Of a stretch of 64,000 bases of DNA, positions 1 to 64,000 are shown piece after piece (position 1 is the first letter of the stretch; each line of letters starts with the position of its first letter). The notes under the pieces are model-generated. The model saw nothing but the letters and a program-made list of their open reading frames with translations. It was not told the origin of the DNA and did no database searches. Made by a program: the position numbers and the translations under genes. This stretch comes from an uncultured Prevotella sp. Its GTDB lineage: Bacteria > Bacteroidota > Bacteroidia > Bacteroidales > Bacteroidaceae. The stretch lies in assembly GCA_945833995.1 (NCBI GenBank), contig CAMAGM010000001.1, positions 1 through 64,000 on the forward strand, given 5' to 3'.

Positions 1-85
1 CGTGGAACACGCCACCCAATGACGAGGCTCCAAACCCGAGGTTGGAGACTTTCATTCCCGTCTTTCCAATTTCATTATACTGCAT
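1..85 (-). CDS. Aldo/keto reductase, N-terminal fragment
   Basis: This is the first 28 codons of a minus-strand gene that runs off the left edge. The translation starts MQYNEIGKTGMKVSNLGFG and continues to a SSLGGVFH motif. This is the typical N-terminus of aldo/keto reductases of the fucose/galactose/aldose dehydrogenase type, NAD(P)H-dependent TIM-barrel oxidoreductases acting on free sugars. The catalytic Asp/Tyr/Lys/His lie outside the window, so the substrate cannot be judged. The ATG at 83-85 sits 23 bp after a -7-like box at 109-116. Its location beside sugar-degradation genes fits a sugar dehydrogenase, but that is inference. Family call is good; specificity is unknown. Confidence 0.75.
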   Translation of the reverse strand, partial: MQYNEIGKTGMKVSNLGFGASSLGGVFH

Positions 86-108
86 TCTTTTCGTTATTGA
101 TTTGGTTG

Positions 109-116
109 CAAAAGTA
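109..116 (-). promoter_or_regulatory. -7 box for the aldo/keto reductase gene
   Basis: The minus strand reads TACTTTTG, matching the Bacteroidales TAnnTTTG consensus, about 23 bp before the reductase ATG. No clear -33 box was identified. Confidence 0.5.
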
Positions 117-149
117 ATAAAAATAGCAGCAACAGACGTTGTATAAAAA

Positions 150-247
150 CGACATTCGATTGTATTATATCGACAAAGTTTCAAAAATAGCGAATTAAAT
201 AAGGATTATCTTGCAAAAAAGCGACATTCCATTGTAATATATCGACA
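150..247 (+). promoter_or_regulatory. Pair of 26-bp direct repeats upstream of the AraC gene
   Basis: Two copies at 150-175 and 222-247 start CGACATTC and end ATATCGACA. They agree at 24 of 26 positions and start 72 bp apart. The second copy ends 8 bp before the -7 box at 256-263, so a protein bound there would contact RNA polymerase. This suggests autoregulation by the AraC-type protein encoded at 268, or control by another regulator. Confidence 0.55.
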
Positions 248-255
248 TTAATTTG

Positions 256-263
256 TAACTTTG
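256..263 (+). promoter_or_regulatory. -7 box abutting the AraC start codon (probably leaderless)
   Basis: TAACTTTG is an exact match to TAnnTTTG. Only CACC separates it from the ATG at 268, so transcription would start at or very near the A of ATG. The same 15-nt arrangement (TAACTTTGCACCATG) recurs at 5576-5590. Confidence 0.6.
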
Positions 264-267
264 CACC

Positions 268-1128
268 ATGAACTATTCTATTGACAAACTCCACGTCTAT
301 ACTCTCAATGTGGGATATGCCGAACACAACGGCGACTGGAACTGGAAGAACGTGCGAAGTCCATTTGCACGGCTCTACCTCGTTGTGGAAGGACAGGCGA
401 AGGTTGAGATGCACTCAACCACCTACGACCTCACTCCAGGACATCTTTATTTCATTCCTGCTTTCACAACCCACAGCTATGTCTGCGACTCGCATTTCGT
501 ACATTATTATATTCACATCTACGAGGACAGCGAGACGGAGGAAAGCATACTCGACAAATGGGACTTCCCCTTTGAGGTTGATGCCAACGGCTACGACATT
601 GACTTGATGCAACAGCTTGCCTACATCAACCCATTCCTCAAGCTGCCCATGTCCAATCCCGATGTATATGACAATCACAAGACGCTTATGAGCAACATCG
701 ACATGAACTTCCGACGTCCTTTCTGCGACAAGGTGGAGTCACGCGGCATAATCTTCGTCCTGCTGTCGCGCTTCCTAAAGCACGCCACTCCCAAGGCCGA
801 CATTGCCGACAACCGCATAAGAACCATCATACGCCACATTCGCCAAAACCTATACAAGCCCATTGACGTGGAGGGACTGGCAGACATGGCGTGCATGTCG
901 AAAGACCACTTCATCCGCATCTTCAAGAAGGAGATTGGCGAGACTCCCAATGCCTACATAACCAAGAAGCGAATGGAAGCCGCCGAACTGCTGCTCATCA
1001 CCACCAACGACACGATAAAAGCCATATCAGCCCGAGTAGGCTACGATGACGACTCCTACTTCAACAAGACCTTCAAACGCTACTCTGGGATTTCACCGCA
1101 GAAATATCGGGTGGATGGTGGAAGGTAG
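268..1128 (+). CDS. AraC-family transcriptional regulator (cupin-type sensor)
   Basis: A 286-residue regulator. Residues ~1-170 form an AraC-type cupin-like sensor domain, with the stretch RLYLVVEGQAKVEM and a later HSYVCDSHFVHYYIHIYED segment. Residues ~185-283 carry the two-helix-turn-helix AraC DNA-binding domain: the first helix pair is around LADMACMSKDHFIRIFKKE and the second around IKAISARVGYDDDSYFNKTF, ending in the family signature SGISPQKYR. There is no signal peptide or membrane segment, so it is a cytosolic one-component regulator. It is convergent with the GH43 gene and sits at the edge of the xylan region, so it is a candidate activator of the two-box promoters there. This is inference; a regulator outside the window is equally possible. 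Confidence 0.88.
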   Translation: MNYSIDKLHVYTLNVGYAEHNGDWNWKNVRSPFARLYLVVEGQAKVEMHSTTYDLTPGHLYFIPAFTTHSYVCDSHFVHYYIHIYEDSETEESILDKWDFPFEVDANGYDIDLMQQLAYINPFLKLPMSNPDVYDNHKTLMSNIDMNFRRPFCDKVESRGIIFVLLSRFLKHATPKADIADNRIRTIIRHIRQNLYKPIDVEGLADMACMSKDHFIRIFKKEIGETPNAYITKKRMEAAELLLITTNDTIKAISARVGYDDDSYFNKTFKRYSGISPQKYRVDGGR

Positions 1129-1137
1129 AAGGTCTGC

Positions 1138-1171
1138 CATAACTTATGACTGCAATCAGTCATAAGTTATG
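1138..1171. terminator. Perfect 15-bp hairpin between convergent genes
   Basis: CATAACTTATGACTG at 1138-1152 pairs perfectly with 1157-1171 around the 4-nt loop CAAT. It lies 10 nt after the AraC stop and 14 nt beyond the GH43 stop, suiting a shared bidirectional 3'-end structure. There is no adjacent U-tract, so intrinsic termination is unproven. Confidence 0.5.
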
Positions 1172-1184
1172 ACAGGCTTTGGAG

Positions 1185-2627
1185 TTAAGTTGTGATTATT
1201 TTATATCTCCCACTAAGGTGCATGAAAGCGAAGAGGCGGACGTGGCCATCGTAGTTGTTGTAGTCGGGATTGAGACCTGTCAAAGGGTGAACGCTCTTGT
1301 GGATGAGCATATCAAATCCAATATAGTCTATCTCAGCCATATTTCCCTTGGTTAATGTTACGTTGATGTCGTTCACTCCCTTTGGAGATTCCTTTACCCT
1401 CACTCTCACGTCGCGCCACACCGACGACTTGGGAATATCAACCCTCGCCACGGTCTTTCCGCCAGCCTTTATCTCTACACTTGCTGCGGAAGCCGACTTT
1501 GCCCTCACTACGACCTCGCCGACAGCCTCACTGCCAAAATCCACATTGGCATAGTCCACCGCCGCTCCCTTCTTCGGGAAAATGGTCTTCCAACCCTCAA
1601 AGCGGTTGCCCTCATCCACAAAGGCTATCGTTGCCCCGCCAGAGATGCTGCTGTAGCGGTCTATCTGCAGTCGGTTTCGCGCGCTGCTGATGCCCACTCC
1701 ACGCAGTGTGGGCGCAACTTGCCGAATAGTGCCGTCGGCATTGAAGTAGAGTTTATCGACACGCACAGAGCGCAGCTTGTCGAAGTCCGGCGAATAGTCG
1801 TTGTGGTGGTAGAAGAGATACCATTGCCCTTTGTACTCGACGATGGAATGATGGTTTGTCCAGCAAGCCACCGGCGACTCCTCCATAATCACGCCCTTGA
1901 ACTCGAAAGGTCCCATAGGCGAGTCGCCCATGGCATATGCAAGAGTCTCAGTCGAGTCGCGCACCCATGGGAAGGTATAATAGTATTTCCCTTTGCGTTC
2001 AAAGACAAATGGTCCTTCCTTGAATCCATCCGGCAGGTTTTTCACTGGTTCGGGTTTGGAGTCGAGTTCCACCATATTATCCTTCAGCCTTGCCATCCAC
2101 ATTCCCATGCCAGCCCAATAGATATAGCTCTTTCCGTCCTTCGGGTCAACGAGTACACAAGGGTCAATACCATTGATGCCTTCAATGGGTCGCCACATTG
2201 GCATGAAGGGACCTTCGGGTCTGTCGGCTACGGCAACTCCAATGGCGAAGCCGCGATGGGTAGTGTCGCGCGGAGCGGCAGGGAAATAGAAATAGTATCG
2301 CCCGTCCTTCTCCACACAGTCGGGAGCCCACATGGCATAGGAGTCGCGACGCACCCAAGGCACTTTGTTCTGCGTTACTATAACACCGTGGTCAGTCCAG
2401 TCGGTGAGATTCTCCGACGAAAAGACATGATAGTCCTCCATTGAGAACCATTTCTTCTCCGGCTCCACAGGACTTACAATGTCATGCGAAGGATAGACAT
2501 ACATCTTTCCGTTGAACACACGAGCCGTAGGGTCGGCACTGTATTGATCGCGTATTATGGGGTTTTGCGCCATCGCTACCGATACCACAATACTTGCCAT
2601 CGACAAAAGAACTGTTCTTCTTTTCAT
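1185..2627 (-). CDS. Secreted GH43 family glycosidase with C-terminal carbohydrate-binding module
   Basis: A 480-residue exported enzyme. I chose the ATG at 2625-2627 because it begins a clean signal peptide (MKRRTVLLSMASIVVSVAMAQ); the open frame reaches back to 2696 only through repeat sequence. The five-bladed propeller shows the three GH43 acidic positions: the base in SADPTA, the pKa-modulating Asp in GIDPCV and the acid in FKEGPF. A CBM6-like beta-sandwich follows at ~340-440. GH43 members are mostly alpha-L-arabinofuranosidases, beta-xylosidases or arabinanases; side-chain or xylosyl removal from arabinoxylan fits the neighbours. It lies 93 bp downstream of the GH3 gene, separated by a repeat, and is probably transcribed from the GH3 promoter. 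Confidence 0.85.
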   Translation of the reverse strand: MKRRTVLLSMASIVVSVAMAQNPIIRDQYSADPTARVFNGKMYVYPSHDIVSPVEPEKKWFSMEDYHVFSSENLTDWTDHGVIVTQNKVPWVRRDSYAMWAPDCVEKDGRYYFYFPAAPRDTTHRGFAIGVAVADRPEGPFMPMWRPIEGINGIDPCVLVDPKDGKSYIYWAGMGMWMARLKDNMVELDSKPEPVKNLPDGFKEGPFVFERKGKYYYTFPWVRDSTETLAYAMGDSPMGPFEFKGVIMEESPVACWTNHHSIVEYKGQWYLFYHHNDYSPDFDKLRSVRVDKLYFNADGTIRQVAPTLRGVGISSARNRLQIDRYSSISGGATIAFVDEGNRFEGWKTIFPKKGAAVDYANVDFGSEAVGEVVVRAKSASAASVEIKAGGKTVARVDIPKSSVWRDVRVRVKESPKGVNDINVTLTKGNMAEIDYIGFDMLIHKSVHPLTGLNPDYNNYDGHVRLFAFMHLSGRYKIITT

Positions 2628-2641
2628 ATTCAACCTATTTA

Positions 2642-2727
2642 TATTGAAGATTGAATATTGAAGATTGAATTGCTGCGCTTTGCTATCAACCTTCAACCTT
2701 CAATCTTCAACCTTCAATCTTCAAATT
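2642..2727. repeat. Palindromic element with TTGAAGA-type arms and GCTGCGC core
   Basis: The left arm (2644-2670) repeats TTGAAGA/TTGAATA; the right arm (2688-2727) repeats CTTCAAC/CTTCAAT; the centre contains GAATTGCTGCGC. It fills the GH3-GH43 gap and supplies the TGA stop of GH3 (2721-2723). Positions 2651-2678 match 23996-24023 at 27 of 28 bases, showing a dispersed family. Confidence 0.75.
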
Positions 2728-5354
2728 TCTACCTCCAACTTCTGCAAGTCCTCAGGACGTGAACTGCTGCCTACGAATATCTCATACTTGCCGGGGACGG
2801 CACGCATAGTGTTGGTCGAAGGGTCGAAGAGAGTGAAAGCCTCCTCGTCGAGCTGGATTTCCACATTCTTTGTCTCGCCTGGCTTCAATGTCACACGCTC
2901 AAAGGCCTTGAGAGTCTTCAGCGGTCCATCGGCATCATCGCAGCGGCGAACATATACCTGAACGACCTCGGTGCCCTCGCACTTGCCGGTGTTTTTGATG
3001 ATTATAGAGGGTAGAAGGTAGAGGGTAGAGGGTAGAGATATGTTAGAGCCAGTTTTTGACGTGGATAGGTAATCTCTACCTTCTACCCTCTCACCTCTAC
3101 CTTCTATAACAATTTCAAACTTCGTGTAGCTCAACCCATAGCCGAAAGCATAGAGAGGGTCGGAGAAGTAGCGGTAGGTGCGGCCCTTCATCGAGTAGTC
3201 CTCGAAGTCTGGCAGCTGGCTGCTTGTCTTGTAGAACGTCACGGGGAGTTTGCCCTGTGGGTTGTAGTCGCCGAAGAGGACATCGGCAACGGCAGTGCCG
3301 CCTTCCTGTCCGGGATACCATGCCTGCACGATGGCAGCACAACGCTCTGCCTCGGGAGCAAGGGCTATGGCAGAGCCAGAACAGTTGACAAAGACAATCT
3401 TCTTGCCTGCCTCGGCAAGATGACGTATGAACTCACGCTGCACCTTAGGCAGTTCTATGTGTGTGCGGTCACCACCCTTGAATCCATCGATAGCCACTGG
3501 CATCTCCTCGCCTTCGAGTTGCGAGGATATACCGCCAACAAACACCACTGTCTCAATGCCCTTGAGCTTGCTTATAGTCTCTGCATAATCTATTGGCAGT
3601 TCCTCTCCGATATTCAGTTTCATATTGGCAGCCCATGTCTTCACAGTGTGATAAGCCAGTTCCACCTCATATTTCTTACCCTTCTCAACATCGAGTTCGA
3701 AGCGCATCGGTTGGTCGCGCCATGTACTGTCGGCAGCGAGAGTCTTGCCGTTCACCTTGAGCGAGAACGAACCCGTGTACTGCATACGTATAACAGCCTT
3801 GCACGACTTTTCGGGAACGAAGGTCGTTTCATAGAGAGCCGAGAAGTCTTCCATCTTCACACCGTCGGCAAAGGTATGCTGACCGTTGGTGGTCACTGCT
3901 ATCGGGTTGACATAATACTCCTTTGTGACAGGCTTTCCGCTGCGTGTGGTATTGTTCCAGAACGTTCCACGAATGCCTTTCTTGCCATCGACGGAGCACT
4001 GAGTCAGAAAACTGTTGACGACACACTCCTCAGTCAAGTCGCAACCCTTCAAATAAGTAACATTCTTCTTCCCCACTTTGGCACGAATGCCGTCGAGGAT
4101 AGTGACGGTAGAATTAGGAGTACCGTTATAATTTCCCCACATCATCGGGATATTGTCGGCGTTAGGACCGATGACGGCAATCTTCTGCTTCTTGGAAAGG
4201 GGAAGCAATTCTTCATTCTTTAGCAGCACAATGCTCTGTCTCGCCATGTCGAGTGAGAGCTGCCTGTGCTCCTTGCAGCTAAGGATAGAGGGAGAGATCT
4301 TCGACCACTCGCATGCCTCGTGAGCGTCCATCTCACCTAATTCAAAGCGGGCTTCGAGCAGGCGCACAACATGCTTGTCTATCTCCTTCTCGCTTATCAG
4401 TCCACGCTCCACAGCCTCAGGCAGTTTTGCGTAGGCATAGCCGAAACCGCACTCCACGTCGGTGCCGGCAATGACACCCTTGGCAGCTGAGTGATAGGGA
4501 GTTGACGAGGTCTTGTGGTTCATGTGGAAGTCGGCAATGGCACCACAGTCGCTCACCACCATATACTCAAATCCCCACTCGTCGCGCAGTATCTGCTGCA
4601 GCAGCTTGGTGCTTCCGCAGCAAGGCTCGTCGTCCCAACGCTGATAGGCACACATCACCTCCCTCACCTTTGCCTTCTGCACCAAGTCCTTGAAGGCGGG
4701 CATGTAGGTTTCCCAAAGGTCGCGTGGAGTTATGTCGTTGAGGTTTGCCGTATGGCGGCTCCACTCTGGTCCGCTGTGTATGGCATAGTGCTTGGCGCAA
4801 GCCAGCAGCTTCCGGTGTTTTGCCGACTCAGGTCCCTGCAGTCCGCGCACCACAGCCTGTCCCATCTGCGAAGTCAGATAAGGGTCCTCGCCGTAGGTCT
4901 CCTGTCCGCGTCCCCACCGTGGGTCGCGGAATATGTTAACGTTGGGAGTCCACACCGAGAGGCAGTGGAAACGCGTTGTGGGAACACCGTTCTGATATTG
5001 CTCGTTCCATTTCGCGCGGGTCTCGTCAGACGCTACGCTGAACACTCGCTCCACCAATGGCACGTTGAACGATGCTGCCATGCCAATAGGTTCTGGGAAG
5101 ACAGTCACGTTGCCCTGGTTGGCAAGTCCGTGCAGAGCCTCGCTCCACCAGCTGAACGGCTTTATGCCCAGTCGTGGCACGGCGGGCGACTCGTCGCACA
5201 TCAAGTCGGCCTTCTCCTGAAGAGTCAATCGACCAACAAGGTCAACTGCCCTTTCGTGGGCTGAGAGGTTGGGATTTTGGTATGGCAGTTGTTGTGCCAT
5301 CGCATAGTTTGCTGTCATCAGGACAGCAACAAAAATGGTTTTTCTAATATTCAT
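2721..5354 (-). CDS. Secreted GH3 beta-glycosidase (probable beta-xylosidase) with PA14-like insert
   Basis: An 877-residue exported enzyme. The start at 5354 gives the signal peptide MNIRKTIFVAVLMTANYAMAQ; upstream codons cross the promoter. Order: GH3 (alpha/beta)8 domain (~30-370) with nucleophile Asp269 in MVVSDCGAI; alpha/beta sandwich with KNEELLPLSKKQKIAVIGPNA; PA14-like insertion (~455-600, starting GTFWNNTTRSGKP); rest of the sandwich; C-terminal fibronectin III-like domain. GH3 enzymes of this layout release xylose or glucose from oligosaccharide ends; the xylan locus favours xylo-oligosaccharides. Residues ~749-783, in the fibronectin III region, are encoded by a palindromic repeat inserted in frame, and the stop codon lies in another repeat. 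It is first gene of a two-gene unit with GH43, under the promoter at 5381-5388. Confidence 0.88.
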   Translation of the reverse strand: MNIRKTIFVAVLMTANYAMAQQLPYQNPNLSAHERAVDLVGRLTLQEKADLMCDESPAVPRLGIKPFSWWSEALHGLANQGNVTVFPEPIGMAASFNVPLVERVFSVASDETRAKWNEQYQNGVPTTRFHCLSVWTPNVNIFRDPRWGRGQETYGEDPYLTSQMGQAVVRGLQGPESAKHRKLLACAKHYAIHSGPEWSRHTANLNDITPRDLWETYMPAFKDLVQKAKVREVMCAYQRWDDEPCCGSTKLLQQILRDEWGFEYMVVSDCGAIADFHMNHKTSSTPYHSAAKGVIAGTDVECGFGYAYAKLPEAVERGLISEKEIDKHVVRLLEARFELGEMDAHEACEWSKISPSILSCKEHRQLSLDMARQSIVLLKNEELLPLSKKQKIAVIGPNADNIPMMWGNYNGTPNSTVTILDGIRAKVGKKNVTYLKGCDLTEECVVNSFLTQCSVDGKKGIRGTFWNNTTRSGKPVTKEYYVNPIAVTTNGQHTFADGVKMEDFSALYETTFVPEKSCKAVIRMQYTGSFSLKVNGKTLAADSTWRDQPMRFELDVEKGKKYEVELAYHTVKTWAANMKLNIGEELPIDYAETISKLKGIETVVFVGGISSQLEGEEMPVAIDGFKGGDRTHIELPKVQREFIRHLAEAGKKIVFVNCSGSAIALAPEAERCAAIVQAWYPGQEGGTAVADVLFGDYNPQGKLPVTFYKTSSQLPDFEDYSMKGRTYRYFSDPLYAFGYGLSYTKFEIVIEGRGERVEGRDYLSTSKTGSNISLPSTLYLLPSIIIKNTGKCEGTEVVQVYVRRCDDADGPLKTLKAFERVTLKPGETKNVEIQLDEEAFTLFDPSTNTMRAVPGKYEIFVGSSSRPEDLQKLEVEI
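3003..3109. repeat. Palindromic repeat inside the GH3 coding sequence
   Basis: The left arm 3003-3039 repeats GGTAGAG/GGTAGAA; the right arm 3073-3109 repeats CTCTACC/TTCTACC in inverse, ~37 nt each. About 105 nt are added without breaking frame, giving a low-complexity stretch (GRGERVEGRDYLSTSKTG and beyond). AGAGATATGTTA (3034-3045) recurs at 23980-23991 in the iorB-paaK gap, linking it to the intergenic family. Confidence 0.75.
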
Positions 5355-5380
5355 AATGTTATAGCATTTAGTTATGGCGG

Positions 5381-5388
5381 CAAAGTTA
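5381..5388 (-). promoter_or_regulatory. -7 box of the GH3-GH43 unit
   Basis: The minus strand reads TAACTTTG, 26 bp before the chosen GH3 ATG, implying a leader of about 20 nt. Confidence 0.75.
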
Positions 5389-5418
5389 CTGCTTTTATTC
5401 CATACTGCCGATTCTAAT

Positions 5419-5447
5419 TGTATCAAAAACCGCCAAATATGTTACAT
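5419..5447 (-). promoter_or_regulatory. Two-box activator site, GH3 promoter
   Basis: On the coding strand ATGTAACA (5440-5447) and TTGATACA (5419-5426) form direct repeats 21 bp apart; the inner box is exactly 30 bp from the -7 box. The identical layout occurs at 11930-11958, 16049-16077 and 21368-21396. Confidence 0.75.
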
Positions 5448-5575
5448 TGGCATAAAAAGTATGTCAATACAGCTTCATTCGTCCCTATTGCACACTATTC
5501 GTACCAAGGCAAAAGCCATCTGTCCCATTTCTGCGCCTTCTGTCACACCAATTTGTTTTGTTGAAGAAAAAGTCA

Positions 5576-5583
5576 TAACTTTG
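5576..5583 (+). promoter_or_regulatory. -33/-7 promoter of a short open frame
   Basis: TAACTTTG is preceded by TTG at 5553-5555 (20-bp spacer) and followed after CACC by ATG at 5588. A good consensus promoter, probably giving a leaderless transcript. Confidence 0.55.
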
Positions 5584-5587
5584 CACC

Positions 5588-5734
5588 ATGGAACAATTAT
5601 CCATCGTACATGGATACACTAATCTTTATTGTTATTTTGGTATTAGAAGTCAAAGACCAACAGCAGCCAGTCGTTGCGAAACGGCAGGCTGCTTAACCTG
5701 CATTATTCTTACTTGTTCCTACTGCAAGGTCTAA
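5588..5734 (+). CDS. Short open frame, probably a gene truncated by a small mobile element
   Basis: A 48-residue frame starting MEQLSIVHGYTNLYCYFGIR. It has a strong Bacteroidales promoter directly upstream, but the last ~14 codons lie inside the inverted-repeat element at 5692-5876, which supplies the stop. I do not recognise the ~34 native residues; they show no signal peptide or known motif. The likeliest reading is the 5' end of an older gene interrupted by the element, still transcribed. It could instead be a genuine small peptide gene or untranslated RNA. Confidence 0.3.
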   Translation: MEQLSIVHGYTNLYCYFGIRSQRPTAASRCETAGCLTCIILTCSYCKV

Positions 5735-5876
5735 CTGGCAGCACCTCAGCGTGGTGCTCGCTCTTCCTCTTGGAAAGTAGGATTTACTACATTCTGCATC
5801 GTCATCGCTGTGCTCACGCTGATGCACTACCATTTAGCCCTTTCGTGACGGAACAGTATGAATAATGCAGGTTAAG
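5692..5876. mobile_element. 185-bp MITE-like element with 27/28-bp terminal inverted repeats
   Basis: The left end (5692-5719) begins CTTAACCTGCATTATTC; the right end (5850-5876) is its inverse and finishes GAATAATGCAGGTTAAG. The arms agree except for one substitution and one indel. The interior has self-complementary stretches (for example GCACC..GGTGC) and no coding capacity. A further hairpin, AGCAGCC (5662-5668) with GGCTGCT (5687-5693), abuts the left end. No clear target duplication is visible. A degenerate end-like sequence occurs at ~44749-44768. Confidence 0.65.
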
Positions 5877-5891
5877 TTTATCTCAAAGATG

Positions 5892-6167
5892 TTATTTATC
5901 ATTGTAATGCCCTTCTACCTCAAGCACAATGACAGTGACGACATCGTCGTAAATGTCATATATGATTCTGTCATGGGCAGAGATGTGTCGCGACCATGTA
6001 ACGCCATTTCCACCTTTTAGGGCTTCAGGATGACCTATTCCTGAGCGGGGATTCGAGACTATTGAGTCAAGCACTTCAGTAAGCTTATGGAATCTCACTG
6101 GATTAGACTTCGCCAATTTCTTTATTGCCTTTTGGGCTGACTTCGTAAAATCGATTCTATAACTCAT
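5892..6167 (-). CDS. yoeB: YoeB/Txe-type toxin of a type II toxin-antitoxin module
   Basis: A 91-residue basic protein of RelE/YoeB-like size. The C-terminal half carries the YoeB pattern GHPEALKG..GVTWSRHISAHDRIIYDIYDD and ends GHYNDK. In this family the fold is a ribosome-dependent mRNA interferase cleaving codons in the A site, with C-terminal His/Tyr residues involved. Start at 6167 because its ATG overlaps the antitoxin TGA (ATGA, 6164-6167), typical translational coupling; five earlier in-frame codons overlap the antitoxin more deeply. Translation starts MSYRIDFTKSAQKAIKKLAK. It sits between the GH3 unit and the SusC/SusD unit, a common place for stabilising modules. Activity is inferred from family only. 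Confidence 0.8.
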   Translation of the reverse strand: MSYRIDFTKSAQKAIKKLAKSNPVRFHKLTEVLDSIVSNPRSGIGHPEALKGGNGVTWSRHISAHDRIIYDIYDDVVTVIVLEVEGHYNDK

Positions 6168-6412
6168 AGAGATGCCAACCATTTATTCATTTCTTCTTTC
6201 GTTTCGAAATGTAAGGTCTCACCTCTCAGGTATTCCTTACGTCCCTTTTCTATCTTTGCCTGCAACTCCGGCGAAATAGTCTGCTCATCGTCCTCAACAG
6301 GGACAATGGCATAAAGGCGATGCTTACGACGAATTATCACTCTTTCGCCAGCATCAACATTGTCGAATGATGCAGCCATTCTGCTACGAAAATCTCTTAT
6401 TGACAGTGCCAT
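6164..6412 (-). CDS. Phd/YefM-like antitoxin
   Basis: An 82-residue acidic protein starting MALSIRDFRSRMAASFDNVD, with GERVIIRRKHRLYAIVPV next, resembling the N-terminal DNA-binding half of Phd/YefM antitoxins. The C-terminal half (ISPELQAKIEKGRKEYLRG and a final KWLASL) would be the toxin-wrapping helix. Start at 6412 because it follows the -7-like box at 6441-6448, whereas upstream in-frame codons run through the operator and promoter. It precedes and overlaps the toxin gene. Autorepression with the toxin as co-repressor is usual in this class and fits the dyad just upstream. Confidence 0.72.
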   Translation of the reverse strand: MALSIRDFRSRMAASFDNVDAGERVIIRRKHRLYAIVPVEDDEQTISPELQAKIEKGRKEYLRGETLHFETKEEMNKWLASL

Positions 6413-6440
6413 AACATTAATTGATTTAAATTTTCTGTTG

Positions 6441-6486
6441 CGAAGATAACAACTTTTTCTGAAACCACCAAACATTATGGTGGTTT
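6441..6486 (-). promoter_or_regulatory. Toxin-antitoxin promoter and operator dyad
   Basis: The minus strand has a -7-like TATCTTCG at 6441-6448. Upstream, AAACCACC (6462-6469) and GGTGGTTT (6479-6486) form a perfect 8-bp inverted repeat with a 9-bp spacer, near the -33 position, as expected for an autoregulatory operator. Confidence 0.55.
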
Positions 6487-6510
6487 TTAACACTTGCAGA
6501 TAATAAAAAT

Positions 6511-6537
6511 TAGGCTCTGTCATCGCGACAGAGCCTA
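6511..6537 (-). terminator. Intrinsic terminator, minus strand
   Basis: TAGGCTCTGTC (6511-6521) pairs perfectly with 6527-6537 around a 5-nt loop; on the minus strand it is followed by a T-rich tract. It lies downstream of the SusD remnant and upstream of the antitoxin promoter. Confidence 0.75.
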
Positions 6538-6570
6538 AAAATAACTAACAATATTCCCTAAATGGGTACA

Positions 6571-6781
6571 CTAATTAAAATGAGCCTGCTTAGCCAACTG
6601 GATGTTCTCCTTGCTCTTTGCCTCGTTGCTCTCGTTTACACGAGCCTTGTAAGCCTTCCAGAGATAAGCCTCGCCAAGATAAGAGAGAGCCATACCCTTG
6701 GTACAACGGCCATACTCGTCACGGGTTAGCATCGGTATAGTCCATAGTAGGAGACATGGTAGCATAGTAACGCTGAATCCC
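6571..6781 (-). pseudogene. Fragment of a SusD-like gene, frameshifted
   Basis: Two short minus-strand frames join into one SusD-like segment. The first (from 6781) reads GIQRYYATMSPTMDYTDANP and then hits a stop; the second (to 6571) continues DEYGRCTKGMALSYLGEAYL, a clear match to the tetratricopeptide-rich core of SusD-like binding proteins. A frameshift near 6720 splits them. The N-terminus with the lipobox and the C-terminal half are absent, and the fragment ends in a stop just before the terminator at 6511-6537. This is the remnant of an extra SusD gene next to the intact SusC/SusD pair, probably left by deletion or recombination between PULs. Confidence 0.7.
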
Positions 6782-6811
6782 TTACCAGGCTATGAAGCCA
6801 TTTTCATCATT

Positions 6812-6849
6812 AAAAAAAATAGAGGGCGAACCTTTACGGCACACCCTCT
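6812..6849 (-). terminator. Terminator of the SusC-SusD unit
   Basis: A 12-nt stem starting AGAGGG (6821-6832 with 6838-6849, loop TTTAC on the plus strand; one mismatch and wobble pairs) is followed on the minus strand by eight T residues. It lies 81 bp beyond the SusD stop. Confidence 0.75.
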
Positions 6850-6929
6850 ACCAACTAAAGTTGATAAAAAACCACAGTGTATATTAAAATCAATACAGGT
6901 GATTTTATAACCAATATTCTTATTCAAGA

Positions 6930-8681
6930 CTAATTATTTGCCCAACCACGTACCTGATGCATCTGGTCGTTGACCTCGATTACAGTTTGTGGGATTGGCC
7001 AGTACTCGTTCTTGCCTTCTGTGAACGAAAGTGTGATGTTAGCCTCCTTATAAGGATGCCTTACCTCGTAAACGAGTTTATGAGGCTTTGTGCCACCTGA
7101 TGTCCAGTACTCATCAAACTGATAAGGTACGTTATCAAGAACCTTGTCCCAGCACTGCTTGGCAATACCCCAACGTACGATATCGAACCAACGGCAGCCT
7201 TCAAACCAAAGCTCATACTGCTTCTCATCCTGAATAGTCTGGAGATTTACAGAAGAAGAGATGGTCTTTGAACCGGCACGCTGCTGTATCTTATTGACAT
7301 ACTTGAGTGCCTCAGCTGTGTTACCTGACGCGAGACATGCCTCAGCATAGAGGAGGTAAGCCTCACCGAGACGTGCAAGGCAGAGGTTTGTATTGTTACA
7401 GTTATCACCAGCCACCTTGTTGGGGTCGCAATCATTAGGATGCATCATCATCTTAACCTCCATCACATCAGAGCGGGAGAATGAACCGGCATCCTTTTTG
7501 ATACCACGGTTTGGATCGAACTCCTTCTCCGCACGTGTCGAGAGAGTACCGCCTGCCTCTACATCGTTCTTCCATGGACAGAGAGTGGCGTCATAGAAGA
7601 ACTCATCGGATGTGAGGAAAGTAGCCTTACGGCGATATGAGTCACCATCGTTGGCAAGCATCTTGTGAGCAAACTCGTGGTTAATGGAGCCGCCACCCCA
7701 GCCGCCTGTTGAACAAATCTGAGGGTTCTTACCACCACCTACGATATCATCACCACGCCAGTTGAGAACGTTGGCAACCATCCAACGGCCACGTTTATTA
7801 CCGTATGCCCAGCCTGCACCAGTTGAAGCCGCAGAGTTGGCAGAAAAGTTGATTTCGAAAATCTTCTCCTCGCAGCCGTCACCCTCAACATGAAAGAGGT
7901 CGCGGAAGCGGTCACCGGGAACAAGAGCGTAGTTTGATGACTCAACGAGTGGCTTAAGCAGGCTTGCTGCCTTTGCGTTGTCGCCTGCGAAGAGAGCTGA
8001 CTTACCGGCGACAAACTGTGCGAAGCCCTTTGTTGCATACCATGCACCTTCCTGATCGCTCTGACCATTACGCTCAGGTATGTCGCTCATTGCCTCCTCA
8101 CACTCCTTTATACAGAAGTCGAAGATTGCCTTCTGTGACTCAGCATTAGTAGGTTTGTCATCAACAATGAGGTGGTCAACGATAGGCGGCTGATAGTAAA
8201 CCTGTGCGGCAAGCATGTGAGCCCATGCACGCATTACTCTTGCCTGGGCAACAGCCTCTTTCTTAACCTGTGAGTCAGCCTTGTCACCACCAAAGTAATT
8301 GATAACGAGGTTAGCTGAGTAGATTGACTTGTAAATATGGTTGTAAAGAGCACTTACAGGACCGAAGCTTGTGTCGTAGCGGAACTCACCGCACTCACGG
8401 AAACCTGAGTGGTCGGCAATATCGCCACCTGCGGGGAACACATCGTCAGAAGCGTAGTTAAGACCCATGATGTATGCATTCCAAATACCTTCATTACCAC
8501 TTATCTCTTCAGCGAATGTCGCATACATGGCAGTAACTGCAGACTTTGCATCTGCATCTGTCTTATAGAAGCTATCTGTACTGTTTGTTGCCTTCTGCTC
8601 GATTTCAAGCAAATCCTCTGAGCAAGATGTTAACGTTATTCCTGCTGAAAGTAAGGCAACAGAAAATATTATTTTTTTCAT
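6930..8681 (-). CDS. SusD/RagB-like outer-membrane glycan-binding lipoprotein
   Basis: A 583-residue lipoprotein starting MKKIIFSVALLSAGITLTSCSED, with the lipobox Cys at 20. SusD family hallmarks: an N-terminal segment DSFYKTDADAKSAVTAMYATF, the AWAHMLAAQVYYQPPIVD repeat helix, NLCLARLGEAYLLYAEACL, and a C-terminal EGCRWFDIVRWG motif. SusD proteins cap the SusC channel at the cell surface and hand it oligosaccharides; no enzyme activity. It is 35 bp downstream of its SusC partner and shares its promoter. Given the flanking GH10/GH43/GH3 and esterase genes, xylo- or arabinoxylo-oligosaccharides are the likely ligands. Confidence 0.92.
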   Translation of the reverse strand: MKKIIFSVALLSAGITLTSCSEDLLEIEQKATNSTDSFYKTDADAKSAVTAMYATFAEEISGNEGIWNAYIMGLNYASDDVFPAGGDIADHSGFRECGEFRYDTSFGPVSALYNHIYKSIYSANLVINYFGGDKADSQVKKEAVAQARVMRAWAHMLAAQVYYQPPIVDHLIVDDKPTNAESQKAIFDFCIKECEEAMSDIPERNGQSDQEGAWYATKGFAQFVAGKSALFAGDNAKAASLLKPLVESSNYALVPGDRFRDLFHVEGDGCEEKIFEINFSANSAASTGAGWAYGNKRGRWMVANVLNWRGDDIVGGGKNPQICSTGGWGGGSINHEFAHKMLANDGDSYRRKATFLTSDEFFYDATLCPWKNDVEAGGTLSTRAEKEFDPNRGIKKDAGSFSRSDVMEVKMMMHPNDCDPNKVAGDNCNNTNLCLARLGEAYLLYAEACLASGNTAEALKYVNKIQQRAGSKTISSSVNLQTIQDEKQYELWFEGCRWFDIVRWGIAKQCWDKVLDNVPYQFDEYWTSGGTKPHKLVYEVRHPYKEANITLSFTEGKNEYWPIPQTVIEVNDQMHQVRGWANN

Positions 8682-8716
8682 TACTTTTTCTTTTTATAAT
8701 TTGGTATTATGATACA

Positions 8717-11700
8717 TTAGAATGTGACGCTCAAACCGAGGACGAGCTTCTTCATTGTAGGATAAACGCCCTTGTCAAGACCTGGGCAGTTATACTCCTG
8801 AGTACATGTCTCAGGATCAAGACCAGGATACTTTGTGAAGCAGAAGAAATCGTCAAGAGAGACATATGCACGTACATTCTCCATGAAAACCTTCTTTGTT
8901 ATGCTCTTGGGCAATGTGTAACCGAGCTGTATCTGCTTAATCTTGAAGAAAGCTCCGCTATATACCATTGCTGATGAGCTGTAGAACTTAAGGTCACCAT
9001 ACACACTCTTTGCCTCTGGGAACTTGCCAGACTTGAAGTCGTCATAAACACCTTTGGCTACGTTGTTGTAACCAGTACGATATAAACCGTAGTAAACATC
9101 GTTTCCTGCCTGACCTGTGCCGAATACAGTGAGGTCGAAGCCCTTATACTCTGCATTAAGAGTGATACCATATGTCACGTCAGGAATACCCGAGCCGATG
9201 TTTGTCATATCACCTTCCTGCGGGTCGTTTGTGATAGAGCCGTCTGCTGCACGATACAATGCAGTGCCATCATCCGCACGGCCTACGTAGTCATAACCAC
9301 GCATGTACCATATTGGCTCACCCTCCTCGAAGTAACAGCGGATAGCACCAGGGCTTGCACCCTCGACTGTCGCACCAGCAATACGCTCGATAGACGGGTC
9401 AAGATATGTACACTTGTTGCTGAGGAACGAAACGTTGCCGGCAATGCCATACTTGAAGTCACCGATATGATCCCTCCAAGAGAGTTCGATCTCAACACCG
9501 TTGTTCTTTACCTTGCCAGCGTTCTTTGTGATTGATGAAACACCTGACTCTGGCATGGCAGGAGCATTTACGAGAAGGTCCTTGGTTGTCTTTGTGTACC
9601 AGTCAATACCAAGAGTGAGACGGTCGTTGAGGAATCGCATGTCAAGACCGAGGTCAATCTGCTCAGATGTCTCCCATGTCAGGTTCGGGTTAGCGATACC
9701 GTTAGGCATTGAGCCGTATGTAGCTGTGTTGTCAGCGCCATACTGATACCACTGGCCATTAGTTGCGATGCCAGCAGTGTATGAGTAGTTGCTAAGCACG
9801 TTTACGTTACCATTCTGACCCCAAGAGGCACGAATCTTACCAAATGAGATGATGCTTGGGTCAATATTGTTCTTGAAGAATGATTCATTAGAGAATGTCC
9901 AGCCTGCAGATGCAGAGAAGAAATTACCCCAACGGTTGTATGAAGGAAGTTTCTCAGAAGAGAAAGCATCAGCACGGAAGTTACCCTGGAAGCTATAGCG
10001 GTTGTCATAGCTATAGGTGATACGTCCGAAGTAAGAGATTGCGCTGCTCTCACCTTTAATACCATTGATAGTCTTTGTTGTATTTGCGTTTCCGTTTACA
10101 CAATCAAGGAAACGGAAGTTAGGATCGTAAGCAGTAAGGATATCCGGACCGCTTGCTGCACCTTTGACATACTTTGACTGATAATGACGGTATGACATAC
10201 CTGCCATGGCACCAACATCATGCTTGCCGAAGCTCTGTGCATAGTTAACGAAGTTCTCCCACTGATACCAGATAGAGTTGCTGCTCTGAGCTGAGATTGA
10301 GTAGTTGTCACCCTTTGTCTGAGCATTGAGGTAATAAGGAGTGGCATAGTCCTCGTTGTTGGTGAATGAGAGACGGTAGCCGAGGCGGGAAGTGTATGTG
10401 ACATACTTAATTGGTGTGAAGTTAAGGTATGCTGTACCATTTATGTTCACACCGTCATTTGTAGCCTCTGAGCGGTCACGCTGTGAGAATGGGTTAGCAC
10501 CCGCAAGACGCTGATTGAAGTATGATGTCGCATAGTAACCGTTTGCATCACCAAAGAGAGCGTATCTTGAGTCGCCTGCCATTGCCTTGTCATAGTAAGA
10601 AGCATAATCGCCGAGCATCTGCGAGCGGTCTGTCCAATAGAGCGGAGTGAGAGGGTCGATGAGAAGAAGCATCTCGAATGAAGAGCCATAGCCGTTCTCA
10701 GAGATACTGCGTGTCTCCCACCTCTCGATAGAGTTGTTTGTACCAACTTTCAACCAGTCCTTAACCTTATAGTCTGCATTAATCTGGGCGCTGAGACGTG
10801 TGTACTTATCCTTGTCGCCCTTTACGATACCGTCCTGGTTAACATAGCTGCCACTTACGAAGTATGAACCACGGTCATTGGCACCCTCGAAGGTGATGGT
10901 ATGCTGCTGTGACCAAGAGTTCTCGAAATATGCGTCCATCCAGTCTGTATCTGTATTAGGATTCCAGTTGTACTGTTCCTTATACTGGTTCATATCTGCA
11001 TTAACCTGGTCGGTTCCGAGCTGCATGCCCATCCAGTCTTTGAACTCAGAAGCGTTGAGAAGCTTACCGACATGACCAAGTCCCTGATTTGTGAATTTGG
11101 CGGTGTAATTGATGCTGCTCTTACCCTTTTTGCCCGATTTTGTTGTAATGAGAACAACACCGTTACCAGCCTCAGCACCATAGATAGCAGCTGATGCGGC
11201 ATCCTTAAGAACCTCCATTGACTCAATCATTGAAGGATCGAGATACTGGATGCTTGATACCTGAAGACCATCGACAATGAGCAATGGACCAATATTACTT
11301 GAGTTAGATGAGTAACCGCGGACACGGATGGTAGCTCCCGAACCTGGTTTACCAGATGAGTTCAAAACCTGGACACCCGACGCCTTACCCTGAAGTGCTG
11401 AAGCGGCATCTGTTGTAGAAATACCCTTGATGTCATCGCCCTTTACCGATGCAACAGAACCGGTAAGGTCGGACTTCTTTTGGATACCGTAACCAATGAC
11501 AACAACATCATCAAGAGTTGTGTCCTCTGGCTTAAGAACAATAGTCAAATCCTTTGTCCCCTTAACACTCACTTTTTCCGTTCCATATCCTATATAAGAT
11601 ATAGACAACTGTGCATCTGGGGTTGCATTCACTTGAAAATGACCATTCAAGTCAGTTACTACACCAGTGTTTGTACCAAGTACTTTCACTGTAGCTCCAA

Positions 11701-11827
11701 TGACTGGGTCGCCATTCTCATCATTTACTGTTCCCTTTACTATGTTCTGAGCCAAAGCTCCCAAAGGAAGCAAACAGAACAGGAACAATAGCACTAGTGG
11801 CTTTTGTAACTTTTTCACAATTCTCAT
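8717..11827 (-). CDS. SusC-like TonB-dependent oligosaccharide transporter (xylan PUL)
   Basis: A 1036-residue outer-membrane protein. Start at 11827 (MRIVKKLQKPLVLLFLF) gives a signal peptide ending near GALAQ; four upstream codons are also open. Order: carboxypeptidase-regulatory-like domain (~28-105, NDENGDPVIGATVKVLGTN), a short linker with DDVVVIGYGIQKKSDLTGS, plug domain (~115-235, with SAAIYGAEAGNGVVLITTK), then a 22-strand barrel ending LGLSVTF. SusC proteins import oligosaccharides into the periplasm with TonB energy. It heads a two-gene unit with SusD; the promoter at 11892-11899 carries the two-box site shared with the xylanase genes, tying it to the xylan regulon. Ligand is inferred. 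Confidence 0.93.
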   Translation of the reverse strand: MRIVKKLQKPLVLLFLFCLLPLGALAQNIVKGTVNDENGDPVIGATVKVLGTNTGVVTDLNGHFQVNATPDAQLSISYIGYGTEKVSVKGTKDLTIVLKPEDTTLDDVVVIGYGIQKKSDLTGSVASVKGDDIKGISTTDAASALQGKASGVQVLNSSGKPGSGATIRVRGYSSNSSNIGPLLIVDGLQVSSIQYLDPSMIESMEVLKDAASAAIYGAEAGNGVVLITTKSGKKGKSSINYTAKFTNQGLGHVGKLLNASEFKDWMGMQLGTDQVNADMNQYKEQYNWNPNTDTDWMDAYFENSWSQQHTITFEGANDRGSYFVSGSYVNQDGIVKGDKDKYTRLSAQINADYKVKDWLKVGTNNSIERWETRSISENGYGSSFEMLLLIDPLTPLYWTDRSQMLGDYASYYDKAMAGDSRYALFGDANGYYATSYFNQRLAGANPFSQRDRSEATNDGVNINGTAYLNFTPIKYVTYTSRLGYRLSFTNNEDYATPYYLNAQTKGDNYSISAQSSNSIWYQWENFVNYAQSFGKHDVGAMAGMSYRHYQSKYVKGAASGPDILTAYDPNFRFLDCVNGNANTTKTINGIKGESSAISYFGRITYSYDNRYSFQGNFRADAFSSEKLPSYNRWGNFFSASAGWTFSNESFFKNNIDPSIISFGKIRASWGQNGNVNVLSNYSYTAGIATNGQWYQYGADNTATYGSMPNGIANPNLTWETSEQIDLGLDMRFLNDRLTLGIDWYTKTTKDLLVNAPAMPESGVSSITKNAGKVKNNGVEIELSWRDHIGDFKYGIAGNVSFLSNKCTYLDPSIERIAGATVEGASPGAIRCYFEEGEPIWYMRGYDYVGRADDGTALYRAADGSITNDPQEGDMTNIGSGIPDVTYGITLNAEYKGFDLTVFGTGQAGNDVYYGLYRTGYNNVAKGVYDDFKSGKFPEAKSVYGDLKFYSSSAMVYSGAFFKIKQIQLGYTLPKSITKKVFMENVRAYVSLDDFFCFTKYPGLDPETCTQEYNCPGLDKGVYPTMKKLVLGLSVTF

Positions 11828-11891
11828 AGATTGTAGCAAATTATTAATAAATAGGTTTTAAACTTATCTGACTTTTCGTTAAAAATCTGTG

Positions 11892-11899
11892 CAAAGGTA
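11892..11899 (-). promoter_or_regulatory. -7 box of the SusC-SusD unit
   Basis: The minus strand reads TACCTTTG, leaving a leader of about 60 nt before the SusC ATG. Confidence 0.75.
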
Positions 11900-11929
11900 A
11901 AACTATTTTAGACAATAGGATTATTATTT

Positions 11930-11958
11930 TGTTACATATTCTTTGCCTAATGTATCAT
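11930..11958 (-). promoter_or_regulatory. Two-box activator site, SusC promoter
   Basis: Coding-strand boxes ATGATACA (11951-11958) and ATGTAACA (11930-11937), 21 bp apart; the inner box ends 30 bp before the -7 box. Confidence 0.78.
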
Positions 11959-12013
11959 AAATAATAAAAATTAGGCCAAAATTACAAAACATTGGATATT
12001 TGTTACAAAAAAA

Positions 12014-12042
12014 ACAGCCGGGAATCATTAGTTCCCGACTGT
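12014..12042 (-). terminator. Terminator of the GH43-esterase gene
   Basis: A stem of about 11 pairs (ACAG-CGGGAA against TTCCCG-CTGT, one mismatch, 7-nt loop) is followed on the minus strand by eight T residues; 21 bp past the stop codon. Confidence 0.8.
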
Positions 12043-12062
12043 AAATAAATGAAAAAATGTCT

Positions 12063-14618
<2,556 letters not shown>

Positions 14619-14629
<11 letters not shown>

Positions 14630-15983
14630 TAGCTTCCCACCAGTCGAAGTTGAAGAGGTTCTTCTTCTGCATTGAAGTGCTCTTGAACACGAAATAGACA
14701 TCGTGCACACCTTTGCATTTTGTTAGCTCCGTGCGGAAGGTCTCGTATTTGAACTTCGTGTTTGGAACGTCGATTTCTCCTGCCTTCCAGCCATCGGGTG
14801 CGTCGAGACGTATTTCTATCTTTCCGCCAAGCAACAGGGAAGAGCAACTTGCCTTCAGTTCCTTGGCGCCACTGCCAAAGTCAACGCCCTTGACAAGGAT
14901 GTATTCGCCATCGTCGATATCCGTGACAAAGAGCGTGGGATTCCACGGACCTGAAGGATTCTCGCGTGTAGTCTTAAGTCCATATCCCCAAGCCATGGTC
15001 TCTGCCTCAACACGGCGGTATGGATTGAATGTTCCCACCTGCTCCATTTTGCAGTCGAGGAAATAAGGCAGTTCCTGTATTGTGCCATCAGCATTGTAGG
15101 TCATCTCGGCAGCCGACACTGAGCGGCGTTCGGCATGGCGGCTTGTCTCCAGTCGGAAGATGTCGTAGTTAAGTCCGAAGCAATACCATTTGCCCTTATA
15201 CTCGATGATACCGGGATGATTGCCTCGTGTGCGTGGAGTGTGGTCCATGATATGCCCCTTATGCTCCCACGGTCCGATGGGCGACTTGCTCATGGCATAG
15301 CCAATACCCTCGGGACAGCAAGTTGACGCGTAAGCGAGATAATACCATTTCTCGCCACGGGCATTCTTCCTCGACCAGAACCAAGGGCCTTCCTGATAGT
15401 CGCCTATGGGGTCCATCTGCATGATGTCGCCCTTGATGGAAATCATATCCTCGTTGAGTCGCACGCAATATGTGTGGGGATTGCCCCAATACATATAAGC
15501 CTGTCCGTCGTCGTCAATCCACACTGTCGGGTCGATGTCATACCAATGCTCCTGTCGCCACACGAGCGGTTTGCCAAGCGGGTCTTTGAATGGACCAAAG
15601 GGCGAGTCGGCAACGAGCACACCGATACCATTGCCGTGTATCGGGCAATACATATACCACTTGCCGTTGCGCTCAATCACCTGTTCTGCCCATGCTCCGT
15701 TGTTTCCCTTATACCAAGTGAAATCCTTAAGCGAAGCCACCGCTCCATGATCCTGCCAGTTGACCATGTCGGTAGAGGTATAGAGCAACCAGTCTTTCAT
15801 CTTGAATCCCTCAGAATCATCCTCGTCGTGGGTGGTATAGAGATATACGGTATCTCCATGCACATAGGGTGCTGGGTCTGCCGTGTATTTGGTTTGGATA
15901 ATCGGCAGATTGAAGTTTTGTTTCTGTTGTGCCGCTGCCGACATTGTGGCAGCAAGCATAATGCTTAATGTGAGTAGCCTCAT
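14619..15983 (-). CDS. Secreted GH43 glycosidase with CBM6-like domain
   Basis: A 454-residue enzyme. Start at 15983 gives signal peptide MRLLTLSIMLAATMSAAAQ and follows the -7 box at 16011-16018. The propeller (~25-320) has TADPAPYVHGD, DIDPTVWIDDD and YQEGPWF carrying the catalytic base, modulator and acid. A CBM6-like beta-sandwich follows (~330-454: [16 protein letters not shown] at its start, NFDWWE at its end). Its propeller closely resembles the one in the downstream GH43-esterase, suggesting tandem duplication followed by esterase gain. Likely arabinofuranosidase or beta-xylosidase on arabinoxylan. It heads a two-gene unit controlled by the shared two-box site. Confidence 0.87.
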
Positions 15984-16010
15984 CTTTATTGTCGTTATTG
16001 ATTTCGTCTG

Positions 16011-16018
16011 CAAAATTA
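16011..16018 (-). promoter_or_regulatory. -7 box of the GH43 / GH43-esterase unit
   Basis: The minus strand reads TAATTTTG, 27 bp before the GH43 ATG. Confidence 0.72.
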
Positions 16019-16048
16019 CGGATTTTTTCCCATACATAACTTTAAAAT

Positions 16049-16077
16049 CGTCTCATATACATTCGGAAATGTTACAT
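16049..16077 (-). promoter_or_regulatory. Two-box activator site, GH43 promoter
   Basis: Coding-strand ATGTAACA (16070-16077) and the weaker ATGAGACG (16049-16056), 21 bp apart, inner box 30 bp from the -7 box. The inner box matches ATGATACA at 6 of 8 positions. Confidence 0.7.
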
Positions 16078-16232
16078 TACTGATTTTTCCACCTTTTATT
16101 ATAAACGAATGGGAAAATGCAAAAAATATTCAGGGACTGGCACATTGACACTCAGTAGAGAATCAATATACCACTCCCTGTTGTTTACCAACCCCCAGTG
16201 GCTTATTGGCGTTGGATATTAGCGTCAGAAGC

Positions 16233-18938
16233 CTAAGGGAGTTTTGTCTCTGGCATGCCTGCCTCCTTCTGGAAGAAGTTGACCATTCGCTGGAACGTGT
16301 TGTCGTTGAAGGTCACGGGACCATGGTTGCCACCAGGCACGGTGATGAAGTCCTCAAGCACACCTTTGTCCTTCAAGGCCTTGGCAAAGAACTCGCTCTG
16401 GCAATAAGGCACCACGGAGTCGGCATCGCCATGGATGACAAGGACCTTTGGGTCTTTCTTGTCGATATACGACATTGGGCTCAGCGACTTTGTCAGGTCG
16501 GGATTCTTCGACGGACTGCATCCCAACAGTACAGCCTCTGGAGAGTTGTCGTCCTTGTAAGTCTCGCAACGCTCCATGCGGCTCATGTCGATAGGTCCGA
16601 AGAAGTCAACCACGGCATCCACCTTGCTGCTCTCCTTGGTATAGTCGCCAAGCGAGCCCTCGATATCCACCTCCACCTTGCCAAACTTCTTGGTCTTCAC
16701 GCCATTGGTCGTACCGGCAAGTGAGGACAGATGACCGCCGGATGAAAAGCCGGTGATTCCCACAAACGAAGTGTCAAAACCATACTTGGCTGCGTTGCCG
16801 CGAACAAAACGTATTGCTGCCTTCACGTCGTTAATCTGCGAGGGGAACTTAGCTTCGGTGCTTGCCCTGTGGTTGATGCTCACCACGGCGAAGCCTCCGT
16901 CGAGCAACTGCTTGCCGTAAGACTGGAACGCTATTGCCTTGGCGTTGTTGCTAAACCATGCACTGCCATAGATGAGTACTATCACCTTATGGCTGTCCTT
17001 GCCGTCGTCTGGCACGTGAATGTCCATCTTGTGCCCCTCAATGCCGTCGCCAACATAGTCAACGTCCGTCCATGTCTTTTCTGTCTTTGCGGAAGCCGCC
17101 AAAGGCTTCTTTACGCCAAGGATATTGAGCATTGTCTCTGCATAGCGCTTTCCGAGGATGCGATAACCCTCTGCAGAGAAATGGAACTTGTCGATGCCAT
17201 TGCCTGGGCATCCCTCTGACGATATCACATGGGCATTGGGGATGATGTTTGGCAGTGTGGCGATGTTGCTGTTCTGTCCCCAGCACGCTCCTCCGTTCTC
17301 CTCTCTCAGCATCTCGCCCACCAACAGGGGAACATCTTCGGGAGAAAGGTTAAGCTCATTGAGAATACGCTCATAAACCGTCTTCACCATTACAGGCCAC
17401 TGCGGATTGCCGTTGTCGGTCTCGCCTTGGTGCATCAGTATTCCCTTTATGACACCATGCATCTGAGCCTTCTTTGCCACCTCCACAAGGCGACGGAACG
17501 GATTGTTGTCGTAGTTTGCCATAATGTTCTTGAACCAGTCCGCCTCGCCTGCAATATAGACTTCACAGGAATCCTCCATAAAGCCCTTTATGCTCGTGCC
17601 GCCAATGGCGACATGCACAACGCCAACCTTCACGTTCTCGGGCAGGTTCTCACACATGGTGCGACCGAAATAGTCGGCTGGTGTCAGTCCCGTGCCCTGA
17701 CGGCAGATTGGTGGAACGGCAGTGTACCACTTGCCCGTCTCGCGCTTTGGGTTGCTGTAGTTCACGGCAGCCATCACCTTGAATCTCTCAGGCACATTCT
17801 CATAGTCCTGAGCCTCTGCCCTTGCATTGCCTTCCATGTTCGACTGTCCGAAGCATAGGTAAATGTGGAAGTTTGGGTCGGCAGTCTCTGGCACACCAAT
17901 CCACTGCGACAGTGCTGCGGTGATGTTCTTCAGCTTTTCTGTCTCGGCTGGATAGGCATCGGCATTAACCGTTGTGAGAGCCTCGGCGGCAGCCACTGCT
18001 TCCTTTAAGGCGATGCGTGCTGTCAACGCCTCATTGCGTGTGACATCTTTGGCAGCCTCAAGTGTCTCCTTGGCGTCCTTTATAGCCATGAGGAAGTTGT
18101 CCTTATAGATCTTGCTCTTCTCAGGCAAGGAGTATTTGCTTACAAACGCCCATATTTCCTCGCTCGTCATCACTCCTGCGGGGTCGTTGCTGTGGAAGTG
18201 TCCCTTTGCGTCGAGAGTGTTCAGCACCACCTCCACACCGCCGTCTCCTGCCTCCCAAGTAGTGCGCGAGCACTTTGAGTCGGGCTTGTCCGTTGGCCAC
18301 GGCGTTACTGTGGTGGAAGAGCTCTTGCATCTATTATGCGCTGCCCATGCCCCTACTGTTGACATGACATTATCGTATTTCACCACGTCATCCACATTTC
18401 CGTGAGTATGTATAAGAGGTATGGGACGCGAGCTGCACAATGGGTCGCCCCACATCAGATAGCCGCTGACAGGAGCGAAGGCAGCAAACTTGTCGTCCAT
18501 GTAGTTGGCGCAGAAGTATGTCATCATGCCACCCATGGAGAATCCGGAGAGATAGACCCTCTTGGTGTCTATCTTGTATCGTGCCGCCATAGCGTCGATT
18601 ATCGCGCTTAGGAATTGCATGTCCTTGTTGTCAGGAAGTGAAGTGTTTCTGATATCCCAAAACTTGTTGATGCCGTTAGGATAGACAACAACGAATTTTT
18701 CCCTTTTTGCGATGGCTTCCCAATTTGCCATCCCCTGCTGATAGGGTGCATCCTGGTTCATGCCGTGCATCGAAATGAGCAGAGGCGCGTTCTTCGGCAG
18801 GTTTGAAGGGGCATAGACAAGCATGTTTCTTTGCGTACCGCCAACAGAGAGGTCTTCCGATATCGCCTTGTCTAATGCGTTCACTCTAAAGAGTACGCCA
18901 CACAGAAGTGTAAATATAATGATTAGTCGATTTTTCAT
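16233..18938 (-). CDS. Triple carbohydrate esterase: CE1/PHB-depolymerase-like + CE6-like + alpha/beta-hydrolase
   Basis: A 901-residue exported protein (MKNRLIIIFTLLCGVLFRVNA) with three hydrolase domains. Residues ~25-275 are PHB-depolymerase/CE1-like, nucleophile Ser134 in SGFSMGGMM. A helical linker (~285-345) follows. Residues ~350-610 are CE6/sialate-O-acetylesterase-like, Ser366 in FGQSNMEG with later HFSAEGYRILG. Residues ~625-901 are an alpha/beta-hydrolase of the BD-FAE / acetylxylan-feruloyl type, Ser732 in TGFSSGGH, Asp in HGDADSVVPY and His in GGNHG. All three nucleophiles are intact. Removing acetyl and feruloyl groups from xylan in one protein is the sensible role; exact specificities are inferred. 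It lies 136 bp downstream of the GH10 gene and is probably its co-transcribed partner. Confidence 0.85.
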   Translation of the reverse strand: MKNRLIIIFTLLCGVLFRVNALDKAISEDLSVGGTQRNMLVYAPSNLPKNAPLLISMHGMNQDAPYQQGMANWEAIAKREKFVVVYPNGINKFWDIRNTSLPDNKDMQFLSAIIDAMAARYKIDTKRVYLSGFSMGGMMTYFCANYMDDKFAAFAPVSGYLMWGDPLCSSRPIPLIHTHGNVDDVVKYDNVMSTVGAWAAHNRCKSSSTTVTPWPTDKPDSKCSRTTWEAGDGGVEVVLNTLDAKGHFHSNDPAGVMTSEEIWAFVSKYSLPEKSKIYKDNFLMAIKDAKETLEAAKDVTRNEALTARIALKEAVAAAEALTTVNADAYPAETEKLKNITAALSQWIGVPETADPNFHIYLCFGQSNMEGNARAEAQDYENVPERFKVMAAVNYSNPKRETGKWYTAVPPICRQGTGLTPADYFGRTMCENLPENVKVGVVHVAIGGTSIKGFMEDSCEVYIAGEADWFKNIMANYDNNPFRRLVEVAKKAQMHGVIKGILMHQGETDNGNPQWPVMVKTVYERILNELNLSPEDVPLLVGEMLREENGGACWGQNSNIATLPNIIPNAHVISSEGCPGNGIDKFHFSAEGYRILGKRYAETMLNILGVKKPLAASAKTEKTWTDVDYVGDGIEGHKMDIHVPDDGKDSHKVIVLIYGSAWFSNNAKAIAFQSYGKQLLDGGFAVVSINHRASTEAKFPSQINDVKAAIRFVRGNAAKYGFDTSFVGITGFSSGGHLSSLAGTTNGVKTKKFGKVEVDIEGSLGDYTKESSKVDAVVDFFGPIDMSRMERCETYKDDNSPEAVLLGCSPSKNPDLTKSLSPMSYIDKKDPKVLVIHGDADSVVPYCQSEFFAKALKDKGVLEDFITVPGGNHGPVTFNDNTFQRMVNFFQKEAGMPETKLP

Positions 18939-18951
18939 ATTAATATTTTTT

Positions 18952-19066
18952 TAGTTGACAAGTTTACGAGTTGACAAGTAAACAAGTTGTTTGTTATGCC
19001 ATTTTGACTATAGCACTATCAACTCGTCAACTTGTCAACTCCTATACTTGTCACCTCGTCAACTGA
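18952..19066. repeat. Palindromic element with GTTGACAA-type arms
   Basis: The left arm (18952-18988) repeats AGTTGACAAGT-like units; the right arm (19017-19066) carries the inverse ACTTGTCAACT-like units; ~28 bp centre. It fills the gap between the GH10 and triple-esterase genes. Architecture as in the other elements, different arm sequence. Confidence 0.65.
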
Positions 19067-19074
19067 GCAATAAA

Positions 19075-21396
<2,322 letters not shown>

Positions 21397-21570
21397 TGTG
21401 ACGAAAAACAAAGGTAATGGTATAATTAGCACCGCCTGAAATTACAAACTCTACCTCTGAGAATACAATGAAAACGTTGTCGGAAGGAAGCAACAACAAG
21501 CAAAATGGCGGTGAAAGAATGGAAATAATAGACAAATTAACACAAAATGTGCAAAAAAAACGTTTTTCTA

Positions 21571-21600
21571 TTGTTAATACGAGAAAAAATGCTATCTTTG
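21571..21600 (+). promoter_or_regulatory. -33/-7 promoter of the iorA cluster
   Basis: TTG at 21571-21573, a 19-bp spacer, then TATCTTTG at 21593-21600: the exact Bacteroidales spacing, 48 bp before the iorA ATG. No two-box site in the xylan register. Confidence 0.75.
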
Positions 21601-21648
21601 CAGCCAATTCCAAAAAAATACATTTTTATAAACTAAATAACACGATAG

Positions 21649-23268
21649 ATGGAAAAGAAACTTCTTCTTGGAGACGAAGCGATTGCACTCGGAGCCATAC
21701 ACGCCGGACTGAGCGGAGTGTATGCCTATCCTGGCACTCCTTCGACAGAGATTACCGAGTTCATCCAAAACAACCCGTTAGCCAAAGAGCGCGGAATACA
21801 CTCGCGCTGGTGTACCAATGAAAAGACAGCAATGGAAGCGGCACTTGGAATGTCGTATGCAGGAAAGCGTGCCTTGGTGTGCATGAAGCATGTGGGCATG
21901 AACGTCTGCGCCGACGCTTTCATCAACAGTGCCATCACTGGAGTGCAGGGCGGACTGGTGGTGCTTGCCGCCGACGACCCTTCGATGCACTCAAGCCAGA
22001 ACGAGCAGGACTCGCGCTTCTATGGCAAGTTTGCACTGATTCCTATTTTCGAGCCATCGAACCAGCAAGAGGCTTACGACATGATGAGCGTTGCCTTCGA
22101 CTACTCTGAGGCAATAAAGGAACCAGTACTGCTGCGCGTAGTGACACGCCTCGCCCACTCCCGTGCAGGTGTTGTGGTGAAGGAGCCACGCGAGGAGAAC
22201 GGCATCAACATCTCCACCGACGCTTGGGTGCTGCTGCCAGGAATAGCACGAAAGAAATACGACGCGCTGATTGGCAAGCAGGACGAAATGCTGATGGCAA
22301 GCAACAAGTCGGCTTTCAACAAGAGCGAATATACCGAACTTGACAAGAAAGAGGAAAAGACCGGAATAGTGGCTTGTGGCATCGGCTACAACTACGTGAA
22401 GGAAGCCATAGCGCAGCTGCCTGAGGAGAAGCGCGCCCTATATAATATAGAAAAGGTGTCACAGTACCCACTGCCTGAGCAGCGCATACAGATGCTGGCT
22501 CGCGAGAGCGGCAAGCTGCTTGTGGTGGAGGACGGACAGCCTGTAGTGGAGGAAGCTGTGAGGGGTATACTCGGAACGGGCTACACCGTGACGGGACGAC
22601 TGACCGGCGCACTGCCACGCACAGGCGAGCTGACACCAGACTCTGTAGCTGCAGCCATTGGCGTGGAACTGCCTGAGACACTGCCCGCAGCAAAGAACCT
22701 TGCGGCACGTCCGCCACAGCTCTGCCAGGGTTGCGGACATCGCGACGTTTATGCCGCCCTGAACAAGGTGGCAGAGGAATATCCCGACCACCGCATCTTC
22801 GGCGACATAGGTTGCTACACGCTCGGCGCACTGCCTCCATTCAAGGCATTGTCGAGCTGCGTTGATATGGGCGCATCGATAACCATGGCAAAGGGAGCCG
22901 CCGACGCAGGTCTGTTCCCAGCCATAGCCGTGATAGGCGACTCGACCTTCACCCACTCGGGAATGACAGGTCTGCTGGACGCCGTGAACGACAAGTCGAA
23001 TATCACGGTGATTATCTCCGACAACCTCACCACCGGAATGACAGGCGGTCAGGACTCTGCCGGCACAAACAAGTTTGAGGCAATCTGCATCGGACTTGGC
23101 GTAGAGCCAGATCACGTACGCGTGGTTGTTCCCCTGCCAAAGAACATGGAGGAGATTACACGCACCATAAAAGAGGAGATAGAGTACAACGGAGTATCAG
23201 TAATCATTCCTCGTCGCGAGTGCATCCAGACAGCGGCAAGGCACGCGAGGGAAAGGAGAAAGAATTAG
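21649..23268 (+). CDS. iorA: Indolepyruvate:ferredoxin oxidoreductase, alpha subunit
   Basis: A 539-residue cytosolic subunit of the thiamine-diphosphate enzyme that decarboxylates arylpyruvates to aryl-acetyl-CoA with ferredoxin, reversibly. The pyrimidine-binding domain starts at residue 3 (LLLGDEAIALGAIHAGLSG, then YPGTPSTEI). The C-terminal TPP domain (~350-535) has CQGCGHRD, GDIGCYTLG and the GDSTFTHSG...ISDN Mg-TPP motif. The protein ends ~24 residues after RRECIQTAA, so it lacks the C-terminal two-cluster [4Fe-4S] ferredoxin domain present in archaeal IorA; a separate ferredoxin must serve. First gene of the cluster, 124 bp before iorB with a repeat between. Confidence 0.93.
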   Translation: MEKKLLLGDEAIALGAIHAGLSGVYAYPGTPSTEITEFIQNNPLAKERGIHSRWCTNEKTAMEAALGMSYAGKRALVCMKHVGMNVCADAFINSAITGVQGGLVVLAADDPSMHSSQNEQDSRFYGKFALIPIFEPSNQQEAYDMMSVAFDYSEAIKEPVLLRVVTRLAHSRAGVVVKEPREENGINISTDAWVLLPGIARKKYDALIGKQDEMLMASNKSAFNKSEYTELDKKEEKTGIVACGIGYNYVKEAIAQLPEEKRALYNIEKVSQYPLPEQRIQMLARESGKLLVVEDGQPVVEEAVRGILGTGYTVTGRLTGALPRTGELTPDSVAAAIGVELPETLPAAKNLAARPPQLCQGCGHRDVYAALNKVAEEYPDHRIFGDIGCYTLGALPPFKALSSCVDMGASITMAKGAADAGLFPAIAVIGDSTFTHSGMTGLLDAVNDKSNITVIISDNLTTGMTGGQDSAGTNKFEAICIGLGVEPDHVRVVVPLPKNMEEITRTIKEEIEYNGVSVIIPRRECIQTAARHARERRKN

Positions 23269-23271
23269 TAT

Positions 23272-23377
23272 TAGAGGTGATAAGTGAGAGGTGAGAAGTG
23301 AGAGGTGAGAGATTACCTCATAGGCAAAAAGCAAGGAGAGCTATTCTCTCACCCCTTACCTCTCACCCCTCACCACT
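23272..23377. repeat. Palindromic element with GTGAGAG-type arms (iorA-iorB gap)
   Basis: Left arm 23272-23312 repeats GAGGTGAGAAGTGAGAG-like units; right arm 23345-23377 is the inverse CTCTCACC-type series; ~32-nt centre. It begins 4 nt after the iorA stop and would form a long imperfect mRNA hairpin. Confidence 0.7.
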
Positions 23378-23392
23378 CAAAAAGAGAAGAAA

Positions 23393-23965
23393 ATGAAGAA
23401 AGATATTATCTTATGTGGTGTGGGAGGACAAGGAATCCTCTCCATCGCAACAATCATAGGCGAGGCAGCAACAAAGGCAAACATCAACCTGAAGCAGGCT
23501 GAGGTACACGGAATGAGCCAAAGAGGTGGCGACGTGCAGTCGAACCTCCGCCTCTCGACAGAGACCATCTACAGCGACCTTATTCAGAAAGGCGGAGCCG
23601 AAGTGATAATCTCCATGGAACCGATGGAGGCATTGCGCTACTTGCCTTATCTGGCAAAGGACGGAGTGATAGTGACAAGCAACAAGCCTTTCGTCAACAT
23701 TCCCAACTACCCTGAGGAGCAAGACCTGTTCGGCGAGCTGAACGCACTGCCCAACAAGGTGGTGATGCTCGACATCGAGAACGTGGCAAAGGAGGCTGGC
23801 TCAGCCCGCTCTGCCAACGTGGTACTGCTCGGAATGGCTGCGAAATATATCGAGATAGTTTCATCGGAAGCCCTCCGCAACGCCGTTGCCACAATATTTG
23901 CCCGAAAAGGCGAAGCCATTGTGGAAGCAAACCTCAAGGCGTTTGATATGGGGGCAAGTAATTAA
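23393..23965 (+). CDS. iorB: Indolepyruvate:ferredoxin oxidoreductase, beta subunit
   Basis: A 190-residue gamma-type domain of the 2-oxoacid:ferredoxin oxidoreductase family. It starts MKKDIILCGVGGQGILSIAT, whose GVGGQG loop is the family signature, and has EVHGMSQRGGDVQSNLRLS, also diagnostic. Length (~190-200) is normal. It pairs with IorA to form the arylpyruvate oxidoreductase. The next gene, an arylacetate-CoA ligase, acts on the CoA thioester this enzyme makes or uses. No signal peptide; cytosolic. Confidence 0.92.
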   Translation: MKKDIILCGVGGQGILSIATIIGEAATKANINLKQAEVHGMSQRGGDVQSNLRLSTETIYSDLIQKGGAEVIISMEPMEALRYLPYLAKDGVIVTSNKPFVNIPNYPEEQDLFGELNALPNKVVMLDIENVAKEAGSARSANVVLLGMAAKYIEIVSSEALRNAVATIFARKGEAIVEANLKAFDMGASN

Positions 23966-24073
23966 AGAGGTGAGAAGTGAGAGATATGTTAAAGGTTGAA
24001 TATTGAAGGTTGAATTGCTGCGCAGTGCAGTATTCTCTCACCTCTCACCCCTCACCCCTCACCTCTCACCCCT
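23966..24073. repeat. Composite palindromic element (iorB-paaK gap)
   Basis: It starts at the base after the iorB stop. Outer arms are GTGAGAG-type (23966-23985; right 24033-24073); nested inside the left one is a TTGAAGG-type arm. The centre holds GAATTGCTGCGC (24012-24023). It shares 27/28 bases with the element at 2651-2678, and 24017-24037 shares 20/21 with the inverted copy at 32074-32094, so it links the subfamilies. Confidence 0.75.
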
Positions 24074-24087
24074 AAATAACAAAATAT

Positions 24088-25422
24088 ATGTACAGAAGAC
24101 CACTACCTGACTGGAAGTCAGAATACCTCGACCCTGAGTTGGAAACCATGTCGAGGGAGGAGATTGAGGCATTGCAGGTGAAGCGACTGAAAGCTACTGT
24201 CGAGCACTGCATGAACAATCCCGTTTACAAGGAACGATTGGAGAAGGCTGGCGTGACGGCAGAGAGCATTACAAGCGTTGACGACATTCGCCGCATCCCA
24301 TTCACCACAAAGCAAGACCTGCGCGACACCTATCCCTTCGGACTCGCATCAGTGCCACTGACAGAGTGCGTGCGACTGCACTCATCGTCGGGAACTACTG
24401 GCAATCCTACCGTCATCCTTCACACACAGAAGGACCTCGACGAATGGGCAAACCAAGTGGCACGCAACCTATGGATGGTTGGCTTGCGCCCCGACGACGT
24501 GTTTCAGAACTCCTCTGGCTACGGAATGTTTACTGGTGGACTGGGCTTCCAATATGGAGCCGAGCGCATCGGTATGCTCACTATTCCAGCCGCTGCGGGC
24601 AACTCGCTCAGACAGATAAAATTCATGACCGACTTCGGCACTACTGCTGTCCACGCCGTTCCTTCCTACGTAACACGCCTGCACGAAGTGATGGTGGAAC
24701 AGGGCATCGACCCTCGTCGCGACACCAAGCTACGCGTGCTTGCCATTGGTGCCGAGCCACACTCCGAGGAACAGCGTAAGCGCATTGAGGAGATGATGGG
24801 TGTGAAGGCTTACAACTCCTTCGGAATGTCGGAGATGTGCGGTCCTGGTGTGGGCTTCGAGTGCAAGGAACAAAACGGACTCCACTTCTGGGAGGACTAC
24901 TACATAGTTGAGATTGTTGACCCAGAGACTCTTGAGCCAGTGCCCGACGGTGAGATAGGCGAACTTGTGCTGACAACGCTCAACCGCGAGGCAATGCCTC
25001 TGCTACGCTATCGCACACGCGACCTGACGAGGGTACTCGGACGCTCCTGTCCGTGTGGCAGAAACCACGTAAGGCTCGATCGCATGCGCGGACGCTCTGA
25101 CGACATGATGGTGCTGCGCGGCGTGAACATCTTCCCAATACAGATTGAGAAGATTCTGATGCAGTTCAAGGAGCTGGCAAATAACTATCTCATCACACTA
25201 ACCACCGACGAGAACAACGACAACATGACCGTGGAGGTGGAACTGGAACAGCTCTTCACCGACGATTTCCAACGCCTTACAGCCCTGCAGAAGAAGATAA
25301 CCCGCGCCCTAAAGGACGAAATTCTGCTTACTCCTATCGTAAAACTCGTGCCAAAGGGAACTTTGCCAGTGAGCGATGGCAAGGCAGTGAGAGTGGTTGA
25401 CAAGAGAACGGTGTATAAATAA
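24088..25422 (+). CDS. paaK: Phenylacetate-CoA ligase (first copy)
   Basis: A 444-residue adenylate-forming enzyme activating arylacetates to CoA thioesters with ATP, or in reverse conserving energy from aryl-acetyl-CoA. The AMP-binding P-loop is SSSGTTGNPT (~95-104); YGMFTGGLGFQYG, SFGMSEMCGPG and YRTRDLTRV are PaaK motifs; RGVNIFPIQIE starts the C-terminal lid. Length (~435-445) is standard. It lies after iorAB, matching a 2-oxoacid to CoA-thioester to free-acid route. A second ligase at 29398 is similar but distinct. Its stop codon overlaps the end of the G/C-rich element at 25422-25570. Confidence 0.92.
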   Translation: MYRRPLPDWKSEYLDPELETMSREEIEALQVKRLKATVEHCMNNPVYKERLEKAGVTAESITSVDDIRRIPFTTKQDLRDTYPFGLASVPLTECVRLHSSSGTTGNPTVILHTQKDLDEWANQVARNLWMVGLRPDDVFQNSSGYGMFTGGLGFQYGAERIGMLTIPAAAGNSLRQIKFMTDFGTTAVHAVPSYVTRLHEVMVEQGIDPRRDTKLRVLAIGAEPHSEEQRKRIEEMMGVKAYNSFGMSEMCGPGVGFECKEQNGLHFWEDYYIVEIVDPETLEPVPDGEIGELVLTTLNREAMPLLRYRTRDLTRVLGRSCPCGRNHVRLDRMRGRSDDMMVLRGVNIFPIQIEKILMQFKELANNYLITLTTDENNDNMTVEVELEQLFTDDFQRLTALQKKITRALKDEILLTPIVKLVPKGTLPVSDGKAVRVVDKRTVYK

Positions 25423-25570
25423 GGCCCACCCCCTGCCCCTCCCTGGGGAGGGGAGTCCAATGCGGATGATGTAGGGCTACTGTAGAGAAATAATTAAACC
25501 AATTAACAATAAAGGCCTCCGCCAATGCGCAGCCTTCTCCCCTCCCCAGGGAGGGGCAGGGGGTGGGCCT
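25422..25570. mobile_element. 149-bp MITE-like element with perfect 34-bp inverted ends
   Basis: 25422-25455 and 25537-25570 are perfect 34-bp inverted repeats, each containing the self-complementary CCCCTCCCTGGGGAGGGG. The interior has CGGATGATGTAGGG and TGCGCAGCC, shared with the copy at 29219-29368. Its first base is the last base of the paaK TAA stop. No coding capacity. Confidence 0.85.
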
Positions 25571-25588
25571 CAAATAAAAAATATAACT

Positions 25589-26011
25589 ATGACAATAAAA
25601 CAGCTATCAATATTCATGGAGAACCGTAGCGGTGCGCTGCTACGAGTTCTTGAGATGCTGCGCGACAACGGCATCAGCATCGTAGTGAGCACACTGGGCG
25701 ACACCGACGGATTCGGCATCTACCGCGTAATCTGCAACGACACCGAAAAGGCATTCAAGCTGCTGCGCGACAAGAACATCTCAGCCACAATAACCAACGT
25801 CTATGCCATCCGCCTTGCCACCAACCAACCTGGTGCAGCGGCGGAAATAGTGGAGAAGTTGACAAAGGCTAGAGTGACCATAAAATACATGTACTCTTTC
25901 ATGTATGGCGGCAACGGCATCGTCGTGCTGAAAGTCGATGACAACGACAAGGCAGAAGAAACGGTAATGCTGAACAAACTGGACTATATAACAGAAGAAG
26001 AACTAAAATAA
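25589..26011 (+). CDS. Double ACT-domain protein, probable amino-acid sensor
   Basis: A 140-residue cytosolic protein of two ACT repeats, ~1-68 (MTIKQLSIFMENRSGALLRV) and ~70-140 (VYAIRLATNQPGAAAEIVEK). ACT domains bind amino acids at dimer interfaces; stand-alone tandem-ACT proteins like this are common in Bacteroidales beside PaaK/Ior genes. Having no catalytic domain, it is most likely an allosteric partner of one of the cluster's enzymes, responding to an aromatic amino acid; that role is inference. It lies 18 bp after the G/C-rich element and 23 bp before the porin gene. Confidence 0.85.
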   Translation: MTIKQLSIFMENRSGALLRVLEMLRDNGISIVVSTLGDTDGFGIYRVICNDTEKAFKLLRDKNISATITNVYAIRLATNQPGAAAEIVEKLTKARVTIKYMYSFMYGGNGIVVLKVDDNDKAEETVMLNKLDYITEEELK

Positions 26012-26034
26012 CATCCACAAAAAATCAAACACAA

Positions 26035-27129
26035 ATGAAAAAAACTACGACAATCGTTGCGGCTCTGATGATGTGCGCAACAATGACCTGGGCGGAGACT
26101 ACCAGTCCGCCAGAGACAAACGAGGAGAAAGACCTAAAGTATTGGGCAGAAGCCGTGGCTTCGAGAGTAAAAGTCACTGGCTACGCACAGGCTGGCTACA
26201 CAGCCACGATGCCCGAAGAAGGACAGAACACAAACACATTCGACATGAAACGCGCCATACTGATGGTGGCTGCCAACGTCACACCACAGTTCTACGCTTT
26301 CTTCATGCACGACTTCAAGAGCAAGGACATGCAAGAGTACTACCTTGAGTACCGACCATCAAAGGCGTTCAACCTGCGCTTCGGACAGTCAAAAATTGAG
26401 CTATCGATGGAGAACCCAATGTCGCCAACGGTATTGGAGAGCATCGGACCAATGTCGCAAAGTGTATTTTGGCTTTGCGGTGCCGACCCGCTGATGGGCA
26501 ATCCTGCTGGTCGAGACCTCGGGCTTATGGCATACGGTGACCTGTTCAAGGGCAAACTACGGTACGTGCTTGAGGTGGTGAACGGCGGACAGACAAACAC
26601 TGCCGACAAGGACAACAGAAAGAACATAATAGGGAAACTGGAATACAGACCCGACCCACGCTTCCGCGCCTCAGTGTCGGGACAACTCGGCTATGGTTGC
26701 GCCGTGAAGGCTTCGGAGTATAACCTCACGGTGATGGAGGGCGAGACATACCGCCAAAACCGCTATGCCGTGGGAATGGAATGGAAATCGAAGATTACAG
26801 GCAACGACTACCACAAGAATCGCTGCATGATGGTGCGCACAGAGGTGCTCGGAGGCAAGGATGGCGACTGCGGCAGCTTCGGTGCCTACGTCTCCACTGC
26901 CATTCCGGTGTATAAGGGACTCGACGTGGTGGCAATGGCAGACTACATGAACTACAACACAGATGCCAAAATAAAGAAGACAAACCTCATGGCAGGACTC
27001 CAGTATTGGATATTCAAGAAATGTCGTCTGCAAGCACAATACACCTACAGTCTCCGCAGCGATGCAATGAAAATGCTGCAAGGCGAAAACCAAAGCATCA
27101 TTCAAACACAAATACAAGTAGCGTTCTGA
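26035..27129 (+). CDS. Outer-membrane porin-like beta-barrel protein
   Basis: A 364-residue protein with signal peptide MKKTTTIVAALMMCATMTWA and repeated amphipathic strands with alternating aromatic residues, ending in an aromatic residue (QTQIQVAF) as outer-membrane barrels do. The N-terminal barrel strands (KVTGYAQAGYTATM, FDMKRAILMVAANV) and LRFGQSKIELSMENPMSP match the phosphate-selective porin O/P-like superfamily. Between the ACT gene and a sodium symporter, it may admit small aryl acids through the outer membrane; this is inferred from position only. It could instead be a general porin. Confidence 0.75.
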   Translation: MKKTTTIVAALMMCATMTWAETTSPPETNEEKDLKYWAEAVASRVKVTGYAQAGYTATMPEEGQNTNTFDMKRAILMVAANVTPQFYAFFMHDFKSKDMQEYYLEYRPSKAFNLRFGQSKIELSMENPMSPTVLESIGPMSQSVFWLCGADPLMGNPAGRDLGLMAYGDLFKGKLRYVLEVVNGGQTNTADKDNRKNIIGKLEYRPDPRFRASVSGQLGYGCAVKASEYNLTVMEGETYRQNRYAVGMEWKSKITGNDYHKNRCMMVRTEVLGGKDGDCGSFGAYVSTAIPVYKGLDVVAMADYMNYNTDAKIKKTNLMAGLQYWIFKKCRLQAQYTYSLRSDAMKMLQGENQSIIQTQIQVAF

Positions 27130-27147
27130 AGAATTAAGAGTTACAAA

Positions 27148-27248
27148 TTAAAGGAGTTCAAGGAGTTAAAGACGTATGTCTGTGGCTTGCTAACTCCCTA
27201 ACCCCAAAGCGAAATCACTATTGTCTTTAACTCCCTGAACTCCTTTAA
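27148..27248. repeat. Palindromic element with TTAAAGGAG-type arms
   Basis: 27148-27173 pairs with 27223-27248 at 25 of 26 positions (TTAAAGGAGTTCAAGGAGTT in the left arm); ~49-bp centre. It lies in the porin-symporter gap. Same architecture as the other elements, unrelated arm sequence. Confidence 0.72.
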
Positions 27249-27269
27249 CTCTCCTAAAAAAATATAGTT

Positions 27270-28829
27270 ATGTTTATAAAGATATTACTTACGATAGTTT
27301 TCCTCTGCGTCACGGTGGCAGTAGGAGTGTATTCAAGAAAGCAGGCGAAGTCGGTTGACGGCTTTGTGCTTGGCGGACGTTCGGTAGGTCCTTGGCTCAC
27401 AGCCTTCGCCTACGGCACGTCGTATTTCTCTGCCGTGGTTTTCGTTGGCTATGCAGGACAGTTCGGTTGGAAATACGGAATGTCGGCATCGTGGATTGGC
27501 GTGGGCAACGCCATCATCGGCTCACTGTTGGCGTGGCTCGTTCTGGGCAAGCGTACGAAACTGATGACACAACACATACAGAGCCGCACCATGCCCGACT
27601 TTTTCGGCACACGATATGCCGACGAGGGATTGCGCGTGGCGGCTTCCATAATAGCCTTCATATTCCTCATTCCCTACACAGCCGGCGTGTATATGGGCAT
27701 CTCTAAACTCTTTGAGATGGGATTTGGAATACCTTATACCTACTGCGCCATAATCATGGCTCTGCTAACCGCCATCTACGTCATTCTCGGCGGTTACAAG
27801 GCAACAGCTATCAACGATTTCATTCAGGGCATCATAATGCTCTTCGGCATAACGACGGTCATTGCCGTGGTGCTCCACAACCAGGGCGGACTTACGGAAG
27901 CCGTGGCGAAGATGTGCGATGCAGTGCCTACTGCCCACGACCTTGAGGACAAGTCGGGACTGTTTGCCAACTTCCAGGCGGGTGAATTCGCCTCGTGGTT
28001 CGGCCCAGCACCTTTGAGCCTGCTCGGTGTTGTAGTCCTGACATCGCTCGGCACATGGGGACTGCCACAGATGGTGGGCAAGTTCTACTCCATCACCGAT
28101 GAGTCGGCAATACGCCGCGGTACGATTATCTCTACTATTTTCGCCCTTGTTGTGTCGGGTGGCTGCTACTTCCTCGGAGGTTTCGGACGACTGTTCCCTG
28201 AGCCAGCCTTCAGTCTCGAAAAGCACAAGTATGCCTACGATAGCATCGTGCCCTCCATGCTTGAGACATTGCCCGACGTGCTCATAGCCCTCGTGGTGCT
28301 CCTCGTCCTCTCAGCCTCCATGTCAACCCTCGCCTCACTGGTACTCACATCATCTTCTACAATGACCCTCGACCTTATCTATCGCGACAAGAAATCGCAG
28401 GAGGGCGAAGTGGAAGGTGGCGAGATTGACGACATCGTGGCAGAAAAGATAGAGCGTCGCAAGGTACTCGTGATGCGAGTGCTGATAGTGTTCTTCATAG
28501 TGCTCTCGCTGATGATAGCTCTCAACCCGCCGCAGTTCATTGCACAGTTGATGGGCATCTCGTGGGGAGCCCTTGCCGGTGCCTTCCTTGCCCCATTCCT
28601 CTTGGGACTCTACTGGAAGGGCGTTACCCGCATCGCCGTATGGGCATGCTTCGTCTGGGGCGTTGGACTCACGGTAGTAAACATGATGCTTGGCAACGCC
28701 ATCCTCAACCCCATCGACTGCGGTGCGGTGGCAATGGTGGGAGGCTTCGCCGTGGTCTGGATAGTCAGCCTCTTCACACCGAAGATGAAACAGGCAACTG
28801 TAGAAAACATATTTAAATGCTATGAATAA
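27270..28829 (+). CDS. Sodium:solute symporter (SSS family)
   Basis: A 519-residue inner-membrane protein with about 13 hydrophobic segments. It starts MFIKILLTIVFLCVTVAVGV, followed by the SSS signature region (VDGFVLGGRSVGPWLTAFAYG) and GLPQMVGKFYSI in the middle. These transporters couple uptake of solutes (proline, pantothenate, sugars, acetate, phenylacetate) to sodium. The substrate is not evident from sequence; its place between arylacetate genes suggests phenylacetate or related aryl acids. It overlaps the thioesterase gene by 8 bp, implying coupling. Confidence 0.88.
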   Translation: MFIKILLTIVFLCVTVAVGVYSRKQAKSVDGFVLGGRSVGPWLTAFAYGTSYFSAVVFVGYAGQFGWKYGMSASWIGVGNAIIGSLLAWLVLGKRTKLMTQHIQSRTMPDFFGTRYADEGLRVAASIIAFIFLIPYTAGVYMGISKLFEMGFGIPYTYCAIIMALLTAIYVILGGYKATAINDFIQGIIMLFGITTVIAVVLHNQGGLTEAVAKMCDAVPTAHDLEDKSGLFANFQAGEFASWFGPAPLSLLGVVVLTSLGTWGLPQMVGKFYSITDESAIRRGTIISTIFALVVSGGCYFLGGFGRLFPEPAFSLEKHKYAYDSIVPSMLETLPDVLIALVVLLVLSASMSTLASLVLTSSSTMTLDLIYRDKKSQEGEVEGGEIDDIVAEKIERRKVLVMRVLIVFFIVLSLMIALNPPQFIAQLMGISWGALAGAFLAPFLLGLYWKGVTRIAVWACFVWGVGLTVVNMMLGNAILNPIDCGAVAMVGGFAVVWIVSLFTPKMKQATVENIFKCYE

Positions 28830-29220
28830 TCTAAAGGATTTCCTCAACGAGGGCGACCGCTTTGCCGCAACAAACGGGATGCAGCTCACCGAGATTCGTG
28901 AAGGCTATGCACGCGCCGAGATGACGGTAGAGAAGCGACACCTCAATGGCGCCAACGTCTGCCAAGGTGGAGCCTACTTCACCCTCGCCGACCTTGCCTT
29001 TGCCGCCGTGACCAACTCGCACGGCAACATCACCCTCGGCATACAGAACAGCATCACCTTCCTGCAGTCGGCACACGAGGGCGACACCCTCATTGCCGAG
29101 GCATACGAGACCTTCAACCACCATCGCCTACCCTTCTGCGAAATGCGCATCACCAACCAAAAGGGTGAACTTCTGTGCGTAGTTACTGGGTCGGCGTATA
29201 GGACGAGTAAGGAATGGTAG
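28822..29220 (+). CDS. PaaI-family hotdog thioesterase
   Basis: A 132-residue single hotdog domain. The conserved helix region NGANVCQGGAYFTLADLAFA matches PaaI/YbdB-type acyl-CoA thioesterases, with the acidic catalytic residue in TLADLAF. PaaI enzymes hydrolyse stalled aryl-CoA thioesters and free the CoA pool. It follows the symporter with an 8-bp overlap (28822-28829) and precedes the second phenylacetate-CoA ligase, so aryl-acetyl-CoA is the logical substrate. The stop (TAG, 29218-29220) overlaps the first bases of the element at 29219-29368. Confidence 0.88.
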   Translation: MNNLKDFLNEGDRFAATNGMQLTEIREGYARAEMTVEKRHLNGANVCQGGAYFTLADLAFAAVTNSHGNITLGIQNSITFLQSAHEGDTLIAEAYETFNHHRLPFCEMRITNQKGELLCVVTGSAYRTSKEW

Positions 29221-29368
29221 GCCCACCCCTACCCCTCCCTGGGGAGGGGAGTACATTACGGATGATATAGGGGATTTTTTAGTGATATTTTTAAACAATT
29301 AATAACAATTGGTCACCCACCAGCGCGCAGCCCACCCCCCTCCCCAGGGAGGGGACGGGGGTAGGTCT
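29219..29368. mobile_element. 150-bp second copy of the G/C-rich MITE-like element
   Basis: Same family as 25422-25570: CCCCTCCCTGGGGAGGGG in the left arm, its inverse in the right, interior CGGATGATATAGGG and GCGCAGCC. The arms are imperfect inverse copies. Its first two bases are the AG of the thioesterase TAG stop, so both full copies sit at the same place relative to a stop codon. Confidence 0.85.
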
Positions 29369-29397
29369 CTGGAGTGAACCTCAAAAACAATAAAACT

Positions 29398-30705
29398 ATG
29401 ATTTTAAACAGAGCAATGGAATGTATGGATCGTGAGTCCATGCGCAAACTACAGACCGAACGTCTTATCAAGACAGTTAAGACATGTTATGAAAAGGTGC
29501 CCTTCTATCGCCGTAAGATGGACAAGATGGGCATCAAGCCAGAAGACATAAAGTCTATCGACGACATCCACCGTCTGCCATTCACCACAAAGCACGACCT
29601 GCGCGACGAATATCCTTTCGGTCTGCAGGCCGTTCCCCAGAGCGAGGTGGTCAGAATTCACGCCTCATCGGGAACAACAGGAAAGCCCGTAGTTGGAACA
29701 TACACGAAGAACGACCTCGCTATGTGGGCTGAAGGCGCAGCACGCGTCATGGCAGCCGGTGGCGTGACGAAGGGCGACATCGTGCAGGTGAGCTACGGCT
29801 ACGGACTGTTCACCGGCGGACTTGGCGCACACGACGCTGCAGGACTGCTCGGTGCCGTTCAGCTGCCTACATCTGCAGGCAACTCCGAGAAGCAGATAAT
29901 GCTGATGAAGGACTTCGGTTCTTCCGTTCTCTGCTGCACGCCATCATACGCACTGCATCTTGCAGAAGTGATAGAAAAGAGCGACAGCGTGAAGAAGGAA
30001 GACCTAAAGCTGCGCGTCGGCTTCTTCGGTGCAGAGCCATGGACAGAGGGCATGCGCAAGGAACTGCAGGAGCGACTGGGCATCAAGGCTATCGACATCT
30101 ACGGACTCACCGAGATGTGCGGTCCTGGTGTTGGCGGCGAGTGCGAATATCAGAACGGAACACACCTCTGGGAAGACATGTTCTTTCCTGAAATCATCAA
30201 TCCCGACACACTGGAGCCATGCGAGCCAGGAGAGTTTGGTGAGCTTGTGTTCACGTCGCTCTGCAAGGAGGCGATGCCAATCATACGCTACCGCACACGC
30301 GACCTCACACGCCTCATCTACGACAAGTGCGAGTGTGGACGTACGGCAGTGCGCATGGACCGCATTCTCGGACGTTCCGACGACATGATGATCATACGCG
30401 GCGTGAACGTTTTCCCAAGTCAGATAGAGACCTGTCTCACCGAGTTCCCAGCCTTCACGGCACAGTATTTCATCACCGTCGATCGCAAGAACAACGAGGA
30501 CACCTTCGACCTCGACGTGGAGCTCCGCAGCGAGTTCTTCTCGCCCAACCCATCGAAGCAGATGCCATACATCAAACCTCTCTACGACCGCATCGTGTCG
30601 ATGGTTGGCATCAAGCCAAACATCCACATCAAGGAGCCAGGACAAATCCAGCGCTCAATAGGAAAGGCAAAGCACGTTAACGACAAGAGAAACTTTAAGA
30701 ATTAA
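29398..30705 (+). CDS. paaK: Phenylacetate-CoA ligase (second copy)
   Basis: A 435-residue adenylate-forming ligase. The ATG at 29398 begins MILNRAMECMDRESMRKLQT; an in-frame GTG at 29374 would add eight residues and is less likely. P-loop ASSGTTGKPV, then YGYGLFTGGLGAHDA, YGLTEMCGPGVGGE, YRTRDLTRLI and RGVNVFPSQIE. Differences from the first copy in the substrate-pocket strands suggest different aryl-acid preferences (for example phenylacetate against indole- or hydroxyphenylacetate); this is inference. One base separates its stop from the aminotransferase start. Confidence 0.92.
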   Translation: MILNRAMECMDRESMRKLQTERLIKTVKTCYEKVPFYRRKMDKMGIKPEDIKSIDDIHRLPFTTKHDLRDEYPFGLQAVPQSEVVRIHASSGTTGKPVVGTYTKNDLAMWAEGAARVMAAGGVTKGDIVQVSYGYGLFTGGLGAHDAAGLLGAVQLPTSAGNSEKQIMLMKDFGSSVLCCTPSYALHLAEVIEKSDSVKKEDLKLRVGFFGAEPWTEGMRKELQERLGIKAIDIYGLTEMCGPGVGGECEYQNGTHLWEDMFFPEIINPDTLEPCEPGEFGELVFTSLCKEAMPIIRYRTRDLTRLIYDKCECGRTAVRMDRILGRSDDMMIIRGVNVFPSQIETCLTEFPAFTAQYFITVDRKNNEDTFDLDVELRSEFFSPNPSKQMPYIKPLYDRIVSMVGIKPNIHIKEPGQIQRSIGKAKHVNDKRNFKN

Positions 30706-30706
30706 C

Positions 30707-32026
30707 ATGAATACACCTTTAAATTACGACATCGTCACTGAGGCCATCGAGCAGATGGGTCTCGGCGACTTTTCACAAGCTACTATCAGAGACATACAAA
30801 GCCTATCGAGAACCCTTGAGGAAAAGACAGGTGAGACAGTCATTCACCTTGAGATGGGCGTACCGGGACTGAAGCCTTCGGAGATAGCCCTCCGTGCTGA
30901 GCAAGAAGCCCTTGCCAACGGCTGCGCCACAATCTATCCACCTAACGGAGGAATCCCAAGGATAAAGAACGCCACATCGCAGTTCGTCAAGGCTTTCATC
31001 GGCATTGACATCGACCCGCTCTGCTGCATACCTACCACAGGCTCCATGCAAGGCACCTTCGCAACGTTCACTATTTGGAAACACTCGTCGGTGGCAAACG
31101 AGAAAGGCGAGCCTACGGTACTTTTCATCGACCCCGGCTTCCCAGTGCAGACAACGCAGTGTGACGTCATTGGAATAAAACACATCGGACTCGACATTCA
31201 CGACTACCGCGGCAAGGATCTCATTGCAAAGCTCGAAGAGATAATCGCCCAGCACAACATCTGCGGCATCGTATATTCCAACCCGAACAACCCATCGTGG
31301 GTTTGCTTCAACGAAGAGGAATTGGAAGGAATAGGCAAGTTGGCAACGAAATATGACTTCATCGTGCTTGAAGACCTTGCATATTTCGCCATGGACTTCC
31401 GCCGCGACCTCTCCCACCCCTTCGAGGCACCATATCAGGCAACAGTGGCACGCTACACCGACAACTACATGCTGTCAGTCTCTGGTTCAAAGGCTTTCTC
31501 CTACGCAGGTCAGCGCATCGGCGTCTGCTGCATAAGCAACAAGCTCTACCACCGCGTCTATCCTTCGCTGCAGGAAAACTTCGGCGTAGGCGAGTTCGGC
31601 AATTTCTTCGCCAACCGTCTGATGTACACCTTCTCAAGTGGCACCACGCATAGCGTCCAGCACGCCATGGCAGCACTTATGGAAGCTGCATGCAATGGTT
31701 CCTACTGCTTCCTCGACGACGTGAGGGAATATGGCAGACGTGCAAAATACATGAAGGAAGTACTTCTCGCCAACGGCTTTTACCTTGTTTATGACAACGA
31801 CCTCGGAGCACCCCTCGCTGACGGTTTCTACTTCACCGTACAATATCCCGGAATGAACGACCTGCAACTCACCCGTGAGCTGATGTACTACGGCATCGCC
31901 GTCTATCCGCTCGACACCATGGGCTCGACACAACAAGGTGTCCGCATCTGCACCTCGTTCTTCTCCGACAACCTTCAGCCACTGTTCAAGGAAAGGATAG
32001 AGGCGTTTAAGAGGAACATGAATTAA
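30707..32026 (+). CDS. Class I/II aminotransferase, probable aromatic aminotransferase
   Basis: A 439-residue fold-type I PLP enzyme. The PLP lysine is Lys262 in SVSGSKAFSYAGQRIG; YSNPNNPSWVC and EDLAYFAMDFR supply other cofactor contacts. An N-terminal helical segment (~1-45) precedes EMGVPGLKPSEIAL. It starts one base after paaK2, so it is translationally linked. In this cluster it most plausibly interconverts aromatic amino acids and their 2-oxo acids, the substrates or products of IorAB. Specificity cannot be read from sequence. Confidence 0.88.
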   Translation: MNTPLNYDIVTEAIEQMGLGDFSQATIRDIQSLSRTLEEKTGETVIHLEMGVPGLKPSEIALRAEQEALANGCATIYPPNGGIPRIKNATSQFVKAFIGIDIDPLCCIPTTGSMQGTFATFTIWKHSSVANEKGEPTVLFIDPGFPVQTTQCDVIGIKHIGLDIHDYRGKDLIAKLEEIIAQHNICGIVYSNPNNPSWVCFNEEELEGIGKLATKYDFIVLEDLAYFAMDFRRDLSHPFEAPYQATVARYTDNYMLSVSGSKAFSYAGQRIGVCCISNKLYHRVYPSLQENFGVGEFGNFFANRLMYTFSSGTTHSVQHAMAALMEAACNGSYCFLDDVREYGRRAKYMKEVLLANGFYLVYDNDLGAPLADGFYFTVQYPGMNDLQLTRELMYYGIAVYPLDTMGSTQQGVRICTSFFSDNLQPLFKERIEAFKRNMN

Positions 32027-32027
32027 G

Positions 32028-32167
32028 AAAGGAGGAGAGAGGAGTGAGGAGAGAGGAGTGAGAAGAGAGGAGTGAGAATACTTCACTGCGCAGCTAACAC
32101 CTAAAATTCAAGCTTCGCTAATCTCACTCCTCTCACCTCACTCCTCTCACCTCTTACCTCTCACATC
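32028..32167. repeat. Palindromic element between convergent genes
   Basis: Left arm 32028-32078 repeats GGAGTGAGAGA-like units; right arm 32120-32167 is the inverse series; the centre carries ACTGCGCAGC. It begins 2 nt after the aminotransferase stop and extends 14 nt into the GH2 gene, encoding its last residues and TAA stop. 32074-32094 is an inverted 20/21 match to 24017-24037. Confidence 0.75.
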
Positions 32168-34544
32168 TCACCCTAATCTTCTTCGTCTTATACTTATCAC
32201 TCGTAACCTCCAACACTACATCAGAGGGGGTAGTGCCGGCACGCAGAATTACCAACGCCGTTCCCATGAAGAGGTTGCGCTCGTTGCCTACGGCAAGCTC
32301 GTCGGACTGAATGTTTCCGTTGTCAACGGCAACAATCTCGGCATCGCCACTGACTTTGAACGTCAGTTTCTCACCAGCATTGAGCACACGGCGACCTTTC
32401 TTATCTACGGCAATTATGCGGACGTGCTGCAGATCCTTGCCATCGGCGTGCCATGTCTGCTTGTCGGCAACGAGTTGCAAGGCAACTGCCTCGCCTGTGG
32501 TCTCAAGGCTATGACGCGCTATTTCCTTTCCGTCCTTGCGTGCAACGGCAGTTATAGTACCTGGCTGATATACGATTCCGTCCCAACGTATGCGGTTGCG
32601 TACCTTCGGGTCACGCTCGTTCTTCTTCGTGCCGAGGCTCTTGCCGTTCATCAGCAGCTCCACCTCGTCGCCGTTGGTATAGGTGTAGAGAGAGACTTTC
32701 TCACCTGCCGTACGGTTCCAGTTCTCAGAGAATTTTCCCACTGAAATGTCAACGCCATTCCACATCATCTTTCCCTTGCCCTCCTCAATTACTGCGATGT
32801 GCGCCGTAGGCTCATCAGAGAAGAAACTCTTGAGGAAATACGCATCGGGCTTAGGCTGCAGCGAGATGTCGAAAACACCTTGGTTCCAGCCTTTCACGGG
32901 CCAACCCATGCTCTCGCCAAGATAGTCTATTGCTCCCCAATAGGCAAGACCCACCACGCGGTCGAGATCCATTTCAAAATAGTTTGGTCCCATAGCCGAC
33001 GTGCTTGCCTCACTCTGGTAGAAAATCTTCTCAGGATAGCGTCGTCCATCACCGGGGAAGTACATGTAGCGGTAGTTATAGGAAGCGATGTCGGTCTCCA
33101 AGGCAAGCGGTGCGGGAATGGAGTCGGTCTCAATGCTGCGGTAACGAGGGTGCATGGCAACGGTAACAAGGCGAGTGTCGTCATAACGGCGCAGCAGCTC
33201 GCGTTGCAGTTTGTAAGCTGTCACGCCCCAATCGTTGAACGGCAAGTTGGCATACTGCTGAAGCTCATTGCCAAGACTCCAGAGTACTACAGACGGATGG
33301 TTGCGGTCGCGCTTAATGAACTCTGGCACGTCTTTCTGCCAAAGGCTCTCCCACTCCACTCGTCCACCGGCATACTGCGTGAGCCATTTGTCATAAAGCT
33401 CGTCAACCACTAGCAATCCGAGGCGGTCGCAAAGGTGGAGGAAGTCCTCGCTGTATGGGTTGTGCGACGTGCGAACATGATTATAGCCAAAGTCCTTCAT
33501 CAGCTTCAGTCGCTTCTCTATGGCACGCGGATAGGCAGCGGCACCAAGTGCGCCAAGCGTATGGTGGTTAGCCCAACCTTTCAGCAGCACCTTCTTACCA
33601 TTGAGCAGCAAACCACGCTCTGGAGTGAACTCCACTGTGCGCACGCCAAAAGGCTCGCTCACGCGGTCGATGGCGTTGCCCTCTGCATCGAATATCGTCA
33701 CCTCTGCCGTATAAAGATATGGCGACTCGCACGACCACAGCCTTGCATTGTCGAGTGTCAATGGAGCAAGCTCATACTCGCGCTGTCTCCACTTTGGCGA
33801 ATAAGCCACGTCCTCACGCTGCTGTGCCACCACATTTCCCTCTGCATCGAGAATCCTTACCTCTACAGGCAAGCGCTCTGCCTTGCCCATGCAAGCTATC
33901 TCTGCCTTTATGCGCACTTCCTTATTATCCACGGTGCGGATAAAGAGCGGATGGCGTGGGAAGAATGTCTTAGAGTCGGTTACTATCACGTTCACGTCAC
34001 GATAGAGTCCACCTCCAGTGTACCAACGTGAGTTGTTTGGCTGCTGTGTGTTTGCCTTTACTACAATCTCGTTTGCCTCGCCATATTTGAGCAGTTTCGA
34101 TACGTCTATGTCGAAACCAAGATAGCCATAGTCAATACCGCCTACATGCTGTCCGTTCACCCATACGTCGCCCACGAGCATTATGCCCTGGAAGTCGAGC
34201 AGCACACGCCGTCCTTGCCACTCCACAGGTGCCATCAGCTCACGACGATACCAACCTACGTTCATCTCCTTGAAGCCGCGCGGACTCAGTCGGCTGCGCA
34301 CATTGCTGCCCGCATCGCTATTGTCGGGACGCTCAGATGCATCCGGCTCAACCCACGGCTGACCAATAAGGAAATCGTGCGGCAGGCAGACTGTCTCACA
34401 ACTTGCGTTCTTCACAGCCTCAACTCCCGACAATTCGCCAAGATGGAACTGCCAACCACGGTCAAGACTTATAGTATCTCTCTCGGCTGCAGCCGCCCTG
34501 CCAACAAGCAAAGCCATAGCTGCCATTATAACTATTTTTTTCAT
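32154..34544 (-). CDS. Secreted GH2 beta-galactosidase-like enzyme
   Basis: A 796-residue exported enzyme (MKKIVIMAAMALLVGRAAAA). GH2 architecture: sugar-binding jelly roll (~22-190; VNGQHVGGIDYGYLGF), Ig-like domain (~195-300), TIM barrel (~305-590) with acid/base Glu in VVLWSLGNE and nucleophile Glu in FYQSEAST, then C-terminal domains including an Ig-like module. The motif RTSHNPYSEDFLHLCDRLG is typical of beta-galactosidases and relatives. Its last residues (VRCER) and stop are encoded by the arm of a palindromic repeat, so the native C-terminus has been replaced or trimmed. Downstream of the triple SGNH esterase, hence likely acting on RG-I galactan side chains. Specificity inferred. Confidence 0.87.
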   Translation of the reverse strand: MKKIVIMAAMALLVGRAAAAERDTISLDRGWQFHLGELSGVEAVKNASCETVCLPHDFLIGQPWVEPDASERPDNSDAGSNVRSRLSPRGFKEMNVGWYRRELMAPVEWQGRRVLLDFQGIMLVGDVWVNGQHVGGIDYGYLGFDIDVSKLLKYGEANEIVVKANTQQPNNSRWYTGGGLYRDVNVIVTDSKTFFPRHPLFIRTVDNKEVRIKAEIACMGKAERLPVEVRILDAEGNVVAQQREDVAYSPKWRQREYELAPLTLDNARLWSCESPYLYTAEVTIFDAEGNAIDRVSEPFGVRTVEFTPERGLLLNGKKVLLKGWANHHTLGALGAAAYPRAIEKRLKLMKDFGYNHVRTSHNPYSEDFLHLCDRLGLLVVDELYDKWLTQYAGGRVEWESLWQKDVPEFIKRDRNHPSVVLWSLGNELQQYANLPFNDWGVTAYKLQRELLRRYDDTRLVTVAMHPRYRSIETDSIPAPLALETDIASYNYRYMYFPGDGRRYPEKIFYQSEASTSAMGPNYFEMDLDRVVGLAYWGAIDYLGESMGWPVKGWNQGVFDISLQPKPDAYFLKSFFSDEPTAHIAVIEEGKGKMMWNGVDISVGKFSENWNRTAGEKVSLYTYTNGDEVELLMNGKSLGTKKNERDPKVRNRIRWDGIVYQPGTITAVARKDGKEIARHSLETTGEAVALQLVADKQTWHADGKDLQHVRIIAVDKKGRRVLNAGEKLTFKVSGDAEIVAVDNGNIQSDELAVGNERNLFMGTALVILRAGTTPSDVVLEVTSDKYKTKKIRVRCER

Positions 34545-34605
34545 ATTTATGCTTATAAAGTTAAAGATTTGTGTTCAGCCCTCATCAATTTCTTGGGAAA
34601 TTCTT

Positions 34606-34637
34606 CTCCCCCCCCCAGGGGGAGTAGGAGGGGGCCT
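34606..34637. repeat. Single arm of the G/C-rich element
   Basis: Resembles the right arm of the element at 25422-25570 (CTCCCCCCC, then AGGGGGAG, ending GGGGGCCT). It starts 7 nt past the stop of the SGNH gene on the minus strand. No partner arm nearby. Confidence 0.5.
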
Positions 34638-34643
34638 CAACTT

Positions 34644-37400
34644 TTAGTTCCCATACGGCTTAGTAGTGTCGATGTCCTGTGCCGGATACCACACAAAGGC
34701 ATCGGGATCGTCAGGCTGCGCTGGCGAATAGTCCTTCCATTCGGGGCGCAACGACTTCACTATAGGCAGGTTGAGTTGCTTCATTCCCATAATTGCCATC
34801 TTTGCCACCTCGTATGCCCCGTAAGGGTTGAAGTGGGTGTTGTCGGCAAGAGGCTTGGTCTGTCCGGGGAAGGTGTTGGCAGGATAGTGTACGAGCGAGC
34901 GCTTGCTACCCTCATAGCCGAGAGTCTCGAAGAAGGTGCGCGTCATGTCGTGCAGTTCTATCACCGGCACGTTCTCACGGCGTGCAACCTCACGCATTGC
35001 GTCAGGATAGTCGCCATGCGTCTCCTGTATCTTTGTCTGCATGGCTTCGTCGAACGAGCGTCGTTGGGTTGGTGTGACGAAAACCATCGTTCCACCCTTT
35101 GCTCTCACCCTATCAATAAAAATCTTCAGGTTGTGGGCAAAGTTATACCATGCTCCGCTGCCTGGCTTGCGCTCTTTCTGGTCGTTGTGTCCAAACTCGC
35201 ATAACACATAGTCGCCAGGCCTCATCATCTCCACAACTTGGTCAAGTCGGTTTGAGGCAATGAACGAGCTTGTTGCCAGTCCGCTCTCGGCATGGTTTGC
35301 AATGGCCACGTCGGTGTTGAACCATCGTGTCACCATCTGTCCCCAGCTTGCGTATGGCTCGCCAGTCTGGTCAACCACGGTTGAGTTGCCGCAAAGGAAA
35401 ATGGTAGTAGCCGTTGTGTCGCGCTCTATTCTCACCTCCTTCACTGTCGGAGCAGCACCTGTGAACTCCAGGGTAAGCAGGTCGTCCCATGTTCTTGTTC
35501 CTATCTCGCGTGGATGGCGCGAAACGTTCTTTCCGTCGGCAACAAATGGCGTGCGCTTGTTCACGATGAACTCCACCGTCTTGAACTCACCCTTTTTCGT
35601 TGCTGTTTCCTCTACCATCAGTCGGCGGCTCTCAGCGCGCACCACTGTCTTTCCTGCCTTTTTCTTCGAGCCAAGCACCACCGTCACCTTATAGTTGCCA
35701 TCGGGCACCTCTGCTGAGAAGCTGAATGGGGCGTTGTCCATTGTTGACTTTCCGCTTAGGTCAGCCACAACTGGTTGCGTCATCAGCAGACAACGTGCGA
35801 GGCTACCGCCATTGCGTGCCAGTCCCTTTGCCACGCTCTTGGCATTGAGTCGTGCGCCGAGCAATGAGGTGTGTGTATGGTCGTGGTTGAAATAATCCTT
35901 GGCTTTCTCCTTGCCTATCTCGTCGAGGAAGTCTGCCGAAATGTTGTGGACATCCACAAGCTCCACACCAGTTTCCTTCACCACCTCACGATACCACTTC
36001 CCATAGGTGTCGTTGCGTCGCTCTATTTTTCCTCCAGGCCACTCGTTGCGTGGAGTGAGCGACACGAGTATAGGTGTCGCACCCTTCTCGCGCACGTCCT
36101 GAATGAACTTCTTCAGATACCAACCGAAGGAATATACCACCTCGTATTTCCCACTGTCGGCGAGTCTATACACATGGCTCGTATCCTTCGTGCAGGCTAT
36201 CGTTCCGCGCTGCTTCTGGTTGTCAATAGGACCAATGTCGTTGTGCCCGAACTGAATCAGCACATAGTCGCCAGGCTGCAGGCTGTTATACACCTTGTCC
36301 CAACGTCCCTCGTTGAGGAATGTACGAGTGCTGCGTCCAGCCTTTGCACAGTTCACGCAGGTCACGAGATTCTTGTCGAACACGGTATAGGCCTGCGAGC
36401 CCCAACCCCACATTCCGTTCTCGTCCTTGTCCTCGTTCTTCACTGTGCTGTCGCCCGTGATGAACACCACAGGCTTCCCTGCCTCGCGCACAAAGTTTTC
36501 TGTTGGAAGTGCCACGTTCTGCATCATAGCCTGCAGCGGAGCCAGTTTCGGGTCGTTGCTCTCGGCAATGCCCTCAGCAGCCGACCTTGCGTTCATCATA
36601 GCACCGAAATGGCTTGTGTGTATGTGGTCGCCATAGAAATGGTATTTCTCCTTCCAAGGACCATATTTGTCGAGCTTTGCAGCCGAGCGTTCGTTGAGGT
36701 CAATGTATGGCACACCCTCCTGCTCCGCCACTTGGCTTGCCCACAGTCCGAAGGTCTTTGCCACACGCACTATCTTTCCCTGCTCGTCGTATGCGTCGCG
36801 CGGAGTGAGCGACATCAGTATTGGGTTTGCTCCCACGGCACGGCAGTCGCGGATATATTTCCGCAAATATTCCCCATAGGTATAAACCGTTTCCTTCACT
36901 CCAGTCTCCTTTATGGTCACGTTGAGCGTGTCGTTTCCAATGCCGGGAATGCTCGCCCTTGCCCTTCCGCTGTCGTAAGGGCCATTGTCGTTGTGTCCGA
37001 TGGAAATAATCACCCAGTCGCCCTTCCTTATGCCTTTTCTTACATCGGGCCACAGGCGTGTATAGAACGTGCGGCTACTCATGCCGCCAAGAGCCTGATT
37101 CTCCACCGTTATCTTGTTCTCGTCGAAGAACTCCTGTGCATAGTAGCCCCACCCCCACTGTCCGTTGTTGCCGTTGCCCAAAGTGCCGTTTCTCATAGTC
37201 GAGTTTCCTATCAGGAATAGCACAGGGTTGGTTCCCTTGCGGCTCGTGCCTGCGGGAATTCGTGCTGTCTTTGCCTTGTTAAGGCTGTCCAGGGTGTTAT
37301 CGACAACCTTGTTCACGTCCTCCATTGGTTTTGCCACTTGCGCAGAGGCAAAAGCGGCAGAGAACAACAAAGTTGCTCCAAACAAAAGTCTTGTTTTCAT
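34644..37400 (-). CDS. Triple SGNH/GDSL esterase (rhamnogalacturonan acetylesterase-like)
   Basis: A 918-residue exported protein. Start at 37400 gives signal peptide MKTRLLFGATLLFSAAFASAQ; earlier in-frame codons cross the promoter. Three tandem SGNH hydrolase domains have nucleophiles Ser67 (FLIGNSTM), Ser318 (FITGDSTV) and Ser673 (FLCGNSTV). Each has the block III GHND motif, and block V DHTHTS / HIHTS / NTHFNPYG supplies Asp/His. A beta-sandwich (~560-650) lies between domains 2 and 3. CE12 members de-acetylate rhamnogalacturonan; three in one chain is unusual. First gene of a unit with GH2, next to a PL11 lyase gene, so RG-I is the expected substrate. Confidence 0.85.
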   Translation of the reverse strand: MKTRLLFGATLLFSAAFASAQVAKPMEDVNKVVDNTLDSLNKAKTARIPAGTSRKGTNPVLFLIGNSTMRNGTLGNGNNGQWGWGYYAQEFFDENKITVENQALGGMSSRTFYTRLWPDVRKGIRKGDWVIISIGHNDNGPYDSGRARASIPGIGNDTLNVTIKETGVKETVYTYGEYLRKYIRDCRAVGANPILMSLTPRDAYDEQGKIVRVAKTFGLWASQVAEQEGVPYIDLNERSAAKLDKYGPWKEKYHFYGDHIHTSHFGAMMNARSAAEGIAESNDPKLAPLQAMMQNVALPTENFVREAGKPVVFITGDSTVKNEDKDENGMWGWGSQAYTVFDKNLVTCVNCAKAGRSTRTFLNEGRWDKVYNSLQPGDYVLIQFGHNDIGPIDNQKQRGTIACTKDTSHVYRLADSGKYEVVYSFGWYLKKFIQDVREKGATPILVSLTPRNEWPGGKIERRNDTYGKWYREVVKETGVELVDVHNISADFLDEIGKEKAKDYFNHDHTHTSLLGARLNAKSVAKGLARNGGSLARCLLMTQPVVADLSGKSTMDNAPFSFSAEVPDGNYKVTVVLGSKKKAGKTVVRAESRRLMVEETATKKGEFKTVEFIVNKRTPFVADGKNVSRHPREIGTRTWDDLLTLEFTGAAPTVKEVRIERDTTATTIFLCGNSTVVDQTGEPYASWGQMVTRWFNTDVAIANHAESGLATSSFIASNRLDQVVEMMRPGDYVLCEFGHNDQKERKPGSGAWYNFAHNLKIFIDRVRAKGGTMVFVTPTQRRSFDEAMQTKIQETHGDYPDAMREVARRENVPVIELHDMTRTFFETLGYEGSKRSLVHYPANTFPGQTKPLADNTHFNPYGAYEVAKMAIMGMKQLNLPIVKSLRPEWKDYSPAQPDDPDAFVWYPAQDIDTTKPYGN

Positions 37401-37444
37401 CTCCGTTATACAGTTTTTAGTTTCATTGCTTGTTATTTTTGGTG

Positions 37445-37452
37445 CAAAGTTA
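37445..37452 (-). promoter_or_regulatory. -7 box of the SGNH-GH2 unit
   Basis: The minus strand reads TAACTTTG, 44 bp before the SGNH ATG. At 37483-37490 and 37504-37511 (30 and 51 bp upstream) the coding strand has boxes ending ATCAA and AACAA, in nearly the register of the xylan promoters. Confidence 0.65.
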
Positions 37453-37516
37453 CAAAACATTCCCCTCAAATGCCCATAATATTTGATTTTTTTCTTTTGA
37501 TTTTTGTTCGCCAAAC

Positions 37517-37575
37517 ATCGACAAGTCGATTAGGCAATATCGACAAGTCGATTTCCGCATATCGACAAGTCGATT
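37517..37575. repeat. Three tandem dyads with exact 22-bp period
   Basis: ATCGACAAGTCGATT occurs perfectly at 37517-37531, 37539-37553 and 37561-37575. Each is an inverted repeat ATCGAC-AA-GTCGAT; the 7-bp spacers differ. They start 64 bp upstream of the SGNH -7 box. The two-turn spacing suggests cooperative binding by a dimeric regulator. Confidence 0.7.
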
Positions 37576-37621
37576 CCTAATGATCGAAAGGTGGGGTTGA
37601 CACATACCATAAACGGCTAAA

Positions 37622-37755
37622 TGCCCACGTTGCCTACGTTGGACACTTTCCTCACGCACATTATAAATATATATACATAATTATTTTTTCTTTTTATTCT
37701 TCATATAATATAAAAAGTTTATTTTATTGATGTCCAACGTGGGCAAACGTGGGCA
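37622..37755. mobile_element. 134-bp inverted-repeat element with A/T-rich centre
   Basis: 37622-37645 (starting TGCCCACGTTGCC) and 37731-37755 (ending AACGTGGGCA) are near-perfect 24/25-bp inverted ends around an 85-bp A/T-rich core. No coding capacity. From 37756 to 38031 I see only short hairpins (for example AAAACGACCTCGTTTT near 37763) and no supported gene. Confidence 0.5.
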
Positions 37756-38031
37756 AATGGCAAAAAACGACCTCGTTTTTGGAGCGCAGGCATCAAACAA
37801 TCATCAAGACAAAAGTTAAATATGGTTGCAATTTGAAATGGCTGGAGGTGTGGGCATCTCGCCCGCATCTTGCGCACCATCCAGAAAAAATCTCTTGTGA
37901 TTATTACCTCGTAGGCGAGGTGCGAATTAACGTCTTTTCTGCCTCAAGTACGGACTTACATAAAGTAAAGTCCCTACAGGCGGATGGATATTTAACTACA
38001 TTAAAGGGAGGAAAACTTCTATATATTAATG

Positions 38032-38068
38032 GAGGGCTGGTACCGGAAAATCATTCCACCCAGCCCTC
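38032..38068 (-). terminator. Possible 3'-end hairpin of the fimbrillin-like gene
   Basis: GAGGGCTGG (38032-38040) pairs perfectly with 38060-38068 around a 19-nt loop, 52 nt beyond the stop. No strong T-tract follows on the minus strand. Confidence 0.45.
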
Positions 38069-38119
38069 ACGGAGGTTTAAATCAAATGAATATTGTTATG
38101 AGTTGATTACTGTTTTTGT

Positions 38120-39082
38120 TTATCGTGCTTCTCCTTCTACAGGATTCTCCGTTCCTGATTGCCAACTTTTAATAGTTATTTCGGAAAGAGAGAATCCCTC
38201 TTTTTTAAGGGTCAATTTGTATATATACTCATATCCACCTTTAAACTCTACACCACCAGATGGGACGGTATACTTATATCCATTATCGACATCAACATAT
38301 ACACCTATCATTTTTGTTCCACCAGACACTGTTTGAGGTGGAATGATACAAGACACTCCCGATGTGCATAGTGCCTCTACTGCATCAGATTCACACACAT
38401 ATACATAGCCTGTACTACCCGTACCAGTTGCTTTTAATTCCGCACCAGTAGCTGATATTGTCGCATTTCTCATAATGCCATACAAATATAAATTTGAAAA
38501 ACCAGTTTTAAAATCAGCTAAATCATAAGCTTCTGATGGATCTTCTACTATTACAGTAATCTTAGACATGCAATGATTGAATTCCAGCGGAATTGGGTTT
38601 GCAGGATCCACATTGGTTGTAAAAGCATACATCAAATCACTCTTTCTATAGTTTGCATCTGTACTCTGATCTTGCTGAACTGCAAATGATGTTGCATCCC
38701 AAGTCATTTGATTTCCACTTGCGTCTTTGGCTGGATAAACTGCACGAGCCTCTAACTGATCACCAGAACCCAATACATACAAATCAGCGTCTGTTGTCCA
38801 ACCGACAGGAGTCTTGGTATATGTCACATAGCCATTTTCTGGCAAGCCCTCTATCATAGTACAATGAACACCGTCAGGAAAAACGCTAATTGCCTCTCCA
38901 TCTAAGAAATCTGTATTTTGGAGTTGAGATTCATTACCACTTGAACGGGTTTGCATTCCTTTTATTCCTACAGTGATTTGAAGTGGATGTTTGGTAGATT
39001 CAATAGAGTAGTCATCCCTACTACTACAAGCCGCGAACATTGTGCCAATGCAGACGGCGATTAAAAACTGTTTAATTTGCAT
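38120..39082 (-). CDS. Fimbrillin-family lipoprotein (Mfa-like)
   Basis: A 320-residue lipoprotein starting MQIKQFLIAVCIGTMFAACSS; the lipobox Cys is at 19. The body is beta-rich with the fimbrillin pattern: GMQTRSS after a short linker, FLDGEAISVF, ADLYVLGSGDQ, and EFNHCMSKITVIVED (the FNH-R/K core strand). A C-terminal KGGYEYIYKLTLKKEGFSLS resembles the terminal strand of the second domain. Such proteins form surface fimbriae or act as surface adhesins. It is a lone gene between pectin genes with no assembly partners, so attachment to plant material is only a guess. No good -7 box was found; the region to 39160 is A/T-rich. Confidence 0.8.
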   Translation of the reverse strand: MQIKQFLIAVCIGTMFAACSSRDDYSIESTKHPLQITVGIKGMQTRSSGNESQLQNTDFLDGEAISVFPDGVHCTMIEGLPENGYVTYTKTPVGWTTDADLYVLGSGDQLEARAVYPAKDASGNQMTWDATSFAVQQDQSTDANYRKSDLMYAFTTNVDPANPIPLEFNHCMSKITVIVEDPSEAYDLADFKTGFSNLYLYGIMRNATISATGAELKATGTGSTGYVYVCESDAVEALCTSGVSCIIPPQTVSGGTKMIGVYVDVDNGYKYTVPSGGVEFKGGYEYIYKLTLKKEGFSLSEITIKSWQSGTENPVEGEAR

Positions 39083-39162
39083 AGATTTTTGTTTTAAGTT
39101 TGCCTATAGGTTCTCGGAGTCGGCGTTAAAAAATTAATTGTATTATACCTATAAACGAAAAT

Positions 39163-39244
39163 GCGTGGAACCTGGCATTGCCTGTTCCATTTGTCGAGGT
39201 TCTGGACTACCCTACAATGTAGAACGGCAACGCAGAACCCACGC
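39163..39244. ncRNA. Unassigned structured RNA candidate
   Basis: Nested pairing: GCGTGG (39163-39168) with CCACGC (39239-39244), GCATTGCC (39175-39182) with GGCAACGC (39226-39233, one wobble), GTTC (39184-39187) with GAAC (39222-39225), giving a long rod with internal loops. On the minus strand a short T-rich stretch follows. I cannot match it to a known family. A further dyad CCCCCGA (39435-39441) / TCGGGGG (39487-39493) lies downstream. Confidence 0.3.
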
Positions 39245-39637
39245 AGTGGAGTTTATATAATTATCCATAACACATAAATGCAGACAAAAGAAAGTCCACG
39301 TTATGCGTACAGAATCATGTATAAACTGCTACATGAGCATCTATCGTTGCTAAGTCCTGACATTGTATGAAATTGTCCAGATTTCGACAAATCAGAAACG
39401 AAGCGCATGATAAACGCCTTCTCATAAATAGTAACCCCCGAAACACCGAACACTTTCGATGCTCGCTTTGCAGCGACTAACGGAAGTCGGGGGCAAAAGT
39501 AAGAATTTAAATCGAAACTTCCAAATTTTCAGAAAGAAAAATGCAAAAGCATCGTCATTTTCTTTAAAATGGAACAAAAAACGAGCGGCAAAGCAAAGCT
39601 TCACCGCTTTTTTTGTTAAAGAGATAATAGATAAATT

Positions 39638-39741
39638 GATTTTCGCCCAAATGTGGGGTAAAAAGGGTAGATTTGGGCAAAAGCTGATGGATTTTCGCCC
39701 AAATGTGGGGTAAAAAGGGTGGATTTGGGCGAAAATCAAAA
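39638..39741. repeat. 52-bp tandem duplication carrying a palindrome
   Basis: Units at 39638-39689 and 39690-39741 are near identical. The second contains a perfect 15-bp inverted repeat: GATTTTCGCCCAAAT (39690-39704) with 39723-39737. Just after it AAAACATAGG is repeated at 39740 and 39760 (20-bp period), ending 21 bp before the PL11 -7 box; probably regulatory. Confidence 0.6.
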
Positions 39742-39790
39742 AACATAGGGAAAAGTCAGAAAACATAGGTGAGGTGTGGTTTTTTATTTG

Positions 39791-39798
39791 TAACTTTG
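39791..39798 (+). promoter_or_regulatory. -7 box of the PL11 fusion gene
   Basis: TAACTTTG, 23 bp before the ATG at 39822; the preceding TTTTTTATTTG may supply part of the -33 region. Confidence 0.65.
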
Positions 39799-39821
39799 CC
39801 CACATAAAACTAAAAACGATT

Positions 39822-42800
39822 ATGAGCAAACTAACTTACATTCTGTCAGCAATGCTGGCTTGCGGCATTTCCTTGACATCGCCAGCCTTTGGCGGCAATG
39901 TGCGGAATGTCAACTTAGAGAAACTTGACAGGGGCGTGGTGGCTTTGCCTGCACAAGGGAAAGGCGTGTTCGTCAGTTGGAGACTACTGGCTGACGACGA
40001 CTCCAATGCGACATTCATGGTGGTGAGGGACGGAACGGTGATAGCCCGCAACATCGACGTGACGAACTTCACCGACAAGGACGGAAAGGCTACGAGCCGC
40101 TACCGCATCGTGACCCAACAGCGGGGACGCGAGGAGGTATCGGAAGAGGCAACGCCTTGGAACGACATCTATCACAGGATGGCAGTCAACCGACCGGACG
40201 GTGGGACGACACCCGACGGCAAGCCCTACCACTACACGCCAAACGACTGCAGCGTGGGCGATGTTGACGGCGACGGGAAGTATGAGCTGATATTGAAGTG
40301 GGACCCATCGAACGCACACGACAACGCACACGACGGATATACCGGCAACGTGATTCTCGACTGCTACAGGCTTGACGGACAACAGCTGTGGCGCATCGAC
40401 CTCGGAAGGAACATACGCGCTGGGGCACACTACACGCAGTTCCTCGTCTATGACTTCGACGGCGACGGCAAGGCAGAGATGATCTGCAAGACCGCACCAG
40501 GAGCCATCGACGGCAAGGGACGATTCGTGACAGAGGCTGCCACCGACGAGGGAATACGACGTGCAGACAACCAAGCCGACCACCGCAACGCGAAGGGCAG
40601 AATACTGACCGGCGAGGAGATGCTGACCGTGTTCAACGGAATGACTGGCGAGGCAATGCATACCATATGGTACAATCCCAACCGTGGCTACGGACTGGGC
40701 GGCAGTGCCGAATATGCGGGTTGGGGCGACAAGACGACGCTTGGCAACCGTGGCGAGCGCTTCCTTGCCTGCGTGGCATTCCTCGACGGAATGGACAAGA
40801 AGCCAAGCGCAGTGATGTGCCGCGGCTACTACACGCGGTCTTACCTCTGGGCAGTGGACTTCGACGGCAAGCGGTTGCAGACGAAGTGGCTGCACGCATC
40901 ACTATCGGACAGCGAGTGGCAAGTGACCGACGGAGGCGGAAACATAACGAGCCAAAAGAAGGGACTGAAAGCCACCGCTTTCGGACAAGGAGCGCACAGC
41001 ATTGCCGTGGCAGACGTTGACGGCGACGGCTGCGACGAGATAACCTACGGCTCGGCGGCAATAGACCACGACGGCTCGCTGCTCTACTCCACCGGACTTG
41101 GACACGGCGACGCGCAACACCTTGGCGACCTCGTGCCAAGCCGTCCGGGACTGGAATACTATATGGTGCATGAGGCACGACCATACGGTGCCGACCTGCG
41201 CGACGCACGCACTGGAGAAATACTTTGGAGCGAGACCGCCGACGAGGACACAGGAAGGGGAATGGCAGCCGACATAGACGCTGCACACGAGGGCAGCGAG
41301 ATGTGGCACATCTGCCGCAACGCCATTCTCGACAGCAAGGGGAACATGATTTCAGAGGCAATGCCACCGATGAACTTCCGCATCTATTGGGACGGCGACC
41401 TCCAGGACGAGCTTCTGGGCAACCTGAAGACCCGTCCGCACTTCCCACCATGCCTCTACAAATGGAACGGCAGTGACGTGGAGCCACTACCACTGAGCAA
41501 CGGCAAGATGCTGCACGAGATGGGCAACTCGGCAAGCTGCAACTGGACCAAGGCAACACCAAACCTCCAGGCAGACATCTTCGGCGACTGGCGCGAGGAA
41601 CTGATATTCTGGGACTCATCAGACGCGTCACACCTCAACATATTCACAACAAACACTCCGACAGAGCACCGCATACCCACACTGATGCACGACCATGTGT
41701 ATAGAATGGGAGTGGCATGGCAAAACGTGACATACAACCAGCCGCCACACCTCGGACGCACTCCTGACGACTACGAGAAAGCGGCAAGGGGCGACGTGGG
41801 ACAACAGGAAAGGAAGCGCAACTACTACGCAGAAGGCAGGGAACTCGTGTGCCACAATGGCAACAACCGCTACACACGGGCACTCTATGGGACACACGAC
41901 CCTTTCAGACTTGAGACCTCCGACCGACCATTGTTCGCCACATTCAAGAAAGGGGAGTGCCGCAACCTCAGCATCTATGCCATCATAGGCAATGAGAGGG
42001 TTGCGCTCGACTCGACATATTTCGACTGCGAGGCACGCTATCTCGGCGGACGACGCACCTACACGCTGCGCCATGGGCAGCTGCAAATAGACATCACGGC
42101 AATGGCTTCGTTCATAGGCGACGAGGACGCAATATGGCAATTCAAGACCACAGGGCAAGACATCGAGCTGGAGGCTGTGCTTGCCGAAACGCGAAGCAGC
42201 AAGTTCCAACGCAACGGCGACCTCGGAGTGGACGACCTATCGAAGTTTGAGGCGAAGACCGGCACTCCGCCCATTGCCACAGCGAGATGGGACGGACACG
42301 GCGAGACCTATCTCCTTATGAAAGGGAACAAAGAACTGAGGGCCACCCCCAGCCCCTCCCTGGGGAGGGGGGAAGGATATGCGGGAGTCAAGGATAGGTT
42401 TGCTGAGGAGGAAAAATTGAGGACTGAAATAATGTCGAGGGTGGAGATAACCACCCCCGACTCTTTGTTTAATACCCTCGGCAGTGTGCTTATGGCTGCT
42501 GCCGACGGACTATGGGACGGCGAGACATGGCAGCACGGCTGCATCGGTTGGCGAATGCCATTGGCTGGCTGGCGAGGCTGCTATGTTGGCGACGCAGTGG
42601 GCTGGGGCGACCGTTCCTACCGCCACTTCCAAGCCTACGCACGCAGCCAGGTGAGGAACGTGCCACCTACCCTACCCCACCCCACACAAGACAGCACGCA
42701 GAACATGGCAAGGGCAGAGAAACGTTGGGGAACGCAGATGTATAGCAACGGCTACATCTGCCGCTATCCCGACCGCACCGACGTGATGCACCACTACGAC

Positions 42801-44753
42801 ATGAACCTCAACTACATCGACGGACTGCTCTGGCACCTCTCCTACGATGCCGACCGCCGCAAGCTTGAGGAGTTCTTCCCCGTGCTCAAGAGCCACCTCG
42901 AATGGGAGAAACGCAACTTCGACCCCGACGGCGACCACCTCTACGACGCCTACTGCTGCATCTGGGCATCAGACGCACTCTACTACAACGGTGGAGCAGT
43001 GACCCACTCGTCGGCATACAACTACCGCGGCAACCTGCTCGCCTCACGCATTGCCGAACTGTTGGGACTCGACGGCAAGCCATACCGCGACGAGGCAGAC
43101 GCAATACTCAAAGCCATGAACCAGCGACTCTGGCTCAGCGACCGCGGACACTGGGCGGAATACCAAGACCTCATGGGACTGAAACGCCTGCACAAGAGCG
43201 CGGCACTATGGAGCATCTACACACCCATCGACTGCGGGGCATGCACCGCCGAGCAAGCCTACCAGGCAACAAAATATGTTGACCGCGACATTCCCCACAT
43301 CCCGATAGACGTAGAGGGCGAGGGAACCATTGGCTACACCATATCCACAACCGACTGGATGCCATACGCATGGAGCACCAACAACGTGGCACACGAGGAA
43401 GTGGCAAACATGGCGCTGGCTTATCTCCAGGCAGGACGTGCCGACGAGGGATTCCGCCTCTTGAAAAGCGACCTTACGGACGAGATGCTGCTGGGCAAGT
43501 CGCCAGGCAACTTCGGACAGATAAGCCACTACGACCGTGAGCGCAACGAGGCTTACCGCGACTTCGGCGACAACGTGGGCATAACGAGCCGCGCCATAAT
43601 AAACGGACTCTTCGGCATTACGCCCGACGCACTCAACGGGCAGTGCATCATAAAGCCCGCCTTCCCCGACCACTGGAACGAGGCAAGCATACGCACGCCC
43701 TATCTGAGCTACACCTTCCGCCGCAAAGGCAACAAGGACATCTACACCATTGAGCACCATTTCCCACAGCCGCTGAGAATCATCATAAGGACAAATGCCG
43801 GCAACGGCGCATACATGGACACTCAAGGAAACTCAAACACGAGGCAGACCATAGTGGTTGACCGCCGAAAGCTGCCAAAGCCAAACGCCTTCGCCGAGAT
43901 AGCAGCAGCAAAGGCAAACGTGGCATCGGAGGAATACCTTCGACGCATGGGGCTCGACAACATAACGCCAAACGCAGAGGACAGGCACGACCACATCGAC
44001 CTCTCAGCACACTACAACGCCAGCGTGACCGACATCTTCCGCAACAGCTACGTCAGTCCACGACCGCCCTACACCACGCTGCAAATCCCAACGCAGGGCA
44101 TAGGTGAATGGTGTCACCCAAAGCTGACGGCGGAGATTGACGACACCGGACTGCGCAACAGCCTAAAGCCCATTGCAGCCGACAGCCGTCTCGGCACGTT
44201 CGACACCCACAAGGGACTCAGCTTCACGCTGCCCAAAGAAGGACGAAACATCATCTTCACATCTCTTTGGGACAACTATCCCAATGATATCACAATTCCC
44301 ATCGGCTCAAAGCCATACCACGCAGCCTACCTGATGATGGCTGGCACCACGAACAACATGCAGAGCCGAATAGACAACGCCCTCGTCATAGCCACCTACA
44401 CGGACAACTCGTGCGACACGCTTCATCTTGAGAACCCCATCAACTGGCAAACCATCAACGAGGAGTTTGTCTTCGATGGCAAGGCGTTCTGGTCGGCACC
44501 CGTAAAGCCCCTCCGCTTCCGATTTGACAACGGCGCAGTAAGCCGCAACATCAACGTTTCCGGCGCAGCACCCCTCCCCAGGGAGGGGATGGGGGTGGGT
44601 CAAGCTCCCTCACCCTACGCCATCCACCACGGCGCAGGCGTGATACTGAAAATGCCTCTCAACTCCTCGAAGCCTCTCAAGTCCCTACGCCTCGTCACCC
44701 TCTCGAACGACGTAGTTGTAGGACTAATGGGATTGACATTGGAAAAACTTTAA
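39822..44753 (+). CDS. PL11 rhamnogalacturonan lyase fused to a DUF4450-like six-hairpin domain
   Basis: A 1643-residue exported protein. Start at 39822 gives signal peptide MSKLTYILSAMLACGISLTS. Residues ~25-625 are a PL11 beta-propeller lyase: LDRGVVALPAQGKGVFVSWR, then calcium-loop motifs GDVDGDGKYELILKWDPSN, DFDGDGKAEMICKTAPG and ADVDGDGCDEITYGS. PL11 cleaves the rhamnose-galacturonate backbone of RG-I. From ~645 a second module starts LVCHNGNNRYTRALYGTHDPF, like DUF4450 proteins, and runs as an (alpha/alpha)6-type domain (HHYDMNLNYIDGLLWHLSYD; DWMPYAWSTNNVAHEE) to the end. Its function is unknown; a glycosidase on lyase products is plausible. Arms of the G/C-rich repeat are read in frame at residues ~840-851 and ~1583-1594. 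Confidence 0.82.
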   Translation: MSKLTYILSAMLACGISLTSPAFGGNVRNVNLEKLDRGVVALPAQGKGVFVSWRLLADDDSNATFMVVRDGTVIARNIDVTNFTDKDGKATSRYRIVTQQRGREEVSEEATPWNDIYHRMAVNRPDGGTTPDGKPYHYTPNDCSVGDVDGDGKYELILKWDPSNAHDNAHDGYTGNVILDCYRLDGQQLWRIDLGRNIRAGAHYTQFLVYDFDGDGKAEMICKTAPGAIDGKGRFVTEAATDEGIRRADNQADHRNAKGRILTGEEMLTVFNGMTGEAMHTIWYNPNRGYGLGGSAEYAGWGDKTTLGNRGERFLACVAFLDGMDKKPSAVMCRGYYTRSYLWAVDFDGKRLQTKWLHASLSDSEWQVTDGGGNITSQKKGLKATAFGQGAHSIAVADVDGDGCDEITYGSAAIDHDGSLLYSTGLGHGDAQHLGDLVPSRPGLEYYMVHEARPYGADLRDARTGEILWSETADEDTGRGMAADIDAAHEGSEMWHICRNAILDSKGNMISEAMPPMNFRIYWDGDLQDELLGNLKTRPHFPPCLYKWNGSDVEPLPLSNGKMLHEMGNSASCNWTKATPNLQADIFGDWREELIFWDSSDASHLNIFTTNTPTEHRIPTLMHDHVYRMGVAWQNVTYNQPPHLGRTPDDYEKAARGDVGQQERKRNYYAEGRELVCHNGNNRYTRALYGTHDPFRLETSDRPLFATFKKGECRNLSIYAIIGNERVALDSTYFDCEARYLGGRRTYTLRHGQLQIDITAMASFIGDEDAIWQFKTTGQDIELEAVLAETRSSKFQRNGDLGVDDLSKFEAKTGTPPIATARWDGHGETYLLMKGNKELRATPSPSLGRGEGYAGVKDRFAEEEKLRTEIMSRVEITTPDSLFNTLGSVLMAAADGLWDGETWQHGCIGWRMPLAGWRGCYVGDAVGWGDRSYRHFQAYARSQVRNVPPTLPHPTQDSTQNMARAEKRWGTQMYSNGYICRYPDRTDVMHHYDMNLNYIDGLLWHLSYDADRRKLEEFFPVLKSHLEWEKRNFDPDGDHLYDAYCCIWASDALYYNGGAVTHSSAYNYRGNLLASRIAELLGLDGKPYRDEADAILKAMNQRLWLSDRGHWAEYQDLMGLKRLHKSAALWSIYTPIDCGACTAEQAYQATKYVDRDIPHIPIDVEGEGTIGYTISTTDWMPYAWSTNNVAHEEVANMALAYLQAGRADEGFRLLKSDLTDEMLLGKSPGNFGQISHYDRERNEAYRDFGDNVGITSRAIINGLFGITPDALNGQCIIKPAFPDHWNEASIRTPYLSYTFRRKGNKDIYTIEHHFPQPLRIIIRTNAGNGAYMDTQGNSNTRQTIVVDRRKLPKPNAFAEIAAAKANVASEEYLRRMGLDNITPNAEDRHDHIDLSAHYNASVTDIFRNSYVSPRPPYTTLQIPTQGIGEWCHPKLTAEIDDTGLRNSLKPIAADSRLGTFDTHKGLSFTLPKEGRNIIFTSLWDNYPNDITIPIGSKPYHAAYLMMAGTTNNMQSRIDNALVIATYTDNSCDTLHLENPINWQTINEEFVFDGKAFWSAPVKPLRFRFDNGAVSRNINVSGAAPLPREGMGVGQAPSPYAIHHGAGVILKMPLNSSKPLKSLRLVTLSNDVVVGLMGLTLEKL
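42341..42374. repeat. G/C-rich element arm inside the PL11 fusion (left type)
   Basis: Contains CCCCTCCCTGGGGAGGGG and resembles the left arm of the full element at 25422. Translated in frame as ATPSPSLGRGEG without disrupting the gene. Confidence 0.7.
44569..44601. repeat. G/C-rich element arm inside the PL11 fusion (right type)
   Basis: CCCCTCCCCAGGGAGGGG followed by ATGGGGGTGGG resembles the right arm of the element; translated in frame as APLPREGMGVG. Confidence 0.7.
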
Positions 44754-44767
44754 CCTGCATTACTGTT

Positions 44768-47593
44768 TTACCGCCTTGCGAATATCACAAACGAGCCGCT
44801 ATAGGTAGAGTCAGATGTAATATGGTAACGCTTATCGTTCAGGCGTCCTTTCTCCGAGCGTCCCTGCACATGTGGCACTATGCGCACCCACTTGCTGTCT
44901 GGGGCATCGCGGTCGATGTAGCCATAGTCGCCCACGCTTGGTTTCAACACGATGCGCCCCATTGCTGTGTCAATCCAGCGTGCTGCCCTTGTTCCGCTCC
45001 ACTGCCTTGCGTCGTAGAGTCCCAATATTGGTGCCGACTTCTTGTTGGGATAGGCATCCTCCGGACCAAGTCCGAACCACTGCTTTGGCTGTGTCTCGAC
45101 AGCGGTTCCTACGAGAGGCAGGAAGCGTACGGCAACTTGTGGTGTCATAGAGTAGCTGACTGTCATGTTGCCCTGCGGCGTGATGCAGAAAGTGTATGTT
45201 CCGTCAATGCGGTTGCTGTCGTCTATCACCCATGTTGCCTCGGTGGTGACGACGACGTTCTCCGCCTTCCTGTCACACGTCATCTGCTTGACCAGTGTTG
45301 AGTATTCCTCACCGTTGATGCGTGTCTTGCCCGTGATGTCGCCCTCGTTCAGTTTGTGCCAAAACGTGGGTCTCATGCCCTGTGGCATTCCGCTCTTGCG
45401 GCTGAACACAAAGCGGCGGCTGCCTGCCGACACCGTTATCGACTCGTCACTCTCGGCAACAGCCAATACCCCACCCTTTTGAGGCGAATCTTTCAGTGCG
45501 TAATTTGCCTCTGAAAGGACGATGCTTTTCTGTCCCATCTCATGTCCATCGCCATTTTGGATGCTCATCTGCAGGTAGGCAGTCTGCCCGGGCTTTAGTT
45601 GCCGCAAACCAGTCTTGCCAATGTGCATGGTTCCCTTGCCGTGGGGCTGCGCGTCAAGCGTTCCCTTGCCTTTTCCCACCTGCTTGCCATCAACAAACAC
45701 CTTATAATATATTAATATGTCATCGGCATTGAGGAAATCGTAGTCGTTGCGCAGGACAACATCGGCATTTGAATGGTCCTCAGACAAACTGGCGCTGACA
45801 GGATAAATGGGGCAATAGACCGACTTCACCTCCCAAAAGTCGCGTGTAGGGTGGCGATAGGAGTCGGTTATTCCGTCCCAGCCCTGTGCATCAATACGCG
45901 AGTAAAGGCTATCCTTCTCAATGCTGTTATATCGCTTCGTGTCTTTTGGCACTGGGGTGTATATGCCCTGGTCTGCCCACATCCACACGGCACCGCCCGC
46001 ACCGGCAGGATGGCGTGTCAATGCGCGGAAACAATCCTCCAACCCTCCAAAGCGCATCTCCCCATAGGCATGGACGTATTCCGTGGTTATTATGGGTCGC
46101 TTGCTCTGAGCGGCTATTGAGTCGTATTCATGGGCTGTCCAATAGTGCGGGGCAAGGATATCAACCTCTTCGGGCAGTGTCTCATGGGCATTCCAAGGCA
46201 TACAGACTGGACGTGTGGGATCCAGTGCCTTTACAGTCTTCACCGCCTGCAGATGGAGGTCTGTCAGAGGATCTTCGTTGCCCACCGACCAATAGATTAC
46301 GGAAGGGTTGTTGAGGTCGCGCATCACTGTCTCATAAGCACGCAGCATGACGGGAGCGACGAACGACTGGTCGTACATCAGTTTTCCCGCACCGCCGAGC
46401 GACACCTCCGCGCCAACATACATGCCTATGGAGTCGCACATATCGATAAATCCCTTTGCGTGCTGATAGTGGGCGGCTCGGACGTAGTTGACGTTGGCTT
46501 GTTTCATCAGCTTCAGGTCCTTGAGCCAGTGCTCACGCGTGGTTGCCCTGCCGACGGTGGGCCATTCGTCGTGGCGGTTTACTCCTCGTAGCTTTATGGC
46601 TTGTCCGTTTAGTGTCAATACGCCATCCTTTATCTCAATCTGTCGCAGACCGATGCGCTCCTCAAAAGTCTGTGTTATAATTCCCTCTTCCATCAGCTCT
46701 ATGCTCAAGCTGTAAAGACGTGGAGTCTCGGCTGTCCATTTCTCGGCATTGCGCACGGTCAGTGTTTTCTTCTGCTCACAATAGCTGGCTGTGTGCGAAG
46801 CACATTCGTAAGTCTCGTCCGACACGGTTTCCCCATCAGGTGCTGTCAGCCTGACGTGCAACTTATATGGTTTCCCCGGCGAGCGGTAGTTGCCAGGCAG
46901 CGTTGACTTATGGTCGTCAGCCACCATCATCTTCAATTGCAGTTTGGCGTCACGGTAATGACTATCAAATGTCGTGACTGCCGTTACCCTGTCTATCCAA
47001 CGGAGTTTAGGCATAGCCTCAACCGTAACATCGCGGTATATTCCGCCTAAGGTCCAGTCGTCATAAGTGTCGGTCTTATATCCGTGATATACTTGTCTGA
47101 CACGCACTGCCAACGTGTTTTCTCCCTCATGGGCAATGCCTGTGACATCCATGGAGAACGAGGTATAGCCACTGTCATGCCGCCCTACACGTTGTCCGTT
47201 AAGCCACACCTCGGCAGAGTTCCACACTCCACCAAAATGAAGTAGCACACGCTTGTCGGCAAACGTGTCTGGCAATAAGAACCGCTTGATGTAAAGTCCC
47301 TCGGAAGCTTTGTCGTCCTGACAACTGCCAGTGCGCGACTTGTCGGAGAACCCACGATAGACGGGTTCCTCAAACCCAAGGACAGCCCAATTTGAAGGCA
47401 CGTGGACGTGCGTGAAACCAGAGGCACGGAAAGAAGGCTCATAGAAGCCTACCCTTACCAACGAGTCAGCCTCCTCGCTTCCCGTTGCCAAACGGAAAAG
47501 CCAATCGTTTTGCCCGCTAATAGTCACGACATTCCTTGCCATACAAACAAGTAGTTGGCAGAAAAGAATAGAAAGAATAAATGTTCGTTTCAT
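44768..47593 (-). CDS. Secreted GH2 beta-galactosidase
   Basis: A 941-residue exported enzyme. Start at 47593 gives MKRTFILSILFCQLLVCMA; four more upstream codons are open. Domains: jelly roll (~25-205; VWLNGQRVGRHDSGYTSFS), Ig-like (~210-330), TIM barrel (~335-610) with acid/base Glu in VIYWSVGNED and a nucleophile-region Glu in PIITTEYVHAYG, Ig-like (~625-715), and C-terminal beta-sandwich (~725-941; MTPQVAVRFLPLVGTAVE), the five-domain LacZ-type layout. RG-I beta-galactan side chains are a likely substrate. It is convergent with the PL11 fusion (14 bp between the two stops), with its own promoter at 47613-47620. Specificity inferred. Confidence 0.88.
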   Translation of the reverse strand: MKRTFILSILFCQLLVCMARNVVTISGQNDWLFRLATGSEEADSLVRVGFYEPSFRASGFTHVHVPSNWAVLGFEEPVYRGFSDKSRTGSCQDDKASEGLYIKRFLLPDTFADKRVLLHFGGVWNSAEVWLNGQRVGRHDSGYTSFSMDVTGIAHEGENTLAVRVRQVYHGYKTDTYDDWTLGGIYRDVTVEAMPKLRWIDRVTAVTTFDSHYRDAKLQLKMMVADDHKSTLPGNYRSPGKPYKLHVRLTAPDGETVSDETYECASHTASYCEQKKTLTVRNAEKWTAETPRLYSLSIELMEEGIITQTFEERIGLRQIEIKDGVLTLNGQAIKLRGVNRHDEWPTVGRATTREHWLKDLKLMKQANVNYVRAAHYQHAKGFIDMCDSIGMYVGAEVSLGGAGKLMYDQSFVAPVMLRAYETVMRDLNNPSVIYWSVGNEDPLTDLHLQAVKTVKALDPTRPVCMPWNAHETLPEEVDILAPHYWTAHEYDSIAAQSKRPIITTEYVHAYGEMRFGGLEDCFRALTRHPAGAGGAVWMWADQGIYTPVPKDTKRYNSIEKDSLYSRIDAQGWDGITDSYRHPTRDFWEVKSVYCPIYPVSASLSEDHSNADVVLRNDYDFLNADDILIYYKVFVDGKQVGKGKGTLDAQPHGKGTMHIGKTGLRQLKPGQTAYLQMSIQNGDGHEMGQKSIVLSEANYALKDSPQKGGVLAVAESDESITVSAGSRRFVFSRKSGMPQGMRPTFWHKLNEGDITGKTRINGEEYSTLVKQMTCDRKAENVVVTTEATWVIDDSNRIDGTYTFCITPQGNMTVSYSMTPQVAVRFLPLVGTAVETQPKQWFGLGPEDAYPNKKSAPILGLYDARQWSGTRAARWIDTAMGRIVLKPSVGDYGYIDRDAPDSKWVRIVPHVQGRSEKGRLNDKRYHITSDSTYSGSFVIFARR

Positions 47594-47612
47594 GATGTAG
47601 TTCATTTTTTTG

Positions 47613-47620
47613 CAAATGTA
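47613..47620 (-). promoter_or_regulatory. -7 box of the second GH2 gene
   Basis: The minus strand reads TACATTTG, 19 bp before the ATG. Coding-strand boxes TGTGTCAA (47651-47658) and CGTTACAA (47672-47679) sit 30 and 51 bp upstream. Confidence 0.6.
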
Positions 47621-47696
47621 CTAAAGTCCGACAAGTTACGGCTTTAAAAATTGACACATCTACTATAATAATTGTAACGAGAGGAATGGAAAAACT

Positions 47697-47731
47697 AAGG
47701 CGACACGCCCTTTCGCAGGGAATGTCGCCTT
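47697..47731 (-). terminator. Terminator of the second SusC-SusD unit
   Basis: AAGGCGACA (47697-47705) pairs with TGTCGCCTT (47723-47731), with an inner CCC/GGG pairing, followed on the minus strand by AGTTTTTCC; 59 bp past the SusD stop. Confidence 0.75.
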
Positions 47732-47789
47732 TCGTTACAATTAATAAACCTAACTTATTTAAACAAATATTACTCAAGTACGGAACTTC

Positions 47790-49925
47790 TTAGTAACCGG
47801 GGTTCTGCCATGCAGCCTTTTCTGAATCAGAAAGGTTCGTACCATCAGCATTCTGCATCTGGTCGAGGAAGCTCTGTGGAATAGGGCGTACATAGTGTTT
47901 GTTCTTGTCGAAAGAGTTCACATCCTTGTTGAACTTCACTGCGCGGGTCTCAAGAGTCTTTGTGCGTGAGAGATGTTCCCAACGAACAAATTCTCCTACA
48001 AGCTCACGTGTATGCTCGTTAAGAATGAAGTTGAGGGCACGGTCGAACTTTCCGCTAACACCAAGCTTTTTGAGAATAGCCTCATCTTCAGCAGGCAGGT
48101 TATCCCAGTCCCAACTAGTCATTTCGCTCTCTGTAGATTCGTAGCTCACTTCCAATCCTGGGTTAGACAGATAATAGGTGTTCATACCGAGATTCCAACC
48201 GTTGTTTGCCTTGACGCGTGCGTCATTGTTGAGCTGTGTACTCTTTATTGCTGCTTCGTAGCACCCATCAACATAGAAGCTGCGGTTCTCACCCTTATGC
48301 CATGCACCACGACGACGGAGAGCGTTTATGTCCTGCTTTGCTCCATCGTAATCGTCGAGACGGATCTTTATCTCAGCACGAATGAGGTATGTCTCACCAA
48401 GACGTGCAAGAATAATGTCACGTGAGCCAGAGTCACCTGCATATGCATTCAAGTATCCACATGTGTGCTTGCTTACACCCGGGAACATATTTGATCCCCA
48501 TGAGCCATAGGTGGAAGTAAGAGTGTTGCCAAACTGGTCACCAACGAACTGACCGTCCTTATAGAGAATCCAAGAGTTGAGCACTGGCTGGTTTGGCTGA
48601 CCGGAGAAGGTTGACTCGCCCGTGCGTGTCTGAGAGCGACCGCCCTTTGGCAAGCGTCCTGCCTCGTCAACGAAGTTGGCGTCAACCTGATAACGCTTTG
48701 CGCCAAAGTTGAACTTGTCATAAGCGTGTTCGTCTTTCTTGTTGATGATGAATACAGTTGATGGCTCACCGATTTTTACAGGAGCAGCACCTGTTTTCTC
48801 GTCGCCTTTATAATCAACGGCAGTTCCGTAAACAGTTGCAAACGACTTCCAGAGGCGTGCGTCATTTACGTTGTCAAATGCAGACAGAGTGTATTCTGTT
48901 GGACGGAAGCGCTGAAAGTCCTTACCGCCTGAAATGACTCCACGCTCTTTGCCAAGAGTGGTATTGGCGAAGTTGGAGAACTGTGGGTTGAAGAACGCGC
49001 CTGCGTTGCGGTTTGTAGTACGTCCACCAAAATTCTCGTCTTGAGGAGCCACCATAAGAACCTCATCGCTCTTCTCAATGTCGCAGTTTGGACCAGTCCA
49101 GTTGCCGTAGAGGTCGATAACGTCGCTCTCCAGCTTGCGAGCCTGGATTGCATAGTTGGCAGCCTCGAGGCCTTTTCTCAAGAAGCCTTCCTTCAATGAA
49201 GAATTCCAGTCGGCATTACGCTCCGAAGCAGCGAAAAGACAAGCCTTTGCAAGGAAATGGGCTGCTGTAGCTTTTGTCCAGCTCTCACCCTTGCCAACGA
49301 TGTCGTTGGTCTCGCCGTCGAAAAGGTTGTAGGCTTGTTCAAGGTCGGAGATCACCTGTTCCCAGCACTGCTGTGGTGTTGTGTTCTCAAACGAGCGAAT
49401 GATGCCATCTGCTGGCTTAAGCTGCAGCACGCAGTGACCAAACTGCGTGGTGAGAAGATAATAGCTGAAGCCACGATAGAGATAAGCCTGTGCAAGACAA
49501 GCGTTGCGTATTGCCTCATCTTCAACAAGATCGGCACTGGCTATAATCTGATTGCATGACGCAATGCCATAATATGACGTATCCCAAATGTTGTTGTTAG
49601 TACCAGTGTTACCGTTTACTGTAACCCATTGAGGAGCCATACGGATGTCGTATGTCTGCCACATTTCGTTTGCCATATCAGTTCCGATGGCAAACTCGTC
49701 AGTGCCACCCATCATGGCATTGTAACCTTGACTCTCATAGCCTCCAATCCAACGGATGGAGCCGTAGAGGGATTTAGTAAGAGACTGTAGACCCTCTGCT
49801 GTCTTGAAATATTCTGTCGAATAGCCAGTGGTATAATTCTCCTCAAGGAAATCACTGGAACATGATGCCAATCCCTGCACCATGGATGCCAGAATACCGA
49901 CTTTTATATAATTATTGATTTTCAT
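47790..49925 (-). CDS. SusD/RagB-like glycan-binding lipoprotein (pectin PUL)
   Basis: A 711-residue lipoprotein, longer than most SusD proteins. It starts MKINNYIKVGILASMVQGLA followed by the lipobox SCSSD (Cys22). Family features: TGYSTEYFKTAEGLQSLTKS, LAQAYLYRGFSYYLLTTQFG, DIILARLGETYLIRAEIKIR, and a C-terminal ELVGEFVRWEHLSRTKTLE. It binds oligosaccharide over the SusC channel. It is 32 bp downstream of its SusC, sharing its promoter, with a terminator after it. Flanking GH2, PL11 and rhamnose genes indicate RG-I fragments as ligand; this is inference. Confidence 0.9.
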   Translation of the reverse strand: MKINNYIKVGILASMVQGLASCSSDFLEENYTTGYSTEYFKTAEGLQSLTKSLYGSIRWIGGYESQGYNAMMGGTDEFAIGTDMANEMWQTYDIRMAPQWVTVNGNTGTNNNIWDTSYYGIASCNQIIASADLVEDEAIRNACLAQAYLYRGFSYYLLTTQFGHCVLQLKPADGIIRSFENTTPQQCWEQVISDLEQAYNLFDGETNDIVGKGESWTKATAAHFLAKACLFAASERNADWNSSLKEGFLRKGLEAANYAIQARKLESDVIDLYGNWTGPNCDIEKSDEVLMVAPQDENFGGRTTNRNAGAFFNPQFSNFANTTLGKERGVISGGKDFQRFRPTEYTLSAFDNVNDARLWKSFATVYGTAVDYKGDEKTGAAPVKIGEPSTVFIINKKDEHAYDKFNFGAKRYQVDANFVDEAGRLPKGGRSQTRTGESTFSGQPNQPVLNSWILYKDGQFVGDQFGNTLTSTYGSWGSNMFPGVSKHTCGYLNAYAGDSGSRDIILARLGETYLIRAEIKIRLDDYDGAKQDINALRRRGAWHKGENRSFYVDGCYEAAIKSTQLNNDARVKANNGWNLGMNTYYLSNPGLEVSYESTESEMTSWDWDNLPAEDEAILKKLGVSGKFDRALNFILNEHTRELVGEFVRWEHLSRTKTLETRAVKFNKDVNSFDKNKHYVRPIPQSFLDQMQNADGTNLSDSEKAAWQNPGY

Positions 49926-49957
49926 TGTATGTTCTGTTTAAATGTTTTACTAAGAAA

Positions 49958-52900
49958 TTAGAAACCAATCTCAAGACCAACTACCCAACTGCGGTTGTAG
50001 TACTGCTGGCCTGTGTCGAGGTCGAGACCATCTATCGACTGCAGCAAATCGAATGGGTTGATGACCTGGGCGTATACCTTCAGGTTCTTTGCAAAGCTCT
50101 TGACAATGTTCTTTGGCAACTGATAACCAATCGAAATGTTACGCATACGGATAAAGTTTGCCTTCTTATAGGTCAGAGCACCAGAATAAGGATCGGCATC
50201 ACCCGTCTGAACGGTCGTAAGGATTGGTTTCTGATAAGATGCGCCTGGATTGTCTGGTGTCCAGTAGTCTACACATTCACCAAGGGTGCCATATCCGAAG
50301 AGGCTTTGCACAGGACGTTGAGCCCAGTAGCCGAAACGGCCGTAGAGTTGGAAGCTAAGCTCGATTCCCTTGTAGTTGAATGTGTTCATCCAGCCTGCTG
50401 TTACATTTGGTCTGCGGTTACCGATTATCACACGGTCGGCATCGGTCATCTTGTAGTCGCCGTCAACGTCGTATGGGCGAACCTTACCAGGTGAGAAGTT
50501 CTCGCCGTTGGCATTCCATTTCTCCATTTCGGCACGGTCTTCAGGAGTGTCTTGCCAAATGCCGGCAGCCGAGTAGCCATAGTAAACACTGAGTTGCTCA
50601 CCAATGAACCATTTGTTGGTGACATCGTCTTCCTTACCGTTTGAGAGTTCCTCAATCTTGTCTTTCTGCCAGCTGAGGTTCAACGATGAGTTCCATGTGA
50701 AGTCCTTCGTCTCTACTGGTATGGCATTGAGGGTAAGCTCAACACCCTTGTTTGATGTCTTTCCAATGTTGGCGATGGTAGAACCATAACCGGTTACAGT
50801 AGGAATAGACATATTGAGGAGGAGGTCATTTGTCTTTGATGTGTAGAACTCAAGACTACCGCTGATACGGTTTCTCAAGAAGCCGAAGTCGATACCTACG
50901 TTCCACTGTGTCGTCTTTTCCCAACCCACTTCAGTATTTGACATCACAAGGACATTCTTCACATAAGCAGGATCATTCATGAGGTATGCTTTCTCTTGAC
51001 CGTCTGCGGTAGGCACGAAAATTGACTGTATGAGACCGAGAGTGGAGTATGGATCTATGGCCGAGTTACCTGTCGTACCCACACCGGCACGGATCTTCAA
51101 GTTTGAAAGCCAGTTGACGTCGCGGAGGAAGCTTTCCTGCTGGATTCTCCAACCGAGAGAAACTGATGGGAAGAAAGCCCACTTGCGACCCTTTGAAAGC
51201 TGAGAGGCACCGTCCCAACGTGCTGAGGCAGTAAGAAGATAACGGTCGTCAAAACCATAGTTGAGACGTATCATGTAAGACTCAAGCTGGCGGTCGTTGA
51301 TGCCTGTGCTCATGCTTGCGCCATTGGTTGAGTCGGTGATGTCGAGTGAGCCCATGGCGTTCCACTTGTACATGTTCTGCTCAAGACCAGAAAGTGCCAT
51401 GCTTGCTGTCTCGTAGTTCCATTTCGATGCCGACTGGAGCAAGGTTACACCCACGTTGTGCTTCTTGGCAAATGTGTTGTTGTAGGTAATCATGTTGTCG
51501 AGAGTCCATGAGAAGTCGCGGCGCTGTGACCAGCTTGCCTGATTTTTACCACCGTTCATCCACTTGTATGCCGACTCTGTATCGATAAAGTCACCCTTGC
51601 GATAGTGACGATAGTCAGGACCGAAGGTGATTTTATACTCCAAGCCCTTGAGAGGAGCGTAAATCTCACCAAGATGCATTGTTGCAGAGAACGAACCTAA
51701 AACACGATAGGTCTCACGGTTAGACATATTGTGCTCCCACTCGTTAATGGGGTTGTATGACTGGTTGTCACCACCTGGATATTTGATTCGATCACCATTA
51801 GCGTCATAAGGCTGTGCCCAACTGTATGACTTCTTATAGAGGTAATAGATGCCGCTTGCAGAGTTCGTAGAAGAAGGAGCATAGGAGCTTGACATTCCAT
51901 AATCCTGATCCTCGCGCGACGCATTTATCGACATGTTGATGGTCATCCAATCTACAGGCTTAACGTTTACACCCATACGTGCCGTATAACGCTGATACTC
52001 CTGTCCCTTCTGCGTACCACGGTTGCTCAGATAACCGAATGAGCCAAAGGCGTTGAGTTTGTCACTACCGCCAGATGCACTAAGAGTATGCTCATGAATG
52101 AAACCTGTACGGACAGCCTGTCCAAGCCAGTCGTATTCCTTAATTCTTGAAGGATCCCATGTGCCGCCGTCCCATGCGCTCAGAATGTTTTCCACAGCTG
52201 TTGGGTCGTCAAGTATGCCGAAGATGGCCTCATCATTCTCACGAGAATTGCCTGTTCGAGGGTCAGCATACTTGGTCGGGTCAGAATTGTAGGCCGCCCA
52301 ACGACGATAAGTTACATAATCGGCAGCACCTACGTTTTCGTTTCTGTCAACAATTTCCTGCCATGTTACAGAACCTGAGTAGTTTAGTGAGAATTGTCCT
52401 GGTTTTCCGCCCTTTGTCGTGATAATAACGACGCCATTTGCACCACGTGAACCATAGATAGCAGTAGCCGAAGCATCCTTAAGGATGTCGATAGACTCAA
52501 TGTCGCGTGGGTTCAAGGTCTCAATGCCGGAACCTGACATCAAAGGCACACCATCGACAACATAAAGTGGAGAATTTGATGCTTTCAGAGAACGCTCACC
52601 ACGAATGCGAATGTCTCCTACAGTACCTGGACGCTCGTTTGTGGTAATGTCCACACCGGCTGCCTTTCCCTGCAATGCCTCAAAGGCATTATTTACAGGA
52701 CGGCTTTCCAACTCCTTTGAACCAACATGGCTCAAGGCACCCGTCACGTCGCTCTTGCGCTGCACACCATAACCAACGACAACAACCTCTTCCAAGGCTT
52801 TGCTGTCTTCCTTCAGTACGACCTTAATGGTCTCACCCGTAACCTTAACGCGCTGCGAAACAAATCCTATGTAGGAAATCTCGAGCGTGGCACCACGCTG

Positions 52901-53152
52901 CACGTTGGCAATCTTGAAGTTACCGTCGAAGTCAGTAACGCTACCGTTGCTCGTGCCAACGATTTTCACACTTGCACCGATGATTGGCTCGCCGTTGGCA
53001 TCAACGACAACACCGTTCACGGCACCTGCCTGTTGCATTGAGTTTGTTGATGCGGCAGCTGGCATCACTCCACACAGTGGGTTGAATGTCAGGGCTGTGC
53101 ATGCCAATGCAAATGGCAACACTGTCTGCTTAATCAGTTTTGTTTGTTTCAT
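49958..53152 (-). CDS. SusC-like TonB-dependent transporter (pectin PUL)
   Basis: A 1064-residue outer-membrane transporter starting MKQTKLIKQTVLPFALACTA with a long signal region to about residue 35. Carboxypeptidase-regulatory-like domain (~45-125: VNGVVVDANGEPIIGASVKI), linker EEVVVVGYGVQRKSDVTGAL, plug (~135-255, with YGSRGANGVVIITTKGG) and barrel ending SWVVGLEIGF. Paired with SusD immediately downstream. The promoter is at 53216-53223 with CAA-ending boxes 30 and 51 bp upstream. Expected to import RG-I-derived oligosaccharides; ligand inferred from neighbours. Confidence 0.93.
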   Translation of the reverse strand: MKQTKLIKQTVLPFALACTALTFNPLCGVMPAAASTNSMQQAGAVNGVVVDANGEPIIGASVKIVGTSNGSVTDFDGNFKIANVQRGATLEISYIGFVSQRVKVTGETIKVVLKEDSKALEEVVVVGYGVQRKSDVTGALSHVGSKELESRPVNNAFEALQGKAAGVDITTNERPGTVGDIRIRGERSLKASNSPLYVVDGVPLMSGSGIETLNPRDIESIDILKDASATAIYGSRGANGVVIITTKGGKPGQFSLNYSGSVTWQEIVDRNENVGAADYVTYRRWAAYNSDPTKYADPRTGNSRENDEAIFGILDDPTAVENILSAWDGGTWDPSRIKEYDWLGQAVRTGFIHEHTLSASGGSDKLNAFGSFGYLSNRGTQKGQEYQRYTARMGVNVKPVDWMTINMSINASREDQDYGMSSSYAPSSTNSASGIYYLYKKSYSWAQPYDANGDRIKYPGGDNQSYNPINEWEHNMSNRETYRVLGSFSATMHLGEIYAPLKGLEYKITFGPDYRHYRKGDFIDTESAYKWMNGGKNQASWSQRRDFSWTLDNMITYNNTFAKKHNVGVTLLQSASKWNYETASMALSGLEQNMYKWNAMGSLDITDSTNGASMSTGINDRQLESYMIRLNYGFDDRYLLTASARWDGASQLSKGRKWAFFPSVSLGWRIQQESFLRDVNWLSNLKIRAGVGTTGNSAIDPYSTLGLIQSIFVPTADGQEKAYLMNDPAYVKNVLVMSNTEVGWEKTTQWNVGIDFGFLRNRISGSLEFYTSKTNDLLLNMSIPTVTGYGSTIANIGKTSNKGVELTLNAIPVETKDFTWNSSLNLSWQKDKIEELSNGKEDDVTNKWFIGEQLSVYYGYSAAGIWQDTPEDRAEMEKWNANGENFSPGKVRPYDVDGDYKMTDADRVIIGNRRPNVTAGWMNTFNYKGIELSFQLYGRFGYWAQRPVQSLFGYGTLGECVDYWTPDNPGASYQKPILTTVQTGDADPYSGALTYKKANFIRMRNISIGYQLPKNIVKSFAKNLKVYAQVINPFDLLQSIDGLDLDTGQQYYNRSWVVGLEIGF

Positions 53153-53215
53153 CTTATATTATATTTTATTAGGTATTGCAAAGATGTTAGTAACCATAAA
53201 TTTACTTTTCGAGTG

Positions 53216-53223
53216 CAAAATTA
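53216..53223 (-). promoter_or_regulatory. -7 box of the second SusC-SusD unit
   Basis: The minus strand reads TAATTTTG, 63 bp before the SusC ATG. Coding-strand boxes ACTGCCAA (53254-53261) and TTTAACAA (53275-53282) lie 30 and 51 bp upstream. Confidence 0.6.
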
Positions 53224-53450
53224 CTGTAAAATTATACTCCAAAACTACATTTTTTGGCAGTTCAACTAAAAGTTTTGTTAAATTCCGTGTTTTGTCACCA
53301 TATTTTTAGCAAGGAGAGTGAGATAGACTCATATATTTACGGCTTATCAACCTCCACTACATCATTGTCTGATAGTTTCTTGATTTTGAAATTAACAATG
53401 TGTCTATCCTACACCATATTTTGTCAAATGCCGACAAAGGGCGAGCATTG

Positions 53451-53484
53451 AATTGTTAAACGACAAAGTTACAATTGTTAAACG
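53451..53484. repeat. 12-bp direct repeats bracketing a -7-like box
   Basis: AATTGTTAAACG occurs at 53451-53462 and 53473-53484, exactly 22 bp apart, around a minus-strand TAACTTTG (53464-53471). This could be a second, repressible promoter far upstream of SusC, or one for a small RNA; no reading frame follows. Confidence 0.45.
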
Positions 53485-53520
53485 TTAATTGCCGTTTTGT
53501 GTTGTTTTGCCTCCCAGCTT

Positions 53521-53564
53521 CCTTCGAGATGGTCTCGGGATGCCTTCGAGACGATATCGGGATG
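53521..53564. repeat. 22-bp tandem repeat
   Basis: Two units starting CCTTCGAGA and ending TCGGGATG, identical at 19 of 22 positions. Otherwise the 53153-53717 gap holds only the SusC promoter region and a terminator. Confidence 0.55.
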
Positions 53565-53661
53565 CCTTGTATTCTTTCCCACGCTCCGAAACAACTGAAA
53601 TAGTTACAAATATGCAACTATCCGAACTTCAGCCTAAGCCTCGCTATACTCATAAATGAAA

Positions 53662-53709
53662 CGAAATGAGGACTGGGTGGAGGGATTTCCAATACCAGTC
53701 CTCATTTCG
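53662..53709 (-). terminator. Terminator-like perfect hairpin after the six-hairpin hydrolase
   Basis: CGAAATGAGGACTGG (53662-53676) pairs perfectly with 53695-53709 around an 18-nt loop, 8 bp beyond the stop; on the minus strand TTTCATTTATG follows. Confidence 0.65.
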
Positions 53710-53717
53710 TGATTAGG

Positions 53718-55880
53718 CTACTGCATCTTCTGCAATCCCTCCCAACGCACGTTCCATTTCCCGTTTTGTGGGAAACCGGGGTTGGCGGTGGCGGGGGATC
53801 CGTCCCATCCTGCGCACATCATTGCCACGGCACAGAGCAGCGCTCCGTTGCCCGGGAGATAGATGCGTAGGCGCTTGGGCTCTTGGAAGTTGTGACCGTT
53901 GACGAGATAGGTGTTCTTCTGCTTCGGGGTGAGCAGGGCATCAACGGCTGCCTCGCCATTGCCAAGGCGTGCGGCGCACATGGCAATCATGCCATAGTCC
54001 CATCCCCACGTCGTCTCCCAGTTCCAATTGGCGTTCACCCAGTCGAGGGTGGCGAGCATGGTGGAGGTGTCGTATAGAGGTGAGAGATTACTTTGGGGTG
54101 AGGAGGGTAGTAAGCCACAGGCTCCCAATACGGCGGGGTGGTCGTTTGTGACAAGCGTGGAAAGGGGAGTTTGGAGTGAGGACTGAGGAACTGGCAGTGC
54201 AGAGACATAGATGCCTTCTGACTCTGCCAATGGTGCTATGCGGCTGATGATATCGTCCCACTCTGCATTGCGCGGCTTCCCCATGCGTTCGCGCCACTGT
54301 TGCGCCACGGTCAGTCCATAACGCCAGTATGCCTGCTCAAAGGGTTGGTGATAGGAGTTCTTCCATGTCATGCACTCCTGCATGGCAGTCTGTCCAAACA
54401 AGACTATTGGCTTACCCTCGCCTTTGTCGCACGACTTGGCGAAGTCTGCCATGAACTCTGCCGTAGCCTCAACAGCCTCGGCGTGTGCCTCCAGCGTGGC
54501 TTTGTCGGGATGACGTCGATAGGCTTCCTCTGCCATGTAGATGTAGTGTGGCTGTTGCCAGGTGAGGAACGAGCCTGTGTTTGACGGTGCCTCACCAGCC
54601 CATGGGTCGGTCATCTTCATCCATCGCGCACCTTTGAAGCCCTGTCGGCGTGCTATCTCGCGTGAGGGGGCAAGGGCAACGGTGTCATACCATGTCAGTG
54701 TGCGGTCAATCACCTCTGGGCGGTTCCATAGGGAGAAATGAACGGCATGCCACCATGTCATCTCAAGGTGCGGGCGACCAAACCATGAGTTGTAGGTCAG
54801 ACCTGTCTCCTGTGGAGGCACGCCGCCATTGCCGCAGTTGACGTAGGTGACATACTGCGACAGCACCGTGCGGCGCTCAAGTTCCTTAGCCCTTGGGTCG
54901 GTGCATAGGGAGAAATCGACGAATGCTCCGCTCTGCCAGAAAGTCTCCATCCGCTTGCGGCACGCCTGCAGCTCACTGTCAATCCTCAACTCGCTTGCAG
55001 GACAGGCATTCTGACTGCCACTGTATGTCACGGCAACATCGATGGTGTTGTCGAGAGGCGTGAGCGTGAATACGTGTGGCTCGGTGTTGGAGAGCTTTGC
55101 CCTGCCTTGCCATCGCAGACTAATATAATAATGTGTATCGTCTATCTGATGTTCTATCAATGCGCTCTGCTTTGTGGAGGAGAGAATCCTCGACGTGTGT
55201 CGGTCGGTGCTCGCCCAGTCGGCGGCATCGTCGGAGTGCTTGCCAGTGGGATATGGAAGGCGCAATGCGAGTTTGGCTTGGCGCTTGCCGAAGAGCGGTG
55301 TGGCGATATGTGCGAACATCTCGTCGCCATTGGCTCCAGTGACAACCTCAACGGGAGAGCCGGCAACCTTATAGCCCGACTCCACGGTGCCTTCCCATAG
55401 CTTCAACTCTTGTCGGATGTCGCTGATGGCGGTCAAAGGCAGCGTGTTGCCCTTATCATCGCTGAAGACAAAACCGAGACAGCCAAGATTGAGGCGGTGG
55501 GGATTGACGCGGAAATACTCCGTGGCATCCTTGTTTCGTCCGTCCGTCTTGTACTCCACGGCATATATTTCCTTGTGTCCATGCCCAGCGTCAACACTTT
55601 TCTGCGACTCCTGTTCGGTGAGTCTTTTGGTGTTGGGAAACGAGTGCCAACCCCACGTCGTCATCGTGGTGAGTGGCACTCCCTCGGCATACTGTTCTGG
55701 GAAACTCTGCAGTCCTGTAACGTCGATGGTGGCGGCAAACGCCCCATTGCCCACTGTGAGCGACGACAGAGGGTCGGCAGCCTCCACCTTGGGATTGTTG
55801 CGCTCAAGCACTGCCTTGCGGTCTATTTTGGCAGTTTGCGTAACTGTCAGCACTGCCAGCAGAATCGATAGTATTGTCAT
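53718..55880 (-). CDS. Exported six-hairpin (alpha/alpha)6 glycoside hydrolase-like protein
   Basis: A 720-residue protein with a short N-terminal hydrophobic signal (MTILSILLAVLTVTQ). Residues ~30-270 form a beta-rich domain (SSLTVGNGAFAATIDVTGLQ; TWGWHSFPNTKR); ~300-715 a helical toroid with NSWFGRPHLEMTWWHAVHFS, LFGQTAMQECMTWKNSYHQP and ANWNWETTWGWDYGMIAMCA. The layout resembles GH65/GH78/GH95-like six-hairpin enzymes, but I cannot assign a family. It starts at the base after the rhaD stop (tight coupling), so rhamnose-containing pectin is a reasonable target. Residues ~560-605 (SSLQTPLSTL and around) look like inserted low-complexity sequence related to the GTGAGAG repeats. Confidence 0.72.
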   Translation of the reverse strand: MTILSILLAVLTVTQTAKIDRKAVLERNNPKVEAADPLSSLTVGNGAFAATIDVTGLQSFPEQYAEGVPLTTMTTWGWHSFPNTKRLTEQESQKSVDAGHGHKEIYAVEYKTDGRNKDATEYFRVNPHRLNLGCLGFVFSDDKGNTLPLTAISDIRQELKLWEGTVESGYKVAGSPVEVVTGANGDEMFAHIATPLFGKRQAKLALRLPYPTGKHSDDAADWASTDRHTSRILSSTKQSALIEHQIDDTHYYISLRWQGRAKLSNTEPHVFTLTPLDNTIDVAVTYSGSQNACPASELRIDSELQACRKRMETFWQSGAFVDFSLCTDPRAKELERRTVLSQYVTYVNCGNGGVPPQETGLTYNSWFGRPHLEMTWWHAVHFSLWNRPEVIDRTLTWYDTVALAPSREIARRQGFKGARWMKMTDPWAGEAPSNTGSFLTWQQPHYIYMAEEAYRRHPDKATLEAHAEAVEATAEFMADFAKSCDKGEGKPIVLFGQTAMQECMTWKNSYHQPFEQAYWRYGLTVAQQWRERMGKPRNAEWDDIISRIAPLAESEGIYVSALPVPQSSLQTPLSTLVTNDHPAVLGACGLLPSSPQSNLSPLYDTSTMLATLDWVNANWNWETTWGWDYGMIAMCAARLGNGEAAVDALLTPKQKNTYLVNGHNFQEPKRLRIYLPGNGALLCAVAMMCAGWDGSPATANPGFPQNGKWNVRWEGLQKMQ

Positions 55881-56690
55881 TTATCTCGGCAAATTGAAAG
55901 CTCTCGTCATTTCTGCCATTTCCTCCTGACTCATGCCGTCAGGCTCGAATCCCATGCACTTGGCGTTGATGTATATCTTCGCACTCTTGGAGAGAACGTC
56001 GATTTGGTCGAAAGCGTCCATCACGTCGAGACCTTTGGCAAACACGCCATGCTTCTCCCACATCACCACGTCGTAGTCCTCAAGCTCTCTCAGTGTGCCA
56101 TCGGCAAGCTCCAGGCTTCCAGGCAGAGTGTAAGGAACAATGCCGAGACCTAATGGGCAGAAAGCCTTTGTCTCAGGAATCATGCTCCACAGCAAGTTGC
56201 TGAGCACGTCCTTGCCCATCATCTTCTTGTTGTGGCTCATAGCGATGAGCTCTATTGGGTGGGTGTGTACCGTAGCCCTGTAGTTTGAGCCCTTCTCAAT
56301 CATTCGGGCATGGACAGAGAGGTGGCTTGGCAGCTCCGATGTTGGCATCACGGCATTGTCGGCTATGATGACATAGCTCGCACAGTCGTCGAGAATGCGT
56401 ATTATCGAGCCATTGTCCATAGGCCAGCGTGCGAGGTCGCGCATACGCTTTCCCGTTCCCTTGCAGAAGAAATAGGCTCCCTTTAGAGCGGGCAATGCCG
56501 TTCCGATCTGGATAGTGTCGCTGATGGCAGGCATCTGGCGTATGTCGTCATCGACGAGGTCGGTGATGTTTACTGTTATGTTTCCTCCGTTGCGCTCAGC
56601 CCATCCGTTCTGCCAGAGATAGCCAGCGACTTCTGCTATTTTGTCGATTTCCTTTTTTAGTTCCAATCGACCTTCCAAAATACTGCTCAT
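55881..56690 (-). CDS. rhaD: Rhamnulose-1-phosphate aldolase
   Basis: A 269-residue class II aldolase cleaving L-rhamnulose 1-phosphate to dihydroxyacetone phosphate and L-lactaldehyde, in the cytosol. Hallmarks: GWAERNGGNITVNI for the phosphate site, the zinc ligands in ATVHTHPIELIAMSH, and MWEKHGVFAKG providing the third His. Length is standard (~270). It is second in an AraC regulator - rhaD - hydrolase unit, with no gap before the hydrolase start. The rhamnose isomerase and kinase genes are not in the window. Its presence shows the region handles rhamnose released from RG-I. Confidence 0.93.
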   Translation of the reverse strand: MSSILEGRLELKKEIDKIAEVAGYLWQNGWAERNGGNITVNITDLVDDDIRQMPAISDTIQIGTALPALKGAYFFCKGTGKRMRDLARWPMDNGSIIRILDDCASYVIIADNAVMPTSELPSHLSVHARMIEKGSNYRATVHTHPIELIAMSHNKKMMGKDVLSNLLWSMIPETKAFCPLGLGIVPYTLPGSLELADGTLRELEDYDVVMWEKHGVFAKGLDVMDAFDQIDVLSKSAKIYINAKCMGFEPDGMSQEEMAEMTRAFNLPR

Positions 56691-56738
56691 AGTTTTATAT
56701 GTTTTAAAAGTTATAATCTTTCATATCACCTCTAACTC

Positions 56739-57614
56739 TCACCTATTCATCGCCCTAAAGTCGGAGGGTTTCATTCCCGTCTTCGCCTTGAATTTCGAGG
56801 AGAAATAGTCGGGCGACTCGAAATTGAGGCGGTAGGCTATTTCCTTTATGCTGTCGTCGGTGGTGGAGAGCAGCTCCTTGGCGCGTTGCAGTCTCAGGTC
56901 GTGCTGATATTGCGCTGGGGCGATGCCCGTATATTCCTTGAACAGCTTGCGGAAACTGGAGTATCCCATGCCAAACTCTTGTGCTACGCCCTGAATGGTA
57001 AGGTCCTGTTCCAATGCCTCACGTATTCTCAGTCGTGCCTTGTTGATGATATCGACCTGTTGTGAGTTCTTGTTAAGTATGATGTTTCGTTCAAGCGAGT
57101 ACATCAGTCCTATGAGATAGTTCACCATTCCCGCCAAGGTCTGCTGAACGTAAGCCGACTCCTCTTGAGCAATGTCGTATGCCTTCTCGTATGTAGCCTT
57201 TATCTCGTGACTGAATCCAACACGATATATTGGTTTCTCCGGTGAGAGGAATCCTGCTTTCACTCGCTCGTCGATGTTCTTTCCCTTAAAGCCAATCCAA
57301 TATTGTTTCCAACCCGTTGTCTCAAGTGGGTGATAGGTGTGCCACTCGCCTGGGAAAAGCAGGAACATATCGCCAGGCTTTATAGCCTGTTTCTTAACGT
57401 GTGCCGAGCTGAATACTCCCTCGCCCTCCATGTTGTAGAGCAGTTGGTATTCGTCGAGCGTACGTCCTCTGTCGAGGTAAAAATAGTAGCCGTAGGCATG
57501 TCCCTTCGTTGGATAGGGTTCTCCAGGCTCGATTTGCTCCTTACCTATGGTGCTCACGGTGAGTCCCCATTCGGCGTCGCGTTCACTCGCCAGCAGATAC
57601 TTACTTGTTTGCAT
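56739..57614 (-). CDS. AraC-family regulator, probable rhamnose-locus activator
   Basis: A 291-residue cytosolic regulator. Residues ~1-165 are a cupin sensor (YYFYLDRGRTLDEYQLLYNM; KPGDMFLLFPGEWHTYHPLE). Residues ~190-290 are the AraC DNA-binding domain: IQGVAQEFGMGYSSFRKLFKEYTG, LSTTDDSIKEIAYRLNFESP, closing MKPSDFRAMN. It heads the transcription unit containing rhaD and diverges from SusC at 58117, so it is well placed to control both in response to rhamnose; the ligand is inferred. Its promoter is at 57661-57668. A short CACCTCTAACTCTCACC arm, like the repeat arms elsewhere, lies just 3' of its stop. Confidence 0.87.
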   Translation of the reverse strand: MQTSKYLLASERDAEWGLTVSTIGKEQIEPGEPYPTKGHAYGYYFYLDRGRTLDEYQLLYNMEGEGVFSSAHVKKQAIKPGDMFLLFPGEWHTYHPLETTGWKQYWIGFKGKNIDERVKAGFLSPEKPIYRVGFSHEIKATYEKAYDIAQEESAYVQQTLAGMVNYLIGLMYSLERNIILNKNSQQVDIINKARLRIREALEQDLTIQGVAQEFGMGYSSFRKLFKEYTGIAPAQYQHDLRLQRAKELLSTTDDSIKEIAYRLNFESPDYFSSKFKAKTGMKPSDFRAMNR

Positions 57615-57660
57615 TTTAAATAAGAATAGGTCGTAATTGTTTTTTTGTTTTATTTGCGTG

Positions 57661-57668
57661 CAAAGATA
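57661..57668 (-). promoter_or_regulatory. -7 box of the AraC - rhaD - hydrolase unit
   Basis: The minus strand reads TATCTTTG, 46 bp before the AraC ATG. It lacks CAA boxes at the 30/51-bp register. The rest of 57615-58060 is A/T-rich; GGATTGCAAA is repeated at 57931 and 57965, beside another minus-strand TAACTTTG at 57937-57944. Confidence 0.6.
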
Positions 57669-58001
57669 ATGTAAATCTTTGAAACGTGCAAGTTTTTGTC
57701 AAATTTTGATGCCGTTCGGTCAAAAGTTATAGAAAGTTTTTCGACTATTGCGATTGAAAAGCCAACTGCCAAGGGCATCAACCTTTTACATCCCAGCGAT
57801 GCGGAGAGAGGAATTTAACATGCAGGCTCATGATTTTGGCAGTTTTAAACTTTCCTTGACTTTTTCTACACATGCGACTTCTTTTGTACATACAACTTAA
57901 CAGCCATTGTGTTTTATGGCTAAATTTTAAGGATTGCAAAGTTAAAATAAACTACAAAATGTATGGATTGCAAAAAAACAGCGGGGCAAGTTATTGCCAA
58001 A

Positions 58002-58030
58002 AATCCCAAATAATAGGGTATTATCGCCAA
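58002..58030 (+). promoter_or_regulatory. Possible two-box site of the third SusC promoter
   Basis: AATCCCAA (58002-58009) and ATCGCCAA (58023-58030) are 21 bp apart, the second exactly 30 bp from the -7 box. Independently, TTATTGCCAAAAAT and TTATCGCCAAAAAT repeat at 57991 and 58021. Confidence 0.4.
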
Positions 58031-58060
58031 AAATTATAGTTTGATTACGTGATTTTTCAA

Positions 58061-58068
58061 TACCTTTG
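58061..58068 (+). promoter_or_regulatory. -7 box of the third SusC-SusD unit
   Basis: TACCTTTG, 48 bp before the SusC ATG at 58117. Confidence 0.7.
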
Positions 58069-58116
58069 CACACAAATAAACTAACGTTTGCAAATATTTA
58101 AATAACTATAAATAAC

Positions 58117-61100
58117 ATGAACAAACAAGGCAAGTTAATTACCAAGTCAGTCTTGCCGTTCGCGCTATCTTGTATGGTTATGACTTTTTCGCCCAATATA
58201 GGTGTCCAAAAGGTTATGGCCGACATTCATGAAGTGCAACAGGCTGGGACGATCAAAGGCACTGTCGTCGATGAAAACGGTGAGCCAGTTATTGGTGCAA
58301 CGGTCCTTGTCGTAGGCGGCAAGACTACGCAGGGTACAGTTACCGACTTTGACGGAAATTTTAGTATTAATGTAAAACCTGGTCAAAAACTCAAGATTAC
58401 CTACATCGGCTACGACGAGGCTTTGGTTTCTGCCAAGCAAGGTATGAAGGTGCAGATGAAGTCCTCCACAGGTTTTGAGCTTCAAGGTGTAGAGGTTGTC
58501 GCTTACGGTGTGCAGAAGAAGGTGACCGTCACAGGTGCGATCTCCAGTGTGAAGAGCGAGGATTTGGTGCGCACTTCTGTCGGATCTGTGAACAATATTC
58601 TCGGAGGTCAGCTTTCGGGTGTGACCACGGTGCAGTATTCTGGTGAGCCAGGTTCGGACGCTGCTGAGATTTTCATTCGTGGTAAGGCGACGTTCGGCGA
58701 TGCCACCCCACTCATTCAGGTTGACGGTGTGGAGCGTTCGATGGCCGACATCGACCCCAATGAAATAGAGAGCATTACCGTGCTCAAGGATGCCTCCGCC
58801 ACTGCCGTGTTTGGTGTGCGCGGAGCAAATGGTGTTGTGCTCATAACCACAAAGCGAGGAACGGAAGGCAAGGCGAAAATCAGCGTATCTACCTCATGGA
58901 CAGCCCTCTCTCCCACCAAGATGATTGAGCAGGCAAACTCTTTCGAATATGCCAATTTCTATAATCAGATGTCCTACAACGACTATCTGCAGAGAGCCAA
59001 TGTGGCAGTAGCGAATGGCAAATATGGCAATATAAATGACTACATGGCAGAGAACGCCTTTGCTCCAAGCTTCTCACAGGCAATAATACAGAAGTTCAAG
59101 GACGGCAGCGACCCAATACGCTTCCCAAGCACCAGTTGGGCAGACTATATAATGAAGGATGTCACCCTTCAGCAACAGCACAACTTGAACATATCGGGTG
59201 GAACCGACCGAGTCAAATACTTCATCTCAGCCGGATACTATTCGCAGGGCGGTCTGTTCAACGAGTTTGACCGAGGCTATAACTATGGCTACCAGTATCA
59301 GCGCTTCAACTATCGTGGAAACCTCGACCTCAAGGCAACGAAGACAACGACACTGTCGTTCAATGTGGCAGGTAACGTGAACGATGCCGACAAGCCATAC
59401 ACAGGTCAAGGGTCGGCTGGTATGATAAAGAATATCTACTATGCTACACCGTTCTCAAGCCCTGGTATAGTGGATGGCAAGATGGTTTATTGCACCACTG
59501 ACTACACCGACGGTCTCAATCTTCCGTTCCTTGGTGGAACAGGTATGGCATACTATGGCAACGGATTCATGCAGACCAATATCAACAAGATACAGATGGA
59601 CCTCGTGCTCGACCAGAAGCTTGATGCCATCACGAAGGGTCTCTCACTGAAATTGAAGGGAGCATACAACTCTGCCTACACCGTCAACAAGCAAGGTAAC
59701 TGCGGCGTGGCTTCATACAATCCTCTCGTACAGTATGACGAGGCTGGCAACGTGATGTACAATGCCGACGGTACACCTTATATATTATATCGCCAGAACG
59801 GAAATGACACAGACCCTTCCTATTCCTATAACCAAGGAAAAGGTCGTGACTGGTATTTGGAGGGAAGCCTCAACTACTCGCGCGTGTTCGGCAACCACAC
59901 CTTCAACGCTCTTGTACTCTACAACCAATCAAAGCAGTATTACTACTCCGGTACATCCTATCCTGACGTGCCACGTTCGTATGTGGGACTCGTAGGACGT
60001 GTGACCTACGACTATGCCAACAAGTACATGGCAGAATTCAATGTCGGCTACAACGGCTCGGAGAACTTCGCCCCAGACAGGCGCTTCGGTACGTTCCCCG
60101 CTGGTTCGGTAGGATGGATTGTAAGCCAGGAGAAATTCTGGAAACCTCTTGCAAAGGTTGTCAGTTTCATGAAACTGCGTGCCTCTGTGGGACTCGTTGG
60201 TAATGACAAGACTGTGGAGGCAATACGATTCATGTATCTCGCCGACCCATACGGCACTGGCTCCGACGGACTTATGACCAACTGTCTGACATCTCCATAT
60301 ATTAACACATACGCCTACCTCTTCGGTAACGCCCAGTCGGGTACGGTGTCGGGAACGTCAGGCATCGCCGGAGCTTACGAGTATCTGAAGAACAATCCTG
60401 ACGTGGGTTGGGAGAAGGCTCTGAAACAGGACTACGGAATTGACATCAACTTCCTCGGTGACCGTTTGAGAGCTACGTTCGACTACTACCGTGAGCATCG
60501 TACAGACATTCTTCTGCGTGACCAGACAGTACCTTCAACCATCGGTTTCACCATGCCTTACACAAACATGGGTGTGACAGATTCTTGGGGTTGGGAATTC
60601 TCTTTGGGATTCAACGACAAAATAGGCAAGGACTTCCGTTTCTGGAGCAAGCTTAACCTCAGCTACAACCAAAACGAGGTGGTGGAGATGAAAGAGACTC
60701 CACAAAAGAACGAATATATGTTCCAGCGCGGACACCGCATCGGCTCCCGACTGATGTACCAGTTCTGGAAGTACTATGAGGGAGAACAGACAAAGGCAGA
60801 ATACCAGCAGGTTTTCGGCACTCCGTTCCCAGAGCAGCTTGTAGCCAACCTCCAGCCAGGCGACTGTGTTTACGTTGACCTTGACAAGGATGGAAGAATT
60901 GACGAGAACGACATGAGCCGCGAGCTTGGCTATACAGACGACCCAGAGTATATGGCAGGTCTGACGTTTGGATTCAACTATAAGAGACTGACCTTCAATG
61001 CCCAGCTGACTGGTGCATGGAACGTGTCGCGCTACATCACCGACGTTTTCCGTCAGCCGTTCTTCTGCTCGTCGAACACCACACAGGGAGGTCTTCTCTC

Positions 61101-61440
61101 ATACCATGTGGACAACACATGGACTCCAGGAGTATATGAGTCGCAGGACGCACTCTATCCACGTGCAACATGGACGAATGCCGTACAGAACTATGCAGCG
61201 TCAGACCTGTGGGAGAAAGATGCCAAGTATCTTCGTCTGAAGACTATATCGCTCTCCTACGATTTTATCAACCCGACATTCAAGAAGATCGGAATGACGA
61301 AATGCGAGGTGACTCTCTCTGGTTACAACCTCTTTACCATCACTCCATACAAGTGGGGTGACCCTGAGACAAGGGCGTCTAGCGCACCTTCCTACCCACT
61401 TCAGCGCACTTATACAGTCAGTCTGAACATAGGCTTCTAA
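58117..61440 (+). CDS. SusC-like TonB-dependent transporter (rhamnose-linked PUL)
   Basis: An 1107-residue transporter starting MNKQGKLITKSVLPFALSCM. Carboxypeptidase-regulatory-like domain (~45-120: IKGTVVDENGEPVIGATVLV), linker LQGVEVVAYGVQKKVTVTGA, plug (~130-250, FGVRGANGVVLITTKRG) and barrel ending RTYTVSLNIGF. It diverges from the AraC - rhaD unit and has its own promoter. Its SusD follows after 36 bp. Predicted to import oligosaccharides, perhaps rhamnose-rich RG-I products; its N-terminal signal resembles that of the SusC at 49958. Confidence 0.93.
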   Translation: MNKQGKLITKSVLPFALSCMVMTFSPNIGVQKVMADIHEVQQAGTIKGTVVDENGEPVIGATVLVVGGKTTQGTVTDFDGNFSINVKPGQKLKITYIGYDEALVSAKQGMKVQMKSSTGFELQGVEVVAYGVQKKVTVTGAISSVKSEDLVRTSVGSVNNILGGQLSGVTTVQYSGEPGSDAAEIFIRGKATFGDATPLIQVDGVERSMADIDPNEIESITVLKDASATAVFGVRGANGVVLITTKRGTEGKAKISVSTSWTALSPTKMIEQANSFEYANFYNQMSYNDYLQRANVAVANGKYGNINDYMAENAFAPSFSQAIIQKFKDGSDPIRFPSTSWADYIMKDVTLQQQHNLNISGGTDRVKYFISAGYYSQGGLFNEFDRGYNYGYQYQRFNYRGNLDLKATKTTTLSFNVAGNVNDADKPYTGQGSAGMIKNIYYATPFSSPGIVDGKMVYCTTDYTDGLNLPFLGGTGMAYYGNGFMQTNINKIQMDLVLDQKLDAITKGLSLKLKGAYNSAYTVNKQGNCGVASYNPLVQYDEAGNVMYNADGTPYILYRQNGNDTDPSYSYNQGKGRDWYLEGSLNYSRVFGNHTFNALVLYNQSKQYYYSGTSYPDVPRSYVGLVGRVTYDYANKYMAEFNVGYNGSENFAPDRRFGTFPAGSVGWIVSQEKFWKPLAKVVSFMKLRASVGLVGNDKTVEAIRFMYLADPYGTGSDGLMTNCLTSPYINTYAYLFGNAQSGTVSGTSGIAGAYEYLKNNPDVGWEKALKQDYGIDINFLGDRLRATFDYYREHRTDILLRDQTVPSTIGFTMPYTNMGVTDSWGWEFSLGFNDKIGKDFRFWSKLNLSYNQNEVVEMKETPQKNEYMFQRGHRIGSRLMYQFWKYYEGEQTKAEYQQVFGTPFPEQLVANLQPGDCVYVDLDKDGRIDENDMSRELGYTDDPEYMAGLTFGFNYKRLTFNAQLTGAWNVSRYITDVFRQPFFCSSNTTQGGLLSYHVDNTWTPGVYESQDALYPRATWTNAVQNYAASDLWEKDAKYLRLKTISLSYDFINPTFKKIGMTKCEVTLSGYNLFTITPYKWGDPETRASSAPSYPLQRTYTVSLNIGF

Positions 61441-61476
61441 TAATGTAACAAGGTATAATGTAAAGAAAAGAACGAA

Positions 61477-63771
61477 ATGAAACACAATATATTATTACGT
61501 AGTGCAGTAGCCATGCTTGCGGCAAGTGCGACGGTAATGTCGTGCACCGATGAGATTGCCCTTGGCAACGCTTCCATTGACGAAGTGGTAAGCTCCACTG
61601 CCACTATCGACACCGTGTTCAACAATGCTGAATATACTCGTCAGTTTCTTGTCGGAATATATTCCAAACAGTATTACGGACTTCCCTACGCCAATGGAGG
61701 CGACAAGATGCCCCATTCCGGCAATCCCTATACTGGAAAGTTTGACGGTCTGACAGACTGTTGGCATCTGTTTTGGAATGGAGCCGCAGTGTATGGACAG
61801 TACTATACTGGTGCGATGACAGCCACCGTCAACCGCTCTGACGGACTCGATGGACCTCTCTATTCATACGACAAGGAGTACCAATGGTATATGATACGCG
61901 CTTCCCACATCTTCCTCAACAATGTGGATAGGGCACCAGAGGTGGACATGGCTCAAGAGGAGAAGAACCGTCTGAAGGCTGAGGCGCGCTGCCTTATGGT
62001 TGATGCCTTCTTCAATACTTTCCAGCACTTCGGAGGCATACCAATCATGGACCATGTGCTTGAGACAAGCGAGACTTCAGGACAATTCCCACGCAATTCC
62101 GTGGAGGAATGTGTTGATTGGATGGTGTGCCAGATAGACAGCGCAATCAACGAGAGCGCATTCCCATGGATTACTTCTAATCCAGCAACAATGAACGGTA
62201 GATGGACAAAGGCCGGTGCCATGGCATTGAAATGCAAGATTCTGCAGTTCGCAGCCTCGCCCCTGCTCAATCCAAAGGACGGAAAGCCATATTACTCTGC
62301 AGCTTCTGAGGAGGTTAGACCATACATCATGTACACCGATGCCTCGAAGTATCAGGAGCGTTGGGACAAGTTTGCAAAGGCCTGCGACGATTTCTACAAT
62401 ATGCTGCAGAGCAATGGACAGTATGAGCTTGTTCAGGCTGTGATACCAACCACGGCTAAGACTCCTACATCCAAGCTGCCATACTACCGCCTCGCTTACA
62501 GACAGGGATATTTCCTCAACGCCTCTACCGAGATTCTCCACTCTGTCCGCGTCTATGGCAACGACCCGATGCAGACAGCCAGATATGGTTGGCACCAATG
62601 GTATTCAAAGGATGTTCCACGTAACTCCTATTGCCCAACACATGAGTATGTAGAGAAGTTCTCGTGGTATGACGGCGAACCGTTCAACTGGGAGAATGCG
62701 GCAAAGAAGACCTATAAGGACAATGCCACAGAGCCAGAGGTGACAGAGCAAGCCAATGCCGACGGATCAGTGACTTATGTAGTATCAAACTTCGTAACCA
62801 ATAAGCTGACAGGTGCCATCACGCGTAACGCAAAGTCGCTCCACACCATGTTTGTCAGCGGTGACGTGCCAGCAGGAGGTCGACAGATAAACACTTCTCT
62901 CACCCGCGACCCTCGTCTCTATGAGGAGTGCATTGTCAATGGTCAGAACACTAACCTCGACTGGACAACAGCCTCTATGACAGGTTATCCATGGGAGATA
63001 TGGTATAACGGCAACGATGGTGGTACGGGTGTCTTGACACAGCAAAACACAATGTTCGGTTCGGGATACGGATTCAACAAATACTATCTCGGAACAGGTT
63101 CATATACCGCCGACCAGAGTGCAGACTCTTACCGCTTCCCAACACAGTGGGTTGCCCTGTCACTGCCAGAATTCTATCTGCAATACGCAGAGGCTCTCGT
63201 GATGCGCTCTAACCCCGATGTCACGAAAGCTGTTCAGATGGTAGATAAGGTACGTTCTCGCGTAGGACTTCCAACCATGGCTAAGGTATGGACAAGCTCC
63301 ACTTGGCGTGCGGCAAAGGGCTACTCTGCCACAACGGCAGCAGCAGCGGCATCGGCTACAGTAAGTCTCGACAATGGAGAGACATCTACCGAGTTTATGG
63401 AGGAACTGCTCGACGAGCGTGTTCGCGAGCTTGGACTCACCAATGCCCGCTGGTTCGACATGGTTCGCCTGAAACGAACTGACTGGATGACCAAGCAACT
63501 GCATGGACTTATGCAGTATCGTATGATACAGAAGGGTAACGTGTTTGAGAGCCGCAACGTGGCATGGGTAGGTTCCGATAGAGAGAACGACGCATCGTCA
63601 ACCCAGCCTCTGTTCTTCTTGAACACCATAAAGACCATTACGGGCAACAGCCGCTATCTTTGGGACAAGAACCCCAAAAGCGACGAAGTGAGGAAATGGT
63701 TGCTTGACCCACTGCCACAGGCAGAAATCAACAAGAATTATGGTCTTGTCCAAAATCCTGGATGGGAATAA
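61477..63771 (+). CDS. SusD/RagB-like glycan-binding lipoprotein (third pair)
   Basis: A 764-residue lipoprotein starting MKHNILLRSAVAMLAASATV; the lipobox MSC (Cys23) follows. Family features: TIDTVFNNAEYTRQFLVGIY near the N-terminus, RLKAEARCLMVDAFFNTFQH, LPEFYLQYAEALVM, and ELLDERVRELGLTNARWFDM near the C-terminus. It is among the larger SusD proteins, with an insert around SATTAAAAASATVSLDNGE (a low-complexity Ala-rich loop). Second gene of the unit with SusC at 58117; another TonB-dependent receptor follows within 22 bp, suggesting a three-gene surface complex. Confidence 0.9.
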   Translation: MKHNILLRSAVAMLAASATVMSCTDEIALGNASIDEVVSSTATIDTVFNNAEYTRQFLVGIYSKQYYGLPYANGGDKMPHSGNPYTGKFDGLTDCWHLFWNGAAVYGQYYTGAMTATVNRSDGLDGPLYSYDKEYQWYMIRASHIFLNNVDRAPEVDMAQEEKNRLKAEARCLMVDAFFNTFQHFGGIPIMDHVLETSETSGQFPRNSVEECVDWMVCQIDSAINESAFPWITSNPATMNGRWTKAGAMALKCKILQFAASPLLNPKDGKPYYSAASEEVRPYIMYTDASKYQERWDKFAKACDDFYNMLQSNGQYELVQAVIPTTAKTPTSKLPYYRLAYRQGYFLNASTEILHSVRVYGNDPMQTARYGWHQWYSKDVPRNSYCPTHEYVEKFSWYDGEPFNWENAAKKTYKDNATEPEVTEQANADGSVTYVVSNFVTNKLTGAITRNAKSLHTMFVSGDVPAGGRQINTSLTRDPRLYEECIVNGQNTNLDWTTASMTGYPWEIWYNGNDGGTGVLTQQNTMFGSGYGFNKYYLGTGSYTADQSADSYRFPTQWVALSLPEFYLQYAEALVMRSNPDVTKAVQMVDKVRSRVGLPTMAKVWTSSTWRAAKGYSATTAAAAASATVSLDNGETSTEFMEELLDERVRELGLTNARWFDMVRLKRTDWMTKQLHGLMQYRMIQKGNVFESRNVAWVGSDRENDASSTQPLFFLNTIKTITGNSRYLWDKNPKSDEVRKWLLDPLPQAEINKNYGLVQNPGWE

Positions 63772-63793
63772 CAATATAAAAATGAACTCGTAT

Positions 63794-64000
63794 ATGAAAA
63801 CAAAGAACATATTTATGTTGACATTGCTCGCAGGTACTTGCCTGCCTGCAATGGCACAGTCGGACATCATAGATTCCGTGGCATATAAGGACCAGACCGT
63901 TGATATCGGTGCCAACCGCCAGTTCACACGCGAGCAATCAACGGCTTCCGTAAATGTCATTACAAGAAAGGATGTCAACAAGCGTGGAGCACGCAACATC
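63794..64000 (+). CDS. TonB-dependent receptor without CTD, N-terminal fragment
   Basis: The frame runs off the right edge (69 codons seen). The ATG at 63794 gives a clean signal peptide (MKTKNIFMLTLLAGTCLPAMAQ); an in-frame ATG at 63782 adds four residues. After the signal, DIIDSVAYKDQTVDIGANRQ leads into the plug strand ASVNVITRKDVNKRGARNI. The carboxypeptidase-regulatory-like domain found in the three SusC proteins here is missing, so this is the shorter SusC/RagA type that often follows a full SusC/SusD pair. It probably belongs to the same unit (23 bp from the SusD stop). Confidence 0.75.
   Translation, partial: MKTKNIFMLTLLAGTCLPAMAQSDIIDSVAYKDQTVDIGANRQFTREQSTASVNVITRKDVNKRGARNI

Follow-up and report, generated by a model that had tools for sequence, protein, structure and literature searches.

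A predicted secreted xylan esterase with three catalytic modules in a Prevotella-type arabinoxylan PUL, probably formed by gene fusion

Fll4 was presented as the first enzyme to combine three distinct CE domains; it shows acetyl and feruloyl esterase activities, and one of its three modules had no detectable activity on the substrates tested (PMC12247016). Nine CE6-CE1-CE1 proteins from PULDB have also been mentioned (PMC8040265). For the two-module protein BoCE6-CE1, synergy from the fusion was found on corn cob, and no such advantage was found for FjCE6-CE1 on beechwood (PMC7110780). The CE6 enzymes characterised so far are exclusively acetyl xylan esterases (PMC8040265), BD-FAE acts on natural xylans, from which it frees both ferulic acid and acetate (PMC8165983), and Bi1040-FAE/BeGH43-FAE is a broad feruloyl esterase (PMC7815789). 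Here we describe a reading frame that combines a PHB-depolymerase/CE1-like module (M1), a CE6/SASA module (M2) and a BD-FAE-type module (M3).

The window, which is the whole stretch of 64,000 nucleotides analysed here (contig CAMAGM010000001.1 of an uncultured, gut-type Prevotella sp.), contains a xylan PUL. The genes on its minus strand are ordered GH10-CE1 (19075..21351), the tri-esterase ORF (16233..18938), GH43-CBM6 (14619..16037), GH43-CBM6-CE1 (12063..14540), a SusC-like TonB-dependent transporter (8717..11839), a SusD-like glycan-binding lipoprotein (6930..8681), a GH3 protein with a PA14 insertion that is a probable beta-xylosidase (2721..5426), and a second GH43-CBM6 (1185..2696); an AraC-type regulator lies at 268-1128. 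The glycoside hydrolases were assigned with Pfam, and GH10-CE1 and GH43-CBM6-CE1 with NCBIfam as well. GH10-CE1, directly upstream of the tri-esterase, scored 1193 bits, just below the cut-off of 1200, over 694/694 profile positions of Xylase_Ferestase (NF041944), the NCBIfam model of the bifunctional endo-xylanase/feruloyl esterase (GH10/feruloyl esterase). The preliminary description had placed the ORF next to a GH10-CE1 and a GH43-CE1, and CE1 domains were indeed recognised on the GH10 protein and, two genes downstream of the tri-esterase, on the GH43-CBM6 protein. It had also claimed at least five esterase domains in about 9 kb, and we counted five within 12063-21351 (9.3 kb).

Some other features of the window were recorded. 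Two small overlapping ORFs between the GH3 and SusD genes (5892-6523, minus strand) resemble by eye a YefM/YoeB-type toxin-antitoxin pair, and a 64-aa ORF (6571-6765, minus strand) looks by eye like a SusD fragment, perhaps the remnant of a second SusD gene. GH10-CE1 and the tri-esterase are separated by 137 bp, and this gap contains an inverted repeat (18953-19056) with 22-nt arms that are 95% complementary, built from units of about 8 nt, AGTTGACA/AGTTGACG. The 22-nt pattern occurs at 70 places in the window's genome (allowing 2 mismatches or fewer) and at none in a reversed control; it is dispersed and hairpin-like, with several facing pairs 60-100 bp apart. Elsewhere on the contig, a 1659-aa protein (39774-44753, plus strand) carries rhamnogalacturonan lyase family 11 domains and likely belongs to a separate pectin locus.

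The tri-esterase ORF runs without interruption for 901 codons from 18938 to 16233 on the minus strand, and domain searches, with scores far beyond chance, resolved the 901-aa product into M1, a helical linker (LK), M2 and M3. The N-terminal stretch MKNRLIIIFTLLCGVLFRVNA (aa 1-21; 18876..18938, minus strand) was judged by eye to be signal-peptide-like, and a homologous leader is present in two related loci (L138 and L052); the polypeptide is probably secreted and periplasmic. A full-length structure model was too weak to reveal the domain arrangement (pLDDT 64.3, pTM 0.39). Pairwise dN/dS was 0.06-0.14 per module, which indicates overall constraint, with time before and after the fusion mixed. 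The domain matches support the earlier proposal of three esterase modules in one polypeptide; the modules come from different families, their triads are intact, and the predicted secreted protein belongs to a xylan PUL. The nucleophiles named in the proposal (Ser134, Ser366 and Ser732) were positioned exactly, and the full triads are complete and invariant among homologues. The three modules had further been called unrelated folds, which is incorrect: M1 and M3 both match alpha/beta-hydrolases, in structure matches and by identity to PDB entries, so the three families represent two folds, with M2 being an SGNH hydrolase.

M3 (aa ~621-897; 16248..17078, minus strand) matched PF20434 (BD-FAE) at aa 638-855 with an E-value of 1.2e-79 and 267 bits against a cut-off of 26.8, covering profile positions 1-215 of 215. 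With the esterase half of the Bacteroides eggerthii GH43-CE protein (6mly) it shares 64-65% identity, and with BD-FAE (6tkx/6xyc) 55%. The triad S732/D840/H872, invariant in 36/36 homologues, aligns with S128/D237/H269 of BD-FAE and S634/D742/H774 of BeGH43/FAE (PMC7815789). M3 is very likely a feruloyl/acetyl xylan esterase. M2 (aa ~350-610; 17109..17891, minus strand) matched PF03629 (SASA) at aa 357-604 (E 6e-31, 108 bits, profile positions 2-225 of 226). Its triad S366/D583/H586 was invariant in all 99 homologues, with the catalytic Ser in GQSNMEG and a C-terminal DxxH, as in CE6/SASA proteins; M2 is very likely an acetyl xylan esterase. Between M1 and M2 lies LK (aa 273-346; 17901..18122, minus strand), recognised by the helices in the structure model and by alignment with relatives. 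In the relatives, a CBM4/9-like domain of about 150 aa stands between M1 and LK; it is absent from the window ORF.

M1 (aa ~26-272; 18123..18863, minus strand) scored 173.6 bits, above the cut-off of 150, over aa 33-265 against NF050058, the NCBIfam model of PHB depolymerase (extracellular type 1). In Pfam it matched Esterase_PHB (26.4 against a cut-off of 23) and Abhydrolase_2. Modelled with homologues, M1 gave a confident alpha/beta-hydrolase (pLDDT 84.7), and the best Foldseek match was AoAXEB of Aspergillus oryzae (9j07; E 1e-18, 25% identity). Among solved proteins, those nearest to M1, at 16-25% identity, comprise one acetyl xylan esterase along with PHB depolymerases and feruloyl esterases. 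The triad is S134/D183/H247. M1 is most likely a further acetyl xylan or feruloyl esterase, with a specificity that is not readable from the sequence. We consider it unlikely that M1 is degenerate or differently directed (PHB/carboxylester-like or structural), with the protein functionally a CE6-FAE bifunctional enzyme. That reading would fit the match to the PHB depolymerase model and the PHB depolymerases among the nearest PDB relatives, as well as the close relatives at L005, L037, L135 and L141, which possess CBM-LK-M2 without M1. Fll4 provides a precedent, with one inactive module in three (PMC12247016), and intact nucleophiles are thus no guarantee of three working activities. However, the M1 triad is invariant in 23/23 homologues and pairwise dN/dS of M1 is 0.08 (a value that covers time before and after the fusion); moreover, M1 is widely paired with M2 among rumen Bacteroidaceae, and the PDB entry that matches M1 best is an acetyl xylan esterase.

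The preliminary description had proposed a search for the same domain order in other genomes. No single ORF with M1, M2 and M3 was found in genus samples of 150 and 398 genomes or in 399 family and 393 order genomes (~1,340 look-ups), and the architecture was not present among the 80 best GTDB loci. A spanning match in G397, containing one stop, proved to consist of an M3-CE1 gene and, preceding it, an unrelated glycosyltransferase reading frame, and a partly spanning match in G608 was a CE6-CE1 protein.

In close relatives, M1-CBM-linker-M2 and M3 are separate genes of the same kind of PUL. The former was found in L134 (genome G130) and L138 (G015), and likewise, with more insertions, in L052. 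A free-standing M3 gene is present in L033 (G130; 92% identical) and in L008 (G021), in the latter directly after GH10-CE1. M3-CBM48-CE1, in which CBM48 was labelled by sequence resemblance without a Pfam match, was found in L034, L137, L140 and L136, often adjoining GH43-CBM6. M1-M2 is common in more distant rumen Bacteroidaceae (L035-L051), with M1 identity of 33-38%; L090 has M3 joined to GH43, and in a Prevotella (L104) a BD-FAE gene begins 20 bp beyond CE6-CE1. Fusions of BD-FAE to GH97 glycoside hydrolases were seen as well (L139:6193-8889 and L133:2844-5510). In the M1 tree, the window grouped with L134 and L138 (99/94). In the M3 tree, it grouped with L033/L004 and L008 (100/100), the closest being L008 by topology and L004 by distance.

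Based on alignment with the separate genes, the M2-M3 junction was delimited to aa 611-620, the KKPLAASAKTE region (17079..17108, minus strand). DNA homology to separate M1-M2 genes stops at ~17119-17135 and that to separate M3 genes begins at 17075-17089; these breaks coincide with domain boundaries. Relative to the separate genes, the fusion is missing the C-terminal tail of M2 (~45 aa, with no Pfam match in the relatives) and the signal peptide of M3, and KKPLAASAKTE corresponds in the alignment to the last part of M3 leaders. Only a very short linker separates M2 from M3; it contains an Ala-Ser-Ala motif like a signal peptidase site, perhaps left from the M3 signal peptide. Proteolytic cleavage has been suspected for one esterase polypeptide of a B. 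intestinalis PUL (PMC7815789). The fused protein might likewise be cleaved after export into separate esterases, and the fusion would then provide co-production but not intramolecular synergy. This appears improbable: the motif is distant from the hydrophobic leader, and such a motif is normally no signal peptidase substrate.

The fusion is known from a single MAG assembly (84.9% complete, 216 contigs). A MAG of so many contigs, the absence of the fusion from the other sampled genomes of the genus, family and order, and the occurrence of both parts as separate genes in relatives could all be expected if assembly had artificially joined two esterase genes, whether from the same genome or from two. 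We regard such an artefact as very improbable. M2 and M3 meet in frame at the border between domains, and missing are the M3 signal peptide and the M2 stop, which a random misjoin would be expected to retain; GC content is similar on either side. M1 and M3 each occur once in the window genome, which has, besides the M2 of the fusion, a single distant M2; L008 has its M3 gene at the matching position, right after GH10-CE1. A real fusion is much more likely; it is probably a one-off fusion of well-known enzyme types and appears to be lineage-specific.

The end of the ORF bears on the history of its M3 part. The 3' end, with the TAG stop at 16233..16235 (minus strand), reads CTC CCT TAG GCT TCT G in the window and likewise in L033, whereas L034 reads CTA CCG AAG GCT TCT G and its protein continues into a second esterase half. 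The M3-ending stop codon is thus common to the tri-esterase and the free-standing M3 of L033, and it is derived. M3 of L008 ends a few codons later, in a different sequence. Downstream of the free-standing M3 in L033, a degraded stretch (6868-7000; SGVEIPYPAEKQSRYELNADVPHGQVARLRYKSK) was recognised as a remnant of the second esterase half of L034. For the origin of the fusion, we infer an order of events in which the M3 partner gene had earlier lost its CBM48-CE1 half, an M1-CBM-linker-M2 gene within the PUL lost the CBM and the C-terminal tail, and the tail-less M1-linker-M2 would have been fused in frame with the portion of the M3 gene that encodes the mature protein.

On sequence grounds, we consider it likely that the ORF, part of an arabinoxylan PUL of a Prevotella-type bacterium, encodes a secreted enzyme that removes ester groups from xylan at several catalytic sites and was formed by a lineage-specific fusion. 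M1, M2 and M3 would each work through their own Ser-Asp-His triad. M2 would remove acetyl groups from xylose residues, M3 would free arabinose side chains of ferulic acid and also release some acetate, and M1 would act as an additional acetyl xylan or feruloyl esterase. The fusion may hold these complementary activities together on oligosaccharides made by GH10-CE1 and imported via SusC/D, and the GH43 and GH3 enzymes would finish the breakdown after de-esterification. The activities on real xylan, the location and the advantage of fusion are what we infer from the modules and the locus. The fused form of BoCE6-CE1 performed better than a mix on corn cob (PMC7110780), which suggests a plausible reason for fusion. 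It is conceivable, though doubtful, that the three sites cooperate on densely acetylated and feruloylated xylan with an activity beyond that of the relatives' separate proteins.

Why Bacteroidota fuse carbohydrate esterases can be studied here as a natural experiment: the three modules are separate in sister species (G130, G021 and G015) and in one chain here, so that fused and mixed activities are directly comparable. The tri-esterase may also serve as a single-protein debranching reagent for grass xylan. The interest of the fusion is modest rather than fundamental.

Among known systems, Fll4 of Flavimarina sp. Hel_I_48 (CE6-CE1a-CE1b; PMC12247016) resembles the tri-esterase in having three CE6 and alpha/beta-hydrolase esterase domains in one arabinoxylan-PUL polypeptide. 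It differs in having CE6 first, two CE1-annotated domains and a central CBM48-like domain, in having neither a BD-FAE domain nor an N-terminal PHB-like module, and in that one of its domains is inactive; the window ORF, in the order M1-CE6-BD-FAE and with no CBM48 match in Pfam, is not of the Fll4 type. The CE6-CE1-CE1 proteins of PULDB are likewise tri-catalytic esterases in Bacteroidota PULs, but all carry CBM48, have another domain set and order, and were uncharacterised at that date (PMC8040265). BoCE6-CE1, FjCE6-CE1 (PMC7110780) and Bi1038-CE6/CE1 (PMC7815789) are CE6 proteins of xylan PULs fused to CE1, with acetyl and feruloyl esterase activity; unlike the tri-esterase, they have two modules, with CE6 first and without BD-FAE.

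BD-FAE (6tkx/6xyc, PMC8165983), BeGH43/FAE (6mly) and Bi1040-FAE (PMC7815789) match M3 in triad and are 55-65% identical to it, but they are stand-alone or GH43-fused and not fused to CE1 or CE6. AoAXEB (9j07/9j08), which among solved proteins matches M1 best in both structure and sequence, is a fungal single-domain enzyme with an identity too low to transfer specificity. In Runella slithyformis, CE6/SASA is joined to an alpha/beta-hydrolase esterase in a GH43 locus (WP_013921688.1), the partner here being a full COesterase domain; the 786-aa fusion lies in a GH43/GH127 locus on plasmid pRUNSL01 (L144:2947-5307). Emticicia oligotrophica has SASA and BD-FAE genes 3 bp apart in a GH43 locus, but as separate genes and with a distant BD-FAE homologue. 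The combination and order M1-CE6-BD-FAE was not found in the literature searched. Bi- and tri-catalytic esterases are already known, and the combination and order in the window represent a new variation on these.
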